From Desulfobacterales bacterium (GTDB taxonomy: Bacteria > Desulfobacterota > Desulfobacteria > Desulfobacterales > JAFDDL01), in contig JAVEYW010000013.1 of NCBI GenBank assembly GCA_034003325.1, forward strand, positions 62,001 through 126,000: a stretch of 64,000 nt of DNA, written 5' to 3'. Both the position numbers and the translations under genes were made by a program. The notes under the pieces were generated by a model, which was not told where the DNA came from, searched no databases, and was given only the letters and a program-made list of their open reading frames with translations. Positions 1-64,000 of this stretch are shown here, piece after piece; the stretch's first letter is position 1; the number at the start of each line of letters is the position of its first letter.

Positions 1-94
1 GGTTTTTTCATTGATGATCCCTTTTGAATCGGTTCGTTCGTTATCTCTTTGACACGCAACAGCGTGTATGATCGAAGACGGTTGTCCGGTACTA

Positions 95-685
95 TCAAAT
101 TTCCAGGACCATGCCCACTTCGTCGCACTTGAAATATTTGGGGCACCGGCTGCATTCCCCCCAGACCTTTTGAGAAAGCTCTTCTTTTCCTTTGCGTTTG
201 AAACCGAGTTGTTTAAAGAAATCTTCCGCCAGTGTCCAGGTAAACAACATGTTGATGCCGAGTTCCGCAGCCTCTATTTTCATGTGATCGATGAGCTTTC
301 TTCCCAGGCCCTTATGCTGGTAGTCCAGGTGAATGGCCGTAGAGCGTATTTCCGCGATGTTTTCCCAGAGCACATGTAAGCTGCCGCAAGCGATAATCAG
401 GGGGGATGATTGCCCGGCCGGATAATCCGGAGACTTGCGCCGATCGTCCACGGCGACCACAAAATCCCTGATGTTCTCATAGATGTACTGCGGCCCCCTG
501 GCCAGCATGAGATTAGAGGCGGCAAAACTGTTTACCAGCGTTAAAATGCCCCGGACATCCGCTACTCTGGCCTTTCGAACGGGATAGTCGCTGTCTCCCC
601 TGGCGTCGAAGGGGATTTTATCAATTTTCGAATCCCCGGTCTCCGGAAGCTGGCCCGGGTCCGGCGGAATGTCAATATAGTCCAT
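95..685 (-). CDS. GNAT-family N-acetyltransferase, ArgA-like (probable N-acetylglutamate synthase)
   Basis: The 196-residue protein has a GNAT fold from about residue 35 to 175. The acetyl-CoA loop is visible as HKGLGRKL near residue 125, and the typical GNAT ending FKQLGF near residue 163 is present. It ends with a short cysteine cluster, C-x2-C-x5-C, in the stretch GECSRCPKYFKC. Short stand-alone acetyltransferases of this type act as N-acetylglutamate synthase, the first step of arginine synthesis, in bacteria lacking the long ArgA; that assignment rests on overall resemblance. The start is an ATG with AGGGA seven bases upstream. No arginine gene lies nearby, so context does not help. It could instead be another small-molecule or protein acetyltransferase. 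Confidence 0.65.
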   Translation of the reverse strand: MDYIDIPPDPGQLPETGDSKIDKIPFDARGDSDYPVRKARVADVRGILTLVNSFAASNLMLARGPQYIYENIRDFVVAVDDRRKSPDYPAGQSSPLIIACGSLHVLWENIAEIRSTAIHLDYQHKGLGRKLIDHMKIEAAELGINMLFTWTLAEDFFKQLGFKRKGKEELSQKVWGECSRCPKYFKCDEVGMVLEI

Positions 686-897
686 GCGCGTTCCCTAGTT
701 AATAGTTACTAGTTGATATCCCAAGAAAAATGAAATTATGGGGGAAAACCCGCGGCCTGTCAAGAGGGGAGCGCAATATTAATTTCCGCATACGGGTGAT
801 GGATTGCGATGGAAAATAATTGAAAGAGAGTGCCTCTCGTATTGACGGGTTATGTAACGAATGCTAATAAATACCAATTATTCCGATCCGTGCTAAC

Positions 898-2022
898 TTG
901 GATGGCCACTTGCTGCAACCACCTGGATGGGGGCGTTGCATCGGGTCAGAGGGGCATACCTTGGTATTCTGGAGTATCCGTGAGGAATTAAGTCAGAAGG
1001 AGCGGTTAAGACGTTCGTATTATGAACTGCTGCGGGATCAACTGGATTCGTTTTTGCTTCAGTATGCCCTGGTGGATTCTTACACGAATTTCAGAGAAAA
1101 AAAAATCCCCTATCCTTTTGTTGAAAAACGCGAGCTTAAGCCCCGAGCGAGGATACCGATTGTGGAGTATGGGGAGCAGAATGCGTTTCTGGTCATTTTT
1201 ATCGAGGGGGCCATTCCGGACATTCATAAAAAATATATTCGTTTTTTTGATGTCAATAAGACGACCAAATGTAATCTGCTGCAGTCCGATTTTTTGCCGC
1301 TGGACGGGCCTTTTGATCGCAGTCAAAAATATTTGGATTCGGTCCGTTTTTTTGATTTCCTTCGCGGGTTGCTTCCTGTGGATTACGCGCTGCTGATTCA
1401 GCGGGATGTGACCGCTGCGGCAAAGGATCGGTACGCCCTTTCCCATTTTCATGTCCGAATCGACTGGCCCATTGCGGAGGCAGCCGAGGATCTCGCGCAA
1501 ACACTTCGCTATATTTCCAAAGACCTTTACGAAAAAGGCGACAAATACGCCGAAGACATTCAAAAGAAATTTTTCGAATATTACGGTCTGCCCGTCATGG
1601 CGGGTGGCAGAAGAACGGCCGCCATTGTCGCCGCCCAGTATATGCGGCGGCTGTCCTCTATTTCCACGGTATATGCGGGCAGCAGCGAATCCAGAGCATT
1701 GATTCGCGTGAACGAAAGAGGGGTCAGTAAATCGATTCTGATCAAACTGTCGCTTCAGGAGATTCATCAGATTGCCGAGGCGCATGGTCTTTCGGTCAGG
1801 CAGTTCTACAAGAATTACGTAGTGGTGCATGAGAAAAAGAACGCCATCTGCATTTTCCAGACCACCTATGCCTATACGGCGTCCGCCCGTCCGCCGGAGG
1901 ACGGCCGATTAAGGGAAATCAACCCGGATCCCTTCTGGCTCTCCGTTGGTCTTCAACATATTCTTCCCAAGCCCGGTGTCTGGAAATATCCGCCGCTGAA
2001 GTGGAATATCATTTATGCCTGA
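898..2022 (+). CDS. Hypothetical protein, no recognised family
   Basis: An open frame of up to 374 residues with normal codon use but no family I recognise. It has no signal peptide or membrane segment, is rich in aromatic and charged residues, and looks like a soluble cytoplasmic protein. The first possible start is a TTG at 898 without a clear ribosome site. A second TTG at 961, preceded by GAGGGG at good spacing, gives a 353-residue protein beginning LVFWSIREELSQ and looks more likely. It stands alone, about 130 bases before the Lon-related protease gene and in the same direction. Weak resemblances to any enzyme class were not convincing, so no function is offered. Confidence 0.6.
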   Translation: MDGHLLQPPGWGRCIGSEGHTLVFWSIREELSQKERLRRSYYELLRDQLDSFLLQYALVDSYTNFREKKIPYPFVEKRELKPRARIPIVEYGEQNAFLVIFIEGAIPDIHKKYIRFFDVNKTTKCNLLQSDFLPLDGPFDRSQKYLDSVRFFDFLRGLLPVDYALLIQRDVTAAAKDRYALSHFHVRIDWPIAEAAEDLAQTLRYISKDLYEKGDKYAEDIQKKFFEYYGLPVMAGGRRTAAIVAAQYMRRLSSISTVYAGSSESRALIRVNERGVSKSILIKLSLQEIHQIAEAHGLSVRQFYKNYVVVHEKKNAICIFQTTYAYTASARPPEDGRLREINPDPFWLSVGLQHILPKPGVWKYPPLKWNIIYA

Positions 2023-2150
2023 TTCGGCAAAGCCTTAGGTTGTGCGGCTTGGCATCGACATCAAATCACCTGTTACTGTCGGTAGAATTTTTGAATACAA
2101 CGATAACGAACTGTTTTGTTATGGATAGTGAGCGATAAAAGGAGTTTTTC

Positions 2151-4547
2151 ATGCCTGAAATGAACCGATTGGCTGTTTGCGATCTTCGAAGCAACTGCAG
2201 TCCGGATATATTTTTATTTAAACATACCGGAGAAATAGACCCGCTTGCCGATGTCATCGGTCAGGAACGCGCCGTGCAGGCCATTGAATTCGGACTCAAT
2301 ATGGAAAGCCCGGGCTATAATATCTTCGTAACCGGGATTGAAGGCACCGGCAAAAATACGATTGTCAAGGATCTGGTTACAAAATTCGCCAGAAATCTTC
2401 CAACGCCTATGGATTGGTGCCTGGTGAATAACTTTAATGACGTGTATCGGCCGGTCCCCATTGCGGTTCCTTCGGGCAAGGCGACCCGATTTTGCCGGGC
2501 GGTTCAAAAGGTGGTCGATGATGTGACCGTGAGGTTGCCCAAAGAATTTGAAAGCAAGCCCTATACGGAAAAACTAAAGGAAATAACGGAGAGTTTTAAC
2601 CGGGAAAAAGCAGCACTGACCATGCAATTGGATGAAGCTGCTACCGAGAAGAGAATCGTTATCACCAAGGGCCCGGCGGGATATCAACCGGTTCCCCTCT
2701 TTGAGGGGAAGCCTATGACCACAGAATTTTTTCAAACGCTTTCGGCCGAGAAAAAAGCGGAAATAGAAGCGGAATTGCAGGCGTTTAATGAAAAAATCGA
2801 TTCGGCAATGACGGAAATTCGTAAAATCAGTTATGAGCAACAGAAACGAATCGACACCCTGGTGCAGGAGACAACGCTTTTTGTTCTAAGCGATCGGATG
2901 GCCTCGATTCGCAACCAGTATCGCGACAGCAAGGATATTTTGAATTACTTGGATGAAATGAAGAGTTACATATCGGAAAATATCGAAACGATTTTACCGG
3001 AGTCCTCGGACGATGTGGAAAGCCCGGATAGATCGACCCCTCCCATGGATGTGGAAATAGACCCGTTCAAGGTAAACGTGCTGGTGGATCATCGGTTCAG
3101 CAAAGGTGCGCCGGTAATTTATGAACCGAACCCGACCTATGCCAATTTGTTCGGCAGTATCGAGAAAAAAGCGATCATGGGCATGCTCACCACCGATTAT
3201 ACCATGGTGCAGGCCGGCTCTCTTCTACGGGCCAACGGCGGGTATCTGATTTTGGAGATTGAATCGGTGCTGCAGAACGGACCGGTTTGGGAGGCCTTAA
3301 AGCGCGCATTGCAAAATAAGTTACTTTATATTGAAGATGCGGCGGTTGGCATGGGGATAGGCACGGCATCCCTTCGGCCTGAACCGATCCCCTTGGAAGT
3401 GAAAGTCGTGTTACTCGGCAGCTACGAAATTTTTCAGATGCTGCAGGACAACGACAGCAAGTTTAATAAAATATTCAGGGTGCGCGCGGATTTCGACCAT
3501 GAAACCCAATGCAGCGAAGCGACCATGCAGCAGTATGCCAAATTTGTGGCGCGTGTCTGCCGGGAAGAAAAATTAAAACCGGTATCGGCCGAAGGGGTGG
3601 CCGCGATTGTTGAATTCGGAAAGAAAGCCGTGGCCCATCGGGATAAACTCAGTTTGCGGTTCGGCCCCGTCGTCGGCATCATTAAAGAAGCCGATTATTG
3701 GGCGCGCAGGGATAACGCTCGCATTATATCCGAGCAGCACGTCGTAACGGCCTTTAATCAATACCGTTTTCGATACAACCTCTATGAAGAAAAAATCCAG
3801 GAGTCCTATACCGACAACTCGATCATGATCGATGTGGCCGGGGAAAAGGTGGGTCAGGTAAATGCCCTGGCGGTTTTTACCATTGGCGATATCTCTTTTG
3901 GCCGTCCTTCGCGTATTACCGCCGAGACCTTCATGGGCAAGCACGGGATCATCAATATCGAACGGGAAGCCGATCTCAGCGGCAGAACTCATGACAAAGG
4001 GGTGTTGATATTGTCCGGATATTTAGGCCGAACATTTGCCCAGCAATATCCGCTATGTTTATCCATCAGCATCGCTTTTGAGCAGAGTTACATCGGCATA
4101 GACGGAGACAGTGCCTCATCAACAGAGTTGTACGCAATTTTATCCAGCCTGTCCGGCATTCCCATTCGCCAGGGCGTTGCCGTCACCGGTTCGGTAAATC
4201 AGAAGGGGGAGATTCAGGCCATCGGCGGCGTGAATCAAAAGATCGAGGGGTTTTTTGATGTCTGCAAGGCAAAAGGGTTGACCGGAAAGCAGGGGGTTAT
4301 CATTCCAAAAGCGAATGTAAAAAACCTCATGCTGAGAAAAGAAGTTGTTGAAGCAGCTGAAAAGGAAATGTTTCACGTTTACCCTGCGGCTACCATTGAG
4401 GAGGGAATTGAGATGTTAACCGGCATCGCGGCGGGAACCCCGAATGCAAAAGGAGTGTACCCTTCAGACAGCCTGTACGGATTGGTTCAGAAAAAGCTTT
4501 TTTCTTATCTGGAACAGTCCTTAAAATATCAAATGGTTATGGTTTGA
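2151..4547 (+). CDS. Lon-related ATP-dependent protease (COG1067 type)
   Basis: A 798-residue Lon-like protease combining an AAA-type ATPase with a C-terminal serine/lysine protease domain. The Walker A motif GIEGTGKNT lies at residues 62-70. A long charged helical insert (about 130-290) separates the nucleotide-binding parts, as in this family. The protease dyad is intact: Ser654 in DGDSAS and Lys697 in GGVNQK, 43 residues apart as in E. coli Lon (679 and 722). The classical N-terminal Lon substrate domain is absent, placing it with the putative Lon-related proteases rather than true Lon. A strong AAGGAG site precedes the ATG. It probably degrades damaged or regulatory proteins in the cytoplasm; substrates are unknown. 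It appears to be transcribed alone. Confidence 0.9.
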   Translation: MPEMNRLAVCDLRSNCSPDIFLFKHTGEIDPLADVIGQERAVQAIEFGLNMESPGYNIFVTGIEGTGKNTIVKDLVTKFARNLPTPMDWCLVNNFNDVYRPVPIAVPSGKATRFCRAVQKVVDDVTVRLPKEFESKPYTEKLKEITESFNREKAALTMQLDEAATEKRIVITKGPAGYQPVPLFEGKPMTTEFFQTLSAEKKAEIEAELQAFNEKIDSAMTEIRKISYEQQKRIDTLVQETTLFVLSDRMASIRNQYRDSKDILNYLDEMKSYISENIETILPESSDDVESPDRSTPPMDVEIDPFKVNVLVDHRFSKGAPVIYEPNPTYANLFGSIEKKAIMGMLTTDYTMVQAGSLLRANGGYLILEIESVLQNGPVWEALKRALQNKLLYIEDAAVGMGIGTASLRPEPIPLEVKVVLLGSYEIFQMLQDNDSKFNKIFRVRADFDHETQCSEATMQQYAKFVARVCREEKLKPVSAEGVAAIVEFGKKAVAHRDKLSLRFGPVVGIIKEADYWARRDNARIISEQHVVTAFNQYRFRYNLYEEKIQESYTDNSIMIDVAGEKVGQVNALAVFTIGDISFGRPSRITAETFMGKHGIINIEREADLSGRTHDKGVLILSGYLGRTFAQQYPLCLSISIAFEQSYIGIDGDSASSTELYAILSSLSGIPIRQGVAVTGSVNQKGEIQAIGGVNQKIEGFFDVCKAKGLTGKQGVIIPKANVKNLMLRKEVVEAAEKEMFHVYPAATIEEGIEMLTGIAAGTPNAKGVYPSDSLYGLVQKKLFSYLEQSLKYQMVMV

Positions 4548-4713
4548 GATCGACAGGAATGGGTTTTTTTGAGCGCATGCGATTGCCCTGGCGGATATGG
4601 TTTCTGATTGGAAATTCCGGAAAAACATGATTATAGTAGCTTATTATGAAACGAGGTGGTTTTCATAGCTGCTTTCTTTCCGGAATAAGCTGATAATAGA
4701 TGAGGAAAAATCC

Positions 4714-5190
4714 GTGAAGATGCCGCCATCGCTTAATGCCTTTCTTAAAACCATGCTAATCTTATCGATTACGGGGGGGTGCTCAGGCAGCCCGGCGCGC
4801 GCCCCTGAGGATACTCCCTACGGCATTGCCGAATGCCCGGATCGCCCCAATTGTGTTTCAACGAAAGCTGCCGATGAAAGGCACAAGATCGAACCGTATC
4901 GCTTAAAAAGCGACTTTGCCGCGAATTGGCGCCGGGTTGAAGAACTGGTGGCTACTATTCCGAGAACGGTGATTGTTTTGGCGACGGACACCTATCTTCA
5001 TGCAGAGTGCAGGAGCCGAATCTTTCGATTTGTGGATGACCTTGAATTATCTCTGAACCTTTCCGATGGCGTTATATCCATTCGCTCCGCTTCAAGAACC
5101 GGGTATTCGGACCTGGGCGTCAATCGCCGGCGGGTCGAGTCTCTAAGGCGGAAGCTGATATCAGAGGGAATTATAGAGAACCACGTCTGA
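4714..5190 (+). CDS. DUF1499 family protein, probably exported
   Basis: A 158-residue protein of the DUF1499 family, recognisable from CPDRPNCVST at about residue 41 and the closing signature RTGYSDLGVNRRR near residue 128. The N-terminus has a hydrophobic stretch ending in TGGCSGS, so it may be a lipoprotein, although the residue at position -3 of the would-be lipobox (Thr) is unusual. The GTG start is chosen because GAGGAAAAA stands just upstream. The molecular role of the family is not known. It stands alone between the Lon-related protease and the glucan phosphorylase genes. Confidence 0.8.
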   Translation: MKMPPSLNAFLKTMLILSITGGCSGSPARAPEDTPYGIAECPDRPNCVSTKAADERHKIEPYRLKSDFAANWRRVEELVATIPRTVIVLATDTYLHAECRSRIFRFVDDLELSLNLSDGVISIRSASRTGYSDLGVNRRRVESLRRKLISEGIIENHV

Positions 5191-5468
5191 CCATCGTTAT
5201 TTTTTATGAGATAAGTCTTTCGGTTTTCACCGAGCGATTTTCAGATGCGCTGGCACCCCTGGGTAAGCAACGGCTTACAGCTGTAAAAAAAGCCGACGCC
5301 GGGGAAATCCCGCAAAGCACCCACGTTGGAAATTAATACATTATTGTCAATGAGTTATCTCTTAATTGATGTTACCGGATGGTGGGTATGATACTTGCTT
5401 ATCAATAGAAATCTATAGGGTGACTGCCAAATTATTCGGCGCATTCACTTTCAAAAGAGAGGACGCAC

Positions 5469-7607
5469 ATGGAAATGGATCAGCCGTTATTTCCCCATTT
5501 GCCGGACCGCATCGCGGGGCTCGAAGAGCTGGCGGAAAATTTATGGTGGAGTTGGAATCCCGGCGCGCGCATGCTTTTTAAATCACTGGATCGCCAGGCC
5601 TGGAAAGACAGTGGGTATAACCCGGATAAGATGCTGCGGGAGTTGCCGCCGGAGATTCTGGCATCGGCGGTTTCAGACAAGGCCTATCTTCAGCGCTACG
5701 ATGAAATTATGGCGATTTTCAAGGACTACATGACGAAAAGAGCATGCGATTTGCTGGCCACCGTTCCGGAAAACCATACCTATGCCGTGGCCTATTTTTC
5801 AGCGGAATACGGGTTGCATCGCTCGCTGCCCTTTTATGCGGGGGGGCTCGGGTTTTTGGCTGGAGATTATATAAAGGAATGCAGTGACTTATGTGTTCCG
5901 CTGGTGGCCATGGGCTTCATGTATCCGGAAGGGTATCTGAGGCAACAAATCCGTGATGACGGATGGCAGGAAAATCTGAATGAGCCGATTGATCGGGATG
6001 CCGCGGCTATTTCAAGGGTAATGGATGAAAACGGGAAACAACTTGTTGTTGAGATTCCGATGACGGATCCGCCCATTTATGTTGCGGTATGGAAGGTCAG
6101 CGTGGGAAGAATTTCGCTTTACCTGATGGATACGGATGTCGCGGCGAATGACCCCTGGAACCGAAGCATCAGTGCCCGGCTTTACACCGGAGATTTGGAA
6201 CAGCGGTTGCGCCAGGAAATCGTTTTGGGGATCGGCGGCGCGGTGGTTTTAAAAACCCTGGGAATCGAGCATTACCTGTTGCATCTGAACGAGGGGCATG
6301 CCGCCTTTGCGCTTCTGGAGAGAATCAGGGAACAGGTGGCGCGGGGTAAGAATTTTGCTGCGGCGCGTCAACGGGTGGTCGACTCCACCATCTTTACGAC
6401 CCATACGCCTGTTCCCGCGGGACATGACGTATTTCCTTACCCGTTGATCGAGCGATATTTCCATCAATATTGGCCCGGGTTAGGTCTTGACCGGGAGGCT
6501 TTTTTTCAAATGGGTGTCCATCCGGAACAACCCACTGCCGGATTTAATATGACGGCGTTTTCCCTTCGGCTCTCCGGATGCAAGAATGCCGTGAGCAAGC
6601 GCCATGCCGAGGTGTCCAGGCGAATGTGGCAAAGTCTGTGGCCCGATGTGCCGGAAGATCACATACCGATCGACTATGTGACCAACGGCGTACATGTGCC
6701 TACCTGGATTGAACCGAAAATGAAGCTGTTGCTGGACAAGTATTTGGGTCCGCAATGGCTTGGTGCGCATGATGATGCCGAGACATGGGCGTCCCTGGAC
6801 GATATTCCGGATGATGCGTTGTGGCGGACGCATTTTTGGCTCAAGGTGAAGCTGATCGATGCGATTCGGGACCGTGCCCGCCGGCGATGGTCTCACGGCG
6901 GCGCCAGTGCTTCCGTCATGCTGACCGGGGGTGCCTTTCTGGATCCTTCGGTGTTGACCTTCGGATTTGCCCGCAGGTTTGCCACTTACAAAAGAGCGCT
7001 TTTGATTTTCAAGGATCTGGAGCGGCTAAAAAAGCACCTGAAGGATAAATGGCGGCCCATTCAAATTATTTTCGCGGGAAAGGCGCATCCGGCCGATGAC
7101 CCCGGCAAGCGGGTGTTGCAAAATCTGATCAATCTGGCGCGTGATCCGCAGTTGGGCGGTCGAATCGCCTTTGTTGAGGGTTACGGCGAGCAATTGGCCC
7201 AATACCTGGTGCATGGGGTGGATGTATGGTTGAACAACCCCTTGCCGCCGCTGGAGGCCAGCGGAACAAGCGGCATGAAGGCCGCGCTCAACGGTGTTCC
7301 GCAACTGAGTATCTTGGACGGTTGGTGGATGGAAGGGTTTGACGGGAAAAACGGATGGGCCTTTGCCGGCGAAGAAGGAGGAGCGGACCCGGATTCAGCC
7401 GATTCGGAAAAATTGTATGATATTATCGAGAAGGAAATTTTGCCGATGTACTATAAAGTTTCGGAGAACGGTGTTCCGCTTGACTGGGTCAAGGTGATGA
7501 AGGCGGCCATGAAAAGCAATGCCGCCAGGTTTTCCGCGCGCAGAATGGTAAAGGAATATATCAAGAAGTTCTATTCCAGGAGTATTGAAATAACGCTGAA
7601 GGGATAG
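5469..7607 (+). CDS. glgP: Alpha-glucan (glycogen/maltodextrin) phosphorylase
   Basis: A 712-residue GT35 phosphorylase, which releases glucose 1-phosphate from alpha-1,4-glucans using pyridoxal phosphate. The cofactor lysine is Lys604 in the hallmark motif EASGTSGMKAALNG. NEGHAAFALLERI and the TTHTPVPAGHD stretch are also typical. The length is that of the short Thermotoga-like branch (about 700-720 residues), not the 800-plus-residue E. coli/animal branch; the N-terminal LPDRIAGLEELAENLWWSWNP-like opening also fits that branch. The ATG is preceded by GAGAGGAC. It ends in TAG, 60 bases before the acetyl-CoA synthetase/GNAT gene, which may be cotranscribed. A separate small glycogen-binding protein lies 4 kb downstream, suggesting glycogen storage. 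Confidence 0.93.
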   Translation: MEMDQPLFPHLPDRIAGLEELAENLWWSWNPGARMLFKSLDRQAWKDSGYNPDKMLRELPPEILASAVSDKAYLQRYDEIMAIFKDYMTKRACDLLATVPENHTYAVAYFSAEYGLHRSLPFYAGGLGFLAGDYIKECSDLCVPLVAMGFMYPEGYLRQQIRDDGWQENLNEPIDRDAAAISRVMDENGKQLVVEIPMTDPPIYVAVWKVSVGRISLYLMDTDVAANDPWNRSISARLYTGDLEQRLRQEIVLGIGGAVVLKTLGIEHYLLHLNEGHAAFALLERIREQVARGKNFAAARQRVVDSTIFTTHTPVPAGHDVFPYPLIERYFHQYWPGLGLDREAFFQMGVHPEQPTAGFNMTAFSLRLSGCKNAVSKRHAEVSRRMWQSLWPDVPEDHIPIDYVTNGVHVPTWIEPKMKLLLDKYLGPQWLGAHDDAETWASLDDIPDDALWRTHFWLKVKLIDAIRDRARRRWSHGGASASVMLTGGAFLDPSVLTFGFARRFATYKRALLIFKDLERLKKHLKDKWRPIQIIFAGKAHPADDPGKRVLQNLINLARDPQLGGRIAFVEGYGEQLAQYLVHGVDVWLNNPLPPLEASGTSGMKAALNGVPQLSILDGWWMEGFDGKNGWAFAGEEGGADPDSADSEKLYDIIEKEILPMYYKVSENGVPLDWVKVMKAAMKSNAARFSARRMVKEYIKKFYSRSIEITLKG

Positions 7608-7667
7608 TGTTGCGACAGCTTAATCTGCAGTCACAAGATTTATGCTTAGAAAAAGACGGGGAGAGCG

Positions 7668-10349
7668 ATGGGGCAATACAATCTGAATCGTATGTTTAAA
7701 CCGCGCCATGTTGCGGTAGTGGGGGCAAGCGAAAAAGCGGGAACCATCGGCAACGCGCTGATGAAAAATCTGATTGACGGCGGGTTTTCCGGAACGTTGC
7801 TGCCGGTGAATCCCCAACATGAAATCCTTCACGGGCATCAGTCCTTTAAATCGATTTCCGCGCTGGAAACGGAAGTGGATTTGGCGATTATCGCAACACC
7901 GATTCATGGCGTTGCAGAGATCGTGAGTGAATGCGTCGAAAAGAAGGTCGGGGGCGCCGTTATTATTTCGGCGGGGGGAAAGGAGGTTGGCAAGCAGGGC
8001 CGGAAGATCGAAGAAAAAATTCAGCGGATCGCCCATGACGGGGGGCTGCGAATCGTGGGGCCGAACTGCATGGGCATTATTCAGCCCGCGGGAAAGCTCA
8101 ATGCCAGCTTTGCTTCCGAGATGCCCGTGGCCGGGAGTCTGGCTTTTGTATCCCAGAGCGGCGCCATTTGTTCGGCGATTCTGGATCTGGCGTTTAAGGA
8201 GCATATCGGCTTCAGCCATTTTGTCAGCATCGGTTCCATGCTGGATGTTGATTTCGGCGATATGATCGATTTTCTGGGGAATGATTCCTCGGCAAAAAGC
8301 ATTCTGTTATATATCGAAAGTTTGACGAATTTCCGAAAATTCATGAGCGCGGCCCGTTCCGTTTCCCGGATCAAACCCATTATCGTTCTCAAGTCCGGCA
8401 GAAGTCCTGCTGGGGCCAAGGCCGCCGCTTCCCACACGGGCGCCATGGCCGGCGAGGATGCGGTATATGACGCTGCCTTCAAACGGGCCGGCATCGTGCG
8501 CGTGGACACCATCGAAGAACTCTTCGACTGCGCGGAGTTGATGGCGAAGCAACCGCGGCCGCGCGGCCCCCGGCTGGCGATTCTCACCAATGGCGGAGGT
8601 CCGGGCGTGATGGCGACCGACACGCTTGCCCGGTATGGACAAGAGCCCGCCCCGCTTGACGCTGAAACCTTTCAGGCGCTTGATTCCTTTCTGCCGACCT
8701 TTTGGAGCAAGGGAAACCCCATAGACATTCTCGGCGATGCTTCGGCGGAACGGTTTCACCGTGCTCTGGAGATCTGTTTTGCCTCCAAGAACCTGGACGG
8801 GGTGCTGGTCATTCTGGCGCCCCAGGCCCTTACGGATCCGCTTTCGGTGGCCGAAGTCCTGGCTTCCGCAACCAAAGGGCGCCGGTATCCGGTGTTTACC
8901 TGCTGGATGGGCGGCAAAAGCATCGAGGTTGCCGTGGAACGCTTGAATCATGCCGGAATTCCAACCTATGATACACCGGAACGGGCGGTCAGAGCCTTTC
9001 TGTATATGGTGGAGTATGCCGGAAACCTTGAAACCCTTTTGGAAATTCCACCGAAATTGACCGGGCAGATGGTGTTTGATCAGGAAAAAGCCCGAGCACT
9101 GCTTTCCCGGGCGCCCGCGCAAACCTTTATGCCGGAAACGGATTCAAAGGATTTGCTCATGGCATATGGCCTGCCCGTTATCCGGACGGAATTTGCGGCG
9201 AGCGCGTCACAAGCCGCGAGTATCGGTCGTGAATTGGGATACCCGCTGGTCATGAAGGTTCACTCTCCGGACATTTCCCACAAGACCGATGCCGGCGGGG
9301 TCCGGCTGGATTTACGTTGCGAAGCGGATGTCAGGGAATCCTTCCGCCAAATCACATTGTCTGCTCAGCGGTACAACCCCGACGCCCGAATCGAAGGGGT
9401 AACGATTCAGCCCTATTTTGCAAATCCCGATTTTGAAATTTTACTCGGCGCCAAGCGCGATGCCAATTTCGGGCCAGTGATTCTTTTCGGTATGGGCGGC
9501 ATTTTCACGGAAGTGTTAAAGGACGGTGCCTTGGGGCTCCCTCCCATGAACCGGTTGCTTGCCCGGCGGCTCATGCAGGAAACCAAAGCCTTTTCCCTGT
9601 TAAAGGGATTCCGCAACCGCCCCCCCGCGGACATGGAACGGCTCGAAGAAATGATCGTTCGGCTCTCTCAGCTCCTGATTGATTTTCCCGAAATTGCCGA
9701 GCTGGATATGAATCCCGTCTTGATCAAGAACGGCAATCCTGTTGCGGTCGATGCCCGCATACTGGTTTCACCGCTTGATGTGCCGTCCTCCCTGCATTTG
9801 GTGATCGGCCCGTATCCGGAGGAGGATGAATCCCATATGCTCAGTGTTGAGGGACACCGGATTTTTATCCGGCCCGTCAAGCCCGAGGACGTCCCCCTGT
9901 TTACGGCGTTGTTCAAGGAACTTTCCCCCACGACCATTTATTATCGTTTCTTCGGGCTGTTAAAGGAATTTAACCCCGAGATGCTGGCCCGGTTCACGCA
10001 GATCGATTACGATCGGGAGATTGCGTTGGTTGCCATTGATGAAGAGGCGCAACCCGATCGAATGCTGGGGGTTGCCAGAATCATTGGTGATCCGGATGGA
10101 AAGACGGGTGAATTTGCCGTTCTGGTAGGGGATGCCTGGCAAGGCCGGGGAATTGGTTCGACCCTGCTGGAAAAATGTCTCACAATTGCCGAAAAACGAG
10201 GGTTTAAATTGGTGCACGGCATCGTATTAAAAGAGAACAAGAACATGCTCATGCTGGGAAAAAAGTTGGGCTTTGAAATCAACAAGGATCCTGATTCCGG
10301 AGATAATGAGCTGGTTATTCATTTTGAAGGAGGCGAAGAAGGTCGCTGA
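7668..10349 (+). CDS. ADP-forming acetyl-CoA synthetase fused to a GNAT acetyltransferase domain (Pat/YfiQ-like)
   Basis: The 893-residue protein has, in order, a CoA-binding domain (about 8-105), succinyl-CoA-ligase-like domains (150-440), an ATP-grasp domain (480-700) and a C-terminal GNAT domain (735-885, acetyl-CoA loop WQGRGIGS). This is the layout of the Pat/YfiQ lysine acetyltransferases that modify acetyl-CoA synthetase. Unlike what is known for Salmonella Pat, the SHTGA motif carrying the phosphorylated histidine of ADP-forming synthetases is intact here (His256), so ligase activity may be retained: acetyl-CoA + ADP + Pi to acetate + ATP + CoA. GGGAGAG precedes the ATG. Its 3' end overlaps the convergent mscS-like gene by 31 bases. 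Whether it acts as enzyme, acetyltransferase or both cannot be decided from sequence. Confidence 0.9.
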   Translation: MGQYNLNRMFKPRHVAVVGASEKAGTIGNALMKNLIDGGFSGTLLPVNPQHEILHGHQSFKSISALETEVDLAIIATPIHGVAEIVSECVEKKVGGAVIISAGGKEVGKQGRKIEEKIQRIAHDGGLRIVGPNCMGIIQPAGKLNASFASEMPVAGSLAFVSQSGAICSAILDLAFKEHIGFSHFVSIGSMLDVDFGDMIDFLGNDSSAKSILLYIESLTNFRKFMSAARSVSRIKPIIVLKSGRSPAGAKAAASHTGAMAGEDAVYDAAFKRAGIVRVDTIEELFDCAELMAKQPRPRGPRLAILTNGGGPGVMATDTLARYGQEPAPLDAETFQALDSFLPTFWSKGNPIDILGDASAERFHRALEICFASKNLDGVLVILAPQALTDPLSVAEVLASATKGRRYPVFTCWMGGKSIEVAVERLNHAGIPTYDTPERAVRAFLYMVEYAGNLETLLEIPPKLTGQMVFDQEKARALLSRAPAQTFMPETDSKDLLMAYGLPVIRTEFAASASQAASIGRELGYPLVMKVHSPDISHKTDAGGVRLDLRCEADVRESFRQITLSAQRYNPDARIEGVTIQPYFANPDFEILLGAKRDANFGPVILFGMGGIFTEVLKDGALGLPPMNRLLARRLMQETKAFSLLKGFRNRPPADMERLEEMIVRLSQLLIDFPEIAELDMNPVLIKNGNPVAVDARILVSPLDVPSSLHLVIGPYPEEDESHMLSVEGHRIFIRPVKPEDVPLFTALFKELSPTTIYYRFFGLLKEFNPEMLARFTQIDYDREIALVAIDEEAQPDRMLGVARIIGDPDGKTGEFAVLVGDAWQGRGIGSTLLEKCLTIAEKRGFKLVHGIVLKENKNMLMLGKKLGFEINKDPDSGDNELVIHFEGGEEGR

Positions 10350-11389
10350 AGCATTAATGTCTGGGTCGGGTAAGCAAATTCGATGCCCGCGTCACCGAAC
10401 TGTTTGAGAATATCCAGATTGATGGCCTGTTGAATATCCATATAGAGCGTAAAATCCGGATCATGAACCCAGTACACAACTTCGAACTTCAGCGCGAAAT
10501 CACCATATTCTTTGAAATGGGCGCGGTCGAAGCGCGTTTTGGAATTTTTTTCAATTGCCTTGCGAATCATTTCGGGAATTTGACTGATTTTTTCATGGGG
10601 CGTTTGGTAGACCACCCCAATGGAAAAAACCACGCGCCGTTCATACATGCGCCTGTAGTTGCGAATGCGGCTTTTTAGCATATCGGCATTGGCAAAGATG
10701 AGTTGTTCTCCTGATAGGCTGCGAATTCGGGTGGTTTTCAAGCCCACATGTTCTATCGTGCCCATGTAATCGTCGATAATGATAAAATCTCCGATGACAA
10801 AGGGTTTATCCAGAACAATCGAGAAAGAGGCAAATAAATCCCCCAACACATTCTGAATGGCCAGGGCTACGGCAATACCGCTGATACCGAGCCCGGCGAT
10901 GAGAGTGGTGATGTTGAAACCTAAATTGTCCAGGCCGATTAGGAGCAGAATGATCCAGATCATCATGCGCAAAAGAAACCCGACAGAGGTCAATGTGGTG
11001 ACCGCCCCGGCATTGCTTGCTAGTTTTTGTGACCGATAGCGGTTGACCCAAAAACTCACACTATGGGTGCAAAGAACGGCGATCTGAATCAAAACGAAAA
11101 TAGCCACCGTATGGCCAAGAACGGCATTGACTTTTTCCGGAAGAGAAAGCTGCAGAGAGCCAAGATAGACGGCCAGAACAAGCAAACAGAGGATATTCAG
11201 GCGATCAATCAATTCCGCCAGTAAATTGTCCCAGATGGTGTCGGTTTTGGCGGCAAAGGCTGAGAGCTTTTTGTAGATGACGCGCCTGGCTATTTCCACG
11301 GCCAGAAAAAAGAACATCGCCATCGCGACAGCGATCAGCCATTCCACTAACTGATTGTGATAGAGGATAATTTCTGAAAACATAGGCAT
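10319..11389 (-). CDS. MscS-family mechanosensitive ion channel
   Basis: A 356-residue small-conductance mechanosensitive channel. Hydrophobic segments lie near residues 15-35, 65-85 and 90-110. The pore-lining helix with its Gly/Ala pattern (GLGISGIAVALAIQNVLGDL) lies at about 170-190, followed by the MscS beta domain (FVIGDFIII and the loop region after it). It releases osmolytes through the inner membrane on hypo-osmotic shock. The reading frame opens at ATG 11389, but GGAAGG directly abuts that codon and sits six bases before the next in-frame ATG at 11383, which is probably the true start. Convergent with the ACD/GNAT gene, with overlapping 3' ends. Confidence 0.9.
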   Translation of the reverse strand: MPMFSEIILYHNQLVEWLIAVAMAMFFFLAVEIARRVIYKKLSAFAAKTDTIWDNLLAELIDRLNILCLLVLAVYLGSLQLSLPEKVNAVLGHTVAIFVLIQIAVLCTHSVSFWVNRYRSQKLASNAGAVTTLTSVGFLLRMMIWIILLLIGLDNLGFNITTLIAGLGISGIAVALAIQNVLGDLFASFSIVLDKPFVIGDFIIIDDYMGTIEHVGLKTTRIRSLSGEQLIFANADMLKSRIRNYRRMYERRVVFSIGVVYQTPHEKISQIPEMIRKAIEKNSKTRFDRAHFKEYGDFALKFEVVYWVHDPDFTLYMDIQQAINLDILKQFGDAGIEFAYPTQTLMLQRPSSPPSK

Positions 11390-11530
11390 CCTTCCAATCG
11401 GTCTTTTCGGGAAGCTTATTCATTATGGCGCCAAATGTCAAATTTGTGAGAACTGTCGGTTGCTTACTCATTTATCCTATGCCTATCCCTGCCAGGCCGG
11501 GAGCCGGGCTGTTTGGCGGCCAAAGAATTG

Positions 11531-11574
11531 CTCCAATTAAGCACGCTTTTTCGTGCACGTTTTAATTAGAGGAG
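11531..11574. repeat. Partial copy of dispersed intergenic repeat; extended hairpin
   Basis: The core GCACG-ctttTT-CGTGC is flanked by CTCCAATTAA on the left and TTAATTAGAGGAG on the right, so the whole stretch can fold into one long stem. The core and the CTCCAAT flank match the copy at 34900-35010 in the same orientation, so this is probably a truncated member of the same repeat family. Confidence 0.55.
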
Positions 11575-11658
11575 CCGGTTTTTCCGGAAGTCGACAGTGC
11601 GTGAGAGAGCGCTAAGGACATGAAACGGAGGAGCCTAAATTTTTTTAAGTCATTTTTT

Positions 11659-11687
11659 TTGACATTACATCCGGTCGCGCATATAGA
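11659..11687 (+). promoter_or_regulatory. Sigma-70-type promoter
   Basis: TTGACA at 11659-11664 and TATAGA at 11682-11687 with a 17-base spacer, a near-ideal match. The next plus-strand gene begins at 11905, implying an untranslated leader of about 210 bases. Confidence 0.55.
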
Positions 11688-11904
11688 TTGAGATATTGGT
11701 CACTTTTTCAGGCGGGATGAACCGGCTGTTCTGGTCCGGGCTACGGATTTTAATTTTACATTACCAGGATGTTCATTATATCGTTTTATTGTTTCCTCGG
11801 CGTGACCGGTTCCCCCTGTGCCTGCTTTTAGCTATAAGGGATAGGGAGGATAACTTTATATCCGCATTGTTTACTAACGTTGTAATTTGGTTAAGGAGGC
11901 GATG

Positions 11905-12222
11905 ATGGCGAAAGGAAAATTCGTAAAAGAGGAAAAACGGCGTAGAGTCAGTTTCTCATACGAGTCAACGGAAGCCAAAGAAGTCATTCTGATGGGGGAC
12001 TTCAATAATTGGAATTCAAAGGCGCATCCGATGAAACATGATAGAAAAGGCTTGTGGAAAATATCACTCATGCTGGCTCCTGAAACATACGAGTACCGGT
12101 TTCTGGTGGACGGTGAGTGGAAAAATGATCCAAATCAGGAGAGTTGTCCCAACCCGTTCGGTACGGTCAATAATTATATCGTGGTGGTGCCGCACACCAA
12201 AAATAACAGGGGTGTTTCATAG
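11905..12222 (+). CDS. Small stand-alone glycogen-binding (CBM48/AMPK-type) domain protein
   Basis: A 105-residue protein made almost entirely of one carbohydrate-binding module of the CBM48/AMPK glycogen-binding type. MGDFNNWN near residue 33 and the stretch ETYEYRFLVDGEW near residue 62 are the characteristic strands. It has no catalytic domain and no signal peptide. It may bind stored glycogen or a glycogen enzyme in the cytoplasm; a glucan phosphorylase lies 4 kb upstream. AAGGAGG at 11893-11899 decides the start: the ATG at 11905 has five-base spacing, while the ATG at 11902 is too close and the TTG at 11887 lies upstream of the site. Confidence 0.85.
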   Translation: MAKGKFVKEEKRRRVSFSYESTEAKEVILMGDFNNWNSKAHPMKHDRKGLWKISLMLAPETYEYRFLVDGEWKNDPNQESCPNPFGTVNNYIVVVPHTKNNRGVS

Positions 12223-12630
12223 CAAACCGCTTGGAAAATTCTTACGCAGCGGGTGTCCTGATATATCGACCGGTGATTTAGGCCCTTTACCAGAAACATG
12301 CACGCTTTTGCGTGTATATTCGCCGAAGGTGAAAGATGGCTTTTATGCATCCCAGCATCCCAGCATCCCAGCATCCGGCTCTGCCGGATTAGGTGATTGA
12401 TAATAATCTTTTATATCTTGAAAATTGTCTTGTTTGCGGCGTGTATGGAATACTTGAAAAAAAATAGCTTGAAAAAAGACGGGGGTCAGCATAATTTTAC
12501 TGCATGTGCGCCGTTAATCTGAATTTTCTTTTGTGATTGGGGAGGATGGCCCTGGGGGAGAAAAGAAAATGGAAACGTTTTCGTTCTCCGTTTTATGAAC
12601 AGATTGTCATTCAAATGGGAGGCGTCTGGT
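12223..12630. other. Intergenic region with dispersed repeat
   Basis: Between the CBM48-type gene and the OmpA-type lipoprotein gene. It contains the repeat copy at 12283-12393. The rest (12400-12600) is AT-rich and probably carries the promoter of the lipoprotein gene, but no convincing -35/-10 pair was seen. Confidence 0.5.
12283..12393 (+). repeat. Dispersed 111-bp intergenic repeat, copy A
   Basis: The unit starts CCCTTTACCAGAAACATG, contains a stem ATGCACGC-tttt-GCGTGTAT, then tandem CCCAGCATC units, and ends in the hairpin TCCGGC/GCCGGA. Hand alignment with the copy at 25802-25912 gives equal length and about seven mismatches. It is intergenic and has no gene of its own. Confidence 0.8.
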
Positions 12631-13332
12631 ATGAATAAGAAATGGGTTCTGATTTTATGTGTCCTGTTTATCGGTATGGTCGGGTGTGCAAAATCTCACT
12701 TCGGTGTCACCGACCGGACCCTCATCGTGCCGCCGGAGGTTGCACAGACAGAGGAAGCCATTGCAAGTGCCAAACAATCCGAGGGTGCAACGTATTGTCC
12801 TGAAAAAATTGCACAGGCGGAAGAATTGGCCAAACAGGCAATGATCGCCTATTGGTCTTGTACGACGTGTGATGTAAGCAAGGCGATGAACATGCTGGCC
12901 CAAGCGCGGGATCTGGCAAACGAAGCGAAAGCCTGTCAGCCGCCGCCCGCACCGACCCCGCCGCCCGCCCCCGCACCGGCGCCGGTAGAAAGGCAGCCCA
13001 TTAGTTTTCATTCAGTGTATTTTGATTTCGACAAGGCGGACCTAACACCGGACGCCAAGGCGGAATTGGATCGGGCGGCCCAGACCATGATGGATAACCC
13101 GGATGTGGTGCTGGAACTGCAAGGCAACACATGTTCCATGGGGCCAGCGTCCTATAACAAGGCGTTGGGTGACCGAAGGGCCAAATCCGTGCATGATTAT
13201 TTAGTATCAAAGGGGATTAGCAGCGATCGGTTGAAAACGGTGAGTTTCGGACTGGCGCAACCGAAACACCCCAATACCACGCGGGAAGGCCGTTCCAAGA
13301 ACCGCCGGGTGGATTTGGTGATCCTCAAATAG
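12631..13332 (+). CDS. OmpA-family outer-membrane lipoprotein (Pal-like)
   Basis: A 233-residue lipoprotein: signal peptide with lipobox M-V-G-C (Cys19), a helical Ala/Lys-rich segment with two Cys pairs (about 30-105), a Pro/Ala linker (about 108-123) and a C-terminal OmpA-like peptidoglycan-binding domain (about 127-233). Such proteins tie the outer membrane to peptidoglycan. The Asp that binds diaminopimelate in the usual GHTD/HADERG motif is replaced here (GNTCSMG, Cys168), while the following Arg pair (182-183) is kept. The frame is open from 12595, but ATG 12631 is chosen because GGGAGG precedes it and it gives a proper signal peptide. A terminator-like hairpin follows the stop codon. 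Confidence 0.88.
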   Translation: MNKKWVLILCVLFIGMVGCAKSHFGVTDRTLIVPPEVAQTEEAIASAKQSEGATYCPEKIAQAEELAKQAMIAYWSCTTCDVSKAMNMLAQARDLANEAKACQPPPAPTPPPAPAPAPVERQPISFHSVYFDFDKADLTPDAKAELDRAAQTMMDNPDVVLELQGNTCSMGPASYNKALGDRRAKSVHDYLVSKGISSDRLKTVSFGLAQPKHPNTTREGRSKNRRVDLVILK

Positions 13333-13384
13333 GGTGAATACCGTTCCGCGGCTGATATTTGATAAGATTATTCAACAAACGGGT

Positions 13385-13427
13385 ACGGCTCCCCCTTGAA
13401 GAATTTAATCAGGGGGGCGCCGTTTTC
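13385..13427 (+). terminator. Terminator-like hairpin
   Basis: ACGGC-CCCCCT and AGGGGG-GCCGT can pair around a 14-base loop and are followed by TTTTCC. It lies between the convergent OmpA-type gene and livF and would end the former. Confidence 0.6.
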
Positions 13428-13449
13428 CTTCATGGCGTCTCGAAGCATG

Positions 13450-14172
13450 TCAGCCCCCGAGATATGCCTTTTTCACATCGGGATCATTCCTCAGCGCTTC
13501 GGAGGATCCCTGCACCACGATCTCGCCGGTGTCCATGACATAGCCGCGATGAGCGAACTGTAGGGCCAGTCTCGCGTTTTGCTCGATCACCAGAATGGTG
13601 ATTCCCTGGCGATTTAATTCCTTTAACGCCCGGAACAGGTCATACATCAATACCGGCGCCAGCCCCATGGACGGCTCGTCCAGAAGTAAGAACCGGCATC
13701 CGGTCATGAGGGATCTGCCCACGGCCAGCATCTGTTGCTCTCCGCCGGATAAGGATTCGCTACGCTGCCTGGCGCGTTCGAGCAGCCGGGGAAACAGAGA
13801 AAAAACCCGCTCGTAATCCGCCTTGATGCCGGAATCATTTTTCCGGGCATAAGTAGCCAGCTCCAGGTTTTCAAGGACGGTGAGATTTCCGAAAATGTGG
13901 CGGCCCTCCGGCACCAGCGAAATTTTCTTTTTGGCCACGACTTCGTGTGTTTCAACGGCAAGCAGACTTTCTCCTTCAAATTGAATGTTACCCGACACCA
14001 CGGTGGGGCCATCCGGGGGCTGCACCCGGCAGATGGAAAAAAGAGTGGTGGTTTTTCCGGCGCCGTTTGCGCCGATCAAGGTGACGATTTCTCCCTCATT
14101 CACATGAAAGGAGACGCCGTGAAGGACGTCGATGTTTCCGTACCGTACATGAAGGTTCTCGATGCTCAGCAT
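13450..14172 (-). CDS. livF: Branched-chain amino-acid ABC transporter, ATP-binding protein LivF
   Basis: A 240-residue ABC ATPase of the LivF type. The Walker A motif GANGAGKTT is near residue 33, the signature LSGGEQQ near 140 and the Walker B motif FLLLDEPSMGLAP near 160. The SMGLAP ending is typical of LivF as opposed to LivG. It pairs with LivG on the cytoplasmic face to drive uptake through LivH/LivM. It is the last gene of the livKHMGF run on the minus strand; its ATG overlaps the livG stop codon (TAATG), indicating translational coupling. The substrate may be branched-chain amino acids or, as often with these systems, other amides or carboxylates. Confidence 0.95.
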   Translation of the reverse strand: MLSIENLHVRYGNIDVLHGVSFHVNEGEIVTLIGANGAGKTTTLFSICRVQPPDGPTVVSGNIQFEGESLLAVETHEVVAKKKISLVPEGRHIFGNLTVLENLELATYARKNDSGIKADYERVFSLFPRLLERARQRSESLSGGEQQMLAVGRSLMTGCRFLLLDEPSMGLAPVLMYDLFRALKELNRQGITILVIEQNARLALQFAHRGYVMDTGEIVVQGSSEALRNDPDVKKAYLGG

Positions 14173-14939
14173 TAAATTTTCTCGTCTCCCAGGTATGCCT
14201 TGATGACCAGCGGGTTGTTCTGAATCTCTTCCGGTGTTCCCTCTGCGATGGTGGCGCCGAAATCGATCACCTTGATTCGTTGGCAGAGGCTCATGACCAC
14301 CTTCATCTGGTGCTCGATGAGAAGAATGGTCACATTGAATCTTTGATGAATGGCGCGAACCAGCTCGATCAAGTTCTGCACATCCGAGGAGTTGAGCCCG
14401 GCCGCTGGTTCATCGAGAAGAAGGAGTTTGGGCTTGAGGCTCAGCGCTCTTGCGATTTCCACACGGCGTTGCAATCCATAGGGCAGGTTGCCCGGAACCT
14501 CCCGAGCCACCTGGGAAAGCCCCAGAGAATCGAGAATCTCCATGGCAAAATTCAGAATCGCCTCCTCCCGGTTCAAAAAGCGCCGGGTACGAAAAAAAGT
14601 GTCCCATAGCCCGTAATTTAACTGGTAATGCTGAGCGATGCGAAGATTGTCCAGTACGCTCATGGCCGGCCACAGCCGAATATTCTGAAAGGTTCGACCG
14701 ATTCCCAGGCGGGTCACCTGGTGGGGTTTGAGTCCGCGGGTGTTGGTTCCGTTGAAAACGATGTTTCCCCGGCTTGCCCGGTAAAAGCCGCTGATCAGGT
14801 TGAAAATGGTGGTTTTGCCCGCGCCGTTCGGGCCGATGACGCCATAGAGTTCGTGGCCGTTCAAGGTGAGATCAAACTTCGAAACCGCGCAAAGACCGCC
14901 GAAAGATCGGGTCAGGTTCCGTATTTCCAAAAGAGGCAT
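14172..14939 (-). CDS. livG: Branched-chain amino-acid ABC transporter, ATP-binding protein LivG
   Basis: A 255-residue ABC ATPase of the LivG type with Walker A GPNGAGKTT near residue 36, the family-typical signature variant LPYGLQRRVEIARAL near 150 and Walker B LLLDEPAAGLN near 173. It forms the ATPase heterodimer with LivF. It starts 17 bases after the livM stop and overlaps the livF start. Complete, with normal family length (about 255). Confidence 0.95.
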   Translation of the reverse strand: MPLLEIRNLTRSFGGLCAVSKFDLTLNGHELYGVIGPNGAGKTTIFNLISGFYRASRGNIVFNGTNTRGLKPHQVTRLGIGRTFQNIRLWPAMSVLDNLRIAQHYQLNYGLWDTFFRTRRFLNREEAILNFAMEILDSLGLSQVAREVPGNLPYGLQRRVEIARALSLKPKLLLLDEPAAGLNSSDVQNLIELVRAIHQRFNVTILLIEHQMKVVMSLCQRIKVIDFGATIAEGTPEEIQNNPLVIKAYLGDEKI

Positions 14940-14956
14940 GCCCTATTTCCAATCGG

Positions 14957-15973
14957 TCATTTGAAGCGGTAAAAACGCTTTAATTTCGGGAAAAGATCCG
15001 ATAGCTCCCGGTTTCCCATAATTCCTTCTGGCCGGAACTGCATCAGAATAATCAGCATGAACGGCACAATCACCCATTTTAGAATCTGAAGCCCGCGAAG
15101 GGATTCCAGAAGCAGGGTAAACAGCACCGCCGCCAGGACCGCGCCGCTCAAAGACCCCATGCCGCCCAGATAGACCATGACCATGCATTCCGTAGATTTC
15201 ATGATCCCAAAGGCGTTCGGGTTGATATATCCGTAATCATGAGCGAAAAGCCCGCCCGCAAGCCCCGCGAGGCCCGAGGAGATCATAAAGGCCACCAGTT
15301 TCATTCGATTGGTGTTGACGCTCATCATCTCGGCGGCGGTTTCATCCTGGCACACGGCCATAACGCCCTTGCCCAGGGTGGAGTCGACAAAACGCCGCAG
15401 CAGCCAGAGGGTCAGAATCATGCCCGAATAAATCCACAGGAGCATCCAGGGAATGTTGAATTCCTTTTCCATGGCACGAACCACCTGGGTCATGCCCATA
15501 AATCCCCTGGGGCCGCCGATGAAATCAAGGTTTACGATGAGGGTGATAATAATGAAAATGGCCGCAATCGTGATGATGGCCAGATAATCCCCCCGGGTTC
15601 GAAAAGAGGGAATCGCCACCAATAATCCGGCCAGGGCCGCGCATACGGCACCAATAAGCAAAATAGCGGGAAATAAATAGACCGCCAGGGAAGGCGACAA
15701 CAGGGGGGCGCCGAAATATTTGCTTTCCGCGAACAAAAGCACACTGAGCACCGAGGATACATAGGCTCCCACCGCCATGAATCCGCCATGTCCGCAGGAA
15801 AATTCGCCCATATACCCGTTCACCAGGTTCAGGCTGGCCGCCAGCATCACGTTGATGCACATATAGCGAATGACCTGCTGCATATACCCGGATAGAAAAT
15901 GGGTCGCAAACAGGGTCATCAAAAGGGCAAAGAGTGCGGCGATGAGTAAGGGAAGGCTATAGTTTCGCATCAT
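14957..15973 (-). CDS. livM: Branched-chain amino-acid ABC transporter permease LivM
   Basis: A 338-residue polytopic permease with eight to ten hydrophobic segments and the LivM-type stretches NLVNGYMGEFSCGHGGFMAVGAY and RGDYLAIITIA. The frame is open much further upstream (to 16195), but that part is only a shadow of livH. The start is placed at the ATG pair at 15973, 11 bases after the livH stop, giving the usual LivM length and an N-terminal membrane helix; the ribosome site is weak, consistent with coupling to livH. It forms the channel with LivH in the inner membrane. Confidence 0.93.
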   Translation of the reverse strand: MMRNYSLPLLIAALFALLMTLFATHFLSGYMQQVIRYMCINVMLAASLNLVNGYMGEFSCGHGGFMAVGAYVSSVLSVLLFAESKYFGAPLLSPSLAVYLFPAILLIGAVCAALAGLLVAIPSFRTRGDYLAIITIAAIFIIITLIVNLDFIGGPRGFMGMTQVVRAMEKEFNIPWMLLWIYSGMILTLWLLRRFVDSTLGKGVMAVCQDETAAEMMSVNTNRMKLVAFMISSGLAGLAGGLFAHDYGYINPNAFGIMKSTECMVMVYLGGMGSLSGAVLAAVLFTLLLESLRGLQILKWVIVPFMLIILMQFRPEGIMGNRELSDLFPKLKRFYRFK

Positions 15974-15984
15974 TTTTTTTCGGT

Positions 15985-16911
15985 TTATATTTTCGTTGTT
16001 TTTGCCACGCCGAAAAGCCCGGTCGGTCGTAAGGACAGAATCACGAGCAAAATGGCAAACGCAATCAAATCCCGAAAGGCGGAGGGAAAAACCGCCACCA
16101 CGATAATTTCCAGAAACCCCAGTAAAAAACCACCCACAAACGCCCCGCGGATATCGCCGATGCCGCCCACGACCGCGGCGATAAAGGCCTTCCATCCCAT
16201 GAGCGCGCCCATATAGGGTTCCAGCACCGGATAGGACAGGGCGAACAGAACGCCCGCAAGCCCTGCCATCGCAGAGCCCAGCACGAACGTGACAATGATG
16301 ATATAATCAATGGGAATACCCATGAGCGGAACGGCCAGCCGATCGTAGGAAATGGCCCGCATGGCCATTCCGGCTCTGGTCTTGGTGACGATAAACTGCA
16401 ATAAGAGAAAGACGATCGGCGCGGCCACCACCACGATGATTTTCAGATTGGTGATGCTGACGCCACCGACGGTGTATACGACTTTGTCCAGAAGGTCGGG
16501 GAATTTTTTCCGGCTGGCGCCGAGCAGGGCGAGATTGCCGCTTTCCAGCATCAACCCGCACATAAGAGAGGTAATGACCACATAGAGCTTGTGCGCGCCT
16601 TTTTTGCGTAACGGCCGGTAGGCCACCCGTTCGATGAAAACCCCGACGCCGGCGGTCAGGGCCATGGTCAGGGGGATGGTGAGTGCGAGGATGACCCCAT
16701 TGGGCAAGACCGGTGTTGAAACGCCGAGCAACAGTGTGGAAACGAAAAAGGCGATATACGCCCCGACCATGAAGATGTCGCCGTGGGCGAAATTGATCAG
16801 GGAAAGCACGCCGTACACGAGGCAATAGCCCAACGCAATCAGGGAGTAAAAGCTTCCCCATTGCAGGGCATTGACCCCATTTTGAATCACTAGTTCAACC
16901 ACGTCATTCAC
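15985..16911 (-). CDS. livH: Branched-chain amino-acid ABC transporter permease LivH
   Basis: A permease of about 308 residues with the LivH signature SLIALGYCLVYGVLSLINFAHGD close to the N-terminus and about eight membrane helices. The frame opens at ATG 16983, which would overlap livK by 41 bases and add 24 unneeded residues. GTG 16911, just after the livK stop, fits the family's short N-terminus better, although neither start has a strong ribosome site, so the start is uncertain. Partner of LivM. Confidence 0.9.
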   Translation of the reverse strand: MNDVVELVIQNGVNALQWGSFYSLIALGYCLVYGVLSLINFAHGDIFMVGAYIAFFVSTLLLGVSTPVLPNGVILALTIPLTMALTAGVGVFIERVAYRPLRKKGAHKLYVVITSLMCGLMLESGNLALLGASRKKFPDLLDKVVYTVGGVSITNLKIIVVVAAPIVFLLLQFIVTKTRAGMAMRAISYDRLAVPLMGIPIDYIIIVTFVLGSAMAGLAGVLFALSYPVLEPYMGALMGWKAFIAAVVGGIGDIRGAFVGGFLLGFLEIIVVAVFPSAFRDLIAFAILLVILSLRPTGLFGVAKTTKI

Positions 16912-16942
16912 CGATAAAACGAAAAGGGAAGGGGTCGCCGGG

Positions 16943-18124
16943 TTACGGGCAAACCGATTCCTGGAAAACGAATTTTCCCTCATCGCTGATGCGCACGACG
17001 ACGGCGCATTTAATGGGGTCGCCGATGGTGCCGTCGAACTTCATCTTTCCGGTGATGCCGTCATAATCGCTGATCGTTGCCATGGCATTCCGCACGGCCT
17101 TTCGGTCCGCGGCAAGATCGCCGGTCAACGTTCCGGCTTCTTGTATTCCTTTGAGAACAATCCCCAGGGAATCCCAGGTCAGCGCAGCCACGTCATCCGG
17201 CACATAACCGAATTTGGCATGGTATTTATCAATAAATTCTTTGGTTTTTCCCATAGCCCCCTCGGCAGCGTAATGCGTGGAAAAGAAAAGCCCCTTGCAG
17301 TGATCGCCACACAGGGTCATGAGCTCCGCAGAGCCCCAGGCATCCGATCCCATGATCGGGCCGCTCCAGCCAAGGTCCAATGCCTGTCTTACGATGAGTG
17401 CCACCTGGTTGTAGTTATCGGGGATAAAAATAAAGTCCGGCTTGGCTGCGATGATGGTCGTGAGCTGGGCGCTGAAATCCTGATCCTTGTCGCTGTGACT
17501 CTCAAAGGCCACCACGGAGCCCTCGCCGTTCTTTTCGATCCAGACCGATTTAAAAATTTCGGCAAGGCCCTTGCTGTAATCATTGGTCATATCGAAAAGA
17601 ACCGCGGATGTCTTGGCATGAAACTGCTTGATCGCGAAATTGGCCGCTACCGGGCCTTGAAAGGGATCCAGAAAGCCCGCCCGGAAAACCCAGGGACGAT
17701 CTTTCGTCGTATCCGGGTTGGTGGACCAGGGTGACACCATGGGCGTTTGGTTGTCGTTACAGGTACCGCCCGCCGGAATGGCCTGTTTGCTTGAGTTCGG
17801 GCCGATGACGGCCAACACGTTATCCTGCGTAATCAACTTCAATGCCGTGTTGACCGCGGATTCGGGCTTGGCCTCGTTGTCGCCGTAAATAAATTCAAGT
17901 TTGTATTTCTTATCTCCGACCTGAAGCCCGCCCAACGCGTTAATTTCATCCTTCAGCAATTCTCCGGCATATTTGGAGGCTTCCCCGACCTTTGGAATGT
18001 CGCCTGTCAATTCAATGTTAAACCCGACTCTGATCGTTTGTTCCTGTTGCTTTCCGCAGCCGAAGACCCCAAAACACGCGGTGGTGCCAAATATGACGAT
18101 AAAAATCGCCAAGGATTTTTTCAT
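16943..18124 (-). CDS. livK: ABC transporter substrate-binding lipoprotein, LivK type
   Basis: A 393-residue periplasmic binding protein of the Leu/Ile/Val-binding family, membrane-anchored: signal peptide with Cys23 in FGVFGC. The two-lobed Peripla_BP_6 fold starts at IRVGFNIELTGDIPKVGEA; the stretch GPNSSKQAIPAG is also characteristic. The start at ATG 18124 is set by a strong AGGAGG eight bases upstream; the frame extends 45 bases further without support. It is the first gene of livKHMGF and so probably sets the substrate. Lipoprotein anchoring in a Gram-negative is less common than a soluble binding protein. Confidence 0.92.
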   Translation of the reverse strand: MKKSLAIFIVIFGTTACFGVFGCGKQQEQTIRVGFNIELTGDIPKVGEASKYAGELLKDEINALGGLQVGDKKYKLEFIYGDNEAKPESAVNTALKLITQDNVLAVIGPNSSKQAIPAGGTCNDNQTPMVSPWSTNPDTTKDRPWVFRAGFLDPFQGPVAANFAIKQFHAKTSAVLFDMTNDYSKGLAEIFKSVWIEKNGEGSVVAFESHSDKDQDFSAQLTTIIAAKPDFIFIPDNYNQVALIVRQALDLGWSGPIMGSDAWGSAELMTLCGDHCKGLFFSTHYAAEGAMGKTKEFIDKYHAKFGYVPDDVAALTWDSLGIVLKGIQEAGTLTGDLAADRKAVRNAMATISDYDGITGKMKFDGTIGDPIKCAVVVRISDEGKFVFQESVCP

Positions 18125-18675
18125 ACCTGCCTCCTGTCTGAATGAATCGGAACGAAGCCTGAAAAACAAAAAATATCATTAAGTTAAACAGTAAGACCGG
18201 CCCAACTTTTCTGCGTTGAATCTAGCGATCAGCTTCGTGATGCAGTGCATCTCATACCATCTGACCATTAAAAATCAAGATGAATGACATATCCTTCCCG
18301 TGCAATTGCTTATCTATCTGGTTGCAGCGGCATTAGCGGCGCCGTGGAAGGATGATCGGATGGAGGCTGTGGCACTGTTTGAACCCATTAGGCGTTGTTA
18401 TGAAAACGCAGCCCGCCGGTTTACGCTCAATAACAACCTACTGGCTATTATGATGGCTCATTTGAGGTGTGCGCGTTCATGGCAGGCTGCTTTTTCATTA
18501 CAAGGTCTTATGGGTGAGTTTGACACGGCTGGAATCTGATTATCCTTCTACGGCGTCGCGGCCTACGAAGAGAAAGGTGATTGTTCTAATGCCGCCGGGA
18601 TAGGTGTTTATTAAGACCAGTCAAACGTGCACGTTGCGGTTTGATCCTGCAGCCTCGCCCCACCGGCCGGACAAA
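18125..18675. other. Intergenic region upstream of livK
   Basis: About 550 bases between livK (reading away) and the 3' end of the ferredoxin gene. It should carry the livK promoter. A perfect palindrome, GATGCA-G-TGCATC, lies at 18239-18251. A 79-codon frame at 18300-18539 has no ribosome site or family resemblance and is not called. Confidence 0.5.
18239..18251. promoter_or_regulatory. Palindrome upstream of livK, possible operator
   Basis: GATGCA-G-TGCATC is a perfect inverted repeat with six-base arms, about 115 bases upstream of the livK start codon. It could be a regulator site; no matching regulator is encoded nearby. Confidence 0.3.
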
Positions 18676-19434
18676 TTACGCGACCTTTCTGCGTTCAACC
18701 ACCTCGCCCCTGCGACCGATAACGATCTCTTCGAGCGGGATATTTTTCCCGGATGCTTCCATGCCTTTTCGAACAATGCCGTTTAGCCCGCTGCAGCAGG
18801 GAACCTCCATAATGACGGTGGTAATGCTGCGGATGCCGCCATTTCGGCAGATTTGCTCGAATTTGTCAACATAAGCCTGAACCTCGTCAAATTTGGGACA
18901 TCCCATCATGACGACGCGGCCCTTCAGAAGGTTTTTGTGCAACTCCGGACAGGCCGTCGCCGCGCAGTCCGCCAGGACCAAAAGATCCGCGTTTTTTAAA
19001 AAAGGAGCGTCAGGCGGCACCAACCGAATCTTGATCGGCCAGTGGGTCAATTCCGACTTGACTGCCGGTTCGATTTTCCCAGGGGTGGATTCAGGGCAGG
19101 GTCGTGCTTTGCCGAACTCCATAATATGGGTTGACGGACACCCGCATGGCATGGCGGCCGGTTCGGCCTTGGCCGACGCTTTTTCAATTTCCGCCAGACG
19201 TTTTTCGACTGCTGTTTCGTCGAACTCCTCGGCTTCCCGCTCGATGATTCTCAGCGCGCCGTTGGGGCACTCTCCGAGGCAGGCGCCCAGACCGTCACAG
19301 AGATTGTCCGCCACGATTCTGGCTTTGCCGTCGATGACGGCGATGGTCCCTTCCGCACAAGCCGGCACGCATTGGCCGCAACCATCGCAGCGTTCTTCAT
19401 CTATTTGAATAATTTTTCGTTTTACTTTTTTCAT
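18676..19434 (-). CDS. Ferredoxin-type protein with two [4Fe-4S] sites and a C-terminal Cys-containing domain
   Basis: A 252-residue protein. Residues about 10-65 carry two clusters of cysteines, C-x2-C-x2-C-x3-C (CDGCGQCVPAC) and a second, slightly altered set (CDGLGACLGECP), so the second site may be incomplete. A C-terminal half (130-250) contains CAATAC, MMGCPKF and VPCCSGL, a pattern seen in ferredoxin proteins often encoded beside hcp in anaerobes. It probably transfers electrons in the cytoplasm. AGGTGA precedes the ATG. It follows the HD-domain gene by 59 bases in the same direction, suggesting one transcript, close to the Hcp gene whose redox partner it might be. Confidence 0.82.
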   Translation of the reverse strand: MKKVKRKIIQIDEERCDGCGQCVPACAEGTIAVIDGKARIVADNLCDGLGACLGECPNGALRIIEREAEEFDETAVEKRLAEIEKASAKAEPAAMPCGCPSTHIMEFGKARPCPESTPGKIEPAVKSELTHWPIKIRLVPPDAPFLKNADLLVLADCAATACPELHKNLLKGRVVMMGCPKFDEVQAYVDKFEQICRNGGIRSITTVIMEVPCCSGLNGIVRKGMEASGKNIPLEEIVIGRRGEVVERRKVA

Positions 19435-19493
19435 ATGTCACCTATGCCGGCGTTGCCGGAAATCAAGAGCCATCAGCTGTGGATTGGAATCGA

Positions 19494-20234
19494 TCATAAC
19501 GTCGCTTCTACATTAAAAAGTTTGCGGGCATACGCCTTGGCTGTTTCAGTAAATAGCGATTTGTTCAATCGGTTCTTGATCTGATCCGCTGCGATGGGCT
19601 CGGTTTTATGCTTTTCTTCCAGGTTGCTGATTAGATCCGCGTCATAAAGCACCTTGAAGTTCAGCGTTTCTTTTTCCCTTGGATGATGGTGATGGCCGAC
19701 GATGTCGGTCACTTCGGCGATGATCTCCTCGCGTGCGCGAAGCTTGGTTAAAATGCTTCTGGCAATGGGAGGGCCTTCAAGTTCCTGGTATTTGGGCGCA
19801 TTGCTGTTGTGCTGGCGCTCTGCCTCCACAATACCGATGTCGTGCAGGTAGGCTGCGCAAAGAATGACGCCGAGGTCGCCCTTTTCCCCCTTGCCGATGT
19901 GTTCGGCATGGCGCGCCACCCGCATGGCATGGCCGATGCGCTTAAAATCCGTTTTAAAATACCGTTTCATTTCAACGGCGACCCGGTCTTTTAGCAGATC
20001 CTCTTTTTGCGCAAGCAGCTCGGGGGGCAGGGTGCCGAGACATTGCTCCGCGTGCTCGCAATAGGACGCGCAACCGAAATCCATTTTCGGGTTTATAAAC
20101 CGATGATCGCATTGGTGGCATTTTCGCGCCGTGTCGTCTTTGAAAAACTCCACGCTTGCGCCGCATTTGGGGCAATGCGCTTCAAAAATAGCGCTTGCTT
20201 CCCAGTACCTGCTGTCCTGTCCCGGGCATTTCAT
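19494..20234 (-). CDS. HD-domain phosphohydrolase with zinc-ribbon-like N-terminus
   Basis: A 246-residue protein. The N-terminus (about 20-45) has CPKCG and CHQCDH, a zinc-ribbon-like pair of Cys motifs, with three further cysteines just after (CASYCEHAEQC). The rest (95-220) is an HD domain with the metal-binding His-Asp in AAYLHDIGI and the later histidine run VGHHHHPRE, as in nucleotide or phosphate-ester hydrolases. AGGAGG stands six bases before the ATG. It lies between hcp and the ferredoxin gene on the same strand. The substrate is unknown. Confidence 0.8.
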   Translation of the reverse strand: MKCPGQDSRYWEASAIFEAHCPKCGASVEFFKDDTARKCHQCDHRFINPKMDFGCASYCEHAEQCLGTLPPELLAQKEDLLKDRVAVEMKRYFKTDFKRIGHAMRVARHAEHIGKGEKGDLGVILCAAYLHDIGIVEAERQHNSNAPKYQELEGPPIARSILTKLRAREEIIAEVTDIVGHHHHPREKETLNFKVLYDADLISNLEEKHKTEPIAADQIKNRLNKSLFTETAKAYARKLFNVEATL

Positions 20235-20556
20235 GGGAAACCTCCTGACTACAGTTGATAATTAAGAATTGAGAATTGAGAGTTGAGCATCTGAGGATGC
20301 CCTCGTTTTCATAAGCATCTTAGCAATTGCTCCCGCCTGAAGTTTTCAACACTCAGTTCCGATTTTGATTAAAAATTCGTTATGAACGGGTACCTGTTTG
20401 CTTTTGGCATAACCCCCAACGGATCCAGCCGATAGGGCCGGAAGATGGGCCGCCCGTTTGTCATCGAAGGCGGCCCTTTTCTTTAAAGCCTTTTTGCTTC
20501 CCAGCCTTCCAGCGTCCCGGCTTTCAAGCTTTCCAGCATCCGGCTAAAGCCGGATT
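20235..20556. other. Intergenic region between hcp and the HD-domain gene
   Basis: About 320 bases. It holds an AT-rich stretch with tandem AATTGAG-like units (20254-20290), a GC-rich hairpin (20447-20476) and a partial relative of the dispersed repeat (20497-20560). Confidence 0.5.
20447..20476 (+). terminator. GC-rich hairpin with T-run
   Basis: GGGCCGCC and GGCGGCCC form a perfect eight-base stem over a 14-base loop, followed on the plus strand by TTTTCTTT. The T-run faces the plus strand although hcp ends on the minus strand here, so its role as hcp terminator is doubtful; it may instead stop antisense transcription. Confidence 0.45.
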
Positions 20557-20560
20557 TCAT
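20497..20560. repeat. Degenerate relative of the dispersed intergenic repeat
   Basis: It has tandem TTCCAGC/TCCCAGC-like units followed by the hairpin ATCCGGC-taaa-GCCGGAT, matching the right-hand part of copies A and B. It overlaps the hcp stop codon by a few bases. Confidence 0.45.
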
Positions 20561-22185
20561 CCCAGAATGGCCTTCAGATCCTCGTCCGGCGTGCTGATGG
20601 GCATGATATTGAATTTTTCCACCAGCACGTTGAGAATGTTGGGGGAGATGAACGCCGGCAGGGAGGGGCCGAGCCGAATGTTCTTAACCCCCAGGGAAAG
20701 CAGCGTCAGCAAGATGGCGACTGCTTTTTGTTCATACCAGGACAGAATCATGGACAGCGGCAAATCATTGACGCCGCACCCGAAGGCATTGGCCAGCGCC
20801 ACGGCGATTTGAACCGCGGAGTAAGCATCATTGCACTGGCCTACATCCAGAAGGCGCGGAATGCCGCCGATGTCGCCAAGATCTTTGTCAAAGAACCGGA
20901 ATTTGCCGCAGGCAAGTGTCAAAACCACACAATCCTTCGGCACCTTCTCCACAAATTCCGTGTAGTAGTTGCGTCCCGGTTTGGCGCCGTCGCAGCCGCC
21001 GACCAGGAAGAAATGGCGAATGGCCTTATTCTTTACGGCTTCAATCACGGTGCCGGCGACGCCCATGACCGTGTTGCGGGCAAAACCGACCATCACGGTT
21101 TTTCCGGGAACATCTTCGGCAAAACCCGGTAGTGCCAGGGAGCGATTAATCGCCGGCGTAAAGTCCTTGTCGGCGATATGCGGAATGCCCGGCCATCCAA
21201 CGAGGCCTGTGGTGAAGATATTGTCCTGATAGATTTCCTGGGGTTTTTGAATACAGTTGGTGGTCATGACGATCGCTCCGGGAAACTGGGAAAATTCCCG
21301 TGCCTGGTTTTGCCAGGCCGTACCGTAATGACCGTAAAAGTGAGAATATTTCTTAAGTTCCGGGTATCCGTGGCAGGGCAGCATCTCGCCATGCGTGTAA
21401 ACATTGATTCCCTTGCCTTCGGTTTGCTTTAAAATGGCTTCCAGGTCTTTCAGGTCATGACCGGAGACGAGAAGTGCCTTTCCCTTTTTGGCACCCAAAG
21501 GAACGCTTGTGGGCACCGGATGTCCATAAGCACCCGTATTTCCAGCGTCCAGTAGCTCCATTGCCCGCAGGTTGATCTGGCCGCATTTCATGACCAGACC
21601 CACCAGTTCATCGGCGCCCAGGCTCTTATCCAGTGTTGCTCCCATGGCCTCATAAATAAACTCAAAGACCGCATCATCGGTTTGCCCGAGAATTCGCGCA
21701 TGGTCCGCATAGGCGGCCACGCCCTTAAGCCCATAAATAAGGAGCTGCTGCAAAGAGAGAATGTCTTCGTTGGCATTGGGATCGGCCTTGATACCGACCT
21801 TTTCGCCCTGCGCTACCAGCCCCTCAAGGGTTTTTTCCGGCTCAAATACCGCCGGTCCGTCCGAAAACGCCACGTTGCCGCCGGCGGCCTTTACCTTTTC
21901 CTTTAGTGCCTCGCGATACGAGACGCACTGGCGAATCAGGCCGTCAAAGCGCGCCGGATCAAAATCAACGTTGGTGAGTGTCGAAAAGATGGCTTCACAG
22001 GTAAAATTGTCGATAGCGGCGTCCTTTACGCCCACTTTTTTGCCTGCCAGCGCCACCTGGCTTATTCCCTTTACCGCATATATCAGCAGATCCTGAAGCG
22101 CGGCGACTTCCGGTTGTTTTCCACAAACACCGATTTTGGTGCATCCCTGGCCTTTAGCGGTCTGTTCACATTGAAAACAAAACAT
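20557..22185 (-). CDS. hcp: Hybrid cluster protein (hydroxylamine/nitric oxide reductase)
   Basis: A complete 542-residue Hcp, which reduces hydroxylamine and NO in anaerobes. The N-terminal cysteines are at 3, 6, 15 and 21, the spacing of the Desulfovibrio-type [4Fe-4S] site. The hybrid-cluster ligand regions are seen in SGHDLKDLE, GEMLPCHGYP, LACGKFRF and LDVGQCNDAYS. AAGGAGG precedes the ATG. It is divergent from a Crp/Fnr regulator, with an FNR-type box in between, so induction under nitrosative stress is likely. A ferredoxin gene downstream may supply electrons; no hcr gene is adjacent. Confidence 0.96.
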   Translation of the reverse strand: MFCFQCEQTAKGQGCTKIGVCGKQPEVAALQDLLIYAVKGISQVALAGKKVGVKDAAIDNFTCEAIFSTLTNVDFDPARFDGLIRQCVSYREALKEKVKAAGGNVAFSDGPAVFEPEKTLEGLVAQGEKVGIKADPNANEDILSLQQLLIYGLKGVAAYADHARILGQTDDAVFEFIYEAMGATLDKSLGADELVGLVMKCGQINLRAMELLDAGNTGAYGHPVPTSVPLGAKKGKALLVSGHDLKDLEAILKQTEGKGINVYTHGEMLPCHGYPELKKYSHFYGHYGTAWQNQAREFSQFPGAIVMTTNCIQKPQEIYQDNIFTTGLVGWPGIPHIADKDFTPAINRSLALPGFAEDVPGKTVMVGFARNTVMGVAGTVIEAVKNKAIRHFFLVGGCDGAKPGRNYYTEFVEKVPKDCVVLTLACGKFRFFDKDLGDIGGIPRLLDVGQCNDAYSAVQIAVALANAFGCGVNDLPLSMILSWYEQKAVAILLTLLSLGVKNIRLGPSLPAFISPNILNVLVEKFNIMPISTPDEDLKAILG

Positions 22186-22279
22186 GGTTGATCCTCCTTA
22201 AGGTGTTTCTATGAGTTAAGTACAAATGACACATGATTGCTGTTTGATTCATATCTACCGAATTCCACGGCTTGCCGCC

Positions 22280-22293
22280 TTGACTTAGATCAA
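22280..22293. promoter_or_regulatory. FNR/HcpR-type operator between hcp and its regulator
   Basis: TTGAC-TTAG-ATCAA matches the FNR-family consensus TTGAT-N4-ATCAA with one mismatch. It lies 95 bases upstream of hcp and 43 bases upstream of the regulator gene. The adjacent regulator has the ExxSR recognition-helix motif that reads TTGA half-sites. Confidence 0.7.
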
Positions 22294-22335
22294 AAAAAAT
22301 GAGATTTTTTCAAAAAACTGAAAATTAAAGGAAAA

Positions 22336-23016
22336 ATGATGGACTTTTTTTCGAGCATTCCCCTTTTCGAAGGCCTTGCCCCAAGCGATTTGAACGCGCT
22401 GAAGGCCATTTCAGTGGTAAAAAAATACAGCAAGGATGAAATCATTTTCTCCGAAGGTGATCCCGGCAACGGCTTTTATGTGGTCAAAAGCGGAACGGTG
22501 AAAATTTTTAAATCTTCCCTGGACGGGAAGGAAAAAATTCTACATATTTTCGGCGCCGGTGAACCGTTCGGAGAGGTGCCCGTTTTCGCCGGAAACCCTT
22601 TTCCGGCCCATGCCCATGCCATCGCCGCCAGCAGCCTCCTTTTTTTTCCGAGAAACGATTTTGTTCGCCTTATTACCGAAAATCCTTCCCTGGGCCTGAA
22701 CATGCTGGCGGTGTTGGCTATGCGGCTTCGCCAGTTTGCCATGCAGATCGAGCACCTGTCCTTAAAGGAGGTGCCCGCCCGCCTTGCCTCTTATCTGCTG
22801 TATCTTTCGGAGGAGCAAAAACATCCGCAAAAGGTTACCTTATCTATTTCCAAGGGGCAGCTTGCGAGCCTTCTGGGAACCATGCCCGAAACCTTGTCCC
22901 GCATTTTGGCCAGAATGAGCAAAGCCGATCTGATTGAAGTCAGCGGCCGGCGCATCGGATTGAGGAGTCCTGAAGGACTTCAGTTTCTTTCCGATGGCGC
23001 CATGACGTTGGAATGA
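22336..23016 (+). CDS. hcpR: Crp/Fnr-family transcription regulator, HcpR-like
   Basis: A 226-residue regulator with an N-terminal cyclic-nucleotide-binding-type beta-roll (about 8-125), a dimer helix and a C-terminal helix-turn-helix. The recognition helix reads PETLSR, i.e. the E-x-x-S-R motif of FNR proteins that contacts TTGA half-sites. The protein contains no cysteine, so it cannot bind an FNR iron-sulfur cluster; sensing of NO, perhaps through haem as proposed for DNR/HcpR relatives, is an inference. It is divergent from hcp with a shared operator in between. The first ATG or the one directly after it could be used; AAAGGA precedes both. Its 3' end lies nine bases from the convergent ferritin-like gene. 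Confidence 0.85.
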   Translation: MMDFFSSIPLFEGLAPSDLNALKAISVVKKYSKDEIIFSEGDPGNGFYVVKSGTVKIFKSSLDGKEKILHIFGAGEPFGEVPVFAGNPFPAHAHAIAASSLLFFPRNDFVRLITENPSLGLNMLAVLAMRLRQFAMQIEHLSLKEVPARLASYLLYLSEEQKHPQKVTLSISKGQLASLLGTMPETLSRILARMSKADLIEVSGRRIGLRSPEGLQFLSDGAMTLE

Positions 23017-23025
23017 AGGCGCCCG

Positions 23026-23532
23026 CTACTTGTTCACCCCCGCCAGCTCGACACTTAAGGTCGTGATATGGCCCATTTCTTCCTTGATGATGTCGTCTAT
23101 TTTTGACTTTCCAAAGGCTTCGGGTACCATTTCCCTGATGCCCGCATAAAAGACGATGGAATCTTTTTCCGCGCGAATGGCGGAACGGTAGATGTCTTCG
23201 ATAATATCGATTTCAGTGTGTGTTTCGCTGATCGCTACATTGGGCTTTTTCTTATGATGAAACACCCGTGTATCGGCCAGTGCTTTAAGATATTTTTGAA
23301 TATCCGGGTCGATTCCGGCCATGAGGGGTTGCCTTTCCGACGCGGATAATTTTTTTCGAAACTCGGCAAAGGTTTTTTGGTGCTCATCTTCCATTGCGGC
23401 CAGCCGCAGCAGCATTTCCCTAATGCCGGGCGTTGTCACGCGTCTGGCGGCGTTCCGATAAAATTTAGCCCCGTTTTTTTCGATGTGCTCCGCCATTTCA
23501 AATACCGCATCTGCATTAAAATCATAAATCAT
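23026..23532 (-). CDS. Ferritin-like di-iron (rubrerythrin-type) protein
   Basis: A 168-residue four-helix protein with the spaced metal ligands of the rubrerythrin/ferritin-like family: Glu in EHIEKNGAKFY, E-x2-H in MEDEHQK, Glu in AIRAEKDSIVFY and E-x2-H in KEEMGHI. It has no rubredoxin-type Cys4 site, so it is a short ferritin-like protein. Likely role: peroxide or iron handling in the cytoplasm. The ribosome site AAAGGA is rather far (about 14 bases) from the ATG. It ends nine bases from the convergent regulator gene. Confidence 0.87.
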   Translation of the reverse strand: MIYDFNADAVFEMAEHIEKNGAKFYRNAARRVTTPGIREMLLRLAAMEDEHQKTFAEFRKKLSASERQPLMAGIDPDIQKYLKALADTRVFHHKKKPNVAISETHTEIDIIEDIYRSAIRAEKDSIVFYAGIREMVPEAFGKSKIDDIIKEEMGHITTLSVELAGVNK

Positions 23533-23691
23533 AATCTGTCGCCGTTCCTTTCATTCTACCGGAAATTAAGCACCGCATCACATGTTCTCCAATATAACGA
23601 CTCGATGTTACGTTGTAAAGCACGGTGCCCCCCCCGGCCACAGGGCAACTGATCAGAATAGTTGACAAACGGTGGATGAACAAGGCAGATA

Positions 23692-24570
23692 ATGAGAATG
23701 GGAAATCCGGCTTGTAGCGGTAATATCATCGAGAAGGTACGCCACGCCATGAGGGGTAACAAAATCCATCGTAATATTACCGTAAAACGCCTGGCCCTGG
23801 ATTTTATTCAATTTCTTAGATGCCAGCGGCCATTGGTTTACTTGTTCGGAAACCCCTTTCAAAGAAGCAGGCATTATATTGAAATTGATATTACCTATCG
23901 GTGCAACCTGATGTGCCTTAATTGCAATCGCTCCTGCACGCAAAGCCCGAGCCCTATTGAAATGCCGGTGGCAACCATTGTGTCCTTTATCGACCAGAGC
24001 ATTGCATCCGGTGCAACATGGCGGCGAATTCGTCTGCTGGGCGGCGAACCGACCCTGCACACCCGGTTTTTCGATATCATCGAGTTGTTGCGTGCCTACC
24101 GAACGGCGCACAACCCGGAACTGAGAATCGTTGTCTGCACAAACGGATGCGGAGCAAAGGTTCAAAGGCGGCTTCAACAACTGCCCGCAGATATCGCAAT
24201 AAAGAATACATCCAAACTAGGCGGGCAACGCTTATTCCGGCCCTTTAACAGGGCCCCCGTTGACTCACGATGGAATCGATTCGCCGACTTTTCCTGCGGT
24301 TGCCGGATTTTAGGTGACTGCGGTATCGGGCTGACGCCCATGGGCTATTATGCTTGCGCCGTTGCGGGTGGAATCGACCGAATTTTCGAGTTTAATGTCG
24401 GCAGACCGCAATTGCCCGAGCCGGGTGACGACCTGGAGAATCATCTTCGCCTGTTTTGCCGGTATTGCGGCCACTTTGGGTTTCAGTGGCCCACGAAACA
24501 GGCGAAAATGTCTCCCGTCTGGCAGAAGGCGTACCGGCGTTGTAACATGAGGCGGCCTGCCGCCCCGTAA
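23692..24570 (+). CDS. Radical SAM protein
   Basis: Up to 292 residues with the radical-SAM site C-x3-C-x2-C in YRCNLMCLNCNRSC (about residues 70-83), followed by LLGGEPTLH, the Gly-rich SAM-binding strand. C-terminal cysteines (CGCRILGDC, CRYCGHFG) suggest a further auxiliary cluster. The reaction is unknown; there is no peptide precursor or partner gene adjacent. Two starts are possible: 23692, or ATG 23749, which gives MRGNKIHRN and a 273-residue protein that looks more like family members. It is divergent from the ferritin-like gene, and its 3' end nearly meets the convergent YeeE/YedE gene. Confidence 0.83.
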   Translation: MRMGNPACSGNIIEKVRHAMRGNKIHRNITVKRLALDFIQFLRCQRPLVYLFGNPFQRSRHYIEIDITYRCNLMCLNCNRSCTQSPSPIEMPVATIVSFIDQSIASGATWRRIRLLGGEPTLHTRFFDIIELLRAYRTAHNPELRIVVCTNGCGAKVQRRLQQLPADIAIKNTSKLGGQRLFRPFNRAPVDSRWNRFADFSCGCRILGDCGIGLTPMGYYACAVAGGIDRIFEFNVGRPQLPEPGDDLENHLRLFCRYCGHFGFQWPTKQAKMSPVWQKAYRRCNMRRPAAP

Positions 24571-24576
24571 CGAAGA

Positions 24577-25107
24577 TTAAATTTTTTTCTTCTCGAACCA
24601 AAAGAATAAAGAGATCACCCCCACCCAAAAGAGCGGCGCAATGACCCACTTCGACAGACCGATCGTCTCCGGCATCCCGATCTTTCCGAAATCTTTCCAG
24701 GCAAGAACCGTTGATTTAAAAAAAGGATAAAGCTCCGCGAAAAGCGCGGCGCCGGCCACCATGCCGATTACCGCGAACAGCGCATGCCAGCGGCCCTCGC
24801 CCAGCGCGCCGATCGACGTGCCTGGGCAAAACCCCATGATCGCCCATCCGGCGCCGAAAAGTCCCCCTCCGATCACAATAGCGCCCACATTCATTGGCTT
24901 GTGGCTCAGTTTAATGAGCTGCAAATCGGACATCAGAAGAATACCGACCATGCCGACCATTATCGCCGAGAGCATGAATTTTAAAATCGTCATGTCCTTG
25001 AACAGCATGGCGCCGATCTGTTTGTCGAAGCGAAGGACCCGACCTTTTTGAAGCAAAAACCCGAACAAAACCCCTGTGATAAGACCCAGCCACTGATCAG
25101 TAGTCAT
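24577..25107 (-). CDS. YeeE/YedE family sulfur-compound transporter, second half of a split pair
   Basis: A 176-residue membrane protein with about four to five helices and the conserved motif GFCPGTSIGALGEGRW with its transport-pore cysteine. This resembles one half of the YeeE/YedE (TsuA-type thiosulfate transporter) fold. The start at 25107 is set by GGAGG upstream and by the ATGA overlap with the preceding gene; the frame is open to 25326 only as a shadow. Translation is coupled to the upstream half, and the two probably form one transporter in the inner membrane for thiosulfate or another sulfur species. Confidence 0.87.
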   Translation of the reverse strand: MTTDQWLGLITGVLFGFLLQKGRVLRFDKQIGAMLFKDMTILKFMLSAIMVGMVGILLMSDLQLIKLSHKPMNVGAIVIGGGLFGAGWAIMGFCPGTSIGALGEGRWHALFAVIGMVAGAALFAELYPFFKSTVLAWKDFGKIGMPETIGLSKWVIAPLFWVGVISLFFWFEKKKI

Positions 25108-25646
25108 GAGGACCTCCTTCGGTAAACGAGGTTGGCAACCAGAACGCCGATGCCGAAAAACATGACCAGAGCGACAAAGGAGCTGACCGATAATTGCATC
25201 ATGCCACTCAGACCATGCCCGCTCGGGCAGCCGTCCGCCAGGCGAGCCCCCACCATGGCGACTGCACCGCCGAGAAAAGCGGCAACCGCCCGTTTTCCGA
25301 TGGATGGGCCGAACCGCTCTTCCCAAGTAGGGGGGACAGGCTCAAATTTATAACTTTTATCTGACATGGAAGAAATGAATGCCCCCAGAAAAATGCCCAA
25401 TACCAGCATAAACTGCCAGTCGATCTTGATTTTCGTCTCCTGATAGTATTCGTTTGCAGCCACATGCTCGGCGGCAATCGCTTGTTGAAGCACACCGGCG
25501 GCTCGAACAAAGGTGGTTGAAGCCCCCAGGTAGCTGGTTTTCCCAAGCCACTGCGTGGTGGCATAGGCTGACGCAATCGCCAGAAGGCCCACAAGTGCCC
25601 CTGCCACATAGGGGCTCCATCCGCCATTCCTTGTTTGCTGACTCAT
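25104..25646 (-). CDS. YeeE/YedE family sulfur-compound transporter, first half of a split pair
   Basis: A 180-residue membrane protein with four or five hydrophobic segments and the conserved cysteine motif ADGCPSGHGLSG typical of YeeE/YedE transporters. AAAGGAG precedes the ATG. It overlaps the next gene by four bases (ATGA). In TsuA the two Cys-containing halves are fused; here they are separate, as in many anaerobes. A relation to the nearby redox genes is possible but unproven. Confidence 0.87.
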   Translation of the reverse strand: MSQQTRNGGWSPYVAGALVGLLAIASAYATTQWLGKTSYLGASTTFVRAAGVLQQAIAAEHVAANEYYQETKIKIDWQFMLVLGIFLGAFISSMSDKSYKFEPVPPTWEERFGPSIGKRAVAAFLGGAVAMVGARLADGCPSGHGLSGMMQLSVSSFVALVMFFGIGVLVANLVYRRRSS

Positions 25647-25994
25647 TCCGGAAATCTCCTTTCCATCTAATGTTTCATGCTGATTGAACAGGACCTGGCG
25701 CTCAACGGCGCCGAACCCATTCGCCCGCGGCCGATTCTGTTTTTATACCTTAAAATACATCAATTGACCAGCGGCCCGGTTTCCGGCTTTGCCGGATTAT
25801 ACCCTTTACCAGAAACATGCACGCTTTTGCATGTACATTCGCCAAAGCTGAAAGATGGCTTTTATGCATCCCAGCATCCCAGCATTCCAGCATCCGGCCT
25901 TGCCGGATTAGGCCATACGGCGCGGATCAAGTTAACTGCATCGGGTTTTTCCGGAATCGGTGTGTTTCTACACCGATAAGTGGCGTCCGACCGG
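25647..25994. other. Intergenic region with dispersed repeat
   Basis: About 350 bases upstream of the split transporter pair. It contains a TCCGGC-ttt-GCCGGA hairpin at 25782-25796 directly before repeat copy B (25802-25912). No gene seen. Confidence 0.5.
25802..25912 (+). repeat. Dispersed 111-bp intergenic repeat, copy B
   Basis: Same length and order of parts as the copy at 12283-12393: CCCTTTACCAGAAACATG, a hairpin of the ATGCACGC type, tandem CCCAGCATC units and a terminal TCCGGC/GCCGGA hairpin. About seven mismatches by hand. A second CCGG hairpin lies just upstream (25782-25796), so the unit is bracketed by two like hairpins. Confidence 0.8.
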
Positions 25995-26330
25995 TTACGC
26001 AATGTTACAGATCATGCTGTTTTTTGGTATAAATGTCTTGTACGGTAACCCGGAGTCTTTGGCGACGTATCCCGGCACGGCAATCCCCGAGTCGAACTGC
26101 GCATAGTTGACAAAAGTTCTGCCGTCAATACGCACCTTTATACCGGCAACCGCCTCTTTGAGCGGAATCACCGCATAAACATGATGATATTTTTCCTTTA
26201 TGTCAACGAACCCCATCTCATCGGCCTCCTTGCCGATATCGACTTCCATGTAGTGCCTGGAGTCTGTTATCAGGTGATTCTGAAACTTGTCTTTCATTCG
26301 GGTCAATACCTTGTCCAGTCTATTTTCCAT
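25995..26330 (-). CDS. Hypothetical small protein
   Basis: A 111-residue soluble protein of no family I recognise. The frame is open to 26420, but ATG 26330 is chosen because AAGGAGG stands eight bases upstream. It has a charged N-terminal helix (MENRLDKVLTRMKDKF) and a beta-rich remainder with many aromatic residues. Divergent from queD with 260 bases between. The good ribosome site and codon pattern support a real gene. Confidence 0.65.
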   Translation of the reverse strand: MENRLDKVLTRMKDKFQNHLITDSRHYMEVDIGKEADEMGFVDIKEKYHHVYAVIPLKEAVAGIKVRIDGRTFVNYAQFDSGIAVPGYVAKDSGLPYKTFIPKNSMICNIA

Positions 26331-26588
26331 GGTTATTTCCTCCTTATTTTCCGATGAGCTTACACCAGTGCTGTTCTTCTTTTTATGGTTAAAGAATATG
26401 ATCATCGCGTTAAAGTGCAACAGGGATTAAATCAGGAGATTATGATAGGGAAACCCCATTATTTTGATGGGCGCTTCGAATCGTTGTTTATAAATTGCCA
26501 TTGAGATTGCCCGATGGTACTGATGATAACGCCAATATTTTATATTGGGTTCATTTTAAAACGCCCTATGTGGCAAAAGGTATCGAAA

Positions 26589-26969
26589 ATGGCCGGCATA
26601 TATGAGGTATATATTAAAACGCATTTTTCCGCGGCCCATGCGCTGAAGGGATATTCCGGTGACTGTGCCCGTTTGCACGGGCATAATTGGATCATCGAGG
26701 TGTACGTTAAATGCAAAAAATTAGATGAAATCGGGATTGGTGTCGACTTCAGAGAGATTAAAACGGCGGTCAAGGAGGTGTTAACCGGCCTGGACCACTT
26801 CAATCTAAATGAATTGTCCGCTTTTCAAAACACCAATCCGACATCTGAAAACATAGCTTGTTTTTTGTACAATGAAATTGGCAACATGCTCAATAACGAC
26901 GCTGTTCAGGTTTCCAAAATAAGGGTTTGCGAAACCCCGAATGCCGGCGCGTTTTATTGGGAAGAATGA
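26589..26969 (+). CDS. queD: 6-carboxy-5,6,7,8-tetrahydropterin synthase (QueD/PTPS family)
   Basis: A 126-residue enzyme of the 6-pyruvoyl-tetrahydropterin-synthase fold, making the queuosine precursor 6-carboxytetrahydropterin. Zinc ligands are His17 (FSAAHAL), His30 and His32 (LHGH); Cys26 (GDCARLHGH) is the catalytic cysteine. LDHFNLNE and the closing CETPNAGAFYW also fit. The frame opens at 26514, but ATG 26589 with AAAGG upstream gives the normal family length. No queC or queE is adjacent, so a related pterin role cannot be excluded. Confidence 0.9.
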   Translation: MAGIYEVYIKTHFSAAHALKGYSGDCARLHGHNWIIEVYVKCKKLDEIGIGVDFREIKTAVKEVLTGLDHFNLNELSAFQNTNPTSENIACFLYNEIGNMLNNDAVQVSKIRVCETPNAGAFYWEE

Positions 26970-27330
26970 GTGCCGTAGATCCGCAATCTCTTCGAAAGGC
27001 TAAAGACCTATTGCCGGTAAGGATACAAGATTGAGCAGTTGACTGGAGAGTACGGCTGCCGCTCCCAAAAACCGCAGAAAAGGCATTTCGTTGTCCACCC
27101 GCGCCAGGTGGCGCACATTCCGAAAACAAACGGTTTCGAATTTTTAGGCCTTCGGCACCATGTTTCCCAATGGAAAAGATCCGTATCATCGAATGGATTA
27201 TTGACAAATGACGATATGCTCCATAGGAATGAGCCGCATGAGGTCCATCGGCAAGCGGGTAGCTTCTGTCTTGAAGGGTAATGGACCTTTTAAACCGGCG
27301 TTAATTTTTTTTATGGTTACGAGTGGATGG
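26970..27330. other. Intergenic region before bioA
   Basis: About 360 bases with no convincing gene. A BirA-type box was looked for and not seen. The bio operon promoter should lie here, but no clear -35/-10 pair stands out. Confidence 0.4.
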
Positions 27331-28635
27331 ATGAATAAGCGAGAGACTTTTTCCGACAACTGGCTAAAATTCGACCGGGAGCATATCTGGCACCCCTATA
27401 CTTCCGTAACGGACCCGCTGCCCGTGTATCCGGTGGTATCGGCCGATGGGGTTCGATTGACGCTTGCGGACGGCAGGCAACTCATTGACGGGATGAGCTC
27501 CTGGTGGGCGGCGATTCACGGCTATAACTGCCCGGAGCTGAATCGGGCGCTTTGTGACCAGGTAACATTAATGAGTCATGTGATGTTCGGCGGCATCACG
27601 CATCAGCCGGCCGTGGCGCTGGCGGCTTTGCTGACGCAGATGACGCCTGAGCCTTTGGAAAAGGTTTTTTTCTCCGATTCCGGTTCCGTGGGGGTAGAGG
27701 TCGCCATCAAAATGGCCATTCAATACTGGCATGCCATGGGACGCCCGGGCAAGCACCGGCTGTTGACGGTTCGATCCGGCTATCACGGAGACACCTTTGG
27801 CGCAATGGCCGTGTGTGATCCGGTAACCGGCATGCATGAGCTGTTTACCGGCGTGTTGCCGGTGCATTATTTTGCAGACGCTCCCCCATGTGGGTTTGAT
27901 GCGCCCTGGGACGAGGCGGACCTGGACGGGTTCAAGGCCCTGATTTCCGCGCACCATCACGAGATCGCGGCCGTTATTTTAGAGCCGCTGGTGCAGGGCG
28001 CCGGCGGCATGCGCTTTTATTCGCCGGTTTACCTTCAGCGGGTCCGGGCGCTTTGTGATGAGTATGACGTGTTGCTGATTCTGGATGAGATTGCCACCGG
28101 ATTCGGCAGGACCGGAAAACTCTTTGCCTGTGAGCATGCGGGGATTAACCCCGATATTATGTGTCTGGGAAAGGCGCTTACCGGTGGATACATGAGCCTT
28201 GCCGCCACCTTGACCACTCAGGAAGTGGCGGACGGCATTTGCGGCAATGCGCCGGGTGTCTTTATGCACGGTCCGACGTTTATGGGAAATCCTCTGGCCT
28301 GTGCCGTGGCAGCGGCCAGCATTGAAAAGCTGTTGAATTCGGATTGGCAAAGACGCGTGCTGAATATTGAAAAAGGGCTTTTGGCCGGTCTCATGCCCTG
28401 CAAGCGCCTGGCACAGGTAACGGATGTGCGGGTGCTGGGCGCCATCGGCGTGGTGGAGCTGAAGCAGCCCGTCCATATGGCCCGAATGCAAAAGCGGTTT
28501 GTGGACAAGGGGGTCTGGATTCGGCCTTTTGGTAAACTGGTTTACACGATGCCGCCCTACATCATTTCGGAAAAGGATCTGGAAACGGTGACGCGGGCGA
28601 TTTGCGAGGTGGTGACGGAAGCGGAAGTTGAATAA
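27331..28635 (+). CDS. bioA: Adenosylmethionine-8-amino-7-oxononanoate aminotransferase
   Basis: A 434-residue PLP enzyme converting KAPA to DAPA in biotin synthesis. The start of the mature family fits ATG 27331 ([11 protein letters not shown] near residue 15); the frame is open to 27208 without family similarity. Family signatures: [14 protein letters not shown] (about 53-66), [13 protein letters not shown] (about 252) and the PLP lysine Lys281 in LGKALTGG. It overlaps bioF by eight bases and heads bioAFDB. The ribosome site is weak. Confidence 0.95.
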
Positions 28636-29794
28636 ATTCGATTTTATCGACCATGCGCTTGAGGACCGGCACGCCCGGCATCTGTTTCGCAGGTTTCGCT
28701 CAATTGCGCCGGAAACAGGCCCGATGGTGTCCCTTGATGGTAAACTGGTGCTCAATTGCTGCTCCAATGACTATCTTGGGCTTTCTAAACATCCGTTGTT
28801 AAGGGAGCGAGCTGCCGAATTTATGGATAAATTCGGCGCCGGGGCAACGGCCTCAAGACATATTTGCGGCAACCTGAGCTGTTTTGACGGCATCGAAAAA
28901 AAACTGGCCGATCTTAAGGGCAGCCCTTCCGCGCTTATCATGAATGCGGGTTATCAGACGAATATCGCGCTTCTTTCCACGCTGGCGGACCGGGATTCGC
29001 TGATATTATCGGACTGGCTGAACCATAACAGCCTGATTCGGGGCGCGCTGCTGGCCCGGTGTCGCGTTGAGCGATTTCGTCATAACGATCTGGCGCATCT
29101 GGCGCAACTTTTGACGCAAAGCCGAAAAAAGGCGTATTCGCGGGTTTTGATTGTCACCGAATCCGTGTTCAGCATGGACGGGGACCGGTGCGATGTGGAT
29201 GCGTTGATCGAGCTGGCCAATGCGTTCAACGCCATTTTATATATGGATGAGGCGCATGCGACCGGTGTTTTCGGCGTGCGAGGCATGGGCCTTACGGCCG
29301 GGAAAAAGGTGGACGTGGTCATGGGCACCTTCAGCAAGGGGTGCGGGGCTTACGGGGCGTATGTGACCTGTTCGGAAAAAATTCGCGACTATCTGATCAA
29401 CTGCTGTCATGGGCTTATTTTTACCACGGCCTTGCCGCCCGCGGTTTTGGGAAGCATCGATGCCGCGCTGGACCTGGTGCCGCAAATGGATGCCGAGCGC
29501 GCGCAGCTTTCCGCGCATGCGGATTATCTTCGCAACGCTCTGCTGAAAATGGGCTGGCAGACGGGAGCGTCCACTACTCAGATCGTGCCGGTGGTGATCG
29601 GGGGAGAAGAAGAAACCATGGCCTTATCGGCCTTTCTGGAAAATAGGGGCATTATGGCCACCGGCATTCGGCCGCCCACGGTTGAAGCCGGGCAATCCCG
29701 CATTCGGCTCACGCTGACCGCGTTGCACACCCGGCAGCAGGCGCAACAGGTCATCGATGCGTTTAAGGCCTGGAGCGAGCAGCATGGCAGGTAA
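28628..29794 (+). CDS. bioF: 8-amino-7-oxononanoate synthase
   Basis: A 388-residue alpha-oxoamine synthase joining pimeloyl thioester and alanine. Signatures: [10 protein letters not shown] (about 43), [10 protein letters not shown] (about 74), [10 protein letters not shown] (about 206) and PLP Lys237 in [11 protein letters not shown]. The start is a TTG at 28628 with GGAAG upstream, overlapping the bioA stop; bioD then overlaps its 3' end, so translation is coupled along the operon. Complete. Confidence 0.95.
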
Positions 29795-30455
29795 TTTCCC
29801 GGACACGATTTTTGTTGCAGGCACGGATACGGCGGTTGGTAAAACGGTTGTCTCCGCGTTGCTGGTTGCGGGACTTCGCGCGGAATACTGGAAGCCGGTG
29901 CAAAGCGGCGCCGAAGCGGGCACGGATACGGAGTGGATACGATCCAAAACGGGCTTGCCGAACACGTTTTTTCACCCGGAGGTATACGTGCTTTCGCCAT
30001 TTCTTTCTCCCCATGCGGCGGCCTCCCGGGAAGGCGTTCGCATTGATCTGGCTGCCATTCAATTGCCCGAACGCCGCCTGGCCAATCACCTGATTATTGA
30101 GGGTGCCGGCGGCATCATGGTGCCGCTGAACGAAAAAGAGACCATGGCGGATCTCATTCATCAGCTTCGTGCACCGGTGCTGCTGGTGGCCCGAAGCACG
30201 CTGGGCACCATCAATCATACCTTATTGTCCCTGGAGAAATTGAGAAGCATCAAAGCCAACATTCTCGGTGTCGTCATGAATGGGCCAATCAACCCGGATA
30301 ACCGGGCCGCCATCGAATCGTTCGGCCATATTCGGGTGATCACAGAAATTCCGCCCATGGCTGTTATCACCGGGAAAAGCCTTTTGGACACGTTCAACCG
30401 TTGCTTTGATTTGAAGCGGGCTGCGGCCGCAAGACAGGGGGATGAATGGATTTAA
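29784..30455 (+). CDS. bioD: Dethiobiotin synthetase
   Basis: A 223-residue ATPase-like ligase closing the ureido ring of dethiobiotin. The P-loop GTDTAVGKT is at residues 13-21; KPVQSG and [10 protein letters not shown] are the other typical elements. The start is ATG 29784, with GGAG upstream, inside the last codons of bioF; the frame is open 27 bases further without support. It overlaps bioB by ten bases. Confidence 0.95.
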
Positions 30456-31450
30456 AACAAATTATCGCATTGGCTGAGAATAGGATCGACGGGGAAACCC
30501 CCGACCTGAAGACCTTGCGCGCCATTGCCCGCTTTCCCGAAGAAAAGGTATTTCACCTTATGGCAGGGGCGGATCTGTTGCGGGCGCATTTTTTCGGCAA
30601 CACGGTGCATCTTTGCACCATCTGCAATGCCAAGTCCGGCCGATGCAGCGAAGATTGCCGGTTTTGCGCGCAATCGGCCCATTACTGCACGGATGCCCCG
30701 GTCTATCCGTTGCTGGAAAGGCGCAAACTGGTTGAAGTGGGAACACGCGCTGCCGATTCTCCTATCCATCGCTATTCCATTGTCACCACAGGCAGAAGCC
30801 TTGCAACATCCGAGGTGAAGGAAGTCGCCGCCGCGCTTTCGGCAGTGGGAAAGGCGGGAATCGAAACCTGCGCATCGCTGGGGATTTTAACTTCGCAGGA
30901 TTTTGAAATTTTGAAAGCCGCCGGGGTAGGGCGCTACCATCACAATCTGGAAACCGCGGAAAGTCATTTTGATAATACATGTACCACGCATCGCTATGCG
31001 GATCGCGTGGCCACGGTTCGGGCTGCCAAGGCGGCCGGGCTGACGGTGTGCAGCGGCGGCATCTTCGGGATCGGCGAAACCGATGACCAGGTGCTGGAAT
31101 TGGCCCTCGCGTTGCGCGACCTTAATGTCGATGCGGTGCCGCTGAATTTCCTGGTGGCGATTCCGGGGACGCCCTTTGAGAAGTCCGTGGGTTTGACGCC
31201 GTTGCGCTGTTTGAAAATCATCGCTTTGTTTCGGTTTGTGCTGCCCGATAAGCAGATTCTGATTTGCGGCGGCAGGGAAGCCAATTTAAGAGAACTTCAT
31301 CCCCTCGTGTTTTATGCCGGCGCCAGCGGTATCATGACGGGAAATTACCTGACTGCCGCCGGCCGCACCGTGGAAAGCGATTTGGTGCTTTTGAAACAGT
31401 TGGGAATGGTGGTGAAAGAAAGGTGCGGCTCAGGTTTGACGACTTCATAA
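30446..31450 (+). CDS. bioB: Biotin synthase
   Basis: A 334-residue radical SAM enzyme inserting sulfur into dethiobiotin. The [4Fe-4S] cysteines are Cys67, Cys71 and Cys74 in [28 protein letters not shown] and [10 protein letters not shown] follow in family order. It is the last gene of bioAFDB, overlapping bioD by ten bases. Complete; the overlaps throughout the operon suggest one transcript with coupled translation. Confidence 0.96.
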
Positions 31451-31541
31451 AAAAGAAATTTTTAGCGCGAAACCCGCCAAGAACGCCCAGAAGGAGCCAT
31501 AGAGCAGCGCTGCAATTGTTGCGATCTTGCGTGAGATCCGG

Positions 31542-32015
31542 TTATCGTTCCTTCGGCGGCGTGGAAGGGGTGTCACAGGCCCGATAACCACCATATACCA
31601 GATTCTCAAAATTATCGATTTCGATCTGTTGTTTCGAAAGCATCTGTTTAACAACATCAGCCAGGGTTACGATACCCACTAATTCGCTATGGTCAAAAAT
31701 CGGCAGGTGACGAGAATCCCTGGCGACCATTAGCGACAAACAATGGTCCAGCGTGTCTTCAGGTGTCGCGCAGGTAAGGTTCGTCGTCATCAACTCGCCA
31801 ACGAGGATATTATAAGAGGATTTTCCCTTAAGGATCACTTTCCGACAATAATCGCGCTCCGTGATAATGCCGATGACCTTGCAATCGTCAATGACCATCA
31901 AGGCACCGATGTTTTTTTCCGCCATCAATTCCAGCGCTTTGTAAACGGTTTCGCCGGATGAAATAGACCATACGTCATGGCCTTTTTCCGCCAACAGGCT
32001 TTTTATGGTTTTCAT
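31542..32015 (-). CDS. Two-CBS-domain protein
   Basis: A 157-residue protein of two CBS domains (about 10-62 and 75-130), recognisable from IGALMVIDDCKVIGIITERDY and the parallel RHLPIFDHSELVGIVTLADVV. Such small proteins bind adenine nucleotides and regulate partner enzymes. AGAGG stands upstream of the ATG. It is convergent with bioB and precedes, on the same strand, the gap before adenine deaminase. The C-terminal 20 residues are unstructured (Pro/Thr-rich). The target is unknown. Confidence 0.88.
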   Translation of the reverse strand: MKTIKSLLAEKGHDVWSISSGETVYKALELMAEKNIGALMVIDDCKVIGIITERDYCRKVILKGKSSYNILVGELMTTNLTCATPEDTLDHCLSLMVARDSRHLPIFDHSELVGIVTLADVVKQMLSKQQIEIDNFENLVYGGYRACDTPSTPPKER

Positions 32016-32143
32016 TTCTGTCGCCTCTTTATTAAATCGTATGAAATCTCAATGGATTAAAATTATACTAACCTTTTGGGATGATTTTAAGTTATTAACT
32101 ACCATTCCGAAATTATTTTTACAATGTCTGTTCTTCGCTGCTG

Positions 32144-33928
32144 TCAGACTTCCACGAACAAACCGGTGAGGTTGCCGTCTTTAAGATTCACCAAGCCTTC
32201 ATCGCAAATTTTGAGATAGGGAATCGCAGCGCCGGTCAGGGTGTTCAGGGACAACAGCGGGTCCGGAAAGGAAACCCCCAGGCCGATTGTCCGTTCATTA
32301 ATGGCCTTGATATTGGCGGCGATTTCCGCCATAGGCGCTTCCGACAGGAGGCCGAATACCGGCAACGCCAGTTGAGAAATAATTTGCCCGTTAGCGCACA
32401 ACACGGCGCCGCCCTGCAACTGCGCAACGCTGTTGACGGCCAGGGCCATATCCGATTCATCCACCCCCACCACAATGATATCGGAAGCGTCCCACGTGGC
32501 GCTGCAGGCAAATGCGCCGGTTTTAAGACCGAATCCCAGAATGAGCCCGGTAAATAGTTGGCCCGGTGTATGGGTTCTGTCGATGGCGGCGATTTTCAAT
32601 AGGTTTTGATCGGCTGAAATTTCGATTGCCCCATTTGTTACGGGAAGGCTCATGATCTTTTCCGCCGTCACCAGGTCCGTCACCATTTCGATGACGCGAA
32701 CGCTTGCAACCGCCTTGCTTGAAAAGGGCGCTTGAATGATAAAATCAGCAGGTGTTAGCGCTTTAGGCAATGCAATACTATGTTTGCTTTGGTGAGAGTA
32801 GGGATGCTTTCTCGGCGCAACGGTTAATTGGCCGTTTCGGGCGACTACCTTTCCGCAACTGATGACGAGTTCCGGTGAAAAAGTGCTTGGATTGGGTAAT
32901 ATCAGCATATCGGCGTACCTGCCGGGCGCGATACCGCCGACCAGATGCTCGATGGAAAAATGCGTTGCTACGTTGAGCGTAACCATTTGAACGGCCGTGA
33001 TGGGATCAATGCCATACCCCACCGCCTGCTGCACGACATGTTCCATGTATCCTTTTTCAATCAATTCGCCTGGCGCGATGCTGTCGGTGCAAAGAATCAA
33101 CCGGCGTAGATCGACATTCCTGTCTTTTATTTCCGCGATGGCGTTTAAATCCCGTCGAATGCTTCCCTCTCTGGCCATCACATAAAAGCCCAGCCGCAAC
33201 CGTTCCAGCACTTCTTCCGCGCTGATGGGTTCGTGGCACGAGGTGATGCCGCAGGCGGCATAGGCCGATAGCTTGTGGTGCCGGGCGCCTGCGGAATGTC
33301 CTTCGAGAACCTTGCCTTGTTGCAGTGTTTGTTCAAGTGCCGGAAGATACACCTCGGGAGACTGCAACACGGCCTGCCAGTACGATTCGCCGAGACCCAG
33401 AACATCATCTCTGTCCAGCAAGGTTTGCAAATCTTCGGGTCGGATTCCCTTCGTTTTTTCGGAAATGGACACCATGGCCGGCGCAGTGGCATAAATTTTG
33501 ACCGGCTGATGTTGCAACGACGCTAAAAAGTCCAGCACACCGGCAACACCGCTGACCGGGTAAGGTTCCATGACCTCGGTAATAAGGGTGGTGGTGCCGC
33601 CCGGAATCGCATGTCTCAAAAATTCGTCAATGCCATACATAAAGGCCAGATGGGTGTGCCCGTCAATGTAGCCCGGTACGAGCGTCTTCCCTGCGGCATC
33701 GATGCAGTGTGTGGCTGGGCCGATCAGCTTCTCAGGCGCCTCTCCCACATAGGCGATGAAATCGCCTTTTACGCCGACCGCGTGGTTTTCCAGAATCTCC
33801 GCCGTATAGACATTCATGAGGCTCGCGTTCGTGATAACCAGATCGGCCGCCAGCTTTCCCATCGCGACATTCATCAGTAATCGGGAGTTTCGGTTTTTGA
33901 CCGCATTGAGGGGGCCAAAGCCATTCAT
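32144..33928 (-). CDS. ade: Adenine deaminase
   Basis: A 594-residue amidohydrolase of the adenine deaminase (AdeC) type, converting adenine to hypoxanthine. Metal-binding PGYIDGHTHL lies near residue 68, with later conserved EGHSAG, CHEPIS and CTDSIAPGEL elements and the family-specific C-terminal domain. ATG 33928 is chosen because AAAGGAG stands upstream; the frame is open to 34006 without similarity. Divergent from an MBL-fold enzyme gene. It functions in cytoplasmic purine salvage. Confidence 0.92.
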   Translation of the reverse strand: MNGFGPLNAVKNRNSRLLMNVAMGKLAADLVITNASLMNVYTAEILENHAVGVKGDFIAYVGEAPEKLIGPATHCIDAAGKTLVPGYIDGHTHLAFMYGIDEFLRHAIPGGTTTLITEVMEPYPVSGVAGVLDFLASLQHQPVKIYATAPAMVSISEKTKGIRPEDLQTLLDRDDVLGLGESYWQAVLQSPEVYLPALEQTLQQGKVLEGHSAGARHHKLSAYAACGITSCHEPISAEEVLERLRLGFYVMAREGSIRRDLNAIAEIKDRNVDLRRLILCTDSIAPGELIEKGYMEHVVQQAVGYGIDPITAVQMVTLNVATHFSIEHLVGGIAPGRYADMLILPNPSTFSPELVISCGKVVARNGQLTVAPRKHPYSHQSKHSIALPKALTPADFIIQAPFSSKAVASVRVIEMVTDLVTAEKIMSLPVTNGAIEISADQNLLKIAAIDRTHTPGQLFTGLILGFGLKTGAFACSATWDASDIIVVGVDESDMALAVNSVAQLQGGAVLCANGQIISQLALPVFGLLSEAPMAEIAANIKAINERTIGLGVSFPDPLLSLNTLTGAAIPYLKICDEGLVNLKDGNLTGLFVEV

Positions 33929-34152
33929 GCAGCGGCTCCTTTCATGTTTTATCAGACCCGCGAATGCCGGGCTGGAATGGTTGACAAATCGCTTTCTTTT
34001 GTTCATTCAATATATAGGGTCAGCGGTTATATGAAAAGTAATTTGTGTGTCATGAAACTGAAAAAGGGTATATTCGCTGACGAGGCGTTTACTTGAAACT
34101 AGCGGCTATGAACCAGCGGCTTTTCAGCAAAGCGGGCATAAGGATTTGAAAA

Positions 34153-34899
34153 ATGACTCAATATAAAATTCATCCCCTTGTCATGGGAACCAAGGTGTTT
34201 GATAAAAGCATGATGACCTACCAATACGGAAACGGTCAACTGTATACAATTCCGATTTACTGCTGGTATATTGAGGGCGGTGACCAAAAAATTCTTGTGG
34301 ATACCGGGGAAATGAACCCGATTCAGTCCGCGGAAAGGCAAAAAGCCGTCGGAGGTCAAATTTATACCTTTGAGCAGGGTCTGGCGCGTTGGCACCTTTC
34401 GCCGAAGGATATTGATCTGATTATTCATACCCACCTTCACAATGATCATTGTGAAAATGACTATAAATGCGAAAATGCAAAATTTATCGTACATGAAAAA
34501 GAACTTGAGACCATACACAATCCGCACCCGTTGGATTATCGCTACCTGGTGGACTTTATCGAAGATGTTGAAGATAACGGCCAGATTGTAACCGTTCACG
34601 GCGATACCCAGATACTACCGGGAATCACTTGCGTGCATACGCCGGTTCATACCGCGGGCGGCCTGTCCGTCTTTATTGACACCCCGTCCGGCAAGGCGGT
34701 TATTACCGGCTTTTGTGTTATCAACGAAAATTTTGACCCGCCCGTTGAAATCAAGGCCATGGAGATGGACGTGATCCCGCCGGGAACCCATGTCAACGTC
34801 TATGAGGCTTATGATATCATGCTGAAAATAAAAGAAGCGGCGGATATTTTGCTGCCGCTTCACGAGCCCGCGTTTGCGTCGGTGGATACGATCCCTTAA
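34153..34899 (+). CDS. Metallo-beta-lactamase-fold hydrolase, N-acyl-homoserine-lactonase-like family
   Basis: A 248-residue zinc hydrolase with the motif H94-x-H96-x-D98-H99 (THLHNDH), followed by conserved His at HTPVHTAGG and the closing LPLHEP. The overall layout resembles the AHL-lactonase-like branch of the family. Whether it opens acyl-homoserine lactones or another ester or lactone cannot be told from sequence. It is divergent from the adenine deaminase gene. A repeat copy begins directly after its stop codon. Confidence 0.85.
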   Translation: MTQYKIHPLVMGTKVFDKSMMTYQYGNGQLYTIPIYCWYIEGGDQKILVDTGEMNPIQSAERQKAVGGQIYTFEQGLARWHLSPKDIDLIIHTHLHNDHCENDYKCENAKFIVHEKELETIHNPHPLDYRYLVDFIEDVEDNGQIVTVHGDTQILPGITCVHTPVHTAGGLSVFIDTPSGKAVITGFCVINENFDPPVEIKAMEMDVIPPGTHVNVYEAYDIMLKIKEAADILLPLHEPAFASVDTIP

Positions 34900-35010
34900 T
34901 CCGGCAAAGCCGGAAGCTGGGCGGCTGGGATGCTGGGATGCTTGGCAGCTAACAACCTTCTCCAATGATACACGCTTTTTCGTGCATGTTTCCGATAAAG
35001 GACGATGCCC
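34900..35010 (-). repeat. Dispersed 111-bp intergenic repeat, copy C (inverted)
   Basis: On the minus strand it reads like copies A and B: CCTTTATCGGAAACATG, a stem CACG-aaaaa-CGTG, tandem CAGCATCC units, and a terminal TCCGGC-ttt-GCCGGA hairpin. Its centre has diverged. It starts at the stop codon of the MBL-fold gene, where its hairpin might act as a terminator. Confidence 0.7.
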
Positions 35011-35239
35011 CATGAGTCAGTGCCCGGGGGACTTGCTTTTTCCCTGGACGTTTTGCCCGGTATGGCTGAAATTCCCGTTGGGTTTTAAGAAAGTGCTTTT
35101 ATTCCATTGGGTTGTTTCTAAACACGGTTAATTGACTATTGGCCTTGAATGGATTAAACGCTAAAATACATGGTGAATAAAATAAGGAGCGTAACGCGAA
35201 GACCAATAGCGATTCTTTATCAGCACCGGAGGTGGACAA
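34900..35239. other. Intergenic region with dispersed repeat
   Basis: About 340 bases between two MBL-fold genes. The first 110 bases are repeat copy C; the rest shows no recognisable element apart from the ribosome site GGAGG before the gene at 35240. Confidence 0.5.
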
Positions 35240-35869
35240 ATGGTGTTAGAATCATTTTTAAAGAAAATCGTCTGGCTGGGGCATGATGGATTTCGAATTG
35301 ACGGGTCTCGAACCCTCTATATCGATCCGTTTCAGACGTCTTCAACCGTGAAAGCGGATATCATTTTGGTCAGTCACGAGCATTTTGACCATTGCTCTCC
35401 GAATGACATCGCGCGTATTCAACAGGACCATACCGTGATCGTTACGGAAAAGAATTCTGCGGCAAAGCTCTCTGGTGATGTACGGGTGGTCACGCCGGGC
35501 GATGTGGTGATGATCGGGGAGGTGACTATTACTGCGGTTCCGGCCTATAATATAGGCAAGCCGTTTCATCCAAAGGCGAACGGGTGGCTTGGATTTGTCG
35601 TCGAAATCGACGGGGTGCGCGTTTATCATGCGGGGGATACCGACTTCATACCGGAAATGAAGCATCTTCAAATCGATGTCGCGTTGCTCCCGGTTTCCGG
35701 CACCTATGTGATGACGGCTGATGAAGCCATTCAGGCGGCTCGTACCATCAAGCCCCGCGTTGTCATTCCGATGCATTACGGAACCGTTGTGGGAGCGGTG
35801 AGCGATGCCGAAAGAGTGAAGGCGGCGCTTTCCGGCGAGATGGATGTGGTGGTTTTGAAACCGGCATAA
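35240..35869 (+). CDS. Metallo-beta-lactamase-fold metal-dependent hydrolase, UPF0173-like
   Basis: A 209-residue short MBL-fold protein with the zinc motif H46-x-H48-x-D50-H51 (SHEHFDH), VYHAGDTD near residue 130 and VIPMHYGT near 175, typical of the YtkL/UPF0173 branch. The substrate of the branch is unknown. GGAGG stands a few bases before the ATG. It is preceded by repeat copy C and followed by a transposase relic. Confidence 0.87.
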   Translation: MVLESFLKKIVWLGHDGFRIDGSRTLYIDPFQTSSTVKADIILVSHEHFDHCSPNDIARIQQDHTVIVTEKNSAAKLSGDVRVVTPGDVVMIGEVTITAVPAYNIGKPFHPKANGWLGFVVEIDGVRVYHAGDTDFIPEMKHLQIDVALLPVSGTYVMTADEAIQAARTIKPRVVIPMHYGTVVGAVSDAERVKAALSGEMDVVVLKPA

Positions 35870-35908
35870 TTTTATGATGAGACAATGCCGCTGGCATTAC
35901 CGGCGCCT

Positions 35909-36576
35909 TCATCGTAAGGGTAAAGGCTGACTACCGTTACCCTTTGCCCATATATAGGCGAACACAACACTGGGCATCTGTGCTTTATCTTCCGCCACAC
36001 TCACAAGCCTTTTGCTCAGCCGGCCATCCCCAAGGGAGGCGCCGCCGCCGAACTCGTTTTCCGCCCAATGCTCACAGGCCAACTCATCATCCGGAGTCAG
36101 TGCACCGAGACCGGCATCGGCGGATAATCCCATTCGTTTTCTGAACTCTTTGTCGATGGGGTAAACATAGATCGCCTTCCTGCTGAGCGTCGAGTGTTTA
36201 AAACGATCCTGCCTGCCCCGCCCCTTGGTCTTTCCCACTTCGATCCAACTTGCAGCCCTGTAGCACGTCCCAGCATAGTGATCGGTATCCACGAAACTCT
36301 CTACCAGGCTGGGCCTGTAGCCGAATCGCCGCTCGAAATCCTCGGGTTAAACCGCCTACTCATGGCCAGCACCTTGGAGGCCAGATTCCGACATTGCACA
36401 CTCGAACGAATCAGAAAACGGCTCATGCCCACCACCAAATCCAGATGCGCTTGCCGCTGTTCGCCATTCCAGCCGATCCACTCATCGCGGTCGTCCAGTT
36501 GCAGAGCGGCCGCCGCAAATCCCAAACCGTCAAGCCAACCGTGAGGCGAATTGATGAGGCAACGCAACTGCCGCAT
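35909..36576 (-). pseudogene. Relic of a DUF4338/Tn5-type-transposase fusion, frameshifted and truncated
   Basis: Read on the minus strand, 36576-36340 encodes a DUF4338 start (MRQLRCLI, GWLDGLGFAAAALQL, WIGWNGEQRQ, NLASKVL). The frame then breaks at about 36338 and resumes one frame over as FERRFGYRPSLVESFVDTDH, GTCYRAASWIEVGKTKGRGR and a Tn5-type transposase DNA-binding segment (WAENEFGGGASLGDGRLSKRLV). It stops at 35909, shortly after that segment, so the catalytic DDE part is gone. One base gained or two lost would restore the frame. No intact terminal repeats were recognised. It marks an old insertion at the left edge of the acyl-CoA gene block. Confidence 0.75.
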
Positions 36577-37025
36577 TCGAAACTTCCAACCTTTTGGTTA
36601 CAATGCAATTCTAATTTCAGAAAAAAATTATAGTACATTTATTCAAAAGTGTACCGAAGCTTTACTTTTATGAGACATTGTAGCTTGAGCCGATGGTAAA
36701 TACCGTGGCATGAAGAGACACCTATTAGGACAGCGGGAAGAACCGAAGCTCACTTGTTCCTTGCGGAACATATATAAAGAAATTTTAGGGCATTTCAAGC
36801 TGACTGGATATTGGTATTTGGAAAGCATTACAGCGCATAATTCTTCTATTTCATCATGCCGTTGTTATACGCATAGCCTAAGTTTTGAGTGTTTACGGAT
36901 CGATGTGTCTGTTTGCCGGTTTGCTCCCGTTTTTTTAAATACATGCTGAGCAAGTATAATATTATAATGATCAATGATTGTTTGAGTATAGTCAAGAATA
37001 AGTTAAAAATTAATGAAGGAGTAAA
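36577..37025. other. Intergenic region before the acyl-CoA gene block
   Basis: About 450 AT-rich bases between the transposase relic and the first CoA ligase. It holds an inverted repeat TGTTCC-TTGC-GGAACA at 36755-36770 and two TATAAT-like hexamers (36955 and 36963) without clear -35 partners. GAAGGAG precedes the ligase. A frame at 36710-36949 is not supported as a gene. Confidence 0.5.
36755..36770. promoter_or_regulatory. Inverted repeat, possible operator
   Basis: TGTTCC and GGAACA form perfect six-base arms around TTGC, about 255 bases upstream of the first CoA ligase gene. It could be a regulator site or a small RNA hairpin. Confidence 0.3.
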
Positions 37026-38705
37026 ATGATGAGAACCCTGTTCACCCCCGATATGATTTATAAATGCAGAGAGTTGGGCGGCCGACGGTTTTACAATATG
37101 AGCACCGAGTACGACTGGGTAAAGAAAAATGCGTTTGCCTATCCCAAGAAAGAAGCGCTTGTCGACACTCTCTACGGCGTTGAGGCGTCAAAAAGACGAA
37201 GAAAAACGTGGCCTCAAGCGCTTAGTGACATCAATTTGCATATTTTCAACCTGATGGAAGCCGGTTTGTTCAAGGGTGAAATGCTCATTTGTCAACTACC
37301 AAATTGCATTGAGCACTATTATGCCTTTATCGCCGCAAGTAAAATAGGATGCTGGTTTTTAAGCAATCATGTGGATTTTGGGCAGACTGAAACAAAAGGA
37401 ATTCTTGAACACGTAAAGCCGACAATCGCAATTATCGTTGCTGACTGGCACGGCAGGGATATCGCGAGATGGTATAAAGAATATCAAAAGCAGCATCCTG
37501 AATTAAAAAAGATTTATGTGGTTGGAGAGAATGTCCCTGAAGGAACGGAATCTGTTTCTGAACTGCTTAATCCAAAAATTATGGAGAAATTTATACCGGA
37601 AGATCTAGATGCTTTAAAAGTTGGTGTCTACGATCCGTGGTTGATCCTTGAGACCTCTGGAAGCACAGGCCTTCCGAAGCTTGTTGTTCACGGTTCCTAC
37701 TATTTTCAAACATTTATGGGTAGCTATTCCGAGAAAGCAAATTTTACCAGTCGCGACAGGACCCTTTTGTTCGGCCCTCTTAGCGGCACTGCCGGGAAGG
37801 CATACGTATGGATGCCGTTGCATGTGGGTGCCACGGTTGTTTTTCAGACCCATTACAGCGATGAAAGTGCCCTACTGTTAACAGAGGAAGAAAAAATAAC
37901 GGTATGGGGAGGGGTTCCAGCTTTGGGCGAAAGGGCGCTTCTGGGGTCGTTCGCGGAAAAGTACGACTTGAGTAGTTTGATAAAATTTGCTTCGGCAGGT
38001 GGGCCCATATCTAAAGAGATATCATCTCTATTAATAGACAAGGGCGTAAAAGTTATAAACGCATATGGTACTACCGAATCCGGCGGCATTGCATCTTTAA
38101 ATTACTGGATGAATAAGGACGAGCTGCTTCATACAATAGGGACACCTCCTGCGGGCCATAAAATTGTATTAGTTGACAGCGAGGGCAATGAAGTCCCGCA
38201 GGGTGATATCGGAGAGGTATATATATGGTCGATGCATCATGGTTATTATAACCAGCCGGAATACCAGGCAGAGGCGTGGATTGAGGGTGGTAAATGGAAA
38301 GGGTATCAGCGGACAGGGGATTTGGGGAAATTCGATGAGAGAGGCCATCTCGTTTTATCCGGAAGATCAAAGGATATGATCTTGAGAGGCGCTTTAAATA
38401 TCTTTCCAAGAGAAATAGAAGAAATTTTAATAACACATCCTAAAATTAGCCAGGTGGCAATAGTGAAAATGCCGGATCCTGTTTTACATGAGAGAGCCTG
38501 TGCCTTTGTAGCACTTAATGAAGGAGAGCAGTTAACCTTGGGTGAAGTGGCTACGTTTCTGGGGAACAAAGGGTTGGCGAAAATGAAGTATCCGGAACGA
38601 ATAGAAATTATAGATGAAATACCATTTGGTGTAGCGGGAAAGATTGACAAACTTAAGCTGGAGAAACTGATTGCAAAAAAAATAAAAGAAGAAAGTTGTC
38701 AATAG
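37026..38705 (+). CDS. AMP-forming acyl-CoA synthetase (ligase 1)
   Basis: A 559-residue adenylate-forming ligase that activates a carboxylic acid with ATP and CoA. The phosphate-loop motif TSGSTGLPKLV is at about 209-219, YGTTESGG near 347, the hinge segment RTGDLGKFDERGHLVLSGRSKDMI at about 432 and the catalytic lysine in GVAGKIDK near 540. It is closely similar, along nearly its whole length, to the 559-residue ligase at 52382. The acid substrate is unknown; resemblance is to aryl- and alicyclic-acid ligases rather than typical fatty-acid ligases, as a weak impression. GAAGGAG precedes the ATG pair. It appears to head the plus-strand block of transport and acyl-CoA genes. Confidence 0.92.
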   Translation: MMRTLFTPDMIYKCRELGGRRFYNMSTEYDWVKKNAFAYPKKEALVDTLYGVEASKRRRKTWPQALSDINLHIFNLMEAGLFKGEMLICQLPNCIEHYYAFIAASKIGCWFLSNHVDFGQTETKGILEHVKPTIAIIVADWHGRDIARWYKEYQKQHPELKKIYVVGENVPEGTESVSELLNPKIMEKFIPEDLDALKVGVYDPWLILETSGSTGLPKLVVHGSYYFQTFMGSYSEKANFTSRDRTLLFGPLSGTAGKAYVWMPLHVGATVVFQTHYSDESALLLTEEEKITVWGGVPALGERALLGSFAEKYDLSSLIKFASAGGPISKEISSLLIDKGVKVINAYGTTESGGIASLNYWMNKDELLHTIGTPPAGHKIVLVDSEGNEVPQGDIGEVYIWSMHHGYYNQPEYQAEAWIEGGKWKGYQRTGDLGKFDERGHLVLSGRSKDMILRGALNIFPREIEEILITHPKISQVAIVKMPDPVLHERACAFVALNEGEQLTLGEVATFLGNKGLAKMKYPERIEIIDEIPFGVAGKIDKLKLEKLIAKKIKEESCQ

Positions 38706-38858
38706 CGTTAATGCCCATGCGACGGAAGATCAATACATTGAATCGGAAGGTCAGTCAACAATCTGTAAAGGCTGTTATCGCGGAACGGCCGGACGGGGCG
38801 GTTTTTTCCCTGCCGGATCGATTTATGAACCCATAAAACGTAGAGGAGGAGGAAGAAG

Positions 38859-40418
38859 ATGGTGACGAAGGAAAAAAGAATGGGTCTGGTGCACTTTTGG
38901 GAGGGGTGTATCAAATCGGTAAGTCTGGTGGTGTTTAACCTTGTCTTGTCTGGAATCCTTGCATCTGCAGCATACGCAATTAATATAGACATGCCTGGGG
39001 ATGCCAATCTCGACATTAAAACCACATTAAATTACGGTTTTTCCATGCGCTTGGTGGACCCTGATTCTGCACTCCTTAGTAATATCAATGGAGATGACGG
39101 CAATCGGAATTTTGATAAAGGAAAATTGACTTCCAACCGTGGCTCGATATCGACAGAGGTTGCATATATTATCAAAAACTTAACCTTTTATACCAACCTA
39201 TATGGCTTTTATGATCTGGTATATAATGCCGATAATGAAAACGATTCTCCATCGACAAACAATAATTTTGTGGGGGGCCGTATTGCAGAAAATGATGAAT
39301 TTGACGGTGACACCAGGCAAATTCATGGCAGGTCGGGGGATCTTCGAGACCTTTATGTTTCCGGCGACTTTCGAATAGCAGACCGGAGTTTAATGGTTCG
39401 TGTCGGAAAGCAAGTTATTTCCTGGGGGGAATCCCTTGCAACTTTTGGTAGTATATCATCTGCCATGAGCTATGCGGATGCAACGAAGATTAACGTGCCG
39501 GGCTACGAGCTGAGGGATGTTTTTCTTCCTACCGGTGCAGGCTATTTTCAGGTTGCGCTTGTGGATGATTTGTCTCTTTCCGGATATTACCAGTGGGAGT
39601 GGGAGAAAAATATACTCGATGCAGCCGGTTCATTTTTCAGCACTTCAGACCTGATAGATAAAGGCGGGCATTATTATCTGGGCGCGCCAAACATGGTGGC
39701 TTTTACCCGAATAGCAGATGAGGAGCCAAGCAATGGCGGGCAGTGGGGCGCTTCACTTCGCTACAGGGCGCAGAATTTCTATGATACCGAATTTGCTTTG
39801 TGTTACATCAATTATCATGAAAAATTTCCGCTGTTAAAAATTAACCCTGCAGCGGGTGGTTACTACACCGTGTACCCGGAGGATGTCGGACTCATCGGCG
39901 CCAGCTTCGGCACGACGATCGGAGATACGAATTACGGTGGTGAAATTGCCTACCGAATGGATCTTCCGGTACAGGTAAAAGCGGGGTTGCCGACTTATGA
40001 GGAAGTTGATCTTGTCCAGGTTCTTCTAAATGTATATCACGTGTTTGGTCCCATGTCCTTTATAGACAACACGATCGTGCTGTTCGAAGGCGGTTTTAAC
40101 TCCGTGTTGGAAGCGGAAAACCTTTCCAAGGATACCGATGCGTGTGGCTATCTGATCAAAACCACGTTTCAATTTTTTCGTGTGCTGCCCAGGGTCGATC
40201 TAGAGGTTCCGGTTACTTTTAAACACAAGGTCAAAGGTAAATCCGCTCTTACTGGGACCTGGACGGAACGTGAACATGAGCTCGCCATGGGGCTCGACTT
40301 TACCTACGACTTGAATTTGAAATTTAGCCTGAGTTACACGAACTTTTTAGGCGACGCACAAGACTATGCAAAATCGGATCGAGATTACGTGTCTGCCTAT
40401 ATAAAGTATACATTTTAG
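38859..40418 (+). CDS. DUF1302 family outer-membrane beta-barrel protein
   Basis: A 519-residue exported protein: a signal peptide ending near ASAAYA (about residue 39), alternating beta-strand pattern, and a terminal Phe (YIKYTF) as expected for an outer-membrane barrel. It belongs to the DUF1302 family, usually encoded beside DUF1329 and an RND transporter, as here. Probable role: passage of a hydrophobic compound across the outer membrane. A strong GAGGAGGAGG ribosome site precedes the ATG at 38859; an in-frame ATG at 38880 is a less likely start. Confidence 0.87.
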   Translation: MVTKEKRMGLVHFWEGCIKSVSLVVFNLVLSGILASAAYAINIDMPGDANLDIKTTLNYGFSMRLVDPDSALLSNINGDDGNRNFDKGKLTSNRGSISTEVAYIIKNLTFYTNLYGFYDLVYNADNENDSPSTNNNFVGGRIAENDEFDGDTRQIHGRSGDLRDLYVSGDFRIADRSLMVRVGKQVISWGESLATFGSISSAMSYADATKINVPGYELRDVFLPTGAGYFQVALVDDLSLSGYYQWEWEKNILDAAGSFFSTSDLIDKGGHYYLGAPNMVAFTRIADEEPSNGGQWGASLRYRAQNFYDTEFALCYINYHEKFPLLKINPAAGGYYTVYPEDVGLIGASFGTTIGDTNYGGEIAYRMDLPVQVKAGLPTYEEVDLVQVLLNVYHVFGPMSFIDNTIVLFEGGFNSVLEAENLSKDTDACGYLIKTTFQFFRVLPRVDLEVPVTFKHKVKGKSALTGTWTEREHELAMGLDFTYDLNLKFSLSYTNFLGDAQDYAKSDRDYVSAYIKYTF

Positions 40419-40534
40419 CAAATTAATAGGGTTTGTAAGCTAATGAAACCAAGAGACGTTTTTTGGGCAGCCCCGGTGAATTCGGTAAATATTAACTTAA
40501 TTCTAAATAATGATACGGTTCCTTGGAGGTAAAA

Positions 40535-41911
40535 ATGGACAAAAAGATATTGTTTATATTTGGTATACTCATCAGCTTCTGGTTGATAACCGCGCCTGTT
40601 GTGATGGCCAAAGTTACTGCCGAAGAAGCGGCGGCGTTAGGGACTACCTTAACCCCCTTTGGGGCTGAGCGGGCAGGAAACGCGGCGGGCACGATACCCG
40701 CGTGGGACGGTGGAATAACCGCACCGCCCGCCGGGCTGGGCTATCAGGGGCCGGGCAGCCGATACCCCGACCCGTATCAGGATGATAAAAAACTTTTCAG
40801 CATCAATGCCGGGAACATGGAACAATATGGTGATCAGTTGAGTGACGGCGTTAAGGAGCTGTTACGCAAGTATCCGGACACCTACAGACTGGATGTTTAT
40901 CCTACGCACCGGTCCCATGCCGCTCCAGAGTGGGTTTACGATCACACGAAGGAAAATGCTACTCGTGCCGAGCTTATAGACGATGATAATCATGTGACAG
41001 GCGCTTATGGCGGCGTTCCGTTTCCAATCCCCAAAACAGGGGGTGAGATTGTCTGGAATCATACGTTAAGATGGCTGGGAGATGCGCAATCACTTACTTA
41101 TAATTGTTTTCTTGTGCAGCCGGACGGAAACATCGTTCTTTCCAGCGGTTCGACTATTAATACGCAATACCCTTATTATTATAAGGAAGGGGGGCTGGAA
41201 AGCTTCAAAGGAGATTATTTTTTATATCTTTCACTATATATTCAACCTGCAAGAAGGAAAGGCGAGATTGTATTAGTTATCGATTCAGTCGATTTGGCGC
41301 ACAACCCGCGGAGAAGCTACCAGTACCTGACCGGACAGCGCAGAGTGAGAAGGGCACCCACGGTAGCTTATGACACTCCGAACCCCGCTTTCAGCGGTAC
41401 AGTTACCTATGACGATGCCTTTATGTTCAATGGGACACTGGAGCGATACGACTGGAAAATTATACGCAAGCAAGAAATGTTTATTCCCTACAATTGTTAC
41501 AAAGCGCTTGAAAAAACGGCACCATCCGCCAAGTATCAAAAAGGCCATATGAATCCGGAGTATCTTCGCTGGGAGTTGCACCGGGTTTGGGTGGTGGAGG
41601 CAACCTTGAAAAGTGGAGAGCGGCATAGTTATGGTCGGCGGATCTTTATTCATGACGAGGATAGCTATATTCTCATTTTAACGGATAGTTTTGATGGACG
41701 GGATAAACTCTGGCGAACCAATATGGCCGTCACTGCGAATGCTTATGATTTGCCGGGCGTAAATTCGTTCACTAATATTCATTACGATTTGCCAAGTGGT
41801 ATTTATGCTACCAATTTTGATCCTACGGAAGCTGAAAAGTTGACGATTTTCAACCAGCGGTTACCGGAAGACTACTTCACGCCCGATCAGATAAGAAGAA
41901 TGGGGCAATAA
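40535..41911 (+). CDS. DUF1329 family exported protein
   Basis: A 458-residue secreted protein with a signal peptide cleaved after VVMA (about residue 25) and DUF1329 signatures (TPFGAERAGNAAGTIPAWDGG near 38, GGEIVWNHTLRW near 168). DUF1329 resembles outer-membrane lipoprotein-carrier folds (LolA/LolB-like) and is nearly always paired with DUF1302, so a periplasmic carrier for a hydrophobic molecule is a reasonable inference. ATG 40535 is chosen because TTGGAGG stands directly upstream; the TTG at 40523 is part of that site. A long perfect hairpin follows the stop codon. Confidence 0.88.
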   Translation: MDKKILFIFGILISFWLITAPVVMAKVTAEEAAALGTTLTPFGAERAGNAAGTIPAWDGGITAPPAGLGYQGPGSRYPDPYQDDKKLFSINAGNMEQYGDQLSDGVKELLRKYPDTYRLDVYPTHRSHAAPEWVYDHTKENATRAELIDDDNHVTGAYGGVPFPIPKTGGEIVWNHTLRWLGDAQSLTYNCFLVQPDGNIVLSSGSTINTQYPYYYKEGGLESFKGDYFLYLSLYIQPARRKGEIVLVIDSVDLAHNPRRSYQYLTGQRRVRRAPTVAYDTPNPAFSGTVTYDDAFMFNGTLERYDWKIIRKQEMFIPYNCYKALEKTAPSAKYQKGHMNPEYLRWELHRVWVVEATLKSGERHSYGRRIFIHDEDSYILILTDSFDGRDKLWRTNMAVTANAYDLPGVNSFTNIHYDLPSGIYATNFDPTEAEKLTIFNQRLPEDYFTPDQIRRMGQ

Positions 41912-41921
41912 TTTAAAACCC

Positions 41922-41960
41922 GGCCTCTCGCGTAGGCTGAAGGGGTTTTCGCGAGAGGCC
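41922..41960 (+). terminator. Long perfect hairpin between DUF1329 and YCF48-like genes
   Basis: GGCCTCTCGCG and CGCGAGAGGCC form a perfect 11-base stem over a 17-base loop, 10 bases after the DUF1329 stop. There is no proper T-run (TATCCGGTTTTCC follows), so it may be a partial terminator, an RNA-stability element or a processing site that lowers expression of the genes downstream. Confidence 0.6.
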
Positions 41961-41986
41961 TATCCGGTTTTCCAAGAGGGGGGAGT

Positions 41987-43162
41987 ATGTTCTTTTTTCC
42001 TCAATTATTAATTGCGCCCTTTAAACGCGTATGGCCGTTTTATGCCGCGGTGCTGCTAACGGCTTTTTGGGGCGCAATCCCATCTGCTTTTGCCGTCATG
42101 GCGCTACTGGATCTTCCCGCGATGAAGAACGATAAGGCAGCCGAATCAATGCTGACGGATGTAGTCAATACCGGCACCCGTCTTGTGGCCGTTGGAGAAC
42201 ACGGCGTCATCGTTTTTTCGGAGGACAATGGAAAGTCCTGGAAACAAGCAACGGTACCGACAAGTTTAACGCTAACGGCCGTGTTTTTCCCGGTCTCTCA
42301 AAAAGGGTGGGCGGTCGGACATGATGGTGTGATCCTGCATTCGAATGACGGTGGCCAAAGTTGGACACAGCAATTGGATGGGCACGGGATTTTAAAAGCC
42401 AATGCCTCTTTATCAAAGACGCTTGTTGAAAACAAAGAGGCTGCTCTCTCCCATGCAACGCCAGAGGAACGCGAGAAGTTTTCAAAAGAGCTGGAAGATT
42501 CCCGACGCACACTGGAGAAATTTCAGCGGGCTCTTGATGATGACATTTGCTGCGAGCCGTTTATGGATGTTTGGTTCAAAAATGAGAGAGAAGGCTTTGT
42601 TGTTGGCGCTTACGGCCAGTTTTGCCGAACGGTGGATGGGGGAAAGACGTGGCAGGCCTGGTGGGACCGAACCGACAATCCGGATCGGCTTCATCTTAAC
42701 GGAATTACGCAAGCAGCAAAAGGGGCGCTTTTTATCGCCGGCGAAGCCGGAACCCTGTTTCGTTCGCCGGATGGCGGCGAGCATTGGGAAACGCTGTTAT
42801 CCCCTTATGAAGGCTCTTTTTTCGGTATTGTGGCCAGCCCCAACGATTCGTATGTCATCGCTTTCGGGATTAACGGCAACATCGCTCATTCCGCGGATTT
42901 GGGCGAAAGTTGGCGGCACATACTGACTGGAACCGGCGGTGCTTTGGGCGGGGGCGCCGTATGTTCCGACGGAAGGCTGATGATGGTTTCTTATTCCGGG
43001 TTGATGTTGATTGGGTCTGGAGACACGGCTGTGTTTGATCAACAAAAGGTGGGTGTGGGTCTGATTGGTGTGGCAGACGCACGGGATGGCCACGCCGTTA
43101 TTGTCGGCATGAGAGGAGCGAAACAGGTACCTATCGCTGATGACAAGCAAGGGGATAAATAG
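41987..43162 (+). CDS. YCF48-like beta-propeller protein, exported
   Basis: A 391-residue secreted protein: an N-terminal hydrophobic signal (about 15-36) followed by repeated BNR/YCF48 blades with SEDNGKSW, SNDGGQSW, TVDGGKTW, SPDGGEHW and SADLGESW. A helical insert (about 130-185) breaks the blades. Such proteins are called photosystem-assembly-like but are common beside RND transporters in non-phototrophs, where they may assist complex assembly. Its TAG stop abuts the RND transporter start, so the two are coupled. Confidence 0.87.
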   Translation: MFFFPQLLIAPFKRVWPFYAAVLLTAFWGAIPSAFAVMALLDLPAMKNDKAAESMLTDVVNTGTRLVAVGEHGVIVFSEDNGKSWKQATVPTSLTLTAVFFPVSQKGWAVGHDGVILHSNDGGQSWTQQLDGHGILKANASLSKTLVENKEAALSHATPEEREKFSKELEDSRRTLEKFQRALDDDICCEPFMDVWFKNEREGFVVGAYGQFCRTVDGGKTWQAWWDRTDNPDRLHLNGITQAAKGALFIAGEAGTLFRSPDGGEHWETLLSPYEGSFFGIVASPNDSYVIAFGINGNIAHSADLGESWRHILTGTGGALGGGAVCSDGRLMMVSYSGLMLIGSGDTAVFDQQKVGVGLIGVADARDGHAVIVGMRGAKQVPIADDKQGDK

Positions 43163-45544
43163 ATGGCTTCACAAGAGAAAACAATTATCTTGAAATCGAT
43201 GGATGAAAAACCACCGTTGCTGGAATCCCTAATTTTTAAAAATCGTCTTATCTTATTGATTATTTTTACAATAACAACGTTCTTCCTGGGATATAAGGCG
43301 ACAGATCTTCAATTGGATGCCAGTTTTGAAAAAATGATTCCGACCAAACATCCCTTTATCGTGAATTACCTGGCGCATAAGCAAGATCTGAAAGGCTTTG
43401 GAAATGTTATCAGGGTGGCGGTAGAAACCACAAAGGGCGATATTTTCACCAAAGAGTATATGGAAACTCTTCGAAAAATCACCGATGAGATATTTTTTAT
43501 TCCCGGTGTGGAGCGGGGGGCCATTCAAGGCTTATGGACACCTAATACCCGGTGGATTGAGGTGACCGAGGAAGGCTTTGAGGGCGCCGCAGTGATTCCG
43601 GATGACTATGACGGATCGCCTGCGACTCTTGAGCAAGTGAAAAAGAATCTTCTCAAAGCTAGAATCGTTGGATCTCTGGTGGCGAACAACTTTAAGTCCA
43701 CCATTGTGAATGTTCCCCTTATGGATATCAATCCGGATACCGGGAAACCGCTTAGTTACCGGGAATTTTCAAATAGCATTGAGAAACTGGTTCGTAAAAA
43801 GTTCCAAAGCGATACCATTAAAATTCATATGGTCGGGTTTGCAAAGGTGATGGGGGACATGTTGGCCGCAAGCCGGGAGGTGGCCATTTTTTTTGCCGTC
43901 ACGATTCTGATCACGATGGTAATATTGTTAGCCTACACCAGGTGTTTGCGAAGTGCACTCGTTTTAATTGTCTGCTCAATTGTAGCGGCTGTTTGGCAAC
44001 TGGGGATTTTGAGGATAATGCACCTCGATCTTGACCCTTATTCCATGCTGGTTCCATTTCTGATCTTTGCTATCGGCGTGAGCCACGGTGTACAAATCCT
44101 TTCCGGCATACACCGTGAATCGGCCAAAGGGGCGGACAGGCTTCAGGCGGCACGATTAACCTTTCGCAGGATCTATAAACCGGGACTTACTGCACTGATA
44201 ACTGACGGTATCGGATTTGCCACGATGGCCGTCATTCAAGTGACGGTTATTCAATATCTTGCATTAGGGGCCAGCATCGGTGTCATCATTCTCATTGTTA
44301 CCAACCTGGTGATGCTCCCGATTATGGTGTCATATTTGGGCGTTAGCCGAAAGCAAGTCGAGTACCAGCAGCAGGATGAAATGGCTGATAAACACCCAAT
44401 TTGGGGATTTCTTGCAAAAATGACAGGTCCCAAGACGGCATCGGTGGCCGTGTTGGTGGCGGGGGGGCTCTTTATATTCGGAATCGTCGGCAGTAAGAAT
44501 TTGAAAATCGGTGATCTGGACCCCGGTGCGCCTGAACTCAGGCCGAACTCACGGTATAATTTGGACAATGCATTTATGGGGGAGAATTACTCATCAAGTT
44601 CCGATTTGTTTGTTGTCATGGTAAAAACGCCGCCCGAGAAAAACAGCGCTTATGCCAATATGGTTGCAATGGAACAGCTCCAGTTGCGGCTTGAACAGCT
44701 TCCGGGAGTTCAATCAACCAGTTCCCTGGTGGATGAAATAAAGACACTACTGGTGGGATTTAATGAGGGGAATTTGAAATGGAAGGGGTTACCCCGCAAT
44801 CAGCAGACGCTAAATGCATCGGCTGTAAGAACTACGCCCATTGCCAATAATCGTGAAGGGACGCTTTCGCCGATCATCATTTACCTGAAGGATCATAAGG
44901 CGGAGACGCTTCAGGCCGTGGTTAATGTGGTCAACCGGTTTGCTTACAAGAACATTACGGAAACTTCTCAATTTTTAATGGCGGCCGGAAATGCGGGCAT
45001 TGAAGCGGCCACCAACATTGTTATCAGCAAAGCCCAATATAAAATGCTGATCTGGGTATATGGCATCGTGGCAGGGCTTTGCCTGCTCACCTTCCGTTCG
45101 GTTGGAGCGATGGTGGCCATCATTTTACCGCTGATGCTGACCTCGGCGCTTTGTCAATTGGTGATGATGTGGCTCGGTATCGGGGTCAAGGTCGCAACGC
45201 TGCCCGTGATTGCGTTAGGGGTGGGTGTCGGGGTTGACTACGGAATTTATATATACAGCCAATTGCAGTCGTACCTGAGCGATGGGCTATCGCTTTCCAC
45301 GGCCTATTACCGAACCGTTATAACCACCGGCAAGGCGGTCATTCTGATTGGGCTGATGTTGGCCGTCGGTGTGGCGACATGGGCCTTTTCGCCGATCAAG
45401 TTTCAGGCGGACATGGGCATCCTGCTCACCTTTATGTTTTTGGTGAATATGATCGGAGCGATCGTTCTGCTGCCGGCCTTGGCAAGCTTGTTAGTGCGGT
45501 ATAAGCGTCGGTCGGCAAAAATAGGATCTGCGATGGCGGCGTAA
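43163..45544 (+). CDS. MmpL/RND-superfamily transporter
   Basis: A 793-residue inner-membrane protein with the RND duplication: one membrane helix at about 28-45, a periplasmic loop to 230, five or six helices (about 238-400), then a second loop and helices (about 630-780). GVSHGVQILSGIHRES and GVGVDYGIYIYSQL are the paired pore motifs of the MmpL branch, which moves lipids or other hydrophobic molecules. The ATG directly follows the stop of the YCF48-like gene. With DUF1302 and DUF1329 it forms an envelope transport module; the direction of transport is not known. Confidence 0.92.
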   Translation: MASQEKTIILKSMDEKPPLLESLIFKNRLILLIIFTITTFFLGYKATDLQLDASFEKMIPTKHPFIVNYLAHKQDLKGFGNVIRVAVETTKGDIFTKEYMETLRKITDEIFFIPGVERGAIQGLWTPNTRWIEVTEEGFEGAAVIPDDYDGSPATLEQVKKNLLKARIVGSLVANNFKSTIVNVPLMDINPDTGKPLSYREFSNSIEKLVRKKFQSDTIKIHMVGFAKVMGDMLAASREVAIFFAVTILITMVILLAYTRCLRSALVLIVCSIVAAVWQLGILRIMHLDLDPYSMLVPFLIFAIGVSHGVQILSGIHRESAKGADRLQAARLTFRRIYKPGLTALITDGIGFATMAVIQVTVIQYLALGASIGVIILIVTNLVMLPIMVSYLGVSRKQVEYQQQDEMADKHPIWGFLAKMTGPKTASVAVLVAGGLFIFGIVGSKNLKIGDLDPGAPELRPNSRYNLDNAFMGENYSSSSDLFVVMVKTPPEKNSAYANMVAMEQLQLRLEQLPGVQSTSSLVDEIKTLLVGFNEGNLKWKGLPRNQQTLNASAVRTTPIANNREGTLSPIIIYLKDHKAETLQAVVNVVNRFAYKNITETSQFLMAAGNAGIEAATNIVISKAQYKMLIWVYGIVAGLCLLTFRSVGAMVAIILPLMLTSALCQLVMMWLGIGVKVATLPVIALGVGVGVDYGIYIYSQLQSYLSDGLSLSTAYYRTVITTGKAVILIGLMLAVGVATWAFSPIKFQADMGILLTFMFLVNMIGAIVLLPALASLLVRYKRRSAKIGSAMAA

Positions 45545-45628
45545 CCAATGATCTGCCATTTGCCTTTGATGAGGCTTATCGCGGAAAACCGTGCCATGAC
45601 TATATTCATGGTAAAAAGGGGACGGTAA

Positions 45629-46093
45629 ATGAAGGGAAATAAGCGTTATCTGGTTGCGATTTTAATACTGGCTGTCATCGGTACTTTTATGCTGCCTTAT
45701 ACCGGTATATCCGATGCCGCGCAGTGTTTTATCGTCAGAATTGCCAAAGAGACTGTCGGCGGAGAGAGCCGAATCTATCTCTATCCAAATGAGGTGAAAG
45801 TGCCTAAAGGCAGTTGTGTTATCTGGGTCAGTTGGATTGAAAAAGAAAATGTCAGTATCAATTTTCATGAAAATTCAAAATCATGCATCATTGCAAGTGA
45901 GTCACCATCCGGTTTTATCGAAGCGGAAGGATGCTTTCTTACCGATTTTTTAGCTTACGGTCAGACGGTAAGTCTACGGTTTAAGGAACCCGGGACGTTT
46001 GGTTACGGATTGGAGATATTGGAAAAAGCCAAAAAACCAGGGAATAGCGAAAGACGAAAAATTATAAGAGAAGGGAAAGTTATTGTTGAATAA
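45629..46093 (+). CDS. Exported cupredoxin-like protein without an obvious copper site
   Basis: A 154-residue protein with an N-terminal hydrophobic signal (about 7-30) and a beta-rich body resembling a cupredoxin: YPNEVKVPKGSCVIWVSW as the early strands and YGQTVSLRFKEPGTFGYGLEI as the last strands. The copper loop C-x-H-x-M expected near the end is missing (TFGYGLE instead), although a His and several Cys are present. It may be a structural or binding protein of the transport module it follows. The function is not known. It is followed by the first acyl-CoA dehydrogenase. Confidence 0.65.
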   Translation: MKGNKRYLVAILILAVIGTFMLPYTGISDAAQCFIVRIAKETVGGESRIYLYPNEVKVPKGSCVIWVSWIEKENVSINFHENSKSCIIASESPSGFIEAEGCFLTDFLAYGQTVSLRFKEPGTFGYGLEILEKAKKPGNSERRKIIREGKVIVE

Positions 46094-46114
46094 AAAGCAA
46101 GAAGGATAATGACG

Positions 46115-47251
46115 ATGTTGAAAAGAACAATTTATAATGAAGATCATGAAATGTTTCGCGCAAGTGTTAAAGAATTTTTTAGACGCGAACTATTGCCGAA
46201 GATTGACAAGTGGGAGAAGGACGGGATTGTGGATCGTGAGTTTTGGTTGGCCGCCGGTGCGCAAGGACTGCTATTGGCGGATATCCCGGAAGAATATGGG
46301 GGCGGGGGGCTTGATTTCAGAATAAATGCAATCATTTTTGAGGAAACTCAGATGGCCGGAACTGACGGTCCCGGTTTCGGGCCCCAAAATGATGTAATTG
46401 CACCCTACATTTATAACTATGGCACTGAAACGGCCAAGCGATACTGGCTGCCCAAAATGGCAAAAGGTGAAGCCATTGGCGCCATCTGCATGACTGAGCC
46501 GAATGCCGGCAGTGATTTAAAAGCGATTCAAACCAAAGCAACCCCCGTCGATGGCGGCTATCTGCTGAATGGCTCTAAAATTTTCATTACAAACGGCATT
46601 AATTGCGATGTGGCTATTGTGGCCGCTAGAATCGGGTCCGATAAAGGCGCCAAAACGATCTCGTTATTTCTCTGCGATGCCGCTGCCGATGGGTTTAAAA
46701 AAGGGCGAAAACTCGAAAAAATAGGTATCCGTTCAAACGATACGGCCGAGCTGTTTTTTGATGATGTGTTTGTCCCGGCAGAAAACCTGCTCGGCGAGGA
46801 AGGTCAAGGTTTTGCCATTATGATGAAAGAGCTGCCGCAAGAGCGAATATCGGTCGCGATTCGCGCTCAAGCGGCGGCACAGCACGCCTATGACATCACG
46901 GTGCCATATGTCAGGGAGCGAAAAGCCTTTGGTAAATCCATTATCGATTTTCAAAACACCCGTTTTGTCTTGGCTGAAATAAAAACCAAGCTTCAAGTCG
47001 GCTGGGCGCACATAGATGCCTGTTTGCAGGCTTTGCTGGATAAAGAACTCACCGTTTACCAGGCGGCCGCCGCCAAACTCTGGCATAGCGAGCTTCGCTT
47101 CGACGTTGCGGATGCTTGTCTGCAACTTTTCGGCGGATACGGTTATATGGAAGAATATGAAATCGCCAGACTTTGGCGGGATTCACGCTGCATGCGACTT
47201 TATGCCGGCACGTCCGAAATAATGAAAGATTTAATCAGCCGGTCTATCTAA
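46115..47251 (+). CDS. Acyl-CoA dehydrogenase (first of a tandem pair)
   Basis: A 378-residue flavoprotein introducing a double bond alpha-beta to an acyl-CoA thioester, passing electrons to ETF. Signatures: CMTEPNAGSD (about 126), the FAD region ERKAFGKSI (about 268) and the end RLYAGTSEIMKDLI. The position of the MCAD catalytic Glu is Ala here (YAGTSE), while Glu243 in LPQERI occupies the place of the base in long-chain and isovaleryl-CoA dehydrogenases, so it belongs to that branch. ATG 46115 has better spacing to AAGGA than ATG 46109 and aligns with its paralogue's start. The downstream paralogue has the same length. Confidence 0.93.
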   Translation: MLKRTIYNEDHEMFRASVKEFFRRELLPKIDKWEKDGIVDREFWLAAGAQGLLLADIPEEYGGGGLDFRINAIIFEETQMAGTDGPGFGPQNDVIAPYIYNYGTETAKRYWLPKMAKGEAIGAICMTEPNAGSDLKAIQTKATPVDGGYLLNGSKIFITNGINCDVAIVAARIGSDKGAKTISLFLCDAAADGFKKGRKLEKIGIRSNDTAELFFDDVFVPAENLLGEEGQGFAIMMKELPQERISVAIRAQAAAQHAYDITVPYVRERKAFGKSIIDFQNTRFVLAEIKTKLQVGWAHIDACLQALLDKELTVYQAAAAKLWHSELRFDVADACLQLFGGYGYMEEYEIARLWRDSRCMRLYAGTSEIMKDLISRSI

Positions 47252-47318
47252 TTTTAGAATCAAAGATTCCAAGTGAGAGAATGGAAAGTAATTGTTGGAT
47301 GAAAGGAAGGAAGGCTCT

Positions 47319-48455
47319 ATGCTGAAGCGTTCTATCTACAATGATGATCACGAGCTGTTTCGCGATAGTGTTAAAGAATTTTATAAACGTGAGCTCTTGC
47401 CTAAGGTTGAAACGTGGGAGAAGGTCGGAATGGTAGATCGTGAGTTCTGGCTCGCCTGCGGCGCGCAAGGCCTGTTATTGCCGGACATACCGGAAGAATA
47501 TGGCGGCGGTGGCCTTGATTTTAAAATCAACGCGATCATTTTGGAAGAAACGTCAATGGCAGGGACATGTGGTCCCGGTTTTGGCCCCCATAACGATATC
47601 GTCGCGCATTATATTAACACCTATGGTGCTGAAACGGTAAAGCAACAGTGGCTCCCTAAAATGGCAACAGGGGAAGCCATTGCCGCCATCTGCATGACGG
47701 AGCCGAATGCGGGCAGCGATTCAAAAGCGATTCAAACCAAAGCGACACCTGCTGATGGCGGCTATTTGCTGAACGGCGCCAAGACATTTATCACGAACGG
47801 TATCAGTTGTGATGTGGCAGTTGTTTCAGCACGAACCGGTACCGAAAAGGGCGGCAAAGGCCTTTCGTTATTTGTTTGTGACGGAAAAGCCAGGGGCTTA
47901 ACAAAGGGACGGAAATTGGAAAAAGTCGGTACTCGCGCAAACGATACGGCCGAGCTGTTTTTTGATGATGTGTTTGTTCCGGCTGAAAATTTACTTGGCG
48001 AGGAAGGCCGGGGCTTTGCTTATATGATGCAAGAGTTGCCTCAAGAGCGGATCTCGATTTCGATCTCCTGTCAGGCGGCAGCTCAGCACGCCTATGACAT
48101 TACTGTTCCCTATGTCAAAGATCGCAAAGCCTTTGGCAAAACCATCCTGGAATTTCAAAATACCCGTTTTGTATTAGCCGACATAAAAACCAAACTTCAG
48201 GTTGGCTGGGCGCACCTTGACGGATGTATACAAGCTCTGGTTGATAAGCAACTCACTATTCATCAGGCGGCGGCCGCCAAACTTTGGCACAGTGAGCTTC
48301 GCAGCAGCGTTGTGGATGACTGTCTGCAACTATTCGGCGGTTACGGCTATATGGAAGAGTACGAAATCGCCCGCCTCTGGCGGGATTCTCGCGTTATGCG
48401 ACTTTACGGCGGAACATCCGAGATAATGAAAGGATTGATCAGTCGGTCTATATAG
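47319..48455 (+). CDS. Acyl-CoA dehydrogenase (second of a tandem pair)
   Basis: A 378-residue acyl-CoA dehydrogenase closely similar to the gene before it, evidently a tandem duplication. CMTEPNAGSD, RKAFGKT and RLYGGTSEI are present; the probable catalytic base is Glu243 in LPQERI. ATG 47319 is set by AAGGAAGG upstream. The two may form a heteromeric enzyme or act on successive intermediates. It ends in TAG, 108 bases before the ADP-forming synthetase gene. Confidence 0.93.
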   Translation: MLKRSIYNDDHELFRDSVKEFYKRELLPKVETWEKVGMVDREFWLACGAQGLLLPDIPEEYGGGGLDFKINAIILEETSMAGTCGPGFGPHNDIVAHYINTYGAETVKQQWLPKMATGEAIAAICMTEPNAGSDSKAIQTKATPADGGYLLNGAKTFITNGISCDVAVVSARTGTEKGGKGLSLFVCDGKARGLTKGRKLEKVGTRANDTAELFFDDVFVPAENLLGEEGRGFAYMMQELPQERISISISCQAAAQHAYDITVPYVKDRKAFGKTILEFQNTRFVLADIKTKLQVGWAHLDGCIQALVDKQLTIHQAAAAKLWHSELRSSVVDDCLQLFGGYGYMEEYEIARLWRDSRVMRLYGGTSEIMKGLISRSI

Positions 48456-48563
48456 GTCGGCCGGGAAGGGCGGGATGGCCTTTATCGAATGACGCAGGGG
48501 CATAACCTGCACAATGCCTATTTATATGCATTTCGTTTGTTATAACGTTGGGATTGGAGAATT

Positions 48564-50648
48564 ATGAAAGGGTTTTTTTACCCGAAAAGCATCGTGGTCG
48601 TCGGCGTGAGTGATAAGCCGGATAATTTAGGCCGGAATATTGTCCAAAACCTGATTGATATCGGCTTTAAAGGAATGGTTTACGCCGTTGGTCCCAGCGG
48701 AGGGATGATAAGGGAAACTCCTATCCATAAAAGCCCGAAGGAGATCGGATCTAATCTGGACTTGGCGGTTATTATCACACCGGCGAGCGTTGTACCGACA
48801 GCCGTGCGGGAATGCGGTGAAGCCGGCATTCAGCGGATCATTATCGAATCAGGCGGTTTTACCGAATTCGCCGGTGATCGAAAGACATTGGAAAATGAAT
48901 TGGTAAGCCTTGCAAGGCAATTTGACATTCGATTTATCGGTCCAAACTGTATTGGGATCGTCAATACCGAAACCAGTCTTGCCACCTCTTTTTTGCCGAG
49001 AAAAATTCCTTCAGCAACAGGAAATGTTTCCATCATATCTCAGTCCGGCGGTATAGCCGACACCTATATAGAATATTTTTCTCATTATGACATATACACC
49101 AACAAAGTTATTTCTATTGGTAATCAATTAAACGTGAATCAATCCGATCTGCTCGAATACCTGGTTAAGGAGGATAATGGCACTGAGATCATCTGCTTGT
49201 ATTTGGAAGGCATAAAAGAAGGGCGCCGACTCATGGAGATTGCCGCTCAAAGCGAAAAACCGATACTCGCATACAAAGCCGGTATCAATGCAGCCGGATT
49301 TGCTTCAGCTTCATCGCACACCGCCGTGTTATCGACAGACGACAAGGTGGTGAGCGCTGCTTTTAAGCAGGCCGGTATCCTTCGCGTGCAGACTACCGGC
49401 GAGATGGTAAATTTAGTTAAAATATTTGGTTTGCCGTTGATGAGAGGCCGAAACCTGGCTATTGTTTCCCGCTCCGGCGGTTTTGCCGTCATTGCAGCCG
49501 ATACTGCCGAGTCTTCCGGATTTGAATTGCCTCCTTTCCCGGCCGAGGCGATTTCAAGCGTTCGGGAACATGTGCGCGGCGGTGTTATCAGTCTCAGAAA
49601 TCCGCTTGATCTAGGCGACCTTTTTGATCTTTCCGTTTACGCGTCCACGGTCCAACGGGTGTTATCGAATGACAATTTTCACGGGATGCTGCTGGCCTAT
49701 ACATACGATGATGAGATTGGTGATGACTCTCGAAGATTATTGCGAATTGTCAAAGACTTGAGTGAAAAATACGGGAAACCGATTGCTTTATGCCTTATGA
49801 TTGACGAGCAGGAGGCAAGTTATATAAAAAGAAATTTGGGGTTCCCCTTTTTTGATACTCCTGAAGAAGGTGTTCAGGCTCTGAGAGCTTCCTATCAGCG
49901 TCATTTGTTCCAAGAACGCAACCGAAGGACAATGCCGAAAGTGAGAACGGTCGTCCCAAAGGAAGCCGCCAATATTATCCGCAGGGCCACGAATGAAAAC
50001 CGCAATCCAAGTCAGGCTGAATGTTTTGATATTTTAAAACGGTACCAAATCCCCGCACCTGAATACCGGACTGTTCATACCGCACAAGCTGCAGCGGAAG
50101 CCGCTTTTCAAATCGGCTTACCGGTGGCTTTGAAAATAGATGTGCCTTCCGTAGTTCACAAATCCGATGTTGGCGGTGTCGAATTGAATCTTACGACCCC
50201 GGACGATGTGGGCGAAGCTTTCACGCGCATGCAACAACGCTTGGGCAACTCACTGCCAGGGCATGAACCGTTTGTTGCCATCGTGATGGGCCAGGCTGAA
50301 TCCAACGGCCAGGAAGTAATATTGGGCGTAAAACAGGACCGGTCTTTTGGCCCGACCATGCTTTTTGGGATGGGCGGTATATTCGCAGAGCTGATGGAAG
50401 ACATCAGTATTCGAATTGCGCCGATAAATCGTAACGATGCTATTGAAATGATAAAGGAAATTAAAGGCTACGGGATACTTTCCGGCGTCCGCGGCCGGAA
50501 ACCAAAAGATGTGGATAGTCTGGCGGATATCCTCCTTAAGCTTTCAGTTCTCGCGCAGGATTTTAAAGAGATAAAAGAAATCGATATGAATCCGGTCATG
50601 GTCCATGAAACGGGCTGTCTGGCGTTGGATGTTAGGTTCATTCTTTAA
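48564..50648 (+). CDS. ADP-forming acyl-CoA synthetase (fused alpha-beta)
   Basis: A 694-residue NDP-forming acyl-CoA synthetase: CoA-binding domain (5-95), ligase domains (120-440) and ATP-grasp domain (about 475-690). The phosphorylated histidine is His252 in SSHTAVL. It works reversibly, so it could regain ATP from the CoA thioester product of the pathway, or activate an acid at lower energy cost. Unlike the gene at 7668 it has no GNAT domain. It lies between the paired dehydrogenases and a flavoprotein oxidoreductase, all in one direction. Confidence 0.9.
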   Translation: MKGFFYPKSIVVVGVSDKPDNLGRNIVQNLIDIGFKGMVYAVGPSGGMIRETPIHKSPKEIGSNLDLAVIITPASVVPTAVRECGEAGIQRIIIESGGFTEFAGDRKTLENELVSLARQFDIRFIGPNCIGIVNTETSLATSFLPRKIPSATGNVSIISQSGGIADTYIEYFSHYDIYTNKVISIGNQLNVNQSDLLEYLVKEDNGTEIICLYLEGIKEGRRLMEIAAQSEKPILAYKAGINAAGFASASSHTAVLSTDDKVVSAAFKQAGILRVQTTGEMVNLVKIFGLPLMRGRNLAIVSRSGGFAVIAADTAESSGFELPPFPAEAISSVREHVRGGVISLRNPLDLGDLFDLSVYASTVQRVLSNDNFHGMLLAYTYDDEIGDDSRRLLRIVKDLSEKYGKPIALCLMIDEQEASYIKRNLGFPFFDTPEEGVQALRASYQRHLFQERNRRTMPKVRTVVPKEAANIIRRATNENRNPSQAECFDILKRYQIPAPEYRTVHTAQAAAEAAFQIGLPVALKIDVPSVVHKSDVGGVELNLTTPDDVGEAFTRMQQRLGNSLPGHEPFVAIVMGQAESNGQEVILGVKQDRSFGPTMLFGMGGIFAELMEDISIRIAPINRNDAIEMIKEIKGYGILSGVRGRKPKDVDSLADILLKLSVLAQDFKEIKEIDMNPVMVHETGCLALDVRFIL

Positions 50649-50747
50649 ATTAAAGTAGAATGAATGGTAATCAACAATAGGAAATGGATGAGTCATTAAC
50701 CATTTGACTTGATAGTAGAAAATTAAACATTTTGAGAGGTGAAGACG

Positions 50748-52268
50748 ATGAAAAACACAGAGTATGATGCAATAGTCATTGGGGCGGGAATGGGAGGCTT
50801 AATAACTGGCGCCGTGCTGGCCAAACGGGAAGGGATGAAGGTGCTGGTGCTTGAGAAGGAAAGTGAGATAGGAGGACGGATTCAATGCTTCGGAGGGCCT
50901 TATGGAGAATATACTGAAGAGGAATATCGCCGCCTTCTTGGCGGGGCCATGGGAACCTGGGTGATCGATTCAAAACCTTCTCTTTCAGAGATTATCGAGA
51001 ATGGTATTTTTAAGGACCATATTATAGAAGGGGGATGGCATGGTATGTCGGCAGGCGACCGTAACAGGTTCTCCCTGATAGCAAGGGCATTGGGGAAAAA
51101 ACTGCCCGCCGAAAATCCCATCGGTTTCCTATACTGGAAAGATGGTAACTGGGTGGAGTTCAGGGAATATTTTAATGATTGGTCAAAAGAGTCGAGTCTC
51201 GAACGAGGCAAAATCGCTACTGAGAGAATTTCGCTTTCCCGTGCAGAGGCCGCTGAATATTTTCATTTGAGCATAAAGGAGTATCTTTCAACGTTGACGG
51301 ATGACAAAAGGGTGATTGATTTTTATACGACACTGGCTAGATGGCAGTACTGTATTAATGACGAGCGAATGATATCCGCCGGCGATTGGATCCTTTGTAA
51401 CAATATGACAAGTGCGACCGGCAGGCATTTATCCTTTGGCGGCGGAATGGGCGACGTCAAAGGCGGGACAAAGGTTGTGGCACTTGTTTTCGCAGATATC
51501 ATTAGGGAAAACGGTGGCGAAATCGTTACCAAGGCGAAAGTCAAAGACGTTATCATAGAAAAGCACAAGGCAACCGGCGTTGTTGTGGAGGTAAACGGCA
51601 AGGAAAGAAAGATTTATGCAAAAAATGTGATATCGAATCTCCAAATGAGTCAGATATTCAGCATTATACCGAAAGAATACTTTCCTGAGGAACTTGCTAA
51701 AAGAATTGAAAGTTATGAACCGGTTGCCGGTTTGTTAATGTGTATCAAGACTCGTGAGCCGTTTGAAACGGAATGGCCCAAGGGCATTTACGTCATAGAT
51801 CGCTTACCGGGGATTGAATTGAAAGGCGGTAATCCCGTATGGGGGTTCGAGCAGATCAGCGAAGTTGATCCTTCCAGAATAATTAACGGGAAAGGGTGTA
51901 TTACGCAGACATGGATGCCTATTTCAGCAAAAGACCCGGATGAAATTCACAATAAGGAACTGATGCAAAAGGCGAACAAGGCGCAACTGGATTTTATAAG
52001 GAAACAGTGGCCCCGATTTGATGAAATTCTTGAGTGGTACATTACCGTGGTTGCTGAGTCGGTGTATGGGTGTAGCCCCATCCCCGGCCAGATAGGCGAT
52101 AGAAGACCGGGGGTCAAACACCCGTATCTTAAGAACCTGTTTTTCACAGGGGATACGGTTAGCCAATGGGATGTGGGCACCAGTGGTGCGGCCCACGGCG
52201 CACTTATTTGCGCATCAGCCGTGACGGGGAAAGATTGCCTGAAAATACTTCCGGAATACATGAGGTGA
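50748..52268 (+). CDS. FAD-dependent oxidoreductase, phytoene-desaturase-like (COG1233)
   Basis: A 506-residue flavoprotein with an N-terminal dinucleotide fold (VIGAGMGGLITGAVLAKREG, about 8-27, then EKESEIGGRI) and the C-terminal end FFTGDTVSQWDVGTSGAAHGA that completes the FAD site of the carotenoid-desaturase/amine-oxidase group. It has no carotenoid genes as neighbours; the setting suggests oxidation or isomerisation of a cyclic or unsaturated acyl intermediate. ATG 50748 is chosen with GAGAGGTG upstream. The true substrate is unknown. Confidence 0.86.
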   Translation: MKNTEYDAIVIGAGMGGLITGAVLAKREGMKVLVLEKESEIGGRIQCFGGPYGEYTEEEYRRLLGGAMGTWVIDSKPSLSEIIENGIFKDHIIEGGWHGMSAGDRNRFSLIARALGKKLPAENPIGFLYWKDGNWVEFREYFNDWSKESSLERGKIATERISLSRAEAAEYFHLSIKEYLSTLTDDKRVIDFYTTLARWQYCINDERMISAGDWILCNNMTSATGRHLSFGGGMGDVKGGTKVVALVFADIIRENGGEIVTKAKVKDVIIEKHKATGVVVEVNGKERKIYAKNVISNLQMSQIFSIIPKEYFPEELAKRIESYEPVAGLLMCIKTREPFETEWPKGIYVIDRLPGIELKGGNPVWGFEQISEVDPSRIINGKGCITQTWMPISAKDPDEIHNKELMQKANKAQLDFIRKQWPRFDEILEWYITVVAESVYGCSPIPGQIGDRRPGVKHPYLKNLFFTGDTVSQWDVGTSGAAHGALICASAVTGKDCLKILPEYMR

Positions 52269-52381
52269 AAGAGAAAAATATATCAGTATGGGGAAGCAGA
52301 TTTTTCGATATTGCTTCAAAGAATGAAACGGATTGTTTTTATGGAAAAGTAAATTCTTAACTATGTTAAGAGAGGAGTACG

Positions 52382-54061
52382 ATGAAAACGTTGTTCACCG
52401 CAGACATGATCTATAAAAGCAGAGAGCTGGGGGCGCGCCGGTTCTACGACATGACCACCGAGTATGATTGGGTAAAAAGAAATGCGTTTGCATATCCCAA
52501 AAAAGAAGCACTGGTCGATACCCTGTATGGCATCGAAGCTGAAAAACGACGTAGAAAAACATGGCCGCAGGCGCTTAATGATATTAACCTATATATTTTT
52601 AACCTGCTGGAAGCCGGTTTGTTTAAAGGTGAAACGCTTATTTGCCAGTTGCCCAATTGCATTGAGCACTATTACGCATACATTGCCGCAAGCAAAATAG
52701 GATGCTGGTTTTTGAGCAATCATGTGGATTTTGGTCAGACGGAGACACAGGGAATTCTTGAGCACGTTAAACCGACAATTGCCATTATTACACCTGACTG
52801 GCGCGGCAGGGATATTGTAAAGTGGTATAAAGAATATCAGAAACAGCATCCTGAACTTAAAAAAATATATGTAATTGGCGATGAGGTTCCGGAGGGAACG
52901 GTATCTGTTTCTGAATTACTGAATCCAAAAATCATGGAAAAATTTATTCCGGAAGATTTGGACGCCTTAAAGGTCGGTGTCTTTGATCCGTGGATAATCC
53001 TGGAAACATCTGGAAGCACGGGGCTTCCTAAACTTGTTGTTCACGGATCTTATTATTTTCAAACGTTTACAATAAGTTTTTCCGAAAAAGTGAATTATAC
53101 AAGCCGTGATAAGGCACTTTTATTCGGTCCCATGAGTGGTACTGCCGGGAAGTGGGGGGGCATATGGACGCCTTTGGCCGTGGGTGCCGCTGTGGTTTTG
53201 CAAACCCATTACAGTGATGAATGGGCCTTACGTTTAACCGAGGAAGAAAAAATAACCATGTGGAATGGGGTACCGGCCATGGGCGAAAGGGCGCTGCTGG
53301 GGCCCTTTGCAGAAAAGTATGACTTGAGTAGTTTGATAAAATTCGCTTCGGCTGGCGGCCCCATATCCAAGGAAATATCATCTCATTTAATAGATAAGGG
53401 TGTAGTAATTACGAATGCCTATGGTACTACAGAATCCGGAGGCATTGCATCCACAAATCACTGGATGAAAAAAGATGAGCTGCTTCATTCAATTGGCACA
53501 CCTCCGGCGGGGCTTGAGATTGCGATAGTTGATAGCGAGGCTAATAGGGTTCCTCATGGTGAAGTAGGTGAGTTATATATTTGGGCGTTGCATCATGGCT
53601 ATTATAACCAGCCGGAATACGAAAACGATACATGGATTAAAGAAGGGAAATGGAAGGGCTATCAAAAAACAGGGGACTTGGGTAGATTCGATGAGCGTGG
53701 CCACCTTGTTCTAACTGGAAGATCAAAGGACATGATTTTGAGGGGGTCTTTAAACATTTTCCCAAAAGAGATAGAAGATATTTTATCAAGCCACCCCAAA
53801 ATTTCCCAGGTGTCAATAGTGAAAATGCCCGACCCTATTTTACACGAAAGAGCCTGCGCCTTTGTAGTACTGAAGCACGGAGCGGAGAAATTAACATTAG
53901 ATGAGGTGGGTGATTTTTTAGGGGGCAAAGGGTTGGGGAGAATGATATACCCAGAACGGCTTGAGATTATAGATGTGATACCAACCGGTGTGGCTGGTAA
54001 GGTTGATAAAACGAGGTTAGAGATGATTATCGCTGAAAAAATAAAAGAGGAAAGCGTCTAA
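52382..54061 (+). CDS. AMP-forming acyl-CoA synthetase (ligase 2, paralogue of ligase 1)
   Basis: A 559-residue ligase nearly collinear with that at 37026: same N-terminal opening (TLFTADMIYKSRELGARRFY), the phosphate loop TSGSTGLPKLV, YGTTESGG, and GVAGKVDK with the catalytic lysine. Differences cluster around residues 230-275, where the acyl pocket lies in this superfamily, so the two may prefer different acids. GAGAGGAG precedes the ATG. Followed after 23 bases by the SDR gene. Confidence 0.92.
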   Translation: MKTLFTADMIYKSRELGARRFYDMTTEYDWVKRNAFAYPKKEALVDTLYGIEAEKRRRKTWPQALNDINLYIFNLLEAGLFKGETLICQLPNCIEHYYAYIAASKIGCWFLSNHVDFGQTETQGILEHVKPTIAIITPDWRGRDIVKWYKEYQKQHPELKKIYVIGDEVPEGTVSVSELLNPKIMEKFIPEDLDALKVGVFDPWIILETSGSTGLPKLVVHGSYYFQTFTISFSEKVNYTSRDKALLFGPMSGTAGKWGGIWTPLAVGAAVVLQTHYSDEWALRLTEEEKITMWNGVPAMGERALLGPFAEKYDLSSLIKFASAGGPISKEISSHLIDKGVVITNAYGTTESGGIASTNHWMKKDELLHSIGTPPAGLEIAIVDSEANRVPHGEVGELYIWALHHGYYNQPEYENDTWIKEGKWKGYQKTGDLGRFDERGHLVLTGRSKDMILRGSLNIFPKEIEDILSSHPKISQVSIVKMPDPILHERACAFVVLKHGAEKLTLDEVGDFLGGKGLGRMIYPERLEIIDVIPTGVAGKVDKTRLEMIIAEKIKEESV

Positions 54062-54084
54062 TTTTAATGGGGGGAAAATATCTT

Positions 54085-54861
54085 ATGAATCCAAAAGAAA
54101 TTTCAGAATGTGGTGTGGTCCTCTTGGGTGGGACGGCGGGTGTTGGATTAGAGACTGCTGCTCAATTCGCGGAACAGGGGGCGCGCGTCGTGCTGCTTGG
54201 GCGAAACCCGGAGCGTGGGGGTGCAGCATGTAAGGTGGTTCGCGACCGGGTGCCGGGCGCGGACGTGGGCTTTGTCCAGGTAGACGCCATGGATTTGGCA
54301 GACACCGTCCGGGCCGAGCAGGCAGCCCGCGACCGGCTGGGGGCGATAGATGTGCTGGTTTGCTCGACGGGCCCCAGCCATCCGCCGGTTATTTTGCGGG
54401 ATATACCGATCGAAGAGGTCAAGCCGCGTCTGGATTACATTTTGGTGCCTCCTTTGAACATGATGTGTGCCATACTGCCCGCCATGCGTCGGCAAAAAGG
54501 TGGCGCCATTATCAATGTTGCTTCAATTGCCGCCAAGGTGGCTACGCCCGGTGAGACTGCGATCGGCGCCGCGATGGCGGCCATCACGATGTTCTCGCAG
54601 ACGGCTGCGCTCGAAGAGAAAAGAAATTTCATTCGAATCAATGTTCTCACCCCGTCGCTGATCGCCAACACTCCGGGTGCCGCACTTTTTACGACTGATT
54701 CGTATAGCGTAAAAATGTGGGAGAAGGTTGCGAGCAAGGCACATCTGGGAGTTCCCGAGCCGGAAGATATCGCGATGATGACGATTTTTCTGGCCGGACC
54801 GGCGGCTCGACGCATCACCGGTCAAGCGATCAGTATCAACGGCGGTATTTCTGTCGGCTGA
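54085..54861 (+). CDS. Short-chain dehydrogenase/reductase-family protein lacking the catalytic Tyr and Lys
   Basis: A 258-residue SDR fold. The nucleotide-binding glycine motif GGTAGVGLE, LLGRNPERG and VDAMDLAD are present, and the C-terminus (ITGQAISINGGISVG) is typical. The active-site region has Ser147, but the YxxxK positions read Ile160 and Met164 (in TAIGAAMAAI), so the normal catalytic residues are lost. It may bind a cofactor without being a dehydrogenase, or use other chemistry. ATG 54085 has GGGGGGA upstream; ATG 54067 is the alternative. Base composition is GC-richer than the ligase before it. Confidence 0.85.
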   Translation: MNPKEISECGVVLLGGTAGVGLETAAQFAEQGARVVLLGRNPERGGAACKVVRDRVPGADVGFVQVDAMDLADTVRAEQAARDRLGAIDVLVCSTGPSHPPVILRDIPIEEVKPRLDYILVPPLNMMCAILPAMRRQKGGAIINVASIAAKVATPGETAIGAAMAAITMFSQTAALEEKRNFIRINVLTPSLIANTPGAALFTTDSYSVKMWEKVASKAHLGVPEPEDIAMMTIFLAGPAARRITGQAISINGGISVG

Positions 54862-54911
54862 TTCGAAAAATTGCGCGATAGTGTTGATGGATTACGAGGA
54901 GGAATAAAAGA

Positions 54912-55697
54912 ATGTACGAGACATTTGACTTGGTGGTGAGTGATGGAATAGCAAGACTGACCATGAATCAGCCCGACCTGGGTAATCCTTTCAATGAAGT
55001 GTGCTGCCGTGAGTTTGGCCAGGTAGCCAACGATATCGCTGGGCGAAAAGAGGTTCGCGTTGTCCTGTTGAGTGCCCGGGGCCAGTACTTCAGTGTTGGT
55101 GGTGATATCGTCCGGTTCTCGCAGCACATTGATACAATGGCCGATGTGGTACGTGAAGCGACCGGTAGCCTGCATATGGGGATGGCCCGCCTGATGCGAA
55201 TGAATGCGCCAATTGTGGCATGTGTCCACGCTACCGCCATGGGCGGTGCCGTGTCGGTCCTTTCCAATTGCGATCTGGTCTATAGCGCTCGCTCAGCAAG
55301 ATTCGGTGCGGCTTACTCTAAACTCGGATTTACTTGCGATCTTGGCGGTACTTTTGGGTTGGCCTCCCGTATCGGGCTTGCCCGGGCGAGACGTTTTTTA
55401 TTAATAGGGGAAGTTATTGATGCTGCCGAGGCCGAACGAATAGGGCTTGTAGACCATGTGGTAGAGGATGAAGAAATAAGAATTCAGGCAGAGCAGGCCG
55501 CCATCCAGCTCAGTAAAGGCCCGACACGAGCATACGGAGAAATTCGAAGACTGATGGCTCGGACGATGTCCCAGGGCTTCGAGGCACAGCTTGAGGATGA
55601 AGCACAGGCTTTCATGAGGGCCGCAGTCACGCTGGACGCACGAGAAGGCATAACAGCATTCATCGAGAAGCGCGGGCCTATGTTCAGCGGGCTGTAA
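54912..55697 (+). CDS. Enoyl-CoA hydratase/isomerase family protein, PaaG-like
   Basis: A 261-residue crotonase-fold protein. The oxyanion-hole segments are YFSVGGD (about 59) and HATAMGGAVS (about 109). The two hydratase glutamates are not conserved: the first is Ser (AVSVLSNCD) and the second site reads GAAYSKLGFTCDLGGT, where the Asp of FTCDLGG matches the general base of PaaG-type isomerases. Isomerase, rather than hydratase, activity is therefore likely. GAGGAGG precedes the ATG. Similar in these features to the crotonase at 63305. Confidence 0.88.
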   Translation: MYETFDLVVSDGIARLTMNQPDLGNPFNEVCCREFGQVANDIAGRKEVRVVLLSARGQYFSVGGDIVRFSQHIDTMADVVREATGSLHMGMARLMRMNAPIVACVHATAMGGAVSVLSNCDLVYSARSARFGAAYSKLGFTCDLGGTFGLASRIGLARARRFLLIGEVIDAAEAERIGLVDHVVEDEEIRIQAEQAAIQLSKGPTRAYGEIRRLMARTMSQGFEAQLEDEAQAFMRAAVTLDAREGITAFIEKRGPMFSGL

Positions 55698-55865
55698 AGA
55701 TATCGCTTGATTGAGAGCTTTCCAACGTCACACTTCTATTTCACGTGGTAACCCCAGGAAAAGATTTCAGCAATTCCGCCCAATACATAGACGGTCTTCT
55801 GCAGGGCTATTCCTACGCCGGACGAAGGTCTGAAATGCCGCTGCTGTTTGGATTTAGGAATAAGA

Positions 55866-58115
55866 ATGGAAAAAATGACAATAGGAAAAAAAATGGGGCT
55901 TGGCTTCGGCATTCTGATTCTCATGGCGATGGTATTGGGCGGAATTGCTGTTTATGAAATGAGAATCGTGTCTGTGGATTCTACCAAACTTGCCGTTGAA
56001 TATATCCCTCTGGCAAATGCGGCTGGCGGGATTCGGGATGCCGGCAATCGAAACAGGTATGCAATGCGCGGGTATGGATTTACCGAAAAACCAGAATTTT
56101 ATGATGAAGCATGGGTCGCGTTGAACAGCATGGATTCGGCTATCGCCAAGGGATTTGAGGCGACAAAGGGTGATTCTAAGTCGAACAAGGCGTCAACCAG
56201 ACTACTCGAAATGATAAGAAAAAACCGGGAAGACTACCGGGCGACCATGTCGGATATAAAGACAACCTTTGAGCGTATGAATGTAAAGCGCGACGCTTTT
56301 AATGCCCATGCCACAGACTACTCAAAGGCGAGTAAAACATTTCTAGACAATCAAAATGACGCATTAAAAAAAGAACTGGTTGATCATCAGAATATCATGG
56401 ATGTTGTGACCGGTCTGGTGGATATCGGCACTTCCTCCCAATCTCAGATTTATAAGGCGATAGCCTATAATGATTCTGCCATGCTACTTTCCGCCATTGA
56501 AATGATTTCCAGTGTTAAACTGCTGGCGGATCAATTGCGGCTTCTTTCGATGAATGAGAGTGATCTTTAGCACATAAAAGAAACCGAAGCGAAAGCAAGT
56601 GATTTCCAAAAAGTGATGCAAACGTTTTTAAAAGAAATACAACTTGGCGACGCAGCCGATAAAATGATTTTGGAGAAGGCAAGAGAGAAGATGGATGCGT
56701 TAGCAGGTAAATACCTGTTGAGTTGTGATACATTTTTTGAAGGGAAGCAAATAGAACTCACTTCTAATATTGATGAAGGGCATCGCAGAATAAACATTAC
56801 CAATAAAATTGTAGCGATTGGAAATGATACGCGTGTCAGGGCATTTGAATCTCAGGTTCTCTGGGACACGGACCTGATAACGACGGCGATGAAGAATTTT
56901 GAACTAATGGAGGCGAAATTCGCAGATCTGCGTAAAATTACCCCTTTAGAAAAAGATGTTGCGCAAATTGACGCTGCCTACAAAGCTGTTCAGGGGTATC
57001 GGTCGGCAATGGAAGGGTTCATGGCGGACTGGCAAAGCTTACAAGAACTTCAGAGAAAAAGTGATGATTTGGGAAACGCCCTGCTTGAAGCGTGTCAGAA
57101 ACTTGCCGATGCCGGCGCTTTACAAACCGCTGCCGTTGCTGAAGGTGCCATGCACGCGCTTGGCGGTGCCTCAAAAATTATGGTCGGTGGCTTGATGGCA
57201 ACGCTGTTATTAGGCATTGTGCTGGCGGTTCTGATTTCCGGCAGTGTCACACGGCCTGTCCGTTATATTATCAACGGTTTGACGAATACCGCTGCGCTTG
57301 TTTTTTCCGCTTCCGAACAGGTCTCTTCGGCCGGTCAGTCACTCGCCGAAGGGGCTTCGGAGCAGGCTGCCGCAATAGAAGAAACCTCCGCATCGCTTGA
57401 AGAGATGTCCACGATGATCAAACAGAATGCCGACAATGCCAACGCAACTATGGCGATGATGCAGGATGCCCAAAATGTGGTCAATAACGTCAGCCGGTAT
57501 ATGGAAAATATGGGAAAAGCGGTTCAGGATATTTCCACTTCGAGCGAGGAGACCGGAAAGATCATTAAAACCATCGATGAAATTGCATTTCAGACAAATT
57601 TGCTGGCTTTGAATGCGGCAGTGGAGGCGGCGCGGGCCGGTGAGGCGGGCGCCGGATTTGCAGTGGTGGCCGAAGAAGTTCGAAACCTTGCGCTGAGAGC
57701 GGCGCAGGCGGCGAAAACAACGGCGGATTTTATTGAAAATACCATGAAGGCGGTCAGCAACGGCAAAGAATTGACGCGATCGACAATAACGGCGTTTCAG
57801 GAAAACAAGGAGATTACGGAAAAGGTCGGTGGCCTTATAGCTGAAATTGCCGCCGCCTCAAATGAACAGGCGAGCGGCATCGAACAAGTTAACCGTGCGG
57901 TTGTCGAAATGGATCATGTAACACAGCAAAATGCGGCGAACGCGGAAGAGACGGCCTCCGCCTCTGAACAGATGAATGCCCAAGCAAAACAGCTTAACGG
58001 TTTTGTATTTAATTTGTCGGATATTGTTGGACAAGGCGGTCTGCGTGCAACCGGCAGAAGCGCCTTAAAATTGAATGGTTGTCGAACTGATTCCAGGGCT
58101 TCGCCAATACTGTAG
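55866..58115 (+). pseudogene. Methyl-accepting chemotaxis protein interrupted by one in-frame TAG
   Basis: The reading frame runs without shift from ATG 55866 (AGGA upstream) to 58115 but has a TAG at 56568-56570, codon 235. Read through, it would be a 749-codon receptor: membrane helix (about 14-34), a long helical periplasmic region, second helix (about 437-460) followed by a HAMP-like stretch ([11 protein letters not shown]), and the signalling domain with the conserved tip ([22 protein letters not shown]). The TAG splits the sensor region, so without suppression only a truncated sensor is made; the part after 56613 has an ATG but no ribosome site. Sequencing error, recent inactivation or recoding are the options; TAG is a normal stop in several genes here. 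Confidence 0.8.
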
Positions 58116-58346
58116 ATGAAGAGACCGTAGATGATTGATCGCGCATCGGAGCGTTTATTTATAAAGGTGGCCCTCGTTACGGGAAACACTCCTTTGCCGC
58201 TATCCAAGAGGATACCGCTGGAGCTTATCAAACGCCTAAAAATAGCTGGTATTCTGACGTTCTAACCATTCCTGCAGGCAATGTCTCGGACCAATTTCTG
58301 AGAAGCATATTTTCATAAGGTTGATTAATCGAAGGAGTTAATTGCA

Positions 58347-60380
58347 ATGTCAAGAAAGATGAAGCTTTTTGAACCGATCAAAATCGGAACTGTCGAGTTG
58401 AAGAACCGGGTAATGATGCTTCCCATGTCGGTTGAACTTGCGGAGAATTACCGCACGACGGACCGGCTGATCGATTTCTTCGCGCAACGGGCCAAAGGCG
58501 GAGTAGGTCTGGTGTGCCTCGGTACAGTTTTTGTGGCGGATTTATGGGGAACAACGCCGCTGTATCCTTCCCAGGCCCATGCTTCGGGAATATGGAGTGA
58601 CGACTTTATTCCAGGCCTGAAGAAGCTGACGTCAGCGATTCGGGAGAACGGGGGAAAGTCATGTTGCCAGTTGGACTTGTGCTATGAATGGCGGCGGGAT
58701 GGTAGCGCTCCCCTCGAGGCGGTGGGACCGTCCGACGGCCCCGGGGGGCCGTTTGTGCCCCATGTGAGAGAGTTAACGGTCGAGGAAATTCACATCATGG
58801 TCGAACAGTTCAGCGACGGCGCAAGACGAGCGCGGGAAGCGGGCTTCGATATGGTCGACCTGCACGGCGGCATTGGCTACATGATCAGTCGTTTTATCTC
58901 CTCTTTCTCTAACCGGCGTACCGATGACTATGGCGGCACCCTGGAGAAGCGGATGCGTTTTATTGAGGAGATCATTGCGGCATCGCAGAAAAAAGCCGGC
59001 AAGGACTTTCCCCTTATCACCCGGATCTCGGCAGAGGACTACATGCCGGGTGGCCATACAATCGAGGACACGAAAAAGATGGTGCCCATTCTGGAACGAG
59101 CCGGCATCGCTGCCCTCAATATTCAGGTAGGATTCCATGAAGCGCCGCGCCCGCTGGTCAACCAGTTCGTACCGGAAGGGGCATTTGTCCATCTGGCCGA
59201 AGAGATCAAGAAGATTGCCAAGGTCCCGGTGATTGCCGGCTACCGCATTGATTCTGCCGAGTTGGCAGAAGAAATAGTGGAAAAGGGGCGAGCGGACATG
59301 GTCGGGATGGCGCGGGCGCTAATTGCAGATCCCGAGTTCGTCAACAAAACCAGAGAAGGGCGACCGGAGACAATTCGTCGGTGTATTGTCTGCAGTCGAT
59401 GCCTCGACGGTGCGTTTGTGGGGCAAGGGGTGAACTGCTCAGTCAATGCCTCGGTGGGGAAAGATTTGGGCGAGCCTGTTCCGGGAAACAAGAAAATAGT
59501 CGTTATCGGAAGTGGTCCTTCAGGGATGGAGGCGGCAAGGGTCGCAGCCGGAAGAGGGCACCGGGTTACCCTTTTGGAGCGCGGACGCCGACTTGGCGGC
59601 CTGTTGGTTCTGGCGTCCATTATGAACGAAAAAATGGAGAGACTCCTCCTTTGGTATCGACAGGAAATGGAAAGCCTTCCCATAGATATCCGGCTGAACA
59701 CGGAGGTGTCGGAGACCTTGCTGGAACAAATGGAACCCGATGCGATCATCGTGGCTCCCGGCGGAGAGCCGATCGTTCCCGATGTGCCCGGAGTTGATGG
59801 CGAGAATGTGATCGGGGCCTTTCATATGAAGAAGCTCATAGAAGGGATTCCCCCTAAAAAAGGGTTGCTTTGGCGTGTGGCCGCTGAGGGGGCCAAGCAT
59901 TTTGGTGGGAATGCCGCTTTCATGAGGCGGAGCATGAGCCTTCCCTGGCCGGTGAAGAAGCGGGTGGCGGTAATCGGCGGCGGCTTTTTCGGCTGCGAGG
60001 TGGCGTTGGCGGTGATGCCAGGCAGAGAGGTAACCATCATTGAGGAGTCCGGCAAGATCGGTGGCGGTATCGGTATCATCGACAGGCAGACGCAGTTGAA
60101 TCTTTTAAAAGAAGGTGGCGTCAGATTTAAAACCCTGACTCGGGTGAAGGAGATAACGCCTGCCGGCGTGAAGGTGATCGACAAAGACGGGTTGGAAGGC
60201 TTTGTCGATGTGGACACGGTGATGCTGGCTTTGGGCGTAAAAGAGAACCGGAAGCTGGCTGATCAGCTGGCGGCAAAGTTTAAAAATGTTCATTTGATCG
60301 GGGAGGGCACCGGAGGTGGTGAAACCAGGAGAACCCGGGAAGCCGTTGCGGACGGCTATGAGATCGGCATGAAGATCTAA
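58347..60380 (+). CDS. NADH:flavin oxidoreductase, 2,4-dienoyl-CoA-reductase-like (Old Yellow Enzyme family)
   Basis: A 677-residue iron-sulfur flavoenzyme. The FMN barrel spans about 6-340 with the active-site region DLHGGIGYMISRF, a [4Fe-4S] site is built from CIVCSRC (about 350) plus a later Cys (GVNCSVN), and the C-terminal half (390-677) is an FAD/NAD module with two dinucleotide motifs (VIGSGPSGMEAARVAAG, VIGGGFFGCEVALAV). FadH and related enzymes reduce dienoyl-CoA or enones. In this cluster it may reduce an unsaturated acyl-CoA. GAAGGAG precedes the ATG. Confidence 0.9.
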   Translation: MSRKMKLFEPIKIGTVELKNRVMMLPMSVELAENYRTTDRLIDFFAQRAKGGVGLVCLGTVFVADLWGTTPLYPSQAHASGIWSDDFIPGLKKLTSAIRENGGKSCCQLDLCYEWRRDGSAPLEAVGPSDGPGGPFVPHVRELTVEEIHIMVEQFSDGARRAREAGFDMVDLHGGIGYMISRFISSFSNRRTDDYGGTLEKRMRFIEEIIAASQKKAGKDFPLITRISAEDYMPGGHTIEDTKKMVPILERAGIAALNIQVGFHEAPRPLVNQFVPEGAFVHLAEEIKKIAKVPVIAGYRIDSAELAEEIVEKGRADMVGMARALIADPEFVNKTREGRPETIRRCIVCSRCLDGAFVGQGVNCSVNASVGKDLGEPVPGNKKIVVIGSGPSGMEAARVAAGRGHRVTLLERGRRLGGLLVLASIMNEKMERLLLWYRQEMESLPIDIRLNTEVSETLLEQMEPDAIIVAPGGEPIVPDVPGVDGENVIGAFHMKKLIEGIPPKKGLLWRVAAEGAKHFGGNAAFMRRSMSLPWPVKKRVAVIGGGFFGCEVALAVMPGREVTIIEESGKIGGGIGIIDRQTQLNLLKEGGVRFKTLTRVKEITPAGVKVIDKDGLEGFVDVDTVMLALGVKENRKLADQLAAKFKNVHLIGEGTGGGETRRTREAVADGYEIGMKI

Positions 60381-60486
60381 AATAATGTGTTGAAAGCGCT
60401 GGGTTACAGGCACAACTTTATTCGAAACAAATTAAATGGATCAATGGGGGCATTGTTCGTCAGCCTGTTGAAAAAAGGGTGTGGAT

Positions 60487-61629
60487 ATGAGACCAAGTCA
60501 AAAAGAACTCAATTTGGTGGTAGATTCCGTGCGTCGCTTTGCCAAGAAAGAGATTGAAGGGAATGTTGAAGCGTGGGAAAAGATGAAAAATGTCCCCAGA
60601 GAATTGTATAAAAAAATGGGAGATGTCGGCTTTCTGGGCTCTGACCTGCCGGAGGTATACGGAGGGGAAGGGACGAGCTATCATTATACGGCAGCGGTTG
60701 CTTCCGAGTTGGCAAGGCTGGGTCATTTTGCTCATGGCGCGTTGATAATTTCCCAGATGAATCTACTCTCGCATTATCTATATGAACTCGGCAACGAGGA
60801 ACAAAAACAGAAGTACTTAATACCGATGATTAAGGGTGAATGTATTCCGACGATTTGCCTGACGGAGCCGAGCGGCGGGAGTGATCTCCAGGCAGTAAAA
60901 ACAGAGGCGAGAAAAGATGGAGACTACTATATTCTCAATGGGAGTAAAACCTTCATCAGTGTGATTCATATTGCGGATCTTCATATCGTTGTTGCGCGGA
61001 CCAATCCCCTCGTGTCCGGGGCGAGGGGCCTTACGCTTTTTATTGTGGACAAAGGAACCGAGGGGTTGGCTTTGGGGCCGAACCTGGAAAAAATCGGTTT
61101 TAAAGCCTGCGGCACTGGAGACGTATACTTTGATGATGTCAAGGTTCATAAGCGTCAGGTGCTGGGGGAAATTGACAAAGGGTTTATTCATCTGATGAAC
61201 CTGCTACCCTTGGAACGAATTCTGCTCGCAACTCAAAATGTCGGTCTCATTGAGGGGGCTCTGCAGTGGACTGTGGACTATGTGAAAAAACGAGAAGTAT
61301 TTGGGTCAAAATTAAGCGAGCTACAAAACACCCGGTTTAAGATCGCGGAAATGGTTACTGAATTTAATGTGCTGAGAGGATTTTGCGATCATTGCATGGA
61401 TTTGATGGATAAAGGAAAGCTCACGGCCGAAATTGCCGCCATGCTGAAGCTGTTTGGATCGGATGTGGCATTTAAGATCACGGACGAGTGCCTTCAGTTT
61501 TTTGGCGGTTCGGGTTATATGGCGGAAAATCCAATTTCCAGGGCTTGGGCCAACGCTCGCCTCAGTCGTATCTATGGCGGTACCAGTGAGATTATGAAGC
61601 ATATTATTGCCAAGAATGTTCTGGATTAG
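60487..61629 (+). CDS. Acyl-CoA dehydrogenase (third)
   Basis: A 380-residue acyl-CoA dehydrogenase, less similar to the tandem pair than they are to each other. CLTEPSGGSDLQAVKT, REVFGSKLSELQNTRFKIAEM and RIYGGTSEIMKHII are present; the MCAD Glu position is Gly and the likely base is Glu243 in LPLERI, so it is also of the long-chain/isovaleryl branch. The start could be GTG 60481 or ATG 60487; the latter is taken. Followed at once by an ETF-alpha remnant. Confidence 0.92.
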   Translation: MRPSQKELNLVVDSVRRFAKKEIEGNVEAWEKMKNVPRELYKKMGDVGFLGSDLPEVYGGEGTSYHYTAAVASELARLGHFAHGALIISQMNLLSHYLYELGNEEQKQKYLIPMIKGECIPTICLTEPSGGSDLQAVKTEARKDGDYYILNGSKTFISVIHIADLHIVVARTNPLVSGARGLTLFIVDKGTEGLALGPNLEKIGFKACGTGDVYFDDVKVHKRQVLGEIDKGFIHLMNLLPLERILLATQNVGLIEGALQWTVDYVKKREVFGSKLSELQNTRFKIAEMVTEFNVLRGFCDHCMDLMDKGKLTAEIAAMLKLFGSDVAFKITDECLQFFGGSGYMAENPISRAWANARLSRIYGGTSEIMKHIIAKNVLD

Positions 61630-61646
61630 GCGAGCTCTTTACGTAT

Positions 61647-61937
61647 ATGCATACTTCAAAAGGTGGGCAGTCTTTCACAGGTAGTTCTTACTGGGGTGAA
61701 TCGGATGATTCGTATGTGATTGCAGCCAATTTGAAAATCAACGCCCCCTCGGTTTATTTTGCAGTGGGTATCTCCTGTGCGGGCCAGCATCTGGCGGGCA
61801 TCGCCAATGCCAAATGCGTTGTGGCGATTAGCAAGGATGAGGAAGCGAATATCTTCAAACGCGCCCGATTCGGTATTGTGGCGAACTACAAAAGGGTTAT
61901 TCCCTCATTAATCAAGGTGTTAGCAGAGGAGCAGTAG
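61647..61937 (+). pseudogene. Remnant of electron-transfer flavoprotein alpha subunit (C-terminal FAD domain)
   Basis: A 96-codon frame matching only the last part of ETF alpha (whole proteins are about 310-330 residues): VYFAVGISCAGQHLAGIANAKCVVAISKD-type core and a closing IFKRARFGIVANYKRVIPSL. The FAD-binding motif GQTGK is missing (IAANLK at that place), and there is no ribosome site. It lies 17 bases after the third acyl-CoA dehydrogenase, where a redox partner would be expected, so it is probably a deletion remnant of a former etfA; a functional short product cannot be excluded. Confidence 0.7.
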
Positions 61938-62101
61938 ATGCGCCTGAGCCCCTATTGGAATATCCGTTATGGTAAGTTGGTGGGTGCCTTCACGTGGCCT
62001 TGGAAAATTGGGCCTGTTGAAAGTCGGCATGTTCAGATCGCCAACGTCGCCCCGGATCAATAATTCACGTTTTAGCATAGGGAGGCTGCAAGCGTGGGGG
62101 C

Positions 62102-62797
62102 TTACGGCAAATTGTTCGCCGGAACCCTGTCGGAAGCGAGTACGCGCTCGCTGTTGAAGTTTTTCAGCAATTCCTGTTGAGGATCAACCTTAAAAAAGGC
62201 GTGATATATTACGTCTGACAAATAATCGGCATGTGTATCAAGATCCACAGAATCATGTGCCTGTTTCATTATATAGTTGGCATATCCTTCCATAATAGCT
62301 GTGACGGCAGCATTCGTTAATTCCATGTCTATATTGCGGCAATATCCCTTCTCGATAGAGGCCTTCATGTTGCGCGTAGAAATTTTGAATAAACCCTCAT
62401 GAATTTTCAGCCATTTTTCTTCAAATTGTTTATCATAAATCATGGCTTCTTGTAGGGCCAGAATTATACCCCTGTGTTGTAGATAAAGCCGAAGAACGCT
62501 CTTGACACCATAACGTATTCTTTCATAAACGCTTAACGGTTTATCCTTGGGGTAATGATACCCCATCTTTTTGGCCACGTTGTCAGCTAACATACTAAGA
62601 AGGTCTTGCTTGTTTTTAAAATACTTATAAAAAGTTCCATGCCCGAGATCCGCCCGGGTCGTTATGTCGTCAACCGTTGTCTTGACATAGCCCAGTTCAG
62701 CAAAGGCCTCAAACGTTGCGCGAATAATCTGTTGCCTGTTTAATGTCTTGCGCCGCTCTGTTCTTGTAAGCTTTGGATTAGTACCTATCGTTTCCAT
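62102..62797 (-). CDS. TetR-family transcription regulator
   Basis: A 231-residue regulator with an N-terminal helix-turn-helix (about 20-65: IIRATFEAFAELGYVKTTVDDITTRADLGHGTFYKYFKNK-type order) and an all-helical ligand domain. TetR proteins of this kind often repress acyl-CoA degradation genes until an acyl-CoA binds. ATG 62797 has AGGTG upstream; a GTG at 62809 is possible. Divergent from the crotonase gene at 63305; a perfect palindrome overlapping a promoter lies between. Confidence 0.9.
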   Translation of the reverse strand: METIGTNPKLTRTERRKTLNRQQIIRATFEAFAELGYVKTTVDDITTRADLGHGTFYKYFKNKQDLLSMLADNVAKKMGYHYPKDKPLSVYERIRYGVKSVLRLYLQHRGIILALQEAMIYDKQFEEKWLKIHEGLFKISTRNMKASIEKGYCRNIDMELTNAAVTAIMEGYANYIMKQAHDSVDLDTHADYLSDVIYHAFFKVDPQQELLKNFNSERVLASDRVPANNLP

Positions 62798-63065
62798 ATC
62801 ATATAACACCTGATCCGATTTAAAAACGCACTGCTTGTGCCACTCGCTGTGTTTGAATTAAATTTTAAGCCCCGAAATACTTAAGGTATCCCGCTGATTG
62901 GTCCCGTTTTGCAACAGAATCACCGGCCTTGGCCAAAACCGAAACGTCCCACCGCAGAAAGTGGTTCATCCCCGTATCGTTATCGAATTTATATTGGACA
63001 AACTTAAAGATTTATACAGAAAAAAATTGATAATCGCAAGCGCAAATCTGCGATTAATTTTATAT

Positions 63066-63094
63066 TTGACAATGGCGTCATTTTTGACTATTTA
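63066..63094 (+). promoter_or_regulatory. Sigma-70-type promoter
   Basis: TTGACA at 63066-63071 and TATTTA at 63089-63094 with a 17-base spacer. It reads toward the crotonase gene. Its -10 box lies inside the palindrome at 63085-63098, a classic repressor arrangement. Confidence 0.6.
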
Positions 63095-63098
63095 GTCA
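63085..63098. promoter_or_regulatory. Probable TetR operator overlapping the promoter
   Basis: TGACTA-TT-TAGTCA is a perfect inverted repeat covering the -10 box of the promoter at 63066. Its form resembles operators of TetR-family repressors, and a TetR gene is divergent 290 bases away. Confidence 0.6.
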
Positions 63099-63304
63099 GT
63101 ATTGCTATAAGCTAATTCCAATTCGTCTTTCTTGCGAGTGTTAATTTGTCTTTGTGAACTGTTTTCTGTCTGAATCCATTAAATATTTTCAAAAAATGGG
63201 TTGGATCGAGTCATTCTTGTTGAGAGCGTTTCGATCATGCCAAACCGTGGGGCCATAAAAATGGCTGCACCAAGCAGCATCACAACAATAAAGGAGAAAA
63301 CGTC

Positions 63305-64000
63305 ATGAGAACAGCCGTGCGTTTAGACATTAAAGGCGGCATAGCAGAGGTAGTGCTGGTGCAGGCAAAACGTGGCAATCCATTAGACGAGAACCTGTGC
63401 GGCGATCTGTGCGATGTCGCGAACGAGTGCAGCGAAAACCCGGGCGTTCGTGCCGTGCTGATCCGGGCCGATGGGAAGTACTTCAGCGTTGGTGCCGATC
63501 TCAAATGGTTCGGTCGCGACAGGGTCTCCCTGCCGCTCATGCTGAAGCGGGCCAACTCTAAGCTGCACATGGCCATTGCCCGATTTGTGCGTGCGGATGC
63601 GCCAGTGGTGATTGCCATTCATGCCCTCGTGGTAGGTGGCATGACCGCACTGACTGCGATGGCAGACTTCGCCTTGGCTGGAACCTCTGCCAAGTTTTAT
63701 GCTGCCTACAACCTTGTTGGTTTTGCCCCCGATGGTGCCGGCACCTACTTCATTCCCCGCCGCGTGGGCAGCCGAAAAGCAGCCGAGTTCCTAATGCTGA
63801 ATCAGACCTGGACGGCCGAAGAAGCGGCACGCAACGGCCTTATCACACGCGTGGTACCTGATGACCGCTTGCTGGAAGAAGCCAGATCGCTGGTCGAGGA
63901 AATCGCCGGCGGTCCGACCATAACTTTTGGCGAAACGAAACGCCTATTGATGAGCTACACCGATCAGCCGATGGAAACCCAGATGGAGTTAGAAGCGCAG
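63305..64000 (+). CDS. Enoyl-CoA hydratase/isomerase family protein, PaaG-like (partial, runs off the window)
   Basis: The first 232 codons of a crotonase-fold protein; no stop before the window end, about 30 residues are missing. YFSVGADL (about 59) and the stretch VVGGMTALTAMADF (about 113) are the oxyanion segments. The hydratase glutamates are absent, and FYAAYNLVGFAPDGAGT carries the Asp of PaaG-type isomerases, as in the crotonase at 54912. AAAGGAG stands eight bases before the ATG. Probably repressed by the divergent TetR regulator through the operator at 63085. Confidence 0.88.
   Translation, partial: MRTAVRLDIKGGIAEVVLVQAKRGNPLDENLCGDLCDVANECSENPGVRAVLIRADGKYFSVGADLKWFGRDRVSLPLMLKRANSKLHMAIARFVRADAPVVIAIHALVVGGMTALTAMADFALAGTSAKFYAAYNLVGFAPDGAGTYFIPRRVGSRKAAEFLMLNQTWTAEEAARNGLITRVVPDDRLLEEARSLVEEIAGGPTITFGETKRLLMSYTDQPMETQMELEAQ

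Follow-up and report, generated by a model that had tools for sequence, protein, structure and literature searches.

A Desulfobacterales SDR protein lacking the catalytic Tyr and Lys belongs to an unnamed subfamily associated with CoA-ester genes and is a possible ene-reductase

The DNA analysed here, a window of 64,000 nucleotides from a Desulfobacterales bacterium, carries at positions 54085 to 54861 a gene for an SDR of 258 amino acids without the catalytic Tyr. Its translation shows a real and complete ORF, and the start at 54085 agrees with that of the relatives, a second in-frame ATG being located upstream at 54067. The gene is immediately preceded by one encoding an AMP-forming acyl-CoA ligase (52382 to 54061) and followed by one for a crotonase-fold protein (54912 to 55697), whose nearest curated models, i.e. 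the alternative type of oxepin-CoA hydrolase and the PaaG isomerase, both score below cut-off. Further upstream, the stretch from 37026 to 48455 encodes another acyl-CoA ligase, DUF1302, DUF1329 and YCF48-like proteins, an MMPL transporter and two acyl-CoA dehydrogenases, and a FadH/OYE-type flavoenzyme gene is found downstream (58347 to 60380), all of these genes lying on the forward strand. The same ligase/DUF1302/DUF1329/YCF48/MMPL/dehydrogenase block adjoins a copy of the SDR gene on plasmid pAZKH of Azoarcus sp. KH32C, with 51–52 % identity to the window for the acyl-CoA dehydrogenases and 51 % for the MMPL protein. Judging from this gene context, the cluster would serve the catabolism of a CoA-activated, likely hydrophobic acid; our literature search found no explanation of the neighbourhood. 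The steroid enzyme ScdB, considered for the DUF1302/MMPL block, is described as an SDR oxidoreductase interconverting ketone and hydroxyl groups (PMC13101464).

Two features of the cluster may be added. The two acyl-CoA ligase genes (37026 to 38705 and 52382 to 54061), one on either side of the genes for the transporter and the acyl-CoA dehydrogenases, are 81 % identical, suggesting a duplication inside the cluster. The flavoenzyme gene is GC-rich for the window (55.8 %), and its nearest curated model is BaiCD, known from bile-acid metabolism, with 409 bits against a cut-off of 825.

The SDR itself matches the Pfam families adh_short_C2 (2e-35) and adh_short (3e-33), and its glycine-rich dinucleotide motif (LLGGTAGVG, residues 13–21, 54121 to 54147) contains LGGTAGVG, a variant of TGxxxGIG; R40 and D67 are likewise retained. 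The Rossmann fold and a TGxxxGxG-type motif therefore place it in the SDR superfamily, in agreement with the original prediction of an intact fold and glycine motif, while the hallmarks of classical SDRs are missing, i.e. there is no YxxxK, and of the tetrad the Ser is present but the Asn is replaced. In the alignment with canonical SDRs, Ile160 (54562 to 54564) falls on the Tyr and Met164 (54574 to 54576) on the Lys, exactly as the original prediction had numbered them, and Ser147 (54523 to 54525) stays. The tetrad Asn is changed to Ile119 (54439 to 54441) and NNAG to CSTG. None of the best 25 NCBIfam models reached its cut-off, the top one being PRK07231 with 129 bits versus 215.

The AF2 model (mean pLDDT 87.3, pTM 0.89) shows a typical SDR fold with TM-scores of 0.80–0.90 to solved SDRs among the matches listed, and the top-ranking solved structures share at most about 30 % identity with the window SDR. 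A relative from Citricoccus has a similar predicted fold (pLDDT 88.4). The segment containing Glu157, Ile160, Gly161 and Met164 (54553 to 54576) reaches into helix 159–181, with Ile160 and Met164 at its start, while the preceding loop 148–155, which includes Lys151 (Ser147 to Lys151, 54523 to 54537), is of low confidence with a pLDDT below 50. Sequence and model together show that the Rossmann fold and probably also an NADP(H) site have been retained.

The loss of Tyr and Lys is the signature of an SDR subfamily and not an isolated oddity. Orthologs sharing these substitutions do exist and form a group that comprises the window SDR and 31 relatives from Actinomycetota, Alphaproteobacteria and Betaproteobacteria. 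A single-sequence scan of 84,980 species genomes yielded five close relatives (45–53 % identity) and the search of plasmids ten records. By profile search, 7 of 395 genomes sampled from the Citricoccus class and 10 of 385 from that of Sphingopyxis proved to hold members; the nearest relative, from an actinobacterial genome (G711, locus L071), is 66 % identical. In a tree of 55 rows built without the two trait columns, i.e. the Tyr and Lys positions, the 32 family members form one clade (support 100/100), within which the window SDR pairs with an actinobacterial sequence (100/100) and then with two Sphingopyxis sequences (98/94).

Position 160 is never Tyr in these 32 proteins (Ile in 24, Leu in 3, Ala in 3, Val in 1 and His in 1), while 23 have Met at position 164, 4 have Lys and 5 another residue, the four Lys-bearing members showing that Tyr can be absent while Lys stays. 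The tetrad Asn, as read off the printed alignment, is found in none of them. The family alignment shows the N-S-Y-K tetrad replaced by a new set of residues, i.e. S147 (30/32), K151 (31/32), T154, G156 and E157 (all 32/32), R180 (32/32), T189 (30/32), S191 (31/32) and T196 (32/32), together with an invariant G161; K151, T189, S191 and T196 occur in 0 of the 24 other SDRs of the same alignment. Located at Ser+4, K151 might represent the Lys in a new place. Nearly all members keep the NADP-type motif GG(T/S)xG(V/I)G, and R40 (31/32) and D67 (32/32) are likewise retained. No conserved Tyr column was found across the family, the maximum being 15 of 32 rows (column 199), so a Tyr/Lys pair shifted within the pocket as in FabI (YxxxxxxK), which would have spoken against a true loss, was rejected. 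Two pairs of close relatives, with dN/dS values of 0.08 and 0.11, show the family to be under purifying selection. Residue 148 (54526 to 54528) is Ile in the window SDR and Asp in the other 31 of the 32 rows.

SDRs are normally assigned by YxxxK. For this subfamily, we came across neither a name nor a curated model nor a solved structure, and its annotated members carry only generic SDR oxidoreductase names, yet cannot use the textbook mechanism.

The original prediction also offered a CoA-ester enzyme, and the gene surroundings support this. At least one CoA-ester gene was present within 6 kb in 28 of the 32 family loci versus 3 of 20 control regions (Fisher p 2e-7), a count that relied on a home-made reference set and, for annotated loci, on hand-listed annotations, the controls being a small set of arbitrary 12.8-kb regions from SDR-carrying genomes, covering the genomes of some of the loci and not matched for SDR genes. 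Of the loci compared, L071 has the closest counterpart of the window's crotonase-like gene (64 % identity), where it is again located 3′ of the SDR gene.

At nine loci (L012, L021, L022, L025, L028, L068, L069, L073 and L074), a two-subunit enzyme of the 2-hydroxyacyl-CoA dehydratase/benzoyl-CoA reductase type is encoded within about 6 kb of the SDR gene, mostly together with an activase gene and sometimes directly abutting it. All nine belong to one subclade of 18 members that includes the window SDR (95/96), and PF06050 is rare in the groups that harbour them, exceeding the cut-off in 6 of 198 and 10 of 190 genomes; Citricoccus has two SDR copies, each near a separate dehydratase pair. Nevertheless, the link is not obligate: PF06050 is absent from 12 of 14 further SDR-bearing genomes tested, and at the window locus no HgdA/B-type gene lies less than about 6 kb from the SDR gene. 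Elsewhere in the host genome, there are 19 PF06050 matches on four contigs (C4, C9, C12 and C35), many for one genome. In the NCBIfam search of the dehydratase-type genes, the benzoyl-CoA reductase models scored far below cut-off and the activase over it, a result that does not decide between dehydratases and reductases. The genes at the nine loci come from Rhodococcus, Citricoccus and Sphingopyxis, several of them on plasmids. These genera are usually regarded as aerobic, while radical enzymes of the 2-hydroxyacyl-CoA dehydratase type are usually oxygen-sensitive; some pathways of the family pair such enzymes with genomes of aerobic genera.

Taken together, our data show the window SDR to be an intact member of an unnamed subfamily; it would work in a catabolic cluster, probably of lateral origin, for a CoA-activated acid and most likely acts as an NADPH-dependent ene-reductase (probability roughly 0.45). 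Counted for this reading are the 100/100 clade, the invariant residues, the purifying selection, the predicted fold, the NADP-type motif, the CoA-ester neighbours and the gene pair shared with L071, and ene-reduction is favoured because SDRs that have abandoned the Tyr include enzymes reducing a C=C bond beside a carbonyl. PECR and DECR are such SDRs, the loss of the Tyr being seen here in their homologues encoded near family members. Like the family, these enoyl-CoA reductases work in a CoA-ester context and have the Tyr replaced (by Ser), but at the Lys position they still have Lys or Arg, and they form a separate clade. AerF, a Tyr-less SDR with double-bond reductase activity that ranks among the top matches of the window SDR by profile and by fold, has Ser and Asn in place of Tyr and Lys and a Lys at the K151 position, but is without the family's Ser147, Glu157 and signature and acts in peptide biosynthesis with no CoA ester. 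In the isopiperitenone reductase of Mentha, where the Tyr is likewise substituted, the change from Tyr to Glu goes with ene rather than keto reduction, and a residue swap switches the activity (PMC4988501); this differs from the family in the Glu at the Tyr position and in being a plant terpenoid enzyme not acting on CoA esters.

As an ene-reductase, the window SDR would use NADP(H), as its retained motif suggests, to deliver hydride to an unsaturated CoA thioester at its beta carbon; the enolate might be stabilized or protonated by Ser147, perhaps also by K151 or E157, in place of the Tyr; the adjacent crotonase-like protein would determine where the double bond lies. Several points count against ene-reduction: Ile at the Tyr position offers no acid, Met164 removes the Lys that normally holds the nicotinamide ribose, and the predicted new active site with K151 falls outside the confidently modelled part of the protein. 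In addition, loci L012, L022, L028 and L071 already hold a PECR/DECR-like SDR as a separate neighbour gene, so that a second ene-reductase could be redundant; at L022 and L071, these are putatively PECR-like by their motif, their nearest NCBIfam models being generic SDRs and 2,4-dienoyl-CoA reductase, all below cut-off. Membership of the family itself in PECR/DECR was rejected, since these neighbours group apart (98/92) and the curated models stayed below cut-off.

It is rather unlikely that the window SDR is instead a non-catalytic subunit paired with an active SDR. Of the four tetrad residues only Ser147 remains, another SDR gene is located nearby in several relatives, and BbsCD of anaerobic toluene degradation, described as having inactive pseudoenzyme subunits in the title of von Horsten et al. 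(reference 26 in PMC10818641), is, going by that title, an earlier case of an SDR subunit that is a pseudoenzyme within a pathway of CoA esters. However, within the window no second SDR gene adjoins that of the window SDR, the SDRs encoded near the relatives vary in type and include no constant partner, and the protein retains its nucleotide motif, the glycine motif and numerous new polar residues being invariant in the family. Likewise, because the NADP-type motif is kept and new polar residues are invariant, a scaffold role as originally suggested is not favoured, while a putative non-dehydrogenase remains a plausible description.

A non-redox enzyme of CoA esters, such as an isomerase, hydratase or lyase, with the cofactor structural or lost, is improbable. 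It would agree with the absence of both members of the proton/hydride relay and with the CoA-ester gene surroundings, and the invariant E157 and K151 could serve as acid and base, but the NADP-type motif, R40 and D67 in nearly all members suggest continued cofactor use.

Lower still is the likelihood that the protein has remained an alcohol or ketone dehydrogenase with a relocated Lys, i.e. K151 at Ser+4, and another acid. The SDA...GE stretch is also found in a nearby SDR (L076:13444-14184) whose best curated model, although under cut-off, is TIGR03206, i.e. the BadH-type 2-hydroxycyclohexanecarboxyl-CoA dehydrogenases, which like the family are SDRs of CoA-ester catabolism. Its SDAGRVGSMGETV following the Ser resembles the family's SDAAKVATPGETV, a likeness that is suggestive only, and the nearest canonical relatives of the family are uncertain. 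The BadH-like rows differ in keeping Tyr and Lys (29 % identity to the window SDR), and a dehydrogenase is hard to reconcile with a family without any conserved Tyr in which the relay Asn is also lost. BadH membership was rejected, since TIGR03206 is missing from the top 25 NCBIfam models for the window SDR and Tyr and Lys are absent. Finally, a decaying or mis-sequenced gene, to which the further departure at Ile148 might point, is very improbable, given a complete ORF, the reappearance of the Tyr/Lys changes in independent genomes from other phyla and the low dN/dS in two close pairs; recurrence and dN/dS rule decay out for the family, as the original prediction had claimed for the gene.

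One may speculate further, with considerable doubt, that the family is a new SDR class with S-x3-K...G-E for N-S-Y-K, reducing the unsaturated CoA product of ATP-driven radical enzymes of the dehydratase/benzoyl-CoA reductase type in aerobic or facultative bacteria. The family points to unexplored CoA-ester pathways and provides a convenient case for asking how much change in chemistry the SDR scaffold allows.

Regarding its origin, the SDR gene has a GC content of 58.0 % (GC3 61.8 %), compared with 43.7 % in the upstream ligase gene and 50.0 % in the window. Besides the host itself, no ortholog was found in 390 sampled genomes of its order by single-sequence search or in 297 sampled genomes of its phylum by profile search, and the viral contigs searched contained no relative. 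This GC contrast and the absence from sampled relatives of the host indicate that the SDR gene was probably acquired laterally. Since the crotonase-like gene follows the SDR gene both here and in L071, the pair probably moved together.

Two other stretches of the window deserve mention. A methyl-accepting chemotaxis gene between the crotonase-like and flavoenzyme genes (55848 to 58115, forward strand) runs in one frame with a single in-frame TAG at 56568 to 56570, its halves forming separate ORFs, which may reflect a nonsense mutation, recoding or a sequencing error. The stretch from 27208 to 31450 reads by eye as a biotin synthesis cluster, with bioA, bioF, bioD and bioB in one direction.
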